Shown here piece by piece: positions 1 to 37,800 of a stretch of DNA of 37,800 bases; the stretch's first letter is position 1; each line of letters starts with the position of its first letter. Location of the stretch: contig CAOKLO010000032.1 of NCBI GenBank assembly GCA_948469375.1, positions 1 to 37,800 of the forward strand, given 5' to 3'. Source of the stretch: an uncultured bacterium (GTDB lineage: Bacteria > Bacillota > Clostridia > Oscillospirales > Oscillospiraceae). The notes under the pieces are model-generated. The model searched no databases, was not told the origin of the DNA, and was given only the letters and a program-made list of their open reading frames with translations. Both the position numbers and the translations under genes were made by a program.

Positions 1-67
1 CTGGACGCCAGAGGGGAGCATATCATCCACCCTGTCGGCTTCCTGGGTACACTCCATGGGTAGAACT

Positions 68-895
68 TCAGCAGTTGCCGGTGTAGACGTATGACAGATA
101 CCCCCGCGCCATCTCAGCCAGCCGGTAAACCTGATCCACGGGCGTTGGCGGACGGTCTGCCATCCGGTATCGGGGGAAGAATCGGGACAGGTGCAGCGGA
201 ATTTCCGGACATACAGATGCCAGCCATTGGGCCAGCTCCCGGATCTCCTCCGTACTGTCGTTTTCTCCGGGAACCAGCAGAGTGGTCACTTCCACATGAC
301 ACTCCTCCGCCGCCAGGGCGATGGAGCGTTTAACGGTATCCAGGTCGCCGCCCAACCGTCTGTACCATGCGGAGGTGAAGCCCTTCAGGTCAATGTTGAC
401 CGCGTCGATCAAAGGAAGAAGCTGCCGCCAGGGAGCTTCCTCAATGGTGCCATTGGTGACCAGCACGTTGACCATCCCACGCTTGTGAACCAGTCCGGCG
501 CAGTCGCGGACATACTCATAGCCCACCAGAGGCTCGTTATAGGTGTAGGCCACGCCGATGTTCCCTCGGGAGCGCAGCTCCGTCGCTTTATCCGCCAGCA
601 GCTCCGGGGATACGTCCACAGTCTGTATTTCGTCCTCCCCGGACATGGAGATCTCATGATTCTGGCAGAAGGGGCAGCGCAGATTGCACCCGAAGCTGCC
701 CACGGAGAGGATCAGGCTGCCGGGATGGAAGCGGCGCAGAGGCTTTTTCTCAATGGGGTCCAAGGCCAGGCTGGTCAGCTTCCCGTAGTTCAGCGGGACA
801 ATGGCTCCATCCCGGCAGGCCCTGGCCCGGCAGAGGCCGGTCTGCCCCTCCTCCAGCTGACAGTGGTGGAAGCACAGCTCACACTTCACGCTCAT
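68..895 (-). CDS. amrS: AmmeMemoRadiSam system radical SAM enzyme (AmrS-like)
   Basis: A 275-residue radical SAM protein. The CxxxCxxC [4Fe-4S] motif is C70-C74-C77, within GCNLRCPFCQ. A second Cys-rich stretch lies at the N-terminus (C5, C8, C12, C22, C27), as in the AmmeMemoRadiSam/pyruvate-formate-lyase-activase-like group. Further radical SAM features are the YTYNEP stretch and a later NIDLKG strand. The start ATG overlaps the stop of the upstream gene as ATGA (892-895), so the two are probably translationally coupled. Families of this type co-occur with Memo and AMMECR1 proteins. The reaction and substrate of the triad are not established, so no specific reaction is assigned. The partner protein is encoded immediately upstream. 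The family call is firm; the biological role is unknown. Confidence 0.9.
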   Translation of the reverse strand: MSVKCELCFHHCQLEEGQTGLCRARACRDGAIVPLNYGKLTSLALDPIEKKPLRRFHPGSLILSVGSFGCNLRCPFCQNHEISMSGEDEIQTVDVSPELLADKATELRSRGNIGVAYTYNEPLVGYEYVRDCAGLVHKRGMVNVLVTNGTIEEAPWRQLLPLIDAVNIDLKGFTSAWYRRLGGDLDTVKRSIALAAEECHVEVTTLLVPGENDSTEEIRELAQWLASVCPEIPLHLSRFFPRYRMADRPPTPVDQVYRLAEMARGYLSYVYTGNC

Positions 896-2280
896 GTGTG
901 CCGCACCACCTCGAACCGCTCCAGGGCATAGTGCTCCCGGGCGCTGATGCCGCCCTTCTGGCGGGCAATGTCAATTTGCTGCTCCACAGTATCTACGCCC
1001 TCCAGATCGGGCAGCAGCAGTCCACGCCGGTTTCCGCAGGATACAATGACGCCATATCGCTTTATATCCAACTGGTCGGGGGAGTCGATGGGTTCCGGTT
1101 CGCCCAGCACGTCCACGCTGTACTCCAGGCTGTCCAGCTCGTCCGCCCGCACCGGGGGAAAGCGTGGATCTCTGGAGCAGGCGGAGACGGCGTTCTGGAC
1201 GATCTCCCAGGCCACATTGGCGGTGGTGGGGCCGGTGGTTCCGATGCAGCCCCGGAGCTGGCCGTGGGCATGGAGGGAGACAAAGGCTCCAGCGGCCCGC
1301 TCCGTCATGTCAGCAGGCAATCCGTCCGGCAGACATTCCAGATGTTTTCCGGCCTTGACATAGGTTTCCAGGGACAGACGGGCCAGCTGCACCCAGGGAT
1401 CCTCGGCCGCCTTCCGCTCCGCCAGACGGACCCGTTCCAGCTCCTCGCATTGTGCCGCAAACCGGCGGCTTTCGTCCGATCCGGTGGCGGTAAAGACTGC
1501 CACGCCATAGCCCACACCGAAGGTCCCCTCATAGCTGAGCAGTTCCGGCTTTACTGCCAGGCCGTCCAGGGCCCCGGCCATGATCTGGAAGGAGCGCAGG
1601 CCGCATTCCGCCGCCCGCTCGCACAGGGAGGCGTCCATGGTGAGGAATTGCAGGAAATCACCCTCTGCCATCGCTTGGATTACCCGGCGGTCGAAGACGG
1701 GGCCCTCCGGGGCGTAGCCATAGGGGCCGTCGTCCTTCAGCTTATGGGACAGGTCGCCGCTGGCAACAAGGACCGCCCGGCGATCCAGAGCCTCTGCCGC
1801 CTGGGCGATGCACTGGCCCAGCCGGTAGTGCTCCAACGGAGAAAACCCGGACAGGCCAATGCGCAGGATGAGGCAGTCCACCCCTGCTTCCCGGAGGAAG
1901 TACAGGGGAAGAAACGTGCCGTGATCCAGGGAGGGCTCCTTCTCTCCCAGCGTCCCGGCCTGGATATTGGCTTCCTCAGCCCGGCGGATCAGCTCCTGCC
2001 GCAGTTCAGTGTCATACAGAACTTCCAGCTTGGTCTGGGGTGCGCCGAAAGCGGACATATCGCCGGATGCACCTTTACCGGGGGAGATATGGAAGTAGTC
2101 GGCGTACATGACCGTGTGAGGGGAGGTGACGATCAGCACCTCCGGTTTCCAGGCTGCCACCTGCTTTGCGGCGGCATGGTAGGCGTCGATGGTGGCTTGA
2201 ACCTCTGACTCCCGCCCACATCCCACGGTGGGGATAATGATGGGCGGGTGGGGGACGATGACGGTTCCTGTGATCGACAT
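892..2280 (-). CDS. AmmeMemoRadiSam system protein, Memo (LigB-like) fused to AMMECR1
   Basis: A 462-residue fusion. Residues about 1-265 are a Memo/LigB-type (class III extradiol dioxygenase-like) domain, beginning with GTVIVPHPPIIIPTVG and containing SPHTVMYADYF, DHGTFLPLYFL and VASGDLSHKL, which hold the conserved His/Asp positions. Residues about 295-462 are an AMMECR1 domain with the hallmark LRGCIGT. The start at 2280 was chosen because AAAGGAGG lies 8 nt upstream; a further in-frame start 36 nt upstream (2316) has no such site. The gene overlaps the radical SAM gene by 4 nt. In many genomes the A and B parts are separate genes; here they are one polypeptide. The cellular function is not established. 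It reads away from the conjugation genes and may be chromosomal flank of the element. Confidence 0.88.
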   Translation of the reverse strand: MSITGTVIVPHPPIIIPTVGCGRESEVQATIDAYHAAAKQVAAWKPEVLIVTSPHTVMYADYFHISPGKGASGDMSAFGAPQTKLEVLYDTELRQELIRRAEEANIQAGTLGEKEPSLDHGTFLPLYFLREAGVDCLILRIGLSGFSPLEHYRLGQCIAQAAEALDRRAVLVASGDLSHKLKDDGPYGYAPEGPVFDRRVIQAMAEGDFLQFLTMDASLCERAAECGLRSFQIMAGALDGLAVKPELLSYEGTFGVGYGVAVFTATGSDESRRFAAQCEELERVRLAERKAAEDPWVQLARLSLETYVKAGKHLECLPDGLPADMTERAAGAFVSLHAHGQLRGCIGTTGPTTANVAWEIVQNAVSACSRDPRFPPVRADELDSLEYSVDVLGEPEPIDSPDQLDIKRYGVIVSCGNRRGLLLPDLEGVDTVEQQIDIARQKGGISAREHYALERFEVVRHT

Positions 2281-2385
2281 AGGACTCCCTCCTTTATCAT
2301 GGATTGATTTCATCACTTGATGTGGAAAATATAGCTTATATCAGCGAAAAACAGGCGACTGTCACACGCATATATCATCTTTCAT

Positions 2386-2432
2386 GCCTCGCTTTTGTGC
2401 TCCCTAAGTGTAGCACGGAGCGGGGCTTTTTT
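2386..2432 (+). terminator. Intrinsic-terminator-like hairpin in the leader of the first plus-strand gene
   Basis: The outer stem is GCCTCGCT (2386-2393) with AGCGGGGC (2419-2426), one G-U pair. The inner stem is GTGCT (2397-2401) with AGCAC (2412-2416). Six T residues follow (2427-2432). No plus-strand gene is visible upstream in the window, so it is either an attenuator in the leader of the gene at 2463 or a terminator for transcription entering from outside. The RBS of the next gene follows about 20 nt after the T run. No convincing promoter was identified between 2281 and 2386. Confidence 0.6.
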
Positions 2433-2462
2433 CAATCTCAAATAAAAAAGGAGGCCAGCCTG

Positions 2463-3554
2463 ATGAAATGCCTGCTGAAGTACCAGTGGGTCAAGCTCCC
2501 CCGCGATCAAATGCCAGCCGGCAAAGGCATCATGGGCGCCTGGGCGCGGCTGGCCTCTCGTGCGGCCTTCCGCAGCGGACAGGCCCGCTACTGCAGCTAT
2601 ATCAACCAGGTGACCGCCGGCTCCTGGGCAGGCGGCATCGTGGGTCTCAAGAGCATCTTGGGCATCAGGAACCGGAGGCAGGCCCTGGAGACGATGGACA
2701 GGCTGGCCCAGCTGGGCTACATAGAATATGAGCTGGATCCTAAGACAAAAAAGCTCACCTATCAGATCAAGGACTGGGTGGTCCAGTGTTCCGGCGAACC
2801 CTGTATGGGTGCGGAAGCTGTCTATGCCACCCCGGGGTATGGCTTCCTGTGCCTGCCCCGCGATATTACCCAGCGTCTCGCGGAGGCGCACTATCACTTT
2901 GATGAGTCGGACGCATGGTTGGACCTGTGGTGCCATTCGGTATGGCAGGACGCCAGCAATGCGTTCTCTCATATAGCGCCGGCTGTCCAGTTTGGCAAAT
3001 ACGGCGCAGTATTGACCCTGGAGGCTCTGGGCCGCCGTTGGGGTTGGGAGAAGACCAAGGTCTGGCGCTTTTTCAAGAAACACGCGGATGCCTTCCCGCT
3101 GTATAAGCTGCCAGGTTCCTTTGGCTGCCTGATCTTCAATACGGCCTATCCCGCCGGGCAGCCCTTTGCCCTGCCAACCCCCGATCATATTGTGCGCATT
3201 GTAGAGGAAATACGCATTTATGGTAAGAATGCGCATTTTCCCAATCTCAACGACCACCAGCGGCTATGTAAAATGGTTGCCTGGTACAGCCGGAGGATCG
3301 TGCCGCAGGAGAGCGGGGCTGTTGCAGAACCAGCAGAGCCTGAGAGCCGTGTTGCATCCCCGGATCATAATAATACGCGCGCGTATTTTTCTCTGTGTGG
3401 GTATTGTAGGAACTCTCATAAGGACTGCCGCAGTAATTGCAATCCAACCGCAAACGCAGCGAAAACAAAGACGCGGGCCGCTCCCCAAACCGGCCCGCCA
3501 GCTGATACAGGAGGCATTGAATATGGAACATTTGATGGAATCCCGCTCTGGTGA
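2463..3554 (+). CDS. Winged-helix-like element protein with C-terminal Cys cluster
   Basis: A 363-residue protein of unknown function. The start at 2463 is supported by AAAAGGAGG 8-10 nt upstream; earlier in-frame codons lie in the terminator-like leader. Residues about 50-105 (LGIRNRRQALETMDRLAQLG, then a basic beta-hairpin) look like a winged helix. A second, similar segment is at about 190-230 (LEALGRRWGWEKTKVWRFFK), suggesting two DNA-binding wHTH modules as in replication initiator or DnaD-like proteins; this is inference from pattern only. The C-terminus has a CxxC-x6-C-x3-C cluster (CGYCRNSHKDCRSNC) that could bind Zn. It overlaps the next gene by 32 nt. It is the first gene of the plus-strand block, a position that suits a replication or regulatory function. 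Confidence 0.7.
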   Translation: MKCLLKYQWVKLPRDQMPAGKGIMGAWARLASRAAFRSGQARYCSYINQVTAGSWAGGIVGLKSILGIRNRRQALETMDRLAQLGYIEYELDPKTKKLTYQIKDWVVQCSGEPCMGAEAVYATPGYGFLCLPRDITQRLAEAHYHFDESDAWLDLWCHSVWQDASNAFSHIAPAVQFGKYGAVLTLEALGRRWGWEKTKVWRFFKKHADAFPLYKLPGSFGCLIFNTAYPAGQPFALPTPDHIVRIVEEIRIYGKNAHFPNLNDHQRLCKMVAWYSRRIVPQESGAVAEPAEPESRVASPDHNNTRAYFSLCGYCRNSHKDCRSNCNPTANAAKTKTRAAPQTGPPADTGGIEYGTFDGIPLW

Positions 3555-4152
3555 GCAGACTGCAAAGGACATGGCCCCACAGGCAGAGCAGATCCTTTCT
3601 ATGCTGGAGCGCAGAGGTCTTGTGGAGGATCCGTCAATCATCAATCCAAAAGCACGGGAGGCGGAGCAGGAGCTGCGCCGCAATATGTATCACAACACCA
3701 AGATGATGCTCAAGCATTACCGGGACATTGTCTGGGCGCTGGAATGTTTTCCACAGAAGATCGCAGAGGAGCTTGACCGGCCGCTGCACGATCTGGATGC
3801 GCTGCTCAGCGCGGTGGATACGCAGATCGCCATGGGCAACGCAAGGCTGGAGCATCGTATGCTTGGTATCCAGAAGTCCCGGGTGCTGCTGGATCGGATC
3901 AACGATGCTCTGACCGTACTGCGCCACAAGCCGGGCAATGGGGAAATGATGTATAATATCATCTTCCAAACCTTCCTTACGCCGGACAAGCTCACCCACA
4001 CGGAGCTCCTGTTCCGGCTGGGCATATCGGACCGCCACTATTACCGGCTGCGCCAGCAGGCTGTCAATATCCTCTCGATCCGGCTCTGGTCCGCACCCGC
4101 AGGCTGCCTGGATGCCTGGCTGGAATTGCTCGCGCTGCTGGAGGGCGATTGA
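3523..4152 (+). CDS. ArpU/RinA-like transcriptional regulator (putative)
   Basis: A 209-residue, helix-rich protein. The C-terminal part (about 150-190) reads LTHTELLFRLGISDRHYYRL followed by RQQAVNILSIRLW, a sigma-region-4-like helix-turn-helix typical of phage/ICE late activators of the ArpU/RinA type. The start at 3523 has ACAGGAGG 8-9 nt upstream and overlaps the previous gene by 32 nt, suggesting translational coupling. The stop codon (4150-4152) is followed at once by a phased TGGC array and a promoter upstream of the transfer operon. The simplest inference is that this protein binds those repeats and activates the operon. The family is assigned by motif resemblance, not by search; direct control of the promoter is untested. 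Confidence 0.62.
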   Translation: MEHLMESRSGEQTAKDMAPQAEQILSMLERRGLVEDPSIINPKAREAEQELRRNMYHNTKMMLKHYRDIVWALECFPQKIAEELDRPLHDLDALLSAVDTQIAMGNARLEHRMLGIQKSRVLLDRINDALTVLRHKPGNGEMMYNIIFQTFLTPDKLTHTELLFRLGISDRHYYRLRQQAVNILSIRLWSAPAGCLDAWLELLALLEGD

Positions 4153-4191
4153 TGGCAGGTTTTATGGCAGAAAATTGGCGAAAAATTGGCA
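4153..4191 (+). repeat. Phased tandem TGGC(A/G) repeats, candidate activator binding array
   Basis: Four direct copies of (A/T)TGGC(A/G), mostly followed by A- or T-rich bases, have TGGC starting at 4153, 4165, 4176 and 4187, that is 12, 11 and 11 bp apart, close to one helical turn. A further copy starts at 4210 (about two turns on), and an inverted half-site TCGCCA lies at 4195-4200. The array ends 13 bp before the -35 box at 4204 and begins at the first base after the stop codon of the ArpU-like gene. This layout suits cooperative binding of an activator on one face of the helix. Confidence 0.65.
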
Positions 4192-4203
4192 GGGTCGCCA
4201 CCG

Positions 4204-4232
4204 ATGACATGGCGATGAAAATGTGGTATTCT
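4204..4232 (+). promoter_or_regulatory. Predicted promoter of the transfer/surface operon
   Basis: The -35 is ATGACA (4204-4209), then a 17-bp spacer, then an extended -10 TG-G-TATTCT (TG at 4224-4225, hexamer 4227-4232). Both hexamers are imperfect, as expected for an activator-dependent promoter. The upstream TGGC array supplies candidate activator sites. The predicted leader is about 110 nt and ends at the strong RBS of the gene at 4347. Confidence 0.6.
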
Positions 4233-4280
4233 GTTATCGTCCAAAACTGGGCGATGGCAGTAGGCCGCTTCTGGAGCGAA

Positions 4281-4318
4281 TGGCAGCAGTTCGCGCTGGG
4301 GCGGCTTTTTTGCTGCCA
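4281..4318 (+). other. Leader-RNA inverted repeat upstream of the VirB2-like gene
   Basis: TGGCAGCA (4281-4288) and TGCTGCCA (4311-4318) form a perfect 8-bp stem with a 22-nt loop that includes a T6 run (4305-4311 region). It lies between the predicted promoter and the RBS at about 4328-4338, so it may be a 5'-UTR hairpin. Another TGGCA copy is at 4255. Function not known. Confidence 0.4.
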
Positions 4319-4346
4319 ATTTTGCTGAAAGGAGGAGGAACCCAAT

Positions 4347-4721
4347 ATGGCGCAAAATCGCAAGGAGCCGCGCTGGCAGTGGTCCACGCGGCTTCCACGC
4401 TGGTTCCAGGCAGCAGCAAGCACCTGCTACATGATGGTTCTGTTCGCGCAGCCTGCGGCTGCAAGCGACACGATCTGGTCCCGCTTTTCTACGATCATGG
4501 CAGACGTGTATGGCGAGCTGGTTGGGATCAGCACCATTGTGGCCGTGACTGCGGCAGCCGTTGCTCTGCTTGTGCGGATGATCTCCCGCAACGAGCGTGC
4601 GGTGTCCGAGGCCACCAGCTGGCTCAAGCGGATCATCATTACCTGGATCGTACTCAACACCCTGGGCTTCGCAGTTGCGTATCTGCAGCCGCTGATCGAA
4701 GGCGGCCAGTACACGCCCTAA
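4347..4721 (+). CDS. VirB2/TrbC-like small membrane protein (putative)
   Basis: A 124-residue protein with a long basic N-terminus and a hydrophobic, signal-like segment ending near AQPAAAS (about residue 40). Two further hydrophobic helices follow, at about 57-78 and 93-112, separated by a basic loop (RMISRNERAVSEATSWLKR). Size and topology match TrbC/VirB2-type pilin subunits and the small membrane proteins that begin Gram-positive T4SS operons. The RBS AAAGGAGGAGG is very strong. It is the first gene after the predicted promoter. The call rests on topology and position only; no diagnostic motif is visible. Confidence 0.55.
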   Translation: MAQNRKEPRWQWSTRLPRWFQAAASTCYMMVLFAQPAAASDTIWSRFSTIMADVYGELVGISTIVAVTAAAVALLVRMISRNERAVSEATSWLKRIIITWIVLNTLGFAVAYLQPLIEGGQYTP

Positions 4722-4741
4722 GAAAGAAGGAGGAACCCAAC

Positions 4742-5728
4742 ATGAAAAGAGCGTTTATATCGCTCATGGCATCAGTGCTGCTGATGACCACACTGATCCT
4801 TCCGGCGGCGGCAGCGGACTGGACTGACCCGGACGCGCTGCTTCCGGTGGACATCATCCTCAATCAGGAGGCGCTGGAGATCCGGAAGGTCTATGACCTC
4901 TCGCCCACTACAGACCCCTCCACCCTCCCCCGAGAGGCATTTGACCGGGATAACTGCCGGTACGAATGCTCTGACATCCTCCGCGAGGTTGTTATTGGGT
5001 CAGAGGCGCAGAAGGTGACCCAGACCGAGACGGTGGAGAGCAGTGACAAGAGTATGGAGACGATCCTGGGCCTGCTGCCCCAGGAGAAGGTTGTCACAAC
5101 GGAGGACGGATTTGAGGGGACGCTGTATCTCGATCTGGACTCCATCCGCACGGAGCCATCCGGCTATGGCAGCAAGACCAGCCCGATCTCCGTCACCCGG
5201 CGCTACCCCAATCTGGCCAGCGCCGATACCGAACACCTGCCCAAAACGATCACAGAGGGCGGAAAAACACTGAACCTACAGGGAGTCGAATGGCAGACGG
5301 ATAATACCTACAACGCCAACGACTATGAGATCGGGGATCGGTTTACTGCCGTCTGTACCTATGGCGGCTCCAAGACCGTCAGCTATGTGAAGGGCTATAC
5401 GACGACCGCTGATTACACTGGCGAGGCGTATCGAACCGGGGTAACGGTCATTCGGTATACTGTCATCTTCACAGGAACCCCCATCCCCCCTGCGGAGCCG
5501 GACCCCATCCCTGTTCCCGAGCCTGTTGAAGAGGAAACAGGCGGCGTGGGAGCAGTGGTTCTTATTCCTGCCGTCCTGGCCGCCCTTGGCGCAGGCGTAG
5601 GCGGCACATACTTTTGGATGAAACGAAAGGAGCGCGTATCCCATGAAGAAATTGTTGATGACCACATCGCTTATTCTGGCGATCATGATGGCGATGCCGG
5701 CGACGACGGCGCTGGCGCTGGAGTATGA
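4742..5728 (+). CDS. Exported, C-terminally membrane-anchored surface protein
   Basis: A 328-residue protein of unknown family. The N-terminal signal peptide is about 1-26 (MKRAFISLMASVLLMTTLIL then PAAAAD). The body is a polar, beta-rich extracellular region. A short Pro-rich stalk follows (PPAEPDPIPVPEPVEEE), then a transmembrane helix at about 283-303 and KRKER. The start at 4742 has a nearly identical leader to the gene at 4347 (AGGAGGAACCCAA). The last 86 nt overlap the sortase gene, so the odd Asp/Gly/Ala-rich tail after the membrane helix (about 300-328) is written in the same DNA as the sortase signal peptide. It probably acts on the outer face of the membrane in mating-channel assembly, but no specific function is assigned. 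Confidence 0.7.
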   Translation: MKRAFISLMASVLLMTTLILPAAAADWTDPDALLPVDIILNQEALEIRKVYDLSPTTDPSTLPREAFDRDNCRYECSDILREVVIGSEAQKVTQTETVESSDKSMETILGLLPQEKVVTTEDGFEGTLYLDLDSIRTEPSGYGSKTSPISVTRRYPNLASADTEHLPKTITEGGKTLNLQGVEWQTDNTYNANDYEIGDRFTAVCTYGGSKTVSYVKGYTTTADYTGEAYRTGVTVIRYTVIFTGTPIPPAEPDPIPVPEPVEEETGGVGAVVLIPAVLAALGAGVGGTYFWMKRKERVSHEEIVDDHIAYSGDHDGDAGDDGAGAGV

Positions 5729-6518
5729 TGTGGATGAGCCGGAGGAGGGCATGTTTGCGCCGTCCTCCTCTGTCGAGGAGGTAATCGTGATTGGCGGCGG
5801 CCCCACCGAGCAGAGCAATATCGACCGCAGTAAGAACGCCTCTCTCGCCCCGCCCTCCTTTGGCAGTCCCGATTCCTACCAGCCAGGGACAGGCGAAGTC
5901 CTGATCCCCCACGTCTCTTACAGCAATTACAACAGTTCCGGCGGAGGGAGCACCGGGAGCGTCGGGATCGCTGGAACCGGCAGTATCGGTGGGGTTGGCA
6001 TTGCGGGCAGCTCCGCCGGTGTGTCCGGCGATGTCTTTGTCCCGCCCGCAGAGCTTGGCGGCTCCACCACATCTGATGTGACGGCTACCACTACTGGCGA
6101 GAACAAATTTACGCTCCCGGACGGCCTGTACTATTCAGATGGCAGCCTGGGAACATTGGAGATCCCCGACCTCGGAGTAAACATCAAGGTCTATGAGGAG
6201 GAGAGCCTGGAAAACCTGGCCAAAGGCGCAGGCCATTTCAAAGCGACCTCCTGCTGGGAGGGCAACGTCGCTTTGGCTGCCCACAACAGAGGGAAGAACA
6301 GCTTCTTCGGACAGATCCATACGCTGCAAATGGGCGCCAGGATCATTTATTCCACACAGCTTGGGACCCGGACGTATGAAGTGTTCTCTGTCAAGCAGGT
6401 CAGCGAAACGGATATGTCCTGTCTGGATCGAACAAGCGAGAACATCATCACGCTGGTCACATGCGTCCGGGATGTCCGCGATATGCGCTGGTGTGTTCAG
6501 GCGCGGGAAGTTGCGTAA
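5643..6518 (+). CDS. Sortase-family transpeptidase with signal peptide
   Basis: A 291-residue protein. A signal peptide or anchor (about 1-26) is followed by an acidic and then Gly/Ser-rich linker (about 30-150). The sortase fold occupies about 155-291. The catalytic triad can be placed: H214 (AAHNRG), C274 (TLVTC) and R282 (R, eight residues after the Cys). This pattern is closest to class D/E-type sortases, though class was not tested. The start at 5643 has AAAGGAG 10 nt upstream and lies 86 nt inside the preceding gene. Its likely substrate is the adhesin at 7919, which ends in LPRTGY. That pairing is inference from proximity and motif. Confidence 0.83.
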   Translation: MKKLLMTTSLILAIMMAMPATTALALEYDVDEPEEGMFAPSSSVEEVIVIGGGPTEQSNIDRSKNASLAPPSFGSPDSYQPGTGEVLIPHVSYSNYNSSGGGSTGSVGIAGTGSIGGVGIAGSSAGVSGDVFVPPAELGGSTTSDVTATTTGENKFTLPDGLYYSDGSLGTLEIPDLGVNIKVYEEESLENLAKGAGHFKATSCWEGNVALAAHNRGKNSFFGQIHTLQMGARIIYSTQLGTRTYEVFSVKQVSETDMSCLDRTSENIITLVTCVRDVRDMRWCVQAREVA

Positions 6519-6525
6519 TCATCCG

Positions 6526-6587
6526 TTGTAAATACTCCCCTTCCACAGTGTAATAGAGGTAAATCAACCACAAGGGGGTATTTACAA
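6526..6587 (+). promoter_or_regulatory. Long inverted repeat enclosing the RBS of the SLH-domain gene
   Basis: TTGTAAATACTCCCCTT (6526-6542) is complementary to AAGGGGGTATTTACAA (6572-6587) over 16 positions with one bulge. The loop is about 29 nt. The right arm contains the ribosome-binding site AAGGGGG (6572-6578) and ends on the A of the start codon. When the hairpin forms in mRNA the RBS would be occluded. There is no T run after it, so it is not a normal terminator. A DNA operator reading is also possible. Confidence 0.65.
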
Positions 6588-7753
6588 TGAAACGGATCGT
6601 ATCTACAGCAATGAGCATCGCGCTCTGCGCCCTACTGATCTGTCCTGCGCAGGCAGCGGATGAGCAGACGGAACTGGAGCTGGCCGCCGGCTACTTACTG
6701 CAGCAAGGCATTATGACCGGCGATCAGAACGGGGATCTGAACCTGGAGGCCGGCCTGAGCCGTGTGGAGCTGGCGGTTCTTCTAACTCGCCTCAGCGGCG
6801 GAGCGGAGGAGGTGACGGTCAACGCCGTCAGTTTTGAGCGAGAATGCAGTTTTATGGATGTCCCCGCCTGGGCAAAGCGATATGTCGGCTATTGTGTCAG
6901 AAACAGCTTGGTTACAGGCTATGACAGTCTCCGCTACGGAGCGGCTGAACCTGTTGTTCCAGCTGCAGCCTGCACGGTGATCCTTCGGGCCTGCGGTCAT
7001 AAGGACAGCGAGGGGGCCGCCTGGAACTATAGCACCGCTTGCTCCTATGCCATCAGCCTGGGGTGGCTCAGTGAACCGGCGGCCCATGCCGCCGCAACTA
7101 CCCGTGGGGATATGGCGCTGCTGCTCTATCGGGCGCTGACCGGCGCACAACCGGCGAACCTGCCTCCTGCATCCCAGGCGGCAGGCGATGGCTGCCTGGC
7201 CAACGGAAAGCCTGTGACCGAGGAAAATGTGCTGGAACTTCTGCGGCAGCTGGAGCAGGATTGGCCCCAGGACACTGTATGGGGTACGCACAAGACACCG
7301 GGGACGCACAAAAATGAAGTGGCCAGCACAGCGGCCAACCGCATTATGGATGTCTACTGGGTAAGTGAGTATTACGGCTGCAGCGGCTATGCCGCTATGA
7401 TCAGCTCCCTTATCTTTGGTGATACAGCAAACCCTGGACGCCAACTGGAGGATCTGTCCCAAATCCGCCCCGGCGACATTGTATTCATAATCGACAACAG
7501 CACCGGCAAGGTGGGACATGTACGGGTTGCAGTGGAATCTCCCAATGAGATCCACGCATTTCACTACACCGATGGCAACCACGGCGGCATCATTCACTGG
7601 CCTGACCGGGAGTACCTGTATGGCAGAGAAAACCTGGACTGCTATCGTGGCGAGAATCGGGCCTGCCGGTTGGAAGTATGGACGCGCTACCCTGAGAGTG
7701 TTCCATACACTGGAAACAGTGTCAACGCCTGGCCCACAGGATGCGGGGCGTAG
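6587..7753 (+). CDS. SLH-domain protein with C-terminal papain-like (NlpC/CHAP-type) domain
   Basis: A 388-residue exported protein. The signal peptide is about 1-24 (ending PAQAAD). S-layer homology-like repeats span about 27-180, with TGDQNGDLNLEAGLSRVELA, FMDVPAWAKRYVGYCV and TRGDMALLLYRAL as recognisable parts; the SLH fold would bind secondary cell-wall polymer. The C-terminal region (about 225-388) has C265 in YYGCSGYAAMISS, a PGDIVFIID strand, H311 in GHVRVAV and a later HAFHYTDGNHGG, consistent with a papain-like cysteine peptidase or amidase. Catalytic activity is inferred. Its RBS is buried in an inverted repeat. A terminator-like hairpin lies downstream at 7850. It may dock the mating module on the cell wall or trim peptidoglycan. 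Confidence 0.7.
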   Translation: MKRIVSTAMSIALCALLICPAQAADEQTELELAAGYLLQQGIMTGDQNGDLNLEAGLSRVELAVLLTRLSGGAEEVTVNAVSFERECSFMDVPAWAKRYVGYCVRNSLVTGYDSLRYGAAEPVVPAAACTVILRACGHKDSEGAAWNYSTACSYAISLGWLSEPAAHAAATTRGDMALLLYRALTGAQPANLPPASQAAGDGCLANGKPVTEENVLELLRQLEQDWPQDTVWGTHKTPGTHKNEVASTAANRIMDVYWVSEYYGCSGYAAMISSLIFGDTANPGRQLEDLSQIRPGDIVFIIDNSTGKVGHVRVAVESPNEIHAFHYTDGNHGGIIHWPDREYLYGRENLDCYRGENRACRLEVWTRYPESVPYTGNSVNAWPTGCGA

Positions 7754-7849
7754 GAAAAAACTACCTGAAGGAAGACAAGAAATGCACATAAACCAGAAAC
7801 CCATCCCGCGGATGAACAGCCCCGGCAAAACAATCAAATATTCGCCAAC

Positions 7850-7884
7850 AAAGGGCCGCACAGAATTGTGCAGCCCTTTGTTTT
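7850..7884 (+). terminator. Terminator/attenuator-like hairpin before the giant adhesin gene
   Basis: AAAGGGC (7850-7856) pairs with GCCCTTT (7873-7879). An inner CAC/GTG pair (7859-7861 with 7868-7870) leaves small internal loops. GTTTT (7880-7884) follows. It lies in the 165-nt gap between the SLH gene and the adhesin. It could end part of the upstream transcripts and so set the adhesin level. Confidence 0.55.
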
Positions 7885-7918
7885 ATGCCCCCAACATTAT
7901 GATAGGAGGAACACACCC

Positions 7919-10900
7919 ATGTTGAAATCTTTTTCGCAGCATATCAACGCCAACTGGAAACGGGCCGTTTCCATGCTGCTGGTTCTGCTGACGGTTATCA
8001 GTATGCTTCCGGCCACAGCCATTGCGGCGGAGGTAGCATCGCCCTATCCGGCAACAGGTGATTTCGAGGTAAATGTTGCCGGAGCCACCGGCTGGAACGG
8101 CACCGGCCTCCCTCTGCCCGTCTATGATTCTGAGAGCGACGGTGTGGAGATTGCCACCGTCCCCGCATCAGACGGAGCCACCCCGATCCCCTTCGTCATC
8201 CTGGAAGACAGCGGCGGCGACCGGGTAAAGATCGGCCTTGTCTCCAATGACAGCGGGAAAGCCATTCCCTGGACAGGCGGTTCAGTAGATAAAACCGGCT
8301 GGGTTGACAAGAAGTATATCTTTGTCAATCTGCCCGATGTCCTGCCCAGCATCGTTTACAACCTGACCAACACCAGCGGCAGTATTTTTACCGCCGCAGA
8401 CGGCACGGAGATCCCCGGTGTGACTGGCAGCCAGCTCTACGCCGGGAAGCAGTTCAACCTCCGGCTGGATCGGAAGGAGTATATCGTCCCCTGTATGTAC
8501 TCCCTGGCTCAGCGTCTGGCAAAGGTGCAGAAGGCAGCCATGGCGAGCGGCGACACGCTGGTCATCTACGAGGCGTTCCGGCCCGCAGCAGCGCAATCCG
8601 CTGTGCGGGATGGCCTCAGCAGCCTGATTGGCAGCAATGCCGCTGTATCTGCGGACATGAAGAATGCCAGCGCCATGGGCTACGGCCAGAACTGGTTCAT
8701 CGCTGGCGGCACGTCCAACCATCAGGCGGGACTGGCCGTGGATATGACTCTCGCCAAGGGCGACCCGGATGAACTGTATGGGTACAGTCTGGATGGTACG
8801 GTATACCGGAAATACGAAGCCTGGACGGAGTATGATATGCCCTCCGCCATGCACGAGCTGAGCTCGGGCGCCATCCGCTTCCGGAAGCCTGCCAGTTCCA
8901 CCGCCATGCCCACAGATCTGGAGGACTGGGCGGAGAACTTCGCCGCCTCTGAGGGGGCGAAGCGGCTCCAGAAATACTGCACAGATGCGGGCCTCATCCC
9001 CCTCTCCAGTGAGTGGTGGCACTTCAATGACCCCAATATGGCGGAGATTATGGCAAAAGGGATGCACTCCAAGAGTGTTCCCATCAATACCGCCGGAAAC
9101 TATACCTTTGAAGCGGCCCCCAGCGTGACACCCAGCAGCGCCCTCAAGCAGTTTACTTCCCGGCCCAATAAAGTACACGCCGCTGTCCCGGCCAGCAACG
9201 GCCCCACCGGCGGCACGGGTGGCCTGAACCCCGGCAGTCCCGGCGGACAGAAGCCCAGCCGGAACGATGTCGCCTGGACGACTGACCCCGAGCGGACGTT
9301 CCTGCGCTTCACGCTGATCGAGTTTCCGGAGGGTGTGGTCACTGACCTCAGTAACACGGGAAGCTGGAAAGTCAAAGGTACGCCCCTCAACGTGGTCTGG
9401 GGCGACGGCAGCATTGAGAACTGGGATGCGGACACCTGCCGCCGCAGGATCACTTGGTTCAACTCCAATGCCATGCAGTACAACAGCATGGGTTCCAACG
9501 CGGCCCAGATGATGGGCGGCACGGTCTACGCCTACGATGCCACCGCCGGCTACAACCAGCGCTGGGTCACTACGGCAGATGAGTTCCAGGCAGAGACTGG
9601 TATCAGCGACCAGGAGAAGGAGCAGATGTTCCATTGCCACTCCTCCAGCTGGTCTACCGGCTGGGCCAATGGCGACTACACCTCCATGTGGGGGACTGAC
9701 CCCAAGCCCGTGACGCCCGGCAACGAATACATGGTCTATAAAGGCAACAAGGCGTTCCTGTACCTGCTGAGCCGTTTGACAGAGGTGGGCAGCAACGGCC
9801 AGGCCCTCCCCGGCTGGAGCGAGGATGTAGCTCTGAAAAACTGGTCGGAGTATGTCCATGACGCGGACGGCAATCTGCGGACAAAGTACCGGATCATCAT
9901 TGAAACCGGCGGCGTGTTCGTAGACCCGGACGGCCACCGCCGCGCCTATACCCTGCGGGAGATGATGGCATACTCGCTCTACAACAACGAGCCCGCTACC
10001 ATCAACCACCTGATCTACGACCAGTCCTCTACCATCAAGAACATGGCGCAGTATATGCGCCAGCGGAAGGACGATCAGTTCCTGGAGTATCCGCTGGACA
10101 GCAGCGGCCAGCCCACCGGCGAGGAGCTGCACTCCACCAACGGATTCAAGGAGTGCGACAGCTTTGTGGATTCCATCACTTCCCCCCGTGACATCCGGGA
10201 CACCATCTTCAATAACCGCCGCTCCTACGGCCTGCATATCCTCAGCCCGTTTAACTTTGAGCGGCCTGAGCCGGAAGGCCTTTCCCTGGATGTGACAAAG
10301 AAGGCTGACGGATCTATCCCGGCCGGTGAGGAGTGGGGCTTTACTGTGACCTATACGGCAGGTAGTCCCACAAGCTTCTCTGCAAAGAAAGGTGACACGG
10401 ACTGCACCAGCGAGGTTACTGCTACTGGCAGCGGTCTGAAATTCACCTTGCAGGGCAATGAGAGCATTCACATCGATTTTGTGGCGGACGCTTCTTTCCG
10501 TTATGAGGTAACAGAGGATGACACCACCTATCTGACCGACATCACCGGCACGGGCGGTACAGCCGACATGTCCGCCAAGAAGTTCACCAGCAGCGGCGGT
10601 GAGTCCAAGGTGACGTTTACCAACGGAACCACCACCTCGGAGAAAAAGCCCGTCTACCTGAAGCTGAAGAAGATCGCCGCTGAGGATCAGCGGCCCCTCT
10701 CCGGCGCGGTGTTCTCCGTCTATGCCGATGCCGCCTGCAACGGCACGGTGCTGGCCACCATGACCACCGGCACGGACGGTACGGCCAGCACGTCCGTCCC
10801 CAACATCGTGGAGGACGGCGGGAGCGTGACACTGTATGTCAAGGAAACGACCGCTCCCGCTGGCTGTACTCCGCTGGACACGCCCTTCACCGTGACCTGT

Positions 10901-13900
10901 AAGGCCCCGGAGAACAGCACCGAGGCGGGCGCAGTCCAGGTTGGCCCCGCCGCTGGTATTGAGAATGGCGGCGGTGGACCCGGCCCTGGTAAGACCATCC
11001 TGTATAAGCGGGACGCCATGACCAATAAGGGCGTCGGCCCCACCACCTTCAAGTTCTCCTCTGTCACCAATGGGGACTATGAGTTTGACACGGATGAGAA
11101 CGGCGAGCTGGAGCCCATCCAGTGGTGGGACACCTCCGAGAAGGACGGGAAGTACATCAAGCCCGGTGAGTACGCCGTAACGGAGCTGGTTCCGCCCCCC
11201 AATTATGAGTCCACCACCGAGGTGCAGCAGATCAAGCTGGAGCTGGACGCCAACGGCAATCCCATCCCCGCTGGGCCCCTGGTGTTCAAGAATCTTGCCA
11301 AGGTGGGCCTGCGGATCGTGAAATATGACCGTCAGAGCCACCAGCCCATGAAGGGCGTCACCTTTGAGATCTTCAAGGATGGCAATTCCATCGGCAGGAA
11401 AGAGACGGACGCCAACGGCGAAATTCTCTTGACCGGCCTGGAGCCTGGAACCTATCGGGCCGTTGAGGTGGACACCGGCGACGACGGCCACATCCTGGAC
11501 ACCAGCTGGCAGGAGGTGGAGCTGGTTGCCGGCGGCGGCACGAAGGATCTGTTTTTCTTCAACGATAAGCTGCCCGGCATGAAGCTGATCAAGGTGGACA
11601 GCTCCGATCCCTCCAAGACCATCTCCGACGCGAAATTCAGCATCCGGGCCATCGATGGCAGCTATGGGCCCCAGGAGTTCACCACTGACAGTAACGGTGA
11701 GATTGACCTGAGCAAGCTGCCCGAGGGCTCTTACGAGGTCACGGAGCTGGAGTGCGCCGGGTATATCATCGACAACGCCCAGCGCATCATCCACCTGCAC
11801 CCCAACGATACGGCGCAGTTCGTGTTTACGAACACCAAGAAGCCCGGCCTGCGGCTCATCAAGACCAGCGCGGACGGGACGCCTCTGGACGGCGTGACCT
11901 TCAAGATCACCCCCATCGAGGACGCCAGCCACTCCATCGACCGCACCACCCAGAATGGCGGTGAAATTCTGGTGGAGGGCCTGGAGCCTGGGATCTACTC
12001 CGTGGTTGAAACCGCTACCTTGCCGGATCACATCCTGGACAAGACGGAGCATCATGTGGAGCTGATCCCCGGCAAGACCTCCGAGATCCGGCTGAAGAAC
12101 GACAAGCGGCCGAACCTGACCATCTGCAAGCGGGATGCCGACACCAAGGAGATCATCCCGAACACCGTTTTTCTGGTGAAGGCAGCGGACGGCCACAGCG
12201 TCAATGAGGTCAAGACCGGCGCGGACGGCAAGGGCACGCTGGAGAATCTGCTGCCCGGCGTCTATGAAATTTCGGAAAAATCGGTTCCGGAGCCTTGGCT
12301 GAAGGACGCGGCCAACCAGCTTGTCACCCTGTATCCCAACAAGGATCGGGAGGTTCTGTTTGAGAACCACAAGAAGCCGCTGCTGACCCTCACGAAAATC
12401 GACGCGGATACCGGCGTATTTATCCCCGGTACGGTGTTCACCGTGGAGGGCATCGACAACGACTACCAGGACGACTGGACCACCGGCGCGGACGGTAAGG
12501 TTTCCAAGCGCGTCCCGCCCGGAACTTACCGGGTCACTGAGAAATCTGTCCCGGCCCCCTATTATCTCCCGGATAAGGACAAGGATCGGGTGCAGACCAT
12601 CACCTTGCACGGCGGCGATGAGAAGGAGTTGCTGTTCAAGAACCACAAGGCCCCGGAGCTGACCATCTTCAAGGTGGACAGTGTGGCGGGCGCTCCCATT
12701 GAGGGGGCCAAATTCCATGTGACCTACACCAGCAACGGCGAATCTGCCGGCGCTCCCGCGTCCATGGACTTTGGGTACTTCATCACGGACGCCCGCGGCG
12801 AGATCCGCCTGCATGAGCAGGGGAAGAAACTGTACCCCGGTGAGTATACCGTGACTGAGGTGGAGCCGGCCCCCGGCTTCCAGATGAAGGAGCCCACCAC
12901 CCAGAAGGTGATCCTCCACGGCGGCGAGAGCAAGACCCTGACCTTCCAGAACGAGCCGCTCAACGCCATCGTGGTGGAGAAATACGACAGCGTGACCCAC
13001 GAGGCCCTGCCCAGCTGTACCTTCCAGCTGCGTTTCCTGGGTGGAACCAGCGGTACGGGCGGCACGGTCATCGGCCAGAAGGTGACGGGACAGAACGGAA
13101 CCTGCATCTGGACAGGGCTGACGGCAGGAACGTATATTGTCGAAGAGGTCGATCCGGCGGATGGGTACTCCATCATCAACGCCTCCGAGACGGTCTATAT
13201 TTCGGACGATGGCAAGCAGAATGTCGTCACCGTCAAATTTGATAACGCGCCGGACGGCATCCTGCTCATCCGGAAGGTGTGCTCCGTCAATCCCAGCATC
13301 ACCCTCCAGGACGCCGAGTTCAAGGCCATGTACGCTGACGGGACGCTGATCGGCGACAGCAACGGCGTCTACCGCACTGACGAAAACGGAGAGATCCGCA
13401 TCGAGGGCTTAAAGCCCGGCAAGAGCGTGGTCGTGACGGAAACCCGCGCCCCGGACGGCTTCATCATCGACACCCAGAGCCAGACGGTTCAGATCAAGGA
13501 AGGCCGGACTGTCTCTCTGACTTTCAAGAACCAGCCCAAGGGTTCCCTGATTATTCAGAAACGGGACAGTATTACCGGCCAGCCCCTCCCTGGCGCACAG
13601 TTCCGCCTGACCACGGCAGCGGGCTGTGAGGTGGGCCTGGACGGCGTGATCGGCAGCAGTACCCTCACCCAGAACGGTTTGTTCACCACCGACAGCAACG
13701 GTGAGATTCGGGTATCCAACCTCGCACCCGGCGCGCTGGTGTTGACTGAGGTAAAAGCGCCGGCGGGTTACGTGATGGACGCCCCCAGCACCAATGTAGT
13801 CATCGGCTCCAACGGTGACACGCAGACTGTCATCATCACGAATACCCCCAAGGGGGCGCTGATCGTCGAAAAATATGACAGCGTGACCAAGCAGCCCCTG

Positions 13901-16900
13901 GCCGGTGCGCGGTTCAAGATCACCAACGCCAATGGTGAACTCGTACCGGACAATGAGGGGCTGACCAGTTCCAACGGGCTCTACACCACAGACCGGAATG
14001 GCCAGATCGTATTGTCCAAGATCCAGCCCGGTACTTACGTGGTGTCTGAGGACAAGGAGCCGGATTATTACCGGAAGGATCCCACGCCCCAGACGGTGGT
14101 TGTCGCCGCTGGTGATACGCAGACCCTCCGGTTTTACAACGATCCCCTCTGCACCCTCACCATCCTGAAGCGGGACGCTGTGACCAAGAAGCCTCTGGCG
14201 AAAGCGGAGTTCCTGGTTCGGGACAGCGAGGGTAAGGCCGTCGGGCCCAACAACGGGAAGTACATCACTGGGACAGATGGAACCGTGACGGTCACTGGCC
14301 TGGAGCCCAACGCGACCATCGTGGTTTCTGAACAGAAAGCGCCCACCGGATACATCAAGGATGAGACGCCGAAAAACATCGTTGTTCGTACCGGCGTTGC
14401 CAACAGCCTGATTTTTGACAACGAGCCTGCAACGACCCTCATTATCCAGAAATTCATCGAGGGTACGGAGAATGAGCCCCTGTCCGGCGTGGCCTTCAAG
14501 GTCACGGACGGCGCTGGCGCGGCAGTCGGCCCGGATGATGGAACGTATTATACGGACAAGGCCGGCGAGATCGTGCTGAGTGGCCTGGAGCCCGGAACCA
14601 CTGTTAAGGCCCGCGAGATCAAGACGGTGGAAGGGTTCGTGCTGGATGGGACTCCGCAGGACATCCTCATCAAAGCCGGAGAGGTCCAGCGGCTGACTTT
14701 CTGGAACAAACGGGACTGCTCCCTCACCATCTTGAAGCAGAGCACCGACAAGACCCCGCTGACCGGTGCGGTGTTCCATGTCACCGATGAGGACGGCGCA
14801 GCTATCGGAACCAACAATGGCCGATACACCACCGACCGCAACGGCCTCATTACCATCACCGGCCTCCAGCCGGGGCAGGTGCTGATCGTCACCGAGGAAA
14901 AGGCTCCCAACGGTTTCGTGCGCGATATGACCCCCAAGACCATCAAGATCAAGCAGGGCGTCGCCAATAGCCTGATTTTCGAGAACGCCCGCACGGGAAA
15001 GCTGGTCATCAACAAGTACAGTGCCCTGGACAAGAAGACCCCGCTGGAGGGCGTGACCTTCAAGATCACCACCACGAACGGCGATTTCCTTCCGGATGAG
15101 GATGGGAAGATCAGTTCCAACGGACTGTACTACACCGACAGCACTGGCCAGATCATCCTCAACAGTGTGGTCGGTTCCGTCGTAGTCACGGAGGTGCAGA
15201 GCATCCCTGGCTACACCATCAGCGACGCCAACCGGACGCAGGTGGTGGAGGTCAAGCCGGATGACACGCAGAGCCTCTACTTCTATAATGAACCCCTGTG
15301 CAGCCTGACCATCACGAAGCTGGATTCCGTCACCGGGAAGCCCGTTCCCAACACCGAGTTCACTTTGAAGGACGGTAACGGCAACATCATCGGCAAGTAT
15401 ACCACGGGCAAAGACGGCACTGTGACGGTGGGCGGCCTCGTACCTGGAACGGCGGTCGTGGTCACGGAGACCAGAGTCCCCAGCGGCTACGTGCTCAATC
15501 AGATCCCCCAGACCATCATTGTCAAGAACGGCACGAGCAATCTGACCAGCGGCGCTGGCAGCAGCTCCAGCAACACGGGTTGGAGCAGTAATGGGAATGA
15601 TCTCACCTTTGAGAACGATCCCAAGACGACGCTGACGATTGAGAAGTATCTGGAGACGGAGACCGGAGACAAGCCCTTGAAGGGAGTTACCTTCCTGGTC
15701 ACCGATTCCAGCGGCGCGGTCGTCGGTCCCAACAACGGCGAGTACATCACCGGCGAGGATGGCCGCATCGTCATCCCCAATCTGGAGCCTGGAACCACCA
15801 TTACCGCCAGGGAGATCAAGGTCCCCGAGGGCGTCCTGCTGGACAGTGCGCCCAAGAGCATCAAGATCAAGACCGGCGAGGGCCAGACCCTCCGCTTTGT
15901 CAACCAGCGTACCGGCACGCTCGTGATCCGGAAGCTGGACAAGGTTTCCAAGACCCCGCTGACCGGGGCTGAGTTCGAGCTGACCTATGCCGAGGGCGGG
16001 TACGTGGACGACGCCAACGGCCACCTCTCCAGCAAGGGCCGGTACAAGACCAATGACATGGGCGAGATCCGTATCTCCGTCACCGGAACGGTGGTCGTGA
16101 AGGAAGTGACCCCCTGCCCCGGCTATGTCATTGATGCCGCCACCCAGATCCAGACTGTCAAGGTGAACCCGGCGGACACACAGGCCCTCGTCTTCTATAA
16201 CGAGCCCCTGTGCAGTCTCACCCTCACAAAGCGGGATTCCGTCACCGGCAAGCCCGTTCCCGGCACGGAGTTCACCCTGAAGGATGGCAACGGCGCCATC
16301 CTGGGTAAGTACGTCACCGGGAGCGACGGGACTGTGACCGTAACAGGCCTCATTCCTGGCAGCACGGTTGTCGCGGTTGAAACCAAGGTGCCCAAGGGGT
16401 ATGTGCTGGATCCCACCCCGAAGACCATCATCGTGAAGAACGGCGCCAGCAACAGCATCATCAGCGGCTCCGGAAATACCGGCAGCACGATCATCCCCGG
16501 TGGCAGCACCACCACTCCTGGCGGCAATGGCGGCAACAATCTGGATTTCGAGAACGATCCCACGACCACGCTCACGATCCAGAAATTCGTGGACGGCACC
16601 GAGAACCAGCCCCTGAAGGGCGTGGAGTTCCTGGTCACGGACGGAACCGGCGCTGTGGTAGGCCCCAATAACGGCTACTATACCACGGACAAGGACGGCC
16701 GCATTACCATCTCTGATTTGGAGCCCGGTACGACTATTACCGCGCGGGAGACCAAGACGCTGGATGGATATGTCCTTGATTCTACGCCGCAGACCATCAC
16801 TATCAAGACCGGAGAGGGCCAGACAATGACCTTCTGGAACAAGAAGGCCGGCGGCCTCATCATCAACAAGGTGGACGCCGTCACCGGCAAGCCGCTGGTT

Positions 16901-18814
16901 GGCGTGAAGTTCAAGATCACCTACGCGGACGGATCCAATGTGGATCTGGACGGCGGCAAGATCTCCTCCAATGGCATCTACACCACCAATACCGAGGGAC
17001 AGATCAAGGTCCTGGGCATCACAGGGACGGTTATCGTCGAGGAGATCGAGACGATCTCCGGCTACCTCATTGACCCCAACACCAAGACCCAGACGGTGCA
17101 GGTCAACGCTAACGACACCCAGACCATCACCTTCAAGAACCAGCCCACCAAGAATCTGGTCATCCAGAAGCTGGTGACGGGAACCTCGGACAAGCCTCTG
17201 GCCGGCGTGGAGTTCCTGATCACCGACAGCAGCGGCGCCACCGTCGGCCCCAACAACGGCATTTATAAGACCGACCAGTATGGCCGTATCACGCTCTCCG
17301 GCCTGGAGCCCGGCATGGTCATTACCGCCAAGGAAACCAAGACGGTGGATGGCTACGTCCTTGATTCCACGCCTCAGAGCATCGAGATCAAGGCGGGCGA
17401 GGGTCAGACCCTGACCTTCTACAACGCCGCCGTGGGCGGGTTGGAGCTGATCAAGGTCAGCGAAAGTGATAAGACCAAGCGCCTTGCCAATGTGACCTTT
17501 GAGATCCGGAAGATGGATGGCGGCCTCGTAGATACCGTTACCACAGGCAGTAATGGCCGCGTCCACGTTCCGCTGGACGCCGGAAATTACTATGCGGTGG
17601 AGATCGAGGCTGCCGAGGGCTTCAAGGTCGATGCCACACCCCAGTATTTTACCATCAAGGACAATGAGACGACCACCCTCACCGTGACGAACAAGCCATT
17701 TTCCGGGCTGATCATCCACAAAATCGACAGCGTTACCGGAAAGGGCATTTATGGTGTAAGTTTCCTGCTCTATGATGGCAACCAGAAACCCATTGATCAG
17801 GTAACGACCGATCAGAACGGCTATATCTATCTGGACAGCCTGGACTTCTCCGGCAAGATCTTTATCCGTGAGATGGAGAACAAGGGCTATATCGCAGACA
17901 CCCAGCTCAAGACCTTCTACATCAAGCCCGGCGAAACCACAGAGATCACCTGGAAGAACACGCCCATCATGGGGCAGATCCAGATTTGGAAGAAATCCGC
18001 TGATGATAACCCCATCAACGGCTTCCCTGCTGGCACGCCGCTGGAAGGCGCTGTGTTCGAGATCTACGACAAGGCCAACCGCCTGGTGGATACCGTCAAG
18101 AGCGACAAGAACGGGCTGGCGGCATCCAAGCTGCTGCCGTTGGAACGGTACACCGTGAAGGAAGTCACCGCACCGCCCTACTATTCCGTGAACAACGAGG
18201 CGGTCACGGTCTACCTGGAGCATGAAGGGCAGATCGTCCAGATCGAAGTACGGGATACCAGCGTCTTCACCAATGTTTCCGTTCATAAGAGTGGGTACAA
18301 AGAGGTGGTTCCCGGCCAGTCGATCCGCTACGAGTTCTCGGATATCGCCAACCACTCCACTGTTCCGCTGGACAATTTCTATTGGCGGGATACGCTTCCC
18401 ACAGATGCAGTCCGGCTGGAGAAGATCATTACCGGCACCTGGACAGGACGGCTCAGCTACAAGGCCGTCTACCGGACGAACACCAGCAGCGAGTACCGCA
18501 CCCTGGCCGATAATCTGAGTACCTCCAAGAACTATACGCTGGATGCATCCTCCGCCGCACTGGGACTGGCCAGTAACGAGTACGTCACAGAGGTCATGTT
18601 CCTGTTCGGGCGCGTACCCGCTGGATTCACCCAGCTGCAGACGCCCTATATTTACTGTAAGGTTCTACCCGGCCTGGCCCATGAGTACCGGTTCTCCAAC
18701 AAGACGGATGTGGGCGGGATCTGGCAGGGCAACTGGGTCATGGCTGTTGACAGGTGGGTCACCATCGTCTACAGCAAGTCTGCAACGCCCAAGCTGCCCC
18801 GTACCGGATATTGA
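7919..18814 (+). CDS. Giant adhesin: VanX-like dipeptidase domain, about 26 SpaA/Cna-B repeats, C-terminal LPRTGY
   Basis: 3,631 residues. The start at 7919 has TAGGAGGAA about 8-14 nt upstream. Domains in order: signal peptide (about 1-38); SH3-like region (about 45-135); M15 DD-dipeptidase domain (about 165-385) with EAFRP (near 218), SNHQAGLAVD (265-274, SxHxxGxAxD) and EWWHF (near 365), the VanX/DdpX signature; a large unassigned domain (about 430-790) typical of ICE-borne surface proteins; a beta domain (about 790-905); about 26 SpaA/Cna-B-type repeats of 85-115 residues (about 908-3445); and a final beta domain (3446-3620). Most repeats keep an N-terminal strand Lys, a Glu in (V)xE before the GY turn, and a terminal F-x-N-x-P, the residues used for intramolecular isopeptide bonds. 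The protein stops right after LPRTGY (3626-3631), with no hydrophobic anchor or basic tail. It is probably the substrate of the sortase at 5643 and acts in cell-cell contact during mating. Confidence 0.87.
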   Translation: MLKSFSQHINANWKRAVSMLLVLLTVISMLPATAIAAEVASPYPATGDFEVNVAGATGWNGTGLPLPVYDSESDGVEIATVPASDGATPIPFVILEDSGGDRVKIGLVSNDSGKAIPWTGGSVDKTGWVDKKYIFVNLPDVLPSIVYNLTNTSGSIFTAADGTEIPGVTGSQLYAGKQFNLRLDRKEYIVPCMYSLAQRLAKVQKAAMASGDTLVIYEAFRPAAAQSAVRDGLSSLIGSNAAVSADMKNASAMGYGQNWFIAGGTSNHQAGLAVDMTLAKGDPDELYGYSLDGTVYRKYEAWTEYDMPSAMHELSSGAIRFRKPASSTAMPTDLEDWAENFAASEGAKRLQKYCTDAGLIPLSSEWWHFNDPNMAEIMAKGMHSKSVPINTAGNYTFEAAPSVTPSSALKQFTSRPNKVHAAVPASNGPTGGTGGLNPGSPGGQKPSRNDVAWTTDPERTFLRFTLIEFPEGVVTDLSNTGSWKVKGTPLNVVWGDGSIENWDADTCRRRITWFNSNAMQYNSMGSNAAQMMGGTVYAYDATAGYNQRWVTTADEFQAETGISDQEKEQMFHCHSSSWSTGWANGDYTSMWGTDPKPVTPGNEYMVYKGNKAFLYLLSRLTEVGSNGQALPGWSEDVALKNWSEYVHDADGNLRTKYRIIIETGGVFVDPDGHRRAYTLREMMAYSLYNNEPATINHLIYDQSSTIKNMAQYMRQRKDDQFLEYPLDSSGQPTGEELHSTNGFKECDSFVDSITSPRDIRDTIFNNRRSYGLHILSPFNFERPEPEGLSLDVTKKADGSIPAGEEWGFTVTYTAGSPTSFSAKKGDTDCTSEVTATGSGLKFTLQGNESIHIDFVADASFRYEVTEDDTTYLTDITGTGGTADMSAKKFTSSGGESKVTFTNGTTTSEKKPVYLKLKKIAAEDQRPLSGAVFSVYADAACNGTVLATMTTGTDGTASTSVPNIVEDGGSVTLYVKETTAPAGCTPLDTPFTVTCKAPENSTEAGAVQVGPAAGIENGGGGPGPGKTILYKRDAMTNKGVGPTTFKFSSVTNGDYEFDTDENGELEPIQWWDTSEKDGKYIKPGEYAVTELVPPPNYESTTEVQQIKLELDANGNPIPAGPLVFKNLAKVGLRIVKYDRQSHQPMKGVTFEIFKDGNSIGRKETDANGEILLTGLEPGTYRAVEVDTGDDGHILDTSWQEVELVAGGGTKDLFFFNDKLPGMKLIKVDSSDPSKTISDAKFSIRAIDGSYGPQEFTTDSNGEIDLSKLPEGSYEVTELECAGYIIDNAQRIIHLHPNDTAQFVFTNTKKPGLRLIKTSADGTPLDGVTFKITPIEDASHSIDRTTQNGGEILVEGLEPGIYSVVETATLPDHILDKTEHHVELIPGKTSEIRLKNDKRPNLTICKRDADTKEIIPNTVFLVKAADGHSVNEVKTGADGKGTLENLLPGVYEISEKSVPEPWLKDAANQLVTLYPNKDREVLFENHKKPLLTLTKIDADTGVFIPGTVFTVEGIDNDYQDDWTTGADGKVSKRVPPGTYRVTEKSVPAPYYLPDKDKDRVQTITLHGGDEKELLFKNHKAPELTIFKVDSVAGAPIEGAKFHVTYTSNGESAGAPASMDFGYFITDARGEIRLHEQGKKLYPGEYTVTEVEPAPGFQMKEPTTQKVILHGGESKTLTFQNEPLNAIVVEKYDSVTHEALPSCTFQLRFLGGTSGTGGTVIGQKVTGQNGTCIWTGLTAGTYIVEEVDPADGYSIINASETVYISDDGKQNVVTVKFDNAPDGILLIRKVCSVNPSITLQDAEFKAMYADGTLIGDSNGVYRTDENGEIRIEGLKPGKSVVVTETRAPDGFIIDTQSQTVQIKEGRTVSLTFKNQPKGSLIIQKRDSITGQPLPGAQFRLTTAAGCEVGLDGVIGSSTLTQNGLFTTDSNGEIRVSNLAPGALVLTEVKAPAGYVMDAPSTNVVIGSNGDTQTVIITNTPKGALIVEKYDSVTKQPLAGARFKITNANGELVPDNEGLTSSNGLYTTDRNGQIVLSKIQPGTYVVSEDKEPDYYRKDPTPQTVVVAAGDTQTLRFYNDPLCTLTILKRDAVTKKPLAKAEFLVRDSEGKAVGPNNGKYITGTDGTVTVTGLEPNATIVVSEQKAPTGYIKDETPKNIVVRTGVANSLIFDNEPATTLIIQKFIEGTENEPLSGVAFKVTDGAGAAVGPDDGTYYTDKAGEIVLSGLEPGTTVKAREIKTVEGFVLDGTPQDILIKAGEVQRLTFWNKRDCSLTILKQSTDKTPLTGAVFHVTDEDGAAIGTNNGRYTTDRNGLITITGLQPGQVLIVTEEKAPNGFVRDMTPKTIKIKQGVANSLIFENARTGKLVINKYSALDKKTPLEGVTFKITTTNGDFLPDEDGKISSNGLYYTDSTGQIILNSVVGSVVVTEVQSIPGYTISDANRTQVVEVKPDDTQSLYFYNEPLCSLTITKLDSVTGKPVPNTEFTLKDGNGNIIGKYTTGKDGTVTVGGLVPGTAVVVTETRVPSGYVLNQIPQTIIVKNGTSNLTSGAGSSSSNTGWSSNGNDLTFENDPKTTLTIEKYLETETGDKPLKGVTFLVTDSSGAVVGPNNGEYITGEDGRIVIPNLEPGTTITAREIKVPEGVLLDSAPKSIKIKTGEGQTLRFVNQRTGTLVIRKLDKVSKTPLTGAEFELTYAEGGYVDDANGHLSSKGRYKTNDMGEIRISVTGTVVVKEVTPCPGYVIDAATQIQTVKVNPADTQALVFYNEPLCSLTLTKRDSVTGKPVPGTEFTLKDGNGAILGKYVTGSDGTVTVTGLIPGSTVVAVETKVPKGYVLDPTPKTIIVKNGASNSIISGSGNTGSTIIPGGSTTTPGGNGGNNLDFENDPTTTLTIQKFVDGTENQPLKGVEFLVTDGTGAVVGPNNGYYTTDKDGRITISDLEPGTTITARETKTLDGYVLDSTPQTITIKTGEGQTMTFWNKKAGGLIINKVDAVTGKPLVGVKFKITYADGSNVDLDGGKISSNGIYTTNTEGQIKVLGITGTVIVEEIETISGYLIDPNTKTQTVQVNANDTQTITFKNQPTKNLVIQKLVTGTSDKPLAGVEFLITDSSGATVGPNNGIYKTDQYGRITLSGLEPGMVITAKETKTVDGYVLDSTPQSIEIKAGEGQTLTFYNAAVGGLELIKVSESDKTKRLANVTFEIRKMDGGLVDTVTTGSNGRVHVPLDAGNYYAVEIEAAEGFKVDATPQYFTIKDNETTTLTVTNKPFSGLIIHKIDSVTGKGIYGVSFLLYDGNQKPIDQVTTDQNGYIYLDSLDFSGKIFIREMENKGYIADTQLKTFYIKPGETTEITWKNTPIMGQIQIWKKSADDNPINGFPAGTPLEGAVFEIYDKANRLVDTVKSDKNGLAASKLLPLERYTVKEVTAPPYYSVNNEAVTVYLEHEGQIVQIEVRDTSVFTNVSVHKSGYKEVVPGQSIRYEFSDIANHSTVPLDNFYWRDTLPTDAVRLEKIITGTWTGRLSYKAVYRTNTSSEYRTLADNLSTSKNYTLDASSAALGLASNEYVTEVMFLFGRVPAGFTQLQTPYIYCKVLPGLAHEYRFSNKTDVGGIWQGNWVMAVDRWVTIVYSKSATPKLPRTGY
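10640..18260 (+). repeat. About 26 tandem SpaA/Cna-B coding repeats with a higher-order three-unit period
   Basis: The repeat-coding part of the adhesin. Units begin with a strand such as LTIxKxDSVTGxPL, contain a GxYTTDxxGxI turn and GLxPGT, and end at LxFxNxP. In the second half, three unit classes alternate. Class A is LCSLTxTK with EFTLKDGNG. Class B is TTLTIxK with FLVTD and VVGPNNG. Class C is TGxLVIxK with SSNGxY and VNPxDTQ. The order C-A-B occurs at about 15000-15920, 15915-16850 and, incompletely, 16850-17430. Two class-A units carry extra Ser/Gly/Thr-rich loops near 15535-15600 and 16440-16545. This points to expansion by duplication of multi-unit blocks. Confidence 0.75.
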
Positions 18815-18832
18815 TCCAAACACTCACCCCTG

Positions 18833-18864
18833 GCGGGGACGGTCGGATTGGCCGTCCCCGCTTT
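18833..18864 (+). terminator. Intrinsic-terminator-like hairpin after the adhesin gene
   Basis: GCGGGGACGG (18833-18842) and CCGTCCCCGC (18852-18861) form a perfect 10-bp stem with a 9-nt loop. The following T tract is short (TTTCCT). It lies 19 nt after the adhesin stop and 19 nt before the VirB6-like start. It supports the adhesin stop being genuine and would reduce, but perhaps not block, readthrough into the T4SS genes. Confidence 0.7.
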
Positions 18865-18882
18865 CCTATGAGGTAACTGAAT

Positions 18883-21735
18883 ATGCTAGATTGGATATTT
18901 GAAGGGATAGCAACTTGGGTCGCAAGTATCATGACACAGCTGATGGATGCGGTATCCGGCCTGTTTCTGGATGCGCTAGGTACGGACATGACGGCGATGG
19001 AAGAATACTTCCCTTTCGTTGTCAGTGCCTATAATATCATCCAATACACCGCCTGGGCCATTCTGTTTCTGGTGGTGATTTGGCAGCTGTTCCGGGCGTT
19101 TGGCGGACCAATCACTGAGGCTGAAAATCCTTGGCATCTGCTGGTTCGGGGCGGCATCTTCGCTGTGCTCGTTGCCTATGCCAAGCCGATCTTCAGCATG
19201 GTGCTCGATATTGCGCGGGCGCCGTATCTTGCGCTTATGGATTCTGCGATGGATCCCGGAGACTTTACTTTCGCAGGGATCGAGCAGGCGTTGACCAATG
19301 GCCTGGTCACCTTTGTGTCGATGGTCTCCGTTGTAGGCCTGCTGCTGCTGATCATCATGATGATAGCATTGGCGTGGAATTATTTCAAGCTCCTGCTGGA
19401 GACGGTGGAGCGTTATGTTCTGGTAGGTGTGCTCTGCTACACCTCGCCCCTGGCTTACTCCATGGGCGCGTCCAAAGCCACCTCCCGCGTATTCCAGTCC
19501 TGGTGCCGCATGGTAGGCTCACAGCTTTTGCTGCTGGTACTCAATGTCTGGTTCCTGCGGGCCTTCAATTCGTCCGTAGGGCAGTTTGTGGCCAACGGCG
19601 GCGCCTTGACTACTGGCCAGGGCAGCATCTTCCTATGGTTGTTCTGTGCGCTGGCACTGCTGAAAACAGCCCAAAAATGTGACAGCCATTTAGCTGCCCT
19701 CGGCCTTTCCGTCGCTCAGACCGGCAGCAGCATGGGCATGGAGATGCTCATGGCTGCCCGCGTTATCGGCGGTTTTTCCAAAGGAGGAGGGCAAACTGCG
19801 TCCTCCGCATTCAGCGGCGCGGGGCGCACAGCCGCAGGTGCTGGGGCAGCGGGCGCTGGCTCCGGAACTGGCGGCATCCTTTCCGGATTTGTCAACCGGT
19901 ATAAGCCCAATAGCTTTGTCCGGGATGCCGTGGTAGACGGCGGTTCCCGCATGGGTGCAGGCGGCAGCGTTGGTTTTGTAGGCCGGGCCTTTGGCGGGGT
20001 AGCCGCCCGCAATGGCGCCACTCTGACTGCTGATTCCATCTCCTCCGTAGCAAGCCGTCCAAACAAAGTGTCCGGTACGATTGCCGGGGAGATCGCAGAC
20101 CGCAGTCTGCCAACCTATATGCCGCAGCTGGCAAACGGGCCCACCTCTGGCATGGCCTACTCCAACACACAGATCACTGGGGGGCACATCAGCACCACTG
20201 CCACCGGGCCGGACGGCCGGCAGTCCAATGTGGAGCTGTTCAGCTCCGCACAATATGACAGGCCGGAGACACCGCATACGGTCGTGAGTGCGGCGGATGG
20301 AAGCCAGTGGTATCAGGTTGCATCGGGAGAAGGTATGGGCGCATTTTATGCTGCGCCGCCCTTCACCGGCGACCAGTCCGAGGCGGATCAGGTTTCCGAA
20401 GCGTTTCCCAACGCGCCCGAAGGCACTTTGCTGCGCCAGGTTGGCGAGGGCACGCTGGAGGCCAGCTATCCGGACGGCAGCAATGCCACCTGGTACAACA
20501 GCGCCCACTATCAGGAGCCGGACGCGCCCCACGAAACGATCCAGAGTTCCAATGGCCTGGATTGGTACACCATGACGCCCCATGCGATGGCACCGCAGTT
20601 TGATACCGGCAGCGAGTCGGAACTTCCCGGACAGCCCCCGTTCAATATTGGAGCGGGTGGGACGGCGGCCGGCGCTGGCGGGTCTGCTGTATTTGGCGGC
20701 GACGAATCGCTGTCCGGCATGTCGGTCGGGAATGCCCCTGATGAACTGGGTTGCGGAGCATCTTCCGATAATCCTGGTGATGGGATGCCTGCAGCGGAAC
20801 TGAACGACAGCTTTTCGTCCACAACGACGATTGCTCCGGCCGAAGATGGAACGCCTCCCGCTTCCCCGGCGGACATCATTACGAATGGGATGCCTACGGG
20901 CATTCCCAACGATGGCGCAGGTGATCTGGCTGCGAACGGCCCTGCTGGCGGCATAGGTGAAATGCCCTCTCTGGAAGTGCCTGAGAGCGGTTCCTCCGAG
21001 CCAGCCACAGTGATCCCCAATGTCAGCATAAGCGGCGACATCCCCTCCGGCGATATGTCTGTACTGGAGACGCACGCAACTGACAACATTTCTGTGCCGG
21101 GAGCGGCCCCGGCTGCCAATGCTTCCATACAGGAAACGCCTGCAGCTGACGGTATGCCCGCTTCGGAACCGCCTCCGCTTGGCAGTATGCCCATGCCTGA
21201 GCCGCCTCCGCCCACGTCGGATCTGTCTGCATCCGGCGGCATGTTTACACCGGAGCCGCCCTCGTTCAGCGGCGTATCTGGGTTTGACCAGCCTGCATCT
21301 GGCGGTGGTCAGGTCGATGCGCCATGCGTGACAGGAAATGTGGAGGCGTACAACCAGGCTCTATTCGGGCAGTTTATGCCAGGCTTTGACCGTCCAGCGG
21401 TTTCCATTGACAGTTCCAGAGCCGGAGACGGTATCCTGGAGGTGCGCCATGAGGATGGCTCCGGCACAGCGTTCTATGACCGGACCATGTATCAGCAGCC
21501 CAGAGGCGACCACCGTGTCTTTGAGGACAGCAGCGGCGGTCAGTGGTATGCAATCCCCGGAACGCCCGCAGTGGAACGGCGGCCAGTTTATCAGGATGGC
21601 AAGCCTGTCTACGATGGCGACAAGCTGAAAACTGAAATGGTGGAGACTATCCGCTACAAGACAACACCGGCGCGGTTTGCAGAGCCTGCACGCCGTCCGG
21701 CGCGGGAGCGGAAGGCTCCCAAGAAGAAAACTTAA
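18883..21735 (+). CDS. VirB6/TrbL-like polytopic conjugation protein with long repetitive C-terminal tail
   Basis: 950 residues. The N-terminal 300 residues carry about six hydrophobic segments, at about 55-75, 87-108, 143-170, 180-196, 210-230 and 245-265, as in VirB6/TrbL inner-membrane channel proteins. The remaining 650 residues are Gly/Ser/Pro/Ala-rich and soluble. They contain three degenerate copies of a module with (A/T)xYxxP, then PH or DH, then SxxGxxWY, near residues 454, 541 and 868. The last 30 residues are strongly basic (RRPARERKAPKKKT). The RBS is modest (TGAGGT). The tail may be a scaffold or surface-exposed part of the channel. The VirB6-like call rests on topology and its place just upstream of the wall hydrolase, PrgI and VirB4 genes. 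Confidence 0.75.
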   Translation: MLDWIFEGIATWVASIMTQLMDAVSGLFLDALGTDMTAMEEYFPFVVSAYNIIQYTAWAILFLVVIWQLFRAFGGPITEAENPWHLLVRGGIFAVLVAYAKPIFSMVLDIARAPYLALMDSAMDPGDFTFAGIEQALTNGLVTFVSMVSVVGLLLLIIMMIALAWNYFKLLLETVERYVLVGVLCYTSPLAYSMGASKATSRVFQSWCRMVGSQLLLLVLNVWFLRAFNSSVGQFVANGGALTTGQGSIFLWLFCALALLKTAQKCDSHLAALGLSVAQTGSSMGMEMLMAARVIGGFSKGGGQTASSAFSGAGRTAAGAGAAGAGSGTGGILSGFVNRYKPNSFVRDAVVDGGSRMGAGGSVGFVGRAFGGVAARNGATLTADSISSVASRPNKVSGTIAGEIADRSLPTYMPQLANGPTSGMAYSNTQITGGHISTTATGPDGRQSNVELFSSAQYDRPETPHTVVSAADGSQWYQVASGEGMGAFYAAPPFTGDQSEADQVSEAFPNAPEGTLLRQVGEGTLEASYPDGSNATWYNSAHYQEPDAPHETIQSSNGLDWYTMTPHAMAPQFDTGSESELPGQPPFNIGAGGTAAGAGGSAVFGGDESLSGMSVGNAPDELGCGASSDNPGDGMPAAELNDSFSSTTTIAPAEDGTPPASPADIITNGMPTGIPNDGAGDLAANGPAGGIGEMPSLEVPESGSSEPATVIPNVSISGDIPSGDMSVLETHATDNISVPGAAPAANASIQETPAADGMPASEPPPLGSMPMPEPPPPTSDLSASGGMFTPEPPSFSGVSGFDQPASGGGQVDAPCVTGNVEAYNQALFGQFMPGFDRPAVSIDSSRAGDGILEVRHEDGSGTAFYDRTMYQQPRGDHRVFEDSSGGQWYAIPGTPAVERRPVYQDGKPVYDGDKLKTEMVETIRYKTTPARFAEPARRPARERKAPKKKT

Positions 21736-21741
21736 TCCTGG

Positions 21742-21779
21742 GGCGGGTATACCAGACCGGTGTGCCCGCCTCTGTTTTT
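21742..21779 (+). terminator. Strong terminator-like hairpin between VirB6-like and wall-hydrolase genes
   Basis: GGCGGGTATACC (21742-21753) pairs with GGTGTGCCCGCC (21759-21770) along 12 positions, two of them G-U, with a 5-nt loop. TCTGTTTTT follows. The RBS of the next gene begins at about 21782. The genes on both sides belong to the same apparatus, so complete termination here would be surprising. Confidence 0.65.
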
Positions 21780-21799
21780 GGGAAGGAGCAGTGAGCACT

Positions 21800-23278
21800 A
21801 TGTACGATGAGCAGCAGCTTGGCGATGGCCAGGACAATTATCTGCAAGGAGCACAGAAACTGAAGGAAGCAGCAAAGCAGGCTGGGGCCGCCGCCGGGAA
21901 GACTGCGGGCGAGTCTGCGGCCAACGCAGCGGCGGCAGCGGTGAAGGCCGGGGTTGAGGGCGGAAAGGCAGTGTCTGAGATCGCCGCAGGAACCGCCGCA
22001 GGCGGCCCTTGGGGCGCCGCCCTCGCGGCGGCGTGGTCGCTGCGGCATACCCTATTCAAGATCCTCGTTTTCCTCTGCCTGTTTCTGCTCTTTATCATTG
22101 TTACGGTGGTTTCCCTTCCCTCCATTGTGACCAATAATATGTTTCACCTTGATCCCAGCACGGTGGACCCTAACGGCCCGACGGAGCTGGCTGCCAACTT
22201 TGATGATCTCTCTGCTACGGTTTCCGCCTGTATCCAGAATGGATATGACGCAGCCCTGGCGCGGGTGGAGCAGATCATTACTGCAGGCGGATATGACCGG
22301 GATCTGTCCATGGAGGCGCTGATCAACAACGGCCTCACTTCCATAGACTACGACACCTGCTATACGCTCGCGGCCTATTCCGCCTCCCTGGAACAGCGGG
22401 GTACATCCAAAGGCGATCTCCAGACGAAACTCCAGGCGGTCAGCGGTCAGATGTACAATGTCACCTATGAGGAGAAGGAGAAGCAGGTAACTGTCCCCGC
22501 AGAAGCAGAGGGAGAGGAACCGGAAACAAAAACCGTCAAATATGTTGTCTGCACGATCCATCCCTTCAATCAGTCTATCATATTGACTGCGTTCGGCATT
22601 GATACTGATGCGCAATATGGACAGTTCAGTATCACCTATGGAGAAGCGATCACAAACATGTCCAACGCCCTGAAGATGACGCTCTATGGAACGCTGACGA
22701 ATGGTATGGTTCCGGAGATCAGCGACGCCGACCTGAACGCCTACCTTGCCTCCCTTACATGCAGCGGCACCCGGAAAGAACTGATGCGGGCGGCGCTGTC
22801 CCTGGTAGGGCGTGTCCCCTATTTCTGGGGCGGGAAAAGCGCACCCGGCTGGAATGATGCGTGGAACACCCCCCGTCTGGTGACAGCGGCCGGCTCCAGC
22901 AGCTCAGGCACGATCCGCCCGTATGGGCTGGACTGCTCAGGCTTCACGGAATGGGTCTATCAGACGGCGCTGGGCGTGAGTTTGAATAATGGCTCCTGGA
23001 GCCAGTGGGAATCGACTTATGCCATCACAGAGGCAGAACTGCTGCCCGGCGATATTGGCTTCATGGCGGCGCCGGGCACCGTACCGGTCAACCATGTGCT
23101 GCTATACGCCGGGAGAAGCGCCGATGGCAAGCAGCTGTGGGTCCACTGTTCCAGCAGCGCGGGTGGGGTTGCACTCAACTCCCCCACCTATGTGACCCAA
23201 TTCCGCCGCAGGAAGGATATCGACCTGGAGGCGGACTTCACTCCCATCCTTTCACAGCAAGGAGTTAACGATGGCTGA
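21800..23278 (+). CDS. T4SS-associated NlpC/P60 peptidoglycan hydrolase (VirB1/CwlT-like)
   Basis: 492 residues. A cytoplasmic Ala-rich N-terminus (about 1-80) is followed by one transmembrane helix (about 87-110) and an extracellular region. The C-terminal NlpC/P60 domain (about 330-490) has C379 (GLDCSGF), H432 (NHVLLYAG) and H449 (WVHCSSS), the expected Cys-His-His set. The PYFWGGKS and LLPGDIGFM motifs are also family features. The start is the ATG at 21800; an in-frame GTG at 21791 is too close to the GGAAGGAG site. The role is local opening of the cell wall for the conjugation channel, as for the hydrolase of Tn916-type elements. Its stop overlaps the PrgI-like start by 8 nt. Confidence 0.87.
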   Translation: MYDEQQLGDGQDNYLQGAQKLKEAAKQAGAAAGKTAGESAANAAAAAVKAGVEGGKAVSEIAAGTAAGGPWGAALAAAWSLRHTLFKILVFLCLFLLFIIVTVVSLPSIVTNNMFHLDPSTVDPNGPTELAANFDDLSATVSACIQNGYDAALARVEQIITAGGYDRDLSMEALINNGLTSIDYDTCYTLAAYSASLEQRGTSKGDLQTKLQAVSGQMYNVTYEEKEKQVTVPAEAEGEEPETKTVKYVVCTIHPFNQSIILTAFGIDTDAQYGQFSITYGEAITNMSNALKMTLYGTLTNGMVPEISDADLNAYLASLTCSGTRKELMRAALSLVGRVPYFWGGKSAPGWNDAWNTPRLVTAAGSSSSGTIRPYGLDCSGFTEWVYQTALGVSLNNGSWSQWESTYAITEAELLPGDIGFMAAPGTVPVNHVLLYAGRSADGKQLWVHCSSSAGGVALNSPTYVTQFRRRKDIDLEADFTPILSQQGVNDG

Positions 23279-23717
23279 TGATAGAGAATACAGTAATATT
23301 TACACAATACCGCCCAACTACACCGACTCCGGCAAGCTGTTGGGCGGCCTGCTTGAGGTACGGAACACGGTAGAGGCCGGAGTTCTGCTGGCCCTGGTAG
23401 GATATCCGGAGCTGATGTGGCTGCATCTGCCCCTTACCGCAAAAGTAACTGTGATGACAGTCACGCTGCTGCCGCTGGCCATATTCGCGCTGATGGGGCT
23501 GGGCGGCGACTCGCTGCTCCAATACGTCACACACATCGTTTCGTACTGGATGCGGCGCAGGACACTTCACTATAGGAGGGTAGGCTATCGCTATGGCAGG
23601 ACCACGACCCAAAAGCGCCCAGCAGCAAAAAAAGCGGGCGCCTCTCCGAAAAAGAAAAAGACTGGAGTTCGTTCAGGACTTCATCCCCCTAAAGGAGATC
23701 AAAAACGGCATCATTGA
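23271..23717 (+). CDS. PrgI/VirB3-like T4SS membrane protein
   Basis: 148 residues. The N-terminus (YTIPPNYTDSGKLLGG) is typical of PrgI-family proteins. Two hydrophobic helices (about 34-52 and 56-78) are followed by a basic cytoplasmic tail. It sits directly before VirB4, the usual position of VirB3/PrgI. It overlaps the hydrolase gene by 8 nt and the VirB4 gene by 125 nt. The Lys/Arg-rich last 40 residues lie wholly in that overlap, so they may be poorly constrained. Confidence 0.78.
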   Translation: MADDREYSNIYTIPPNYTDSGKLLGGLLEVRNTVEAGVLLALVGYPELMWLHLPLTAKVTVMTVTLLPLAIFALMGLGGDSLLQYVTHIVSYWMRRRTLHYRRVGYRYGRTTTQKRPAAKKAGASPKKKKTGVRSGLHPPKGDQKRHH

Positions 23718-26172
23718 AACCAATGACGGCCGCTACATCAAGATACTGGAAATTGAGCCGATCAACTTCCTCCTGCGCTCCAACGAGGAGCAATGGGGCA
23801 TCATCTCTACCTTCGCCAGCTGGCTTAAAATATCGCCAATGCGGCTGCAGTTCAAATCTGTTACACGCCGGGCGGACTCGGATAAATATATTGCTGGTCT
23901 GAGGAGGGATCTGGAACAGGAGGAGGTCGCCGCTTGCCGTGCTCTCGGCGAGGGTACGATCCGCTTTATCCGGGAGGAGGGCAGCCGCGAGGCGCTGTCC
24001 CGCCGCTTCTTTCTGATTTTCCAGTATGAGGCGGTGAGCCGCAGGCAGGCGGATGCGGACTACAGCGAGATCTATGCCGCGCTCCAGACTGCGGCGCAGA
24101 ACGCCCGCACCTACTTTGCCCAGTGCGGCAACAGCATTGTCCAGCCCAAGGACGAAGACGCCTTTGTGGCGGAGATCCTGTATATGTACTTCAACCGCCG
24201 CTCCTGTGTGGACGACCCATTTCAAAACCGGCTCAACCGTGTGGTGATGGACGCCATGACGGCAAAGAAGCGTGTCATCGGGATAGACCCGGTCCCAAGG
24301 ATCCGGGCGGTGAACTTTGTCGCGCCCCGCGGGCTTGACCTGACACACGCCGGCTACATCGTCATGGACGGCGCCTACTACACCTATCTCTATATCCGAA
24401 AGAACGGCTTTCCGCAGCAGGTGAGGGGCGGCTGGATGTCCTCCCTCATCAATGCGGGGGAAGGAGTCGATATCGACCTGCATCTGCGGCGTGAGATCCG
24501 CGGCAAGACCATCGACCGGGTGGCGCAGCGTATCCGGCTCAACCGCACCAAGCTGCGGGAACTGCAGGATACCTCCACCGACTATGAGGAACTGGCCGGT
24601 TCCATCCAGGCGGGCTACTACATCAAGCAGGGTCTGTCCAGCCGGAACGAGGATCTATTCTATATGTCGGTATTCATCACCATCTCCGGCGCTTCCTATG
24701 AGGAGCTGGTCTGGCGCAAGCAGCAGATGACCGACCTGATGAAGTCCATGGACATCCAGGTGTCAGACTGCATGTTCCAGCAGGAAGCGGCGCTCCGCTC
24801 CACAATGCCCTTCCTTGCGATAGACGCCAGCCTGGAGCGCAAATCCAAGCGGAATATCCTGACCAGCGGGGCCGCGTCCACCTATATGTTCACCAGTTTT
24901 GAGCTCTCTGACGACAACGGCATCCTGTTGGGCCTCAACCGGCACAACAACTCCCTGTGCATTGTGGACCCGTTCAACACCAAGGTGAACAAGAACGCCA
25001 ACTTCACCATCTGCGGCACATCCGGGGCAGGAAAGACCTACACCATGCAGGTCATGGCCCTGCGGATGCGGATGCGCGGGATCCAATGCTTCATCCTGGC
25101 CCCTCTGAAGGGCCACGAGTTCAAGCGCGCCTGCCATAAAGTCGGCGGCTCCTATATCAAGCTGGCGCCCGGCTCCGCCGCCTGCATCAATGTGATGGAG
25201 ATCCGGCCCACCATCACCCCGGAGATGGAGCTGATCGACGAACTGGATTACAGCGACATCGACTCCATGCTTGCGAAAAAAATACAGCAGCTGATGATCT
25301 TCTTCTCCCTGCTGATCCCCGACATGAGCAACGAGGAGGAGCAGATGCTGGATGAGGCGCTGATCAAGACCTATGCCCAGTTTGGCATCACCCACGACAA
25401 CACCTCGCTCTACACCGACGCCAGCAGGATGGTCATGAAGCCCATGCCCATTCTGGGCGACCTCTACAACAACCTGAAGGACAATACACTGACCACCCGC
25501 CTGGCCACCATCGTCAGCCGGTTCGTCACCGGCAGCGCCCAGAGCTTCAATCAGCAGACCAATGTGAATCTGGACAACAAGTATGTGGTGCTGGATATTT
25601 CTGAGCTCAAGGGGAAGCTGCTCCCGGTAGGCATGATGATCGCGCTGGATTACGTGTGGGACCAGGTCAAGGCCGACCGCACCAAGCGGAAGATGGTCTT
25701 CATAGATGAGATATGGAAGTTGATCGGCGGCGCTGCAAATAAGCAGGCCGCTGAATTTTGTCTGGAGATCTTCAAGATCATCCGCGGCTACGGCGGCGGT
25801 GCCCTGGCTGCCACCCAGGATCTGTCCGACTTCTTCGGCCTGGAGGACGGACGCTACGGCCGGGCGATCCTCAACAACAGCAAGACAAAGATCATCCTGA
25901 ACCTGGAGCCGGACGAGGCGGAATATGTCAAGGATGTGCTGAAGCTCTCCCGCACTGAGCTGCGCAGCATCACTCAGTTTGAGCGCGGCGAGGCGTTGCT
26001 CTCCAGCAACAGCAACAAAGTCCCTGTCATCATCAAAGCCTCCCACGAGGAGCAGCAGATGATCACCACCGACCGGGCGGAACTGGAGGCCATGCTCTCT
26101 GAACTCCAGCAGGTAGCGCAGACTGCGGAACAGAGCGTTATCCCTGCCGGAGCAGACGCTGCAGACCAGTAA
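23593..26172 (+). CDS. virB4: VirB4-family T4SS ATPase
   Basis: 859 residues. An N-terminal VirB4 domain (about 30-420) is followed by a P-loop ATPase domain. Walker A is GTSGAGKT (475-482). Walker B is MVFIDE, with D705-E706, followed by a conserved (A)TQD motif in the LAATQDLSDFF strand. This is the energising ATPase of the mating channel and pairs with the PrgI-like protein upstream, as in Gram-positive MPF systems. The start at 23593 has TAGGAGGG about 12 nt upstream and lies 125 nt inside the PrgI-like gene. Length and motifs are those of a complete protein. Confidence 0.95.
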   Translation: MAGPRPKSAQQQKKRAPLRKRKRLEFVQDFIPLKEIKNGIIETNDGRYIKILEIEPINFLLRSNEEQWGIISTFASWLKISPMRLQFKSVTRRADSDKYIAGLRRDLEQEEVAACRALGEGTIRFIREEGSREALSRRFFLIFQYEAVSRRQADADYSEIYAALQTAAQNARTYFAQCGNSIVQPKDEDAFVAEILYMYFNRRSCVDDPFQNRLNRVVMDAMTAKKRVIGIDPVPRIRAVNFVAPRGLDLTHAGYIVMDGAYYTYLYIRKNGFPQQVRGGWMSSLINAGEGVDIDLHLRREIRGKTIDRVAQRIRLNRTKLRELQDTSTDYEELAGSIQAGYYIKQGLSSRNEDLFYMSVFITISGASYEELVWRKQQMTDLMKSMDIQVSDCMFQQEAALRSTMPFLAIDASLERKSKRNILTSGAASTYMFTSFELSDDNGILLGLNRHNNSLCIVDPFNTKVNKNANFTICGTSGAGKTYTMQVMALRMRMRGIQCFILAPLKGHEFKRACHKVGGSYIKLAPGSAACINVMEIRPTITPEMELIDELDYSDIDSMLAKKIQQLMIFFSLLIPDMSNEEEQMLDEALIKTYAQFGITHDNTSLYTDASRMVMKPMPILGDLYNNLKDNTLTTRLATIVSRFVTGSAQSFNQQTNVNLDNKYVVLDISELKGKLLPVGMMIALDYVWDQVKADRTKRKMVFIDEIWKLIGGAANKQAAEFCLEIFKIIRGYGGGALAATQDLSDFFGLEDGRYGRAILNNSKTKIILNLEPDEAEYVKDVLKLSRTELRSITQFERGEALLSSNSNKVPVIIKASHEEQQMITTDRAELEAMLSELQQVAQTAEQSVIPAGADAADQ

Positions 26173-26207
26173 CCGCCAGACTACAAAACTTGAAAGGAGT
26201 GGAGACA

Positions 26208-26777
26208 ATGGAGTTTCTGACGCCGCTGCGCCGTGAGGAGCAGTTGCATTGTCGCAGAGTCTCGGCAATCAGCAAATTGCTGGCAGAAGCTTCCGGTGCT
26301 TCAGCCCCGGAAGCAATCACTATCTCACAATCCGCAATGTTCCACGACATCGGGAAATCAGCCCTTCCACAAAGGATCTTCCGCTCGCTTGAGCCGCTGT
26401 CACAGCGGGAGCAGAACCTCCTGCGGGCCCACACTTCCATCGGCAAAGAGATCCTGGAGGGCACCGAAACCATCCTCAGCACAGCGTCCATCGTGGCCTA
26501 CCAGCACCATGAGCATTTGGACGGCAGCGGATATTGGGGCCTGCGCGGGCCGGAGATCCACCCGCATGCCAAACTCGTCGCTGTAGCCGATGTGTTCGAT
26601 GCCCTCACCTTCCGCAAAGCGCAATGGAAAGCCGCAGATGTCCAGCGCAGCCTGGAGCAATGCGCTGGTCTCCAGTTAGACGCGGAACTCGTACACCTGC
26701 TGTTATCCAACTTCCGCCGTATGCTGGATACCGGCCAATCTGTAAATGCGTATAGCAAACAAAATACGCATCTATAA
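26208..26777 (+). CDS. Stand-alone HD-GYP domain protein (putative cyclic-di-nucleotide phosphodiesterase)
   Basis: 189 residues, nearly all one HD-GYP domain: H14, the HDIGK motif (H46-D47), a following HTSIG, then HHEHLDGSGYW (H100-H101, D105-G106) and VAVADVFDAL. GYP is here GYW (110), a small deviation. All metal-ligand His/Asp positions I can recognise are present. There is no sensory or receiver domain. The start is ATG 26208, with GAAAGGAG 8 nt upstream, in preference to an in-frame TTG at 26190. It lies between VirB4 and a run of ICE accessory genes, so it may link transfer to c-di-GMP or a related nucleotide; this link is inference. Confidence 0.85.
   Translation: MEFLTPLRREEQLHCRRVSAISKLLAEASGASAPEAITISQSAMFHDIGKSALPQRIFRSLEPLSQREQNLLRAHTSIGKEILEGTETILSTASIVAYQHHEHLDGSGYWGLRGPEIHPHAKLVAVADVFDALTFRKAQWKAADVQRSLEQCAGLQLDAELVHLLLSNFRRMLDTGQSVNAYSKQNTHL
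26746..26771. promoter_or_regulatory. Perfect dyad ATGCGTAT-N10-ATACGCAT
   Basis: An 8-bp perfect inverted repeat (26746-26753 and 26764-26771) straddles the stop region of the HD-GYP gene, 44 bp before the next start. The spacing of 18 bp centre-to-centre is compatible with a dimeric repressor operator or a small mRNA hairpin. No clear promoter was found with it. ATACGCAT also occurs once inside the first plus-strand gene (3210-3217). Confidence 0.35.
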
Positions 26778-26814
26778 GCACAATACTCATTTTGACAGGA
26801 ACGAGGTGACCACC

Positions 26815-27357
26815 ATGCTATTGCAAGAAGAGCAGCACATCATACGCTGGCTGACCCAATACGGGGCTCTGGCCAAGACGCAGGTGATTCGCCTGCTCAA
26901 AGACCAGCCTCCCAACAAGGCGGAGCGGATCATCCGCCGGCTCAAGCGGGAACTGATGATCTCCGATGTGGCCGGCGGCTACTATGTTGGGATCGATCCC
27001 CTGACGCAGCCAGATCAGCGTATCATCCTGGCTGTCTGGGTTCTGCTGGAGTTCATTGATCGGGTCGATCCCATGGCCCACTACCCGGCAACCTATCCGT
27101 CCCAGCTTTTCTTCCTCAAGGAAGATACCGGCTATGAGATCGTGGTGCTTTATGACGGGGAGCAGCACCTGGCCCGCCTGCTTCAGCCGCAGGAGGAGTT
27201 GAAATACATCTTTGTGCTCCCGCACATCGCCATGGCGCAGGAAATGATATTGCCTCCGGCGCCCTGCCTGTTTGCCACCGTGGACTATGCCGGTCAGGAA
27301 ATACCGACAGTCCGCTTTTATACAGAAGAGGAGGGCCAGCGGAATGCCACGCTCTGA
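26815..27357 (+). CDS. ICE accessory protein with N-terminal winged helix (DUF5697-like)
   Basis: 180 residues. Residues 1-60 (EEQHIIRWLTQYGALAKTQV, then KAERIIRRLKRELMI) look like a winged helix-turn-helix of the replication-relaxation type. The rest is an alpha/beta domain (IVVLYDGEQHLARLL, YIFVLPHIAMAQEM). It resembles, from memory, the DUF5697 family found in Clostridia conjugative elements; this was not searched. The start is ATG 26815 with ACGAGGTGA upstream. The end overlaps the next gene by 14 nt. A DNA-related role is inferred from the wHTH only. Confidence 0.6.
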   Translation: MLLQEEQHIIRWLTQYGALAKTQVIRLLKDQPPNKAERIIRRLKRELMISDVAGGYYVGIDPLTQPDQRIILAVWVLLEFIDRVDPMAHYPATYPSQLFFLKEDTGYEIVVLYDGEQHLARLLQPQEELKYIFVLPHIAMAQEMILPPAPCLFATVDYAGQEIPTVRFYTEEEGQRNATL

Positions 27358-28033
27358 TTTTGCGGAGTGCCTTGCCGCTGCCCGGCGGCGCCTCAACCGC
27401 GCCAATGCGGAATTTGTCCGAACAGAGCAGCTGGCTGCGCAGAAGGACATGCCGGGGGCGTTTGGTTCCGCCTTTGTTTTCGAGGCGGAAGTAGAACGGC
27501 TGGCGCTGCTGGCGCGGGTCCTGCCCGCCTACACGGGGCATCCGCGGGCGATGGAACTGATGGAGCAGACGATGGAGGGGACGATCCCGGTGGAGATGGG
27601 CTATGGGGCGCGGGGCTGGTTCTGCCTGCGCATACCGGCCCTGCTGCCCAAAAAGAGCAGCGGTTCCCCAACCTATATCCAGGAATACCTCTATCCAGCA
27701 ATGCGAAGATTCTTCGCTGGAAAGCCACCTACCCACTACTTTGACTGCGTATTGGCTTACCGGCACGTTTATGATCAGGGCAGGCCGGAACGCGCCTGCC
27801 GCGACCACGATAATATCGAACAGAACATGGTCACGGACATTGTGGCCCTGTATCTGCTGCCTGACGACGCCCCGCTCCGCTGCGCCCACTACTACTGCAG
27901 CACCATGGGGAGCGAGGATCAGACGGAGGTGTATGTGATCCCAAAGGAGTTGTTTCCCTGCTGGCTGGAAGCAGAAAAAACGAACGATCTGAAGGAGGAA
28001 AAGCTGTATGAAAACCGGCCGATTCAGCGTTAA
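27344..28033 (+). CDS. ICE accessory protein of unknown function (DUF6100-like)
   Basis: 229 residues. The start at 27344 has GAGGAGGGCC about 6-14 nt upstream and overlaps the previous gene by 14 nt. The N-terminus is a charged helix (DFAECLAAARRRLNRANAEF). The centre has YIQEYLYPAMRRFF and VLAYRHVYD; the later part reads DHDNIEQNMVTDIVALYLLP, an acidic helix and strand. The general look matches DUF6100-type proteins of Clostridia ICEs, from memory. No enzymatic motif is evident. It overlaps the following 64-residue gene by 26 nt, consistent with co-translation. Confidence 0.6.
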   Translation: MPRSDFAECLAAARRRLNRANAEFVRTEQLAAQKDMPGAFGSAFVFEAEVERLALLARVLPAYTGHPRAMELMEQTMEGTIPVEMGYGARGWFCLRIPALLPKKSSGSPTYIQEYLYPAMRRFFAGKPPTHYFDCVLAYRHVYDQGRPERACRDHDNIEQNMVTDIVALYLLPDDAPLRCAHYYCSTMGSEDQTEVYVIPKELFPCWLEAEKTNDLKEEKLYENRPIQR

Positions 28034-28202
28034 AAAGATGGGTACGAAAGGGCCTTTTTTGAAGCCTTTTACACACACACATTCCAACCGCCGGAAAATC
28101 CTTGCAAAACCAGGGCGGAAACGCCAGCCGGAGCAGCCGGTTTTCGGCAAAGAGAGTTCCACCGTTGCCGAAAATACCAGCAATTCGGAGGATGCGTCAT
28201 AA
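28008..28202 (+). CDS. Small basic protein, unknown function
   Basis: 64 residues. The start at 28008 has AAGGAGG about 9-15 nt upstream, and the stop TAA shares its last A with the next ATG (TAATG at 28200-28204), so signals at both ends support a real gene. The first 40 residues are rich in Lys/Arg (MKTGRFSVKKMGTKGPF, then NRRKILAKPGRKR). The tail is acidic and polar. It could be a nucleic-acid-binding or adaptor peptide. No family recognised. Confidence 0.55.
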   Translation: MKTGRFSVKKMGTKGPFLKPFTHTHSNRRKILAKPGRKRQPEQPVFGKESSTVAENTSNSEDAS

Positions 28203-29365
28203 TGGTCACGCTGCGCCCTGGCAGCCATGTCTGGCGGCTCCTCACGGTGCTGTCCGCAGCCGGAGAGTTTCCCGCCCAGTCCCTGCACCTGCTGGGGAGC
28301 GGGCGGACTCTTGAAAAGCTGGTGCATCGGTTGGAGCTGCCCCAGGAGGTTCGGTCGCCGGCCGGCGCTGTTCTTGGCACATATAAGCTGCTCACTGTGA
28401 GCGGCCGGCGGGAGAGGCGCACCATCCGTCTCTGCAAAGGGGCGCTTCCCCTCCTCCAGTCCCTGCACCCGGCAGCCCTCAGCAATTATCTGGCTATGTA
28501 CGGCGCATACCGCTTTTCCAGCAATGACGCGCATGTCCAGCGAAATCATCGGGTCGCCGAGGCATTGGCGCTCTGTCTGGGCGCTGGCGCTGAGGTTCGC
28601 CCCTACTCCCTGCCGCCATTACAGAAACAGGAGATACGCCAGGTCGTGCCCGACAGCCCCTGCTTTTATATTGCCCGCAGCCTGAAAAGGCTGGACAGCA
28701 CAGAAATGAACAAGACCATCTTCACCAGACTGACGGGCGCGCTGTTTTGTCCGGATATCTGTTACGCCGTTTACAATGCCCGGGGATCGGTCATGAAGTG
28801 GAGCGGGATGGGCGAGTTCAAGACCGCCAACCATCTCACTGAGCTGGCCAGGATGAACGCGGGCATCCCCCAGGCCGGCCATGCGCTCCTTCTGGGGGAG
28901 TGCATGGATATCGCACTCCAGACCCTGCTGGAATCAGACAAGAGCAAGAGGATGGAACTGCGCTTTGACCGGATCTACCAGCATATCCACTATATCCCCA
29001 TGAATGAGTTGGGGATACGTCTGCTGCGGATCCTTATGCTCCCAGATTGGAATGAGCAGATGCTGTCCGTCGCATTTCCGCCGGAATGGAGGCTGTTGAC
29101 CCCCACCAGCATGGAATGTGACGCACAGCGGGACGGGAGCCTCATCCTCTCCCACCTCGACGGTGACATTGCCCGACTTGTCCGGCTGCGCCAGGCGCTG
29201 GAGAACACGCAGATCCCCTTCGAGATCCTGTGCTTCCCCTGGCAATCTGCGTTTCTGCACGGCTATCTGGGCAGTCGCGTCCAACTCCGGGAAATTGACT
29301 TGGGGATGTTGGAGTCCGCGCTGGGGCTTGTCACATCGGAAACAGATGCGGGACTGTGCGAATAG
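28202..29365 (+). CDS. ICE accessory protein with N-terminal wHTH-like region, replication-relaxation-like (putative)
   Basis: 387 residues, translationally coupled to the preceding small gene (TAATG). GGAGG lies about 12 nt upstream. Residues about 8-95 (HVWRLLTVLSAAGEFPAQSL, then a beta-hairpin and GALPLLQSLHP) resemble a winged helix. The middle (YIARSLKRLDSTEMNKTIFT, then LTGALFCPDICYAVYNARGS) and C-terminal part (ALENTQIPFEILCFPWQSAF) have alternating strands and helices, like replication-relaxation-type proteins. No catalytic motif is assigned. This is weak resemblance; treat as unknown ICE protein. Confidence 0.55.
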   Translation: MVTLRPGSHVWRLLTVLSAAGEFPAQSLHLLGSGRTLEKLVHRLELPQEVRSPAGAVLGTYKLLTVSGRRERRTIRLCKGALPLLQSLHPAALSNYLAMYGAYRFSSNDAHVQRNHRVAEALALCLGAGAEVRPYSLPPLQKQEIRQVVPDSPCFYIARSLKRLDSTEMNKTIFTRLTGALFCPDICYAVYNARGSVMKWSGMGEFKTANHLTELARMNAGIPQAGHALLLGECMDIALQTLLESDKSKRMELRFDRIYQHIHYIPMNELGIRLLRILMLPDWNEQMLSVAFPPEWRLLTPTSMECDAQRDGSLILSHLDGDIARLVRLRQALENTQIPFEILCFPWQSAFLHGYLGSRVQLREIDLGMLESALGLVTSETDAGLCE

Positions 29366-29377
29366 GGAGGAGTTATC

Positions 29378-29950
29378 ATGACGCAGGAACAGAGCAAAGC
29401 ATTGGACGCCCTCCGCCAGTTGATTGTCTATTACAAAATCGGATGGAGGGCAGGCTGCGGATATACCAGGAATAAGCAGCTTGTACATCTCACCATGCTA
29501 CAGGCGCAGACCGCCCTTCGGTACGAAGTCCCCATCGGGATCCGCAGCACAAATCCTGATGTAATAGGCAGTCCAGACCGGAAATCATTACGGTACATCA
29601 CCATTACCAACACGGAGCAGTTGATGCGGTGGACATCTTATCCAGATATGGATGCACTGCCTTCCATTCATGCGGAACTTCCGCGGCATATTCAGCAGCG
29701 GCTGCGGGAATACATCCTGCAGATCATGGAGATAGAGTTCCCGGAGCAGTTGCCTGCCCAAAAGCCTGCTGCGCCGCTTCTCGGTGCAGGGGGCGATATC
29801 TACAATCTGCTTTGTATTGCCAACCGCACCTTACGCAGAGCGGGACAGCCAGAACAAGCGGAGCAAATGTGGCGTCTTGTTCTGACCAGCAGCAGTTACT
29901 TTCAAGCGCTGTCCATTATTGGTGAATTTGTTGATTTTGATGAAGCATAG
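29378..29950 (+). CDS. Hypothetical ICE protein
   Basis: 190 residues. The start at 29378 has GGGAGGAG 7-8 nt upstream; the gene follows the previous stop by 12 nt, so it is in the same operon. The N-terminus (QSKALDALRQLIVYYKIGW) is helical. The centre contains RSTNPDVIGSPDRKSLRYIT. The C-terminal half ends in two helices (ICIANRTLRRAG-like and SSSYFQALSIIGEFVDF). No domain recognised. It precedes a 59-nt gap and the PC4-like gene. Confidence 0.6.
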   Translation: MTQEQSKALDALRQLIVYYKIGWRAGCGYTRNKQLVHLTMLQAQTALRYEVPIGIRSTNPDVIGSPDRKSLRYITITNTEQLMRWTSYPDMDALPSIHAELPRHIQQRLREYILQIMEIEFPEQLPAQKPAAPLLGAGGDIYNLLCIANRTLRRAGQPEQAEQMWRLVLTSSSYFQALSIIGEFVDFDEA

Positions 29951-30009
29951 CCATAAATTTTTGCTGTCAGGCAGCCAATAACACTACAAAAGGAAGGAGG
30001 GATCAAGTT

Positions 30010-30240
30010 GTGAGGGATATACAAAGCGAAATCATCCATGAGATTGCTGTGTTGGGTGAGAGCAGCAGCGGCTACACAAAAGAGATCAACCTCATATCCT
30101 GGAACGGCGCAAAACCGAAATACGATATCCGGAGCTGGTCGCCTGGCCGTGAGAAATGCGGTAAGGGCATAACGCTGACAGAGGAAGAAGCAAAAAGGCT
30201 GCTTTTAGCCCTGCAAAGCATATTCCTCAATTTGACATAG
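30010..30240 (+). CDS. PC4/YdbC-family ssDNA-binding protein
   Basis: 76 residues with the PC4/YdbC layout: KEINLISWNGAKPKYDIRSW, a charged turn, GKGITLTEEEAK and a C-terminal dimerisation helix (RLLLALQSIFLN). Proteins of this type bind single-stranded DNA with little sequence preference, which suits a plasmid-transfer or replication role next to the coupling ATPase. The start is GTG 30010, with AAGGAAGGAGGG about 8 nt upstream. Family recognition is by motif; function on this element is inferred. Confidence 0.8.
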   Translation: MRDIQSEIIHEIAVLGESSSGYTKEINLISWNGAKPKYDIRSWSPGREKCGKGITLTEEEAKRLLLALQSIFLNLT

Positions 30241-30291
30241 GCGGCCCGGCTCCTGAGCATTTTGTCTATCCTGTTATGAGGAGGTTTCTAT

Positions 30292-32337
30292 GTGAAATCA
30301 AATCGTGTAAGAACGGCCGGTATCGTGCTGGCTGTGGCGCTGGGCCTGGCGTTGTTGTTCTATTTGGGCGGATTCATTTGCCAGATCCATCTCAATTATG
30401 TGCAGTGGATGTCGGATGGAGGCATTACGGGCAAGACAGCGATGGCTCCGGTCAGAACCGGCTTACTGGACTGTTGGGCGAGCGGGTTCTCCTTTACCGG
30501 CCTCAAGTATGACCTTCTGATCATTGTCCTGGCTGTCAGCGTCTATGCCTTTTTCCGGCTCCAGGACAGGTTTGGCAGCAAGGATCGGGACGCCCGCAAT
30601 TTCTCCCGCAGCAAGCGCGGCACCTATGGCACGGCAGGCTGGATGAGCGATCAGGAGATGCGCACCATCCTGGAGGTGGCCAGCCCGGGCAAGGCCAGAG
30701 GCATCATACTGGGCCAGAACGAACACGGCTCCGTCATCTGCCTGCCGGAGAACACCAGACTCAACAAGCACATCGCCGTGTTCGGCGCCAGCGGGACGAT
30801 GAAGTCCCGCGGTGTGATCCGCCCAGCCCTGTTCCAATGCATCCGCCGCGGGGAGTCCGTGGTCGTGTCGGATCCCAAGTCCGAGATGTACGCGGATACT
30901 GTGGAGCTGTTCCGGAAAAACGGGTATGCTGTCCGCGTTTACAACCTGCTCAAACCGGAGCTAAGCGACTCCTGGAACTGTATGTTCGACCTGGGCGGCG
31001 ATACCCTGATGGCCCAGGTGCTCACAGATGTGATCATCTCCAATACCCGCGGTGGAGAAAAGGGCGACCACTTCTGGGATAACGGCGAATCCAATCTGCT
31101 TAAAAGCCTGATCCTCTATGTGGATCTGGACGCCAGCCGCACGCCGGAGGAGCGGAACCTGCCCGCCGTATACCAGATGCTGACCCAGAACTCGGAAAAA
31201 CAGCTCACAGCCCTCTTTGACCGGCTGCCCATGAGCCATCCCGCAAAGGCCCCCTACAGCCTGTTCAGCCAGGGCAGCGATACGGTGCGCGCCGGTATCA
31301 TACTGGGCCTGGGCACCCGGCTCCAGGTGCTGCAGAGCGAGGCGGTACGGCAGATCACCCGCCGCTCCGACATCGACCTGACAGAGCCAGGCAAGACCAA
31401 GTGCATATACTATATCATCCTGGACGACCAGAACTCCTCCCTGGAGTTTCTCTCGTCCCTTTTCTTTGCCTTTCTGTTCATCAAACTGGTTCGGTACGCC
31501 GACAGTATGCCGGATCAGCGGTGCAAAGTGCCGGTCAACATCATCCTGGATGAGATGAACAATATCGGCATCATACCGGATTTCGGGCGGCGTCTGAGTA
31601 CCGTTCGGTCCCGGGCGCTGCAGATCCTTATGGCCTGCCAGTCCTTACCCCAGCTCCAGAACCGCTATCCCAACAACCTTTGGGCAGAGCTTGTGGGCAA
31701 TGCGGACACACAGCTCATGCTGGGCTGCACAGACGATGTCTCAGCGGAGTATTTCAGCAGCCGCAGCGGCGACATGACGGTGGAAGTAAACTCCACTATG
31801 ACCACACGGCAGAGCATCGCGGTAGCCCAGGTCATCCCGCAGTACCGCTACTCCGAGGGATTGGGCCGCCGTCGGCTGCTTACCCCGGACGAGGTGCTGC
31901 GCCTCCCCAATGATGAGCTGCTGATCATCATCCGCGGCCAAAAGGTGTTGCGGGCCAGGAAATTTGACTACACAGGCCACCCATACGCAAAGGACTGTGT
32001 GAAGGCAAGCATCCTGGACTACAAATCAAGCCACAGCCCCCCGTTGGAGCCGGAGATCATTCCAGAAAGGGCGGCGTCCAAAGAGGAGAAACCGGCCAAA
32101 GCGGAGGAGCAGCATACCGCTGCGCTGCATACAGCAAAGCCGCCGGCGCCGCCCGCTAAAAAGGAGGATGTCCCCAAGCCCGCCGGTGAAAAGCCCCGCC
32201 AGGCCGCATCCGAGTCTCCAGCGGCGCCGCCTGCTCCGGCAGAGCCTGCCCAGCAGCAGACGCCGCCAGCACAGCCTAAACCAGCCCGGCGTCCGAAAAC
32301 CCTCTACGAGAGTTCCCGGCCTCCGGCCGATTTTTGA
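30292..32337 (+). CDS. virD4: VirD4/TraG-family T4SS coupling protein
   Basis: 681 residues. Two N-terminal transmembrane helices (about 9-30 and 75-93) are followed by the coupling ATPase domain (about 130-580). Walker A is GASGTMKS (165-172), where Met replaces the usual Gly before the Lys (M170, K171). Walker B is NIILDE (D420-E421). Other features are VVVSDPKSEMY and FGRRLSTVRSRALQILMACQ, typical of TraG/VirD4. The last 95 residues are Pro/Ala/Lys-rich and probably disordered. The start is GTG 30292, with GAGGAGG 7 nt upstream. It should connect the relaxase-DNA complex to the channel, though no relaxase is in this window. Confidence 0.93.
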   Translation: MKSNRVRTAGIVLAVALGLALLFYLGGFICQIHLNYVQWMSDGGITGKTAMAPVRTGLLDCWASGFSFTGLKYDLLIIVLAVSVYAFFRLQDRFGSKDRDARNFSRSKRGTYGTAGWMSDQEMRTILEVASPGKARGIILGQNEHGSVICLPENTRLNKHIAVFGASGTMKSRGVIRPALFQCIRRGESVVVSDPKSEMYADTVELFRKNGYAVRVYNLLKPELSDSWNCMFDLGGDTLMAQVLTDVIISNTRGGEKGDHFWDNGESNLLKSLILYVDLDASRTPEERNLPAVYQMLTQNSEKQLTALFDRLPMSHPAKAPYSLFSQGSDTVRAGIILGLGTRLQVLQSEAVRQITRRSDIDLTEPGKTKCIYYIILDDQNSSLEFLSSLFFAFLFIKLVRYADSMPDQRCKVPVNIILDEMNNIGIIPDFGRRLSTVRSRALQILMACQSLPQLQNRYPNNLWAELVGNADTQLMLGCTDDVSAEYFSSRSGDMTVEVNSTMTTRQSIAVAQVIPQYRYSEGLGRRRLLTPDEVLRLPNDELLIIIRGQKVLRARKFDYTGHPYAKDCVKASILDYKSSHSPPLEPEIIPERAASKEEKPAKAEEQHTAALHTAKPPAPPAKKEDVPKPAGEKPRQAASESPAAPPAPAEPAQQQTPPAQPKPARRPKTLYESSRPPADF

Positions 32338-32436
32338 CCCCGCATATAGCGAAGTTTCCTGTTGGCGAACGGTGTCCTTCTAAACGGAGGGCGCTTTATT
32401 CGTAATATAAAAACATTTTGAAGGAGGACTATAATC

Positions 32437-33930
32437 ATGGCACGTACGAAGAAAGAACTGAAGGATCAGCTCCTCGCTGATGAGCTGGGCCAGGGCGAAG
32501 GCGCCGCCCTTGAAGGGGCGGAACTGCCGCCCGACTCCACTGGCGAGCAGGAGCCGCAGGCCGCCGGCAGTCTGTCCGACCTGGAGCTGCTGCACGCCAG
32601 TTCTCTGGATCCGGACGCCCTCCCGGCTGAGTCCGAGTCGGGCGACGCCGCGGGCATCCCCTCCCAGACTGACTTTGAACCGCCTCCGGAGCCCGAGCAC
32701 GCGCCCGTGGACGGCCAGGCCGGCGCTGACGCTGAGCTGGACGGTATGGGTGCGCTCCAGTCCGGCCCCGACGAGTCTGCGGATGGCCGCCCGCCCGACG
32801 AGGCGATGGAGGAGCCCTTTGGCGGCGGCAATGTCTTCGGCGGCGAGCCGCTTCCGGCATCGCAGACGCCGCCCTTCTATATGCCGCCGCAGCAAGCTGG
32901 TTCGGAAAACGCCGCACCTGCTGCGGAGCCTGAGCCCGCTGGCCAGCCGGATGGCGTGTTTCAGGGCGATCCTGAGAACGGCCCGGTCCAGACGGAGGCC
33001 ACGCGGCCGAGGCTGCGGATGCCCCGGCGCCGCGGGCCGCGGGTTGTCTCCATCGACGCTGAGCGGACCGTGGAGACGGAGAACGACCGGCTGCGCAGCG
33101 ACCTGCTGGATCTGGTGGAGTCCTTCAAGGGCAAAAAGATCCTCACTGGCACCATCCAGGGCGTAGAGCGCCTGGCCAGCAACCCGGAGATGTGCTACGC
33201 CGTCACCTACCACGGTGACTTCAAGATCATCATCCCGGTACTGGACGCCATCGAGGAGCCAGAGGACTACCGCAACCAGCCCAAGGGCGATGTCCTCCAC
33301 TACCTGCTCAACAAGCGGCTGGGTGCCGAGGTGGATTACATCGTCAAGCGCATCGACCAGGAGGGCGGCGTAGTGGCGGCCAACCGTCTGGAGGCCATGG
33401 CCCTCAAGCGCCGGGAGTATTACTTCCGCACAGACCGCGACGGCAACTATCAGATCTATGAGGGCATCCGTGCCGAGGCCCGTGTCGTCTCCGTCATCCG
33501 GGCGGGCATCTTTGTGGATCTGTTCGGCGTGGAATGCTACATCCCGCTCCGTGAACTGTCCTATCAGCGATGGGTGGACGCCGCCAGCCACTACCAGCCC
33601 GGCCAGCGCGTGCTGGTAAAGGTGCTGGAGGTGGACCGCTCCGACCGGGACAAGCCCGTTGTGACCGCCTCCGTCAAGCAGGCCAGCGAGAACCCCTATG
33701 AGAAGGCGCTCAAGAAATATGCGGTGGGCAACCGCTATGTGGGCACCGTCAGCATGGTGGATCTCAGCGGCGTATTCGTGTCCCTGGACGGCGGCATCGA
33801 CTGCCTCTGCACCCACCCCAAGCGCGGCCGCCCGCCCCGCGGCGCCCGTGTCACCGTCCGCATCCTGGGCATCAACAATGAGACGAACCGCATCTGGGGC
33901 GTCATCACCCACATGTCCATGACCCGCTGA
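32437..33930 (+). CDS. S1-domain RNA-binding protein with long acidic N-terminus
   Basis: 497 residues. The first ~200 are acidic and Pro/Gly/Ala-rich, probably disordered, ending in a basic patch (RPRLRMPRRRGPR). Residues about 225-335 form an unassigned alpha/beta domain. Two S1/OB-like domains follow: about 342-420 (GIRAEARVVSVIRAGIFVDL, then PLRELS) and about 430-495 (GNRYVGTVSMVDLSGVFVSL). Tandem S1 domains bind RNA in ribosomal protein S1 and related proteins. The start has GAAGGAGG about 9 nt upstream. It could stabilise or help translate the element's long mRNAs, or act on the structured RNA encoded at 34788; both are speculation. Confidence 0.78.
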   Translation: MARTKKELKDQLLADELGQGEGAALEGAELPPDSTGEQEPQAAGSLSDLELLHASSLDPDALPAESESGDAAGIPSQTDFEPPPEPEHAPVDGQAGADAELDGMGALQSGPDESADGRPPDEAMEEPFGGGNVFGGEPLPASQTPPFYMPPQQAGSENAAPAAEPEPAGQPDGVFQGDPENGPVQTEATRPRLRMPRRRGPRVVSIDAERTVETENDRLRSDLLDLVESFKGKKILTGTIQGVERLASNPEMCYAVTYHGDFKIIIPVLDAIEEPEDYRNQPKGDVLHYLLNKRLGAEVDYIVKRIDQEGGVVAANRLEAMALKRREYYFRTDRDGNYQIYEGIRAEARVVSVIRAGIFVDLFGVECYIPLRELSYQRWVDAASHYQPGQRVLVKVLEVDRSDRDKPVVTASVKQASENPYEKALKKYAVGNRYVGTVSMVDLSGVFVSLDGGIDCLCTHPKRGRPPRGARVTVRILGINNETNRIWGVITHMSMTR

Positions 33931-33967
33931 TCCCGCAGACAACCGCGTACCAGCAGTACCCGAAGCC

Positions 33968-34020
33968 GGCTGTGCCGGAAGGTGCGCTGCCGCACCTGGC
34001 GGTCCCCTCCCGGCACAGCC
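33968..34020 (+). other. Nested hairpin in the S1 protein / surface protein gap
   Basis: GGCTGTGCCGG (33968-33978) is perfectly complementary to CCGGCACAGCC (34010-34020). Inside it GGTGCG (33981-33986) pairs with CGCACC (33991-33996). No T run follows, so it is not a standard terminator. It may be an mRNA processing or stability structure. Confidence 0.5.
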
Positions 34021-34058
34021 CAAACACACTTGAAATATGACAGATTGGAGTTGATCAC

Positions 34059-34640
34059 ATGCAACGACCGAAAGGGCGATCCGCTCGCCGCTGGGCAGCC
34101 ATACTGCTCGCGGCAGTCCTCTCCCTGGCCATATCGCCGGCGGCGCTGGCGGACACAGGCGACAACACCCCCAAGATCACTAAGCAGCCCGAACAGCTGG
34201 TGCTCCAGCTCGGAACCCGCTGGGCCGGTGTGGAGTTCGAACTGCGTACAGACGCCGGCGTCTTCCCCGCGCCTATCGTAGTGGATGAGAGCGGCGTGCT
34301 CAGAATGGATCTGGGCGGCAGCTCCACCTATACGCTCAGCTGCATCGAGTCCTCCCTCCCCATCCCGGACCCGCAGCAGGGCGCGGAACAGGGCACAGAG
34401 CAGACTCCGCCCGCCCCGGATACGGCCGACCCCCAGCAGCCGCCGGAACCGGCCCCGCAGCCAGACCCGCCCCCTACACCAGAGCCGGAGCCCGCCCAGC
34501 ACAGCGTGCCGATCTGGCCGCTGACCATTTTCCTGATGGGCCTGGCCGCAGGCGGTGGCTGCCTGGCCGCCCTCTATATAACCAAGCGCAACCAGCAGGG
34601 CGCCTACGAGGAGTGGGAGGACGACGACGAGGAGGACTGA
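34059..34640 (+). CDS. Exported protein with Pro-rich stalk and C-terminal membrane anchor
   Basis: 193 residues. The signal peptide is about 1-31 (ending SPAALAD). A compact beta-like domain (about 35-103) is followed by a Pro/Glu/Gln-rich stalk (about 105-148), a transmembrane helix (about 152-172) and an acidic cytoplasmic tail (EEWEDDDEED). The layout is like the protein at 4742 (signal, domain, Pro stalk, TM) but the sequence is not evidently related. The RBS is modest (TTGGAG). It is the last gene of the long plus-strand transfer block. No family or function recognised. Confidence 0.65.
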   Translation: MQRPKGRSARRWAAILLAAVLSLAISPAALADTGDNTPKITKQPEQLVLQLGTRWAGVEFELRTDAGVFPAPIVVDESGVLRMDLGGSSTYTLSCIESSLPIPDPQQGAEQGTEQTPPAPDTADPQQPPEPAPQPDPPPTPEPEPAQHSVPIWPLTIFLMGLAAGGGCLAALYITKRNQQGAYEEWEDDDEED

Positions 34641-34751
34641 CCCTAAATACCGCGCACAGCCCCCAGCACAGCCTGTCATACTCACTTTTTGCCAGCATAT
34701 TGAGTTTGAAGCGAAAAATATGAACTTTTTATGTATTTTTCGGCGCTTTTA

Positions 34752-34798
34752 TTGACTTTTTCCGCGTCTTGTGCTATATTATATATAACACAAGACGC
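34752..34798 (+). promoter_or_regulatory. Strong sigma-A-type promoter with 10-bp dyad over the -10 box
   Basis: TTGACT (34752-34757), a 17-bp spacer and TATATT (34775-34780) make a near-consensus promoter. GCGTCTTGTG (34764-34773) and CACAAGACGC (34789-34798) form a perfect inverted repeat whose 15-bp A/T-only centre (apart from its first C) holds the -10 box. A protein bound to the dyad would block RNA polymerase. Transcription should begin near 34787-34789, so the right arm is also the 5' end of the RNA. Confidence 0.75.
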
Positions 34799-35032
34799 TG
34801 TGCTCAGGCTTTCGATACGCTGGAGCATACCAACGTCAGACCCGCTGCTTGGGGGAATCGTTACGGATCTGTGACTGATCCAGATCCACACGGTGCAGGT
34901 CTTGTGCCGACAATATGTAGCCGAAAGGTTGCTGAAATACAGTACAGAGTCAATGGCTGGATGCGACACCACTATTCCAGCACTTGATTCTGTGCTGTCT
35001 TTTTTAGCAATCTTTCGGCTTTTTCTGTTTTT
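34788..35032 (+). ncRNA. Structured ~245-nt RNA, self-terminated, family not assigned
   Basis: The RNA runs from the strong promoter to an intrinsic terminator. The 5' domain is closed by CACAAGAC (34789-34796) with GTCTTGTG (34899-34906) and contains the hairpin GGATCTG/CAGATCC (34865-34871 with 34881-34887) plus less certain stems. The 3' domain is a long rod: AGCCGAAAG and TTGCT (34919-34933) with AGCAA and CTTTCGGCT (35006-35020), then ACAGTACAGA (34939-34948) with TCTGTGCTGT (34989-34998), TCAA/TTGA, and GCTGG (34956-34960) with CCAGC (34977-34981). TTTTTCTGTTTTT follows. There is no credible coding sequence. It could be an independent ncRNA or a long attenuating leader for the sigma-like genes at 35076. 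Rfam families such as raiA RNA or 6S RNA should be tested; I cannot assign one from sequence alone. Confidence 0.7.
34919..35032 (+). terminator. Intrinsic terminator formed by the 3' rod of the structured RNA
   Basis: The outer stem AGCCGAAAGGTTGCT (34919-34933) with AGCAATCTTTCGGCT (35006-35020) has one mismatch and is followed by a T-rich tract to 35032. The inner stems are described with the RNA. It lies 43 nt before the sigma-like gene, so expression of that gene needs readthrough or a further promoter, which was not found. Confidence 0.7.
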
Positions 35033-35075
35033 CCAGCACATGTTATTGGCGGATAGGAGATAGGAGGTAAAGAAA

Positions 35076-35606
35076 ATGTTGGCACTTACACCGGAAGAGC
35101 AGGTGCGGGTTGAGGAGAATATGGGGCTGGTGGGCGATGTACTCAAAAAGTATATCCACTCTCCACCTCCGGGCAGCGTTTATTCAAAGGAGGATCTGTA
35201 TCAGATCGGCTGTATCGGGCTGTGCAAGGCGGTGAAGTCGGATAAGGGGGCGCACGCCGGGGCCTTCTCTACATACGCCTGCCGGCTGATCCGCAATGAG
35301 ATCTATGATGCGCTGGAGTATTCCACCCGGCGCGGCAGGGAGATGGCGACAGACCCGGGCGAGATGCCCCAGGTCCGCTTGGAGGATGAGCTGGAGCAGC
35401 ATGTCCTGTGCGGTGCGCTCCTGGATCAGTTCAGCCGGGCGGAGGCCCTGGCGACAGGCACGGCGGCCAAGGGGCTCCAGGCGATCCGGCTGCTGGCCGA
35501 CGGCTATAGCAACCGGGAGATCGGCGAGCGGTTCGGCGTTCCGGCCAACCATGTGACCGCATGGGTCGCCAAGGCCCGGAAATTTCTCGCTGCAATGCCC
35601 ACATAA
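35076..35606 (+). CDS. Small sigma-70-family protein
   Basis: 176 residues. Residues about 10-80 match sigma region 2 (ENMGLVGDVLKKYI, EDLYQIGCIGLCKAVKS, FSTYACRLIRNEIYDAL). Region 4-like helices are at about 135-170 (IRLLADGYSNREIGERFGVP, then AWVAKARKFL). Region 3 is very short. The RBS TAGGAGGT is good. It lies downstream of the structured RNA and 16 nt before a second region-4-like gene. It probably directs transcription of element genes; the target promoter is not known. Confidence 0.83.
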   Translation: MLALTPEEQVRVEENMGLVGDVLKKYIHSPPPGSVYSKEDLYQIGCIGLCKAVKSDKGAHAGAFSTYACRLIRNEIYDALEYSTRRGREMATDPGEMPQVRLEDELEQHVLCGALLDQFSRAEALATGTAAKGLQAIRLLADGYSNREIGERFGVPANHVTAWVAKARKFLAAMPT

Positions 35607-35622
35607 ATAGGAGGGAACACAC

Positions 35623-36021
35623 ATGACAGTATCTATCAAAGAACATCCCTATCCATACAACCTGGTCTATCAGGTATTTGGACGGGAGATCCCACGGGAA
35701 GAACTGGCGCCGGATCTCGACGAGAGCCTGGAATATGTATTTGAGACGCTGATGAATGGGTATGAGGTATTCATCCTCATCCTGCGGTTTCTGTGCCACA
35801 TGAAGATCCGTGAGATCGCGGAATACTACGGCTTGACAGAGGGCCGCATCCGCCAGATCATCCAAGGGGCGGAGTTCAAGCTGCGGCATCCCAGCCGGTG
35901 CAGGTATCTGCAGCAGGGCTGCGCGGCGATCTGGCAGCAGGAGCGGCAGCTTGAGCAGCCGGACGGCGGAAGCGGGCAGGAAATGCCTTTGAAGCAGCTG
36001 GCTGGACGGCCTGCGATCTGA
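35623..36021 (+). CDS. Stand-alone sigma region-4-like protein
   Basis: 132 residues. The centre (about 45-92) reads YEVFILILRFLCHMKIREIA, then YGLTEGRIRQIIQ and KLRHPSR, which closely resembles region 4.2 of primary sigma factors (RIRQI and KLRHPSR are hallmark strings). No region 2 is present, so it could not melt promoters alone. It follows the sigma-like gene by 16 nt with ATAGGAGGG as RBS, suggesting the two act together or that this one modulates recognition of the -35 element. The C-terminal 35 residues are Gln/Glu-rich and of unknown use. Confidence 0.75.
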   Translation: MTVSIKEHPYPYNLVYQVFGREIPREELAPDLDESLEYVFETLMNGYEVFILILRFLCHMKIREIAEYYGLTEGRIRQIIQGAEFKLRHPSRCRYLQQGCAAIWQQERQLEQPDGGSGQEMPLKQLAGRPAI

Positions 36022-36027
36022 AAAAGA

Positions 36028-36073
36028 GGGGGGAGAGTAACGGCATCGATGCCAGTTGCTCTCCCCCCTTTTT
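36028..36073. terminator. Bidirectional intrinsic terminator between convergent genes
   Basis: GGGGGGAGAG (36028-36037) and CTCTCCCCCC (36059-36068) form a perfect stem, with GGCATCGATGCC in the loop making an inner hairpin. TTTTT follows on the plus strand, and the AAAAAGA before the stem gives a T run on the minus strand. It can end both the sigma-like operon and the SEFIR gene. Confidence 0.9.
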
Positions 36074-36130
36074 CCCTTTGAGTGGATACGAAGCAGAGTA
36101 TTTGTTTAACGTAGTTGAACAAGGTAATTA

Positions 36131-37765
36131 TTAGTCCCAGCCTCTATACGGCAGACTGTCAAACCACGAATACTCACTAAGCAAATCAAACGTCAAGTTA
36201 CTGCTTAGAATAGAAATGCCGTATGTATTGGGGAAAAACTTCTCTCTTTGAACATTTATTGCATCTAACAATGGAAGTTCACCGTTAATATAAAACTGAA
36301 TTACAGACAGAAAGCAGACAAAATCTGGAACAGAGTTTAGCATACCATAATCTAGGACAGCAAAAAAGAACCCGTTATAGTTTCCACTTGCCCCAAAGTA
36401 ATATTCCTCGCCGTAAAATGCACGAGAAACGCCCTGACCTGCATACCCATAAGTACGCATAAGGCCATCCTGAATTTCTGAAAATGCAAATTCACCTAAT
36501 GGCTTATCTGAAACAAAAGTGGAGTAGATTTCTGGCAATGTAATATCGACATCTGAAATATCATCTAATAAGGTAACGAAAAATGCCTGACATGAATTAT
36601 CAGATATATCGAAGTATGTTTGTACCATTACAATATCTGAAATATTATATGCACACACTAATACCTCTCCAGTTTTATCTTTTGGATCCTCATTAGGACG
36701 CAATAGTCTATCATCAATTATTGCCCTCTTTTTTTCAGCGAAAGGAGGACCCAGTACATCATCAATCCATGCCTTTGAGGTTCCAATAGATAGTTTCTGT
36801 ATCGCATTCAATTTATCACTGGTATCTTCTGCTATCGTAATTGAGATGGGTGTAGTACCTTTTGGCATCGTCCCGTTGGCTGTAGATTCGTCAAAATCAA
36901 GAATTTGGTCATCAGGAGCAGAATCACTAGAAGCAATGTCCTTCTGGGAAGTATCATCTGTGGGAGTAGTATCCAAAGTTGTATCATCTGGAGTAATATC
37001 CGATGATGAGTCGTCCGGAATGGAATTGCCCAAGATAGCGTCCTTGGAGACATCAGCATCAGGAATAGTAGTCGAATTATCATCAGGCGGATGATCAGAA
37101 TGGGATAAGAGGGGAGTAATGTATAACATGATAATACCGGCAATTACACTAACAATTACACCAGAAATAACATAACCTCTAAATGTGCTAATATCCCAAA
37201 AGTGTTTCCAAACTTTTTTTAATTCTACAATACAGGATGTGTTCGATGAACTTGCTTTTTCTAAAACTTTCTCCTGTGTTCCACGGCTTTTTGAACTTTC
37301 ATTCGACCTTTCATGTAAGCTATAATTTTGGAGATGCATTAGTAAGTTTGGATAGTTAGCCGTATAACGCTCGGATGTAGATAAATCAATTCCGAATTTC
37401 CCTTTCGCCCATATAGGCAAGGCTGTTTCCCATGTTCCATCAAACAGTATCGGAATAAATTTATTTTCATTACATGTTTCAAATAGTTCACTTGTTATGA
37501 TTCCGCTCTCGTATCCAACACCTGAGATCCTGTTATCAGCACGGTCTTTGTATTTGGGAGTGCAAATGAAAAGAACGATATCGCTTTTTGATATAGAAGT
37601 TTCGCAGAAATGTTGAATACGTTCTCCGAATTGTAAATCTCCATCATATACGACATTGATACCATCCAAACGAAGGTTATGCACCAGTTTTTTTACTTTT
37701 TCTTTGTGGAAATCTGAATCCCACGAATAAGCAATAAACACGCAAGGATCCGTTTTCTGTTTCAT
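36131..37765 (-). CDS. SEFIR (TIR-like) domain - transmembrane - extracytoplasmic domain protein
   Basis: 544 residues. The SEFIR domain (about 6-150) begins CVFIAYSWDS and contains VKKLVHNLRLDGINVVYD, SDIVLFICTPKYKDRADNR and SGVGYESGIITSELFE, the usual bacterial SEFIR landmarks; E86 is a candidate conserved Glu. A basic segment (KKVWKHFWDISTFR) precedes one transmembrane helix (about 196-216). A low-complexity Asp/Ser/Thr-rich linker follows (about 217-300), then a C-terminal domain (about 305-544) starting KLNAIQKLSIGTSKAWIDDV, like ETEC_3214-type domains (from memory). Positive charge before the helix suggests SEFIR inside, C-terminus outside. ATG 37765 is preferred over GTG 37780 because GGGGA lies 9 nt upstream. 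The gene is visibly AT-rich, unlike its neighbours, pointing to separate acquisition. Bacterial SEFIR/TIR proteins include anti-phage NADases; activity here is inference. Confidence 0.8.
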   Translation of the reverse strand: MKQKTDPCVFIAYSWDSDFHKEKVKKLVHNLRLDGINVVYDGDLQFGERIQHFCETSISKSDIVLFICTPKYKDRADNRISGVGYESGIITSELFETCNENKFIPILFDGTWETALPIWAKGKFGIDLSTSERYTANYPNLLMHLQNYSLHERSNESSKSRGTQEKVLEKASSSNTSCIVELKKVWKHFWDISTFRGYVISGVIVSVIAGIIMLYITPLLSHSDHPPDDNSTTIPDADVSKDAILGNSIPDDSSSDITPDDTTLDTTPTDDTSQKDIASSDSAPDDQILDFDESTANGTMPKGTTPISITIAEDTSDKLNAIQKLSIGTSKAWIDDVLGPPFAEKKRAIIDDRLLRPNEDPKDKTGEVLVCAYNISDIVMVQTYFDISDNSCQAFFVTLLDDISDVDITLPEIYSTFVSDKPLGEFAFSEIQDGLMRTYGYAGQGVSRAFYGEEYYFGASGNYNGFFFAVLDYGMLNSVPDFVCFLSVIQFYINGELPLLDAINVQREKFFPNTYGISILSSNLTFDLLSEYSWFDSLPYRGWD

Positions 37766-37800
37766 ATCAATATTCCCCACTAGTAAACATCTACATCTAA

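Follow-up and report, generated by a model that had tools for sequence, protein, structure and literature searches.

The DUF3268 RNA class, reportedly first described by Weinberg and colleagues in 2017, takes its name from the adjacent DUF3268 genes, an adjacency that is not a criterion of the Rfam model (RF02966). Rfam files this family as 'Gene; sRNA'. DUF-3268 is one of a set of 224 RNAs discovered in bacterial intergenic regions, its three-way junction has been crystallized as a k-junction (PDB 8ITS), and it is stated to have no ascribed function (PMC10573300). A second paper mentions it once, in the introduction (PMC8191799). Full-text literature searches on DUF3268, DUF-3268 and RF02966 returned no account of the rod described below or of a linkage to type IV secretion genes.

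Several regulators resemble in outline the leader considered here. The RNA canT, from the conjugative element Tn916, likewise may help polymerase get past terminators; however, reporters show that canT is processive and acts in cis, whereas the DUF3268 leader is known from sequence and is likened to it by description (PMC11658703). Similarly, conAn of pLS20, EAR and put are RNA elements at or near the start of an operon that control terminators, but conAn serves an operon of more than 30 kb with more than 20 terminators and needs a protein as well (PMC8955417). In the DUF3268 leader, by comparison, one terminator follows immediately and the operon is short. Gating of the AlpA and lambda Q type also places a promoter and then a terminator ahead of the regulated genes. 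In these systems, a protein is loaded at the promoter or at a DNA site, whereas none is known so far for the DUF3268 leader.

The DNA studied here, hereafter the window, comprises positions 1 to 37,800 of contig CAOKLO010000032.1 (GCA_948469375.1) from an uncultured Oscillospiraceae bacterium (Clostridia). At positions 34788-35032 it carries a two-domain RNA composed of a 5′ domain and a 3′ rod. This RNA matches the whole RF02966 model, has the same three-way-junction core, and has relatives that precede DUF3268 genes, but it differs in carrying a rod and a promoter outside the model and in missing the downstream DUF3268 gene. To the known class and the crystal structure of its junction we add a fuller extent, consisting of promoter, 5′ domain and rod terminator.

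A two-domain RNA and its relatives

The whole 245 nucleotides fold at -108.8 kcal/mol, compared with -68.2 ± 4.5 kcal/mol for 200 dinucleotide shuffles (z -9.1), and 0 of the 200 shuffles were as stable as the native fold. A preliminary description of this DNA had proposed a structured RNA of about 245 nucleotides with no credible coding sequence, and both statements hold. Specifically, stops occur in all three forward frames at 27 of the 34 loci checked, with at least one frame open at 7 of 34. Given stops at most loci, no reading frame is conserved across the RNA family, and a coding gene was rejected.

The 5′ half of the RNA (34789-34906, + strand) is assigned to the DUF3268 class through an RF02966 match at 34789-34900, which covers model positions 1-121 with a score of 66.2 bits, above the gathering score of 65.3. 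No other Rfam family reached its cut-off in the window, a result that also covers any Rfam model of the processive antiterminator RNAs (EAR, put, canT and conAn2). Identity with 6S or raiA RNA, both named as search models in the preliminary description, was rejected, with no match at the gathering score and none among the relaxed matches listed for positions 34600-36200. Stem P1 extends beyond the Rfam match, such that its arms CACAAGAC (34789-34796) and GTCTTGTG (34899-34906) pair exactly with 102 nucleotides between them, much as had been noticed earlier (arms about 100 nucleotides apart). The window copy is the lowest-scoring of the above-cut-off RF02966 matches listed in the family, order and class searches, and its P3 is shortened. 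It forms 22 of the 26 consensus pairs (range 21-26 over 37 sequences).

Relatives were gathered from Rfam searches and from a core-pattern scan of genome contigs. Among genomes of the same family, RF02966 matched 12 of 400, and the corresponding figures are 8 of 394 for the order and 5 of 391 for the class. These samples overlap, and each count includes the source genome; 14 control genomes gave no match. The source genome holds a single match. The pattern scan yielded 77 matches, of which 65 were kept and 12 set aside by eye. Those kept come from named Clostridia lineages, except for L053 (listed as 'Bacterium') and L067, L082 and L087 ('Bacillota'). Those set aside are 11 named non-Clostridia and L030, a Ruminococcaceae MAG without promoter or rod, whose omission tilts the promoter count given below by one in favor of our claim. 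After identical stretches were removed, the 65 pattern loci and 18 loci from the Rfam searches left 62 distinct loci. Four loci from the Rfam searches (L015, L016, L017 and L019) do not fit the pattern and stand outside the 62; they carry the promoter and the following hairpin. Plasmids and phages gave no blastn match to the 245 nucleotides, and the 5′ domain pattern was not found in viral contigs.

Across 37 non-redundant sequences, an alignment from which the truncated L094 was omitted, both sides change in 18 of the 26 consensus pairs of the 5′ domain. The core at the three-way junction (CAGGCTTTCG, GTCAGAC, GGGAATCG and TTACGG, within 34805-34866 on the + strand) is strongly conserved, with 28 invariant columns, a number that is partly by construction because the 62 loci were gathered with a pattern fixing many core letters. 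Indeed, L016 and L017, which lie outside this search pattern, vary at core columns that are invariant elsewhere. The exact core pattern occurs once in the window and in none of 100 shuffles. GAC and G.AA beside the junction are retained, being partly fixed by the search pattern, and the k-junction fold of the window copy is putative.

Promoter, rod and nested terminator

Upstream of the RNA lies a sigma-70-type promoter (34752-34780, + strand), with the -35 element TTGACT at 34752-34757, a 17-nucleotide spacer, the -10 element TATATT at 34775-34780, and an extended -10 TG. The preliminary description had called this promoter strong. Taken alone the site proves little, since 4 promoter-like sites were found in 3 kb against 2.7 expected by chance, whereas its constancy in relatives does prove it. 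With spacers of 16-18 nucleotides allowed, a promoter with a 17-nucleotide spacer ends 22-25 nucleotides 5′ of CAGGCT in all 61 evaluable loci (one of the 62 lies at a contig edge). It is counted as intact in 60 of the 61, the exception being the truncated L094 with its decayed -35 (TCGAAA). This near-fixed distance between promoter and RNA suggests that the RNA probably starts at the P1 stem. A near-perfect palindrome, GCGTCTTGTG...CACAAGACGC (34764-34798), spans the -10 element, and in transcripts arriving from upstream, P1 would face competition from the left arm of this repeat. A comparable palindrome of different sequence is present in L011, bringing the total to 2 of 61 loci including the window.

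The 3′ rod (34918-35021, + strand) lies outside the Rfam model. Its arms at 34919-34937 and 35002-35020 are 89% complementary, and it contains a nested terminator, so that the rod and terminator reported earlier are borne out. The inner hairpin and its U-run (35000-35005, + strand) were the 1 terminator that a scan found in 3 kb, where 2.7 are expected by chance. The outer hairpin and its U-run (35020-35024, + strand), the likely 3′ end of a short RNA, were read from the sequence. A terminator is present in most relatives: the T run after the outer stem has at least four residues at 44 of 55 loci with an operon downstream (35 by script, 9 by eye). It is broken at 4 of the 55 (L051, L058, L069 and L086), limited to three T at 4 (L003, L044, L045 and L066), and absent at 3 (L039, L096 and L099). 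At L096 and L099, the hairpin lacks a U-run and leads directly into the DUF3268 gene's ribosome-binding site, an arrangement that would be predicted for a 5′ UTR but not for a discrete sRNA.

Of the 45 rods whose middle stem is canonical, 28 non-redundant sequences entered the rod alignment, which omits L003, L006, L044, L045, L057, L066, the truncated L094, L063, L073, L096 and L099. In this alignment, 96.3% of the cells are paired, and the covariation score is 0.241, whereas shuffles give 0.166 ± 0.008 and slid versions reach no more than 0.088. Stems of the kind predicted in the preliminary description thus covary in both domains of the RNA. On this comparative evidence, a structured RNA that has its own promoter and, in most relatives, a terminator is well supported. 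The middle helix is also conserved in sequence: CAGAGTC is present in 24 of 28 rods, and 24 of 28 have one of three 3′ sides that match it; GAGACA, which the alignment places in the apical loop, is found in 13 of 28. Such sequence conservation is unusual for a plain terminator. When the best 150 candidates per genome were considered, a covariance model of the rod found matches in 19 of 20 genomes, only beside DUF3268 RNA, and no independently spreading rod was seen among these candidates. The sole miss, G385, has a divergent rod, and the rod palindrome is often matched on the opposite strand too. Weak matches of the rod to miRNA and trpB families fell far below cut-off and were rejected as most likely due to chance with a long hairpin.

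The two domains can also be compared by a duplex test that sets each sequence's own pairings against swapped ones (28 sequences). P1 and the rod give z values of -7.6 and -11.4, respectively, showing a much closer fit of each strand to its native partner. For the 13 combinations that join a segment of the 5′ domain to one of the rod, |z| never exceeds 2, in what is a coarse test that a short helix could escape.

The downstream operon and a proposed control of read-through

At 54 of the 56 loci with at least 250 nucleotides of downstream DNA, the next gene on the same strand is a DUF3268 gene. The two exceptions are the truncated L094 and the window, in which the sigma-like gene follows directly. 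Sigma-like and signal peptidase I genes also follow in many relatives, and at 8 loci DUF3268 is followed by the signal peptidase gene with no sigma-like gene found. Pfam confirms DUF3268 (PF11672; zinc ribbon), sigma region 2 and peptidase S26 in examples. By domain search and neighborhood comparison, the operon in the window begins with a sigma-70-like gene (regions 2 and 4; 35076-35606, + strand), followed by a second, sigma-region-4-like gene (35623-36021, + strand). L053 and L082 have the same sigma-sigma pair, yet they keep a DUF3268 match in between, and thus the lineage of the window has probably lost the gene, leaving the RNA directly before the sigma-like gene. With its fuller extent and its constant address before the DUF3268-sigma-signal peptidase operon, what was an orphan RNA becomes a leader that can be put to the test.

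A search for other DUF3268 genes in the family gave 26 loci, of which the 6 with at least 52% identity carry the RNA. For the remaining 20, the RNA was found in 0 of 11 parsed upstream regions (9 were unparsed). The source genome has three further DUF3268-domain genes (on contigs C3, C8 and C66), and the RNA is lacking upstream of both that were parsed (L123 and L136).

The spacing between the rod and the operon bears on how these genes are transcribed. From the U-run to the first start codon preceded by a ribosome-binding site, the distance is at most 32 nucleotides at 28 of the 34 loci placed by script (median 22), and 45-76 nucleotides at the other 6, among them the window at 51. If the last such start codon is taken instead, the distance is at most 35 nucleotides at 26 of 35 loci. 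A start within 32 nucleotides of the U-run leaves no room for a separate promoter, and transcription of the operon at those loci must therefore pass through the rod. The 6 loci with the wider gap, including the window, may have a weak separate promoter for the operon.

The preliminary description had offered two readings, a regulatory RNA of the element or a leader whose rod is a switchable terminator for the sigma genes. The leader is the better of the two, as it fits the geometry, the conserved adjacency to the operon and the usual distance of about 22 nucleotides from U-run to start, and its switch mechanism is unproven. Our tentative proposal, to which we give slightly less than an even chance, is a DUF3268-class leader RNA with two domains, in which termination at the rod is the default and a factor acting on the 5′ domain brings about read-through. 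RNA polymerase would start at the dedicated promoter, make the folded 5′ domain, and by default halt at the nested double terminator that the rod forms, releasing a short RNA of about 235 nucleotides. A polymerase that passes the rod would express the downstream operon, which is DUF3268 zinc ribbon, sigma-like and signal peptidase I in many relatives and two sigma-like genes in the window. What controls read-through would probably be a protein, a ligand or a polymerase contact at the 5′ domain's junction core rather than an exchange of strands with the rod. With no co-evolution detected between the domains in the coarse duplex test, riboswitch-style strand exchange is unsupported, as is the idea that the 5′ domain switches the rod by pairing with it, and a switch would need a bound factor or RNA polymerase.

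Several observations count against the leader, among them the wider gap before the start codon at 6 of 34 loci and the conserved gene order upstream, described below. The rod is very stable, an odd choice for a regulated terminator, and the window copy is the weakest of the above-cut-off matches listed and has lost its namesake gene. A further one is the pattern at L019 (1421-1740), where a degenerate DUF3268 RNA of 77 nucleotides (30 bits) has lost most of the 5′ domain while promoter, rod and DUF3268 gene are retained.

The main rival, which we judge to be on the unlikely side, is a trans-acting sRNA of about 235 nucleotides whose targets would be other mRNAs or proteins of the cluster, while the operon lives on leaky read-through. 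In favor of such an RNA are the promoter of its own and the nested terminator, the Rfam label of the class, and the fact that the window has kept the RNA despite the loss of the DUF3268 gene. However, the same operon lies directly downstream at 54 of 56 loci, and no more than three T follow the outer hairpin at 7 of 55. The loci without a U-run favor the leader over a discrete sRNA, and the nested terminator found elsewhere keeps the sRNA alive as an explanation.

Within the leader reading, the 5′ domain might act in cis on RNA polymerase, modifying it unaided or together with a protein of the cluster so that the enzyme passes the rod terminator. We regard this specific mechanism as unlikely. 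If true, the class would be a k-junction-based antitermination switch gating a sigma factor of conjugation-type clusters in Clostridia.

Less probable still is that the rod serves mainly as a long-stem insulating terminator against polymerases leaving the transfer operon, including antiterminated ones, with the 5′ domain present for some other purpose. A very long stem with two U-runs next to conjugation-type genes is consistent with this role, and the title of one study has long-stem terminators resisting antitermination. In most relatives, however, there is no space for a promoter 3′ of the rod, such that full insulation would silence the operon, and the rod was found only together with the 5′ domain (best 150 candidates per genome, 20 genomes). 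Finally, a classical riboswitch or attenuator, in which strands of the 5′ domain pair with the rod as an antiterminator, would suit an aptamer-like core followed by a terminator, but is very improbable given that 13 of 13 such segment pairings stay within |z| 2 in the coarse duplex test.

Genes upstream of the RNA

The gene preceding the RNA (34059-34640, + strand) has no Pfam match and is conserved at 50 of 58 loci. Because upstream gene order is conserved too, the adjacency of RNA and operon may in part reflect shared ancestry. Seven intact loci in which this neighbor was not found (L006, L039, L060, with only 428 nucleotides of upstream DNA, L063, L077, L096 and L099) all keep the link between RNA and DUF3268 gene.

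Further upstream, domain searches place an S1-domain protein gene (32437-33930, + strand), a VirD4-like gene (30292-32337) and a VirB4-like gene (23593-26172), together with genes for an NlpC/P60 protein, a sortase and a giant M15-SpaA protein. The VirD4 model scores 403 bits, above its cut-off of 250, the VirB4 model scores 290 bits, below the NCBIfam cut-off of 325, and Pfam TraG and T4SS domains exceed their cut-offs. Relatives of VirB4, VirD4 and the S1 protein occur together in 10 of 14 fetched regions (about 14-20 kb). Of the others, L100 has VirD4 and S1, L112 has VirB4, and L102 and L113 have none of the three. The RNA therefore does sit between conjugation-type genes and a pair of sigma-like genes, as first described, and the leader reading suggests how clusters of type IV secretion and adhesin genes in Clostridia might be controlled.

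The preliminary description went on to assign the RNA to a mobile element. Although the upstream genes are of conjugation type, this label exceeds the evidence and mobility is unproven, since no relaxase or integrase was found among 18 window proteins scanned with Pfam (one in part). The contig ends at 37800; 6 relaxase matches lie elsewhere in the genome, with none on this contig. In two Blautia genomes (L142 and L155), the cluster adjoins what we take, by eye, to be lysS, pyrB, birA and dus genes; no such genes were found in about 17 kb fetched beyond the cluster in Schaedlerella. An edge gene there matches DUF6462 and, below cut-off, Tn916 Xis. At L094, the truncated 5′ domain is followed by an ORF that presumably, judged by eye, resembles a MobA/MobL relaxase.

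Three other genes of the window can be described. Positions 7868-18814 form a single ORF of 3648 amino acids, whose first 1544 residues match an M15 peptidase and repeated SpaA domains, and the sortase gene lies at 5643-6518. At the end of the contig, a gene on the opposite strand (36131-37780) encodes a TIR/SEFIR-domain protein that is possibly related to defense.
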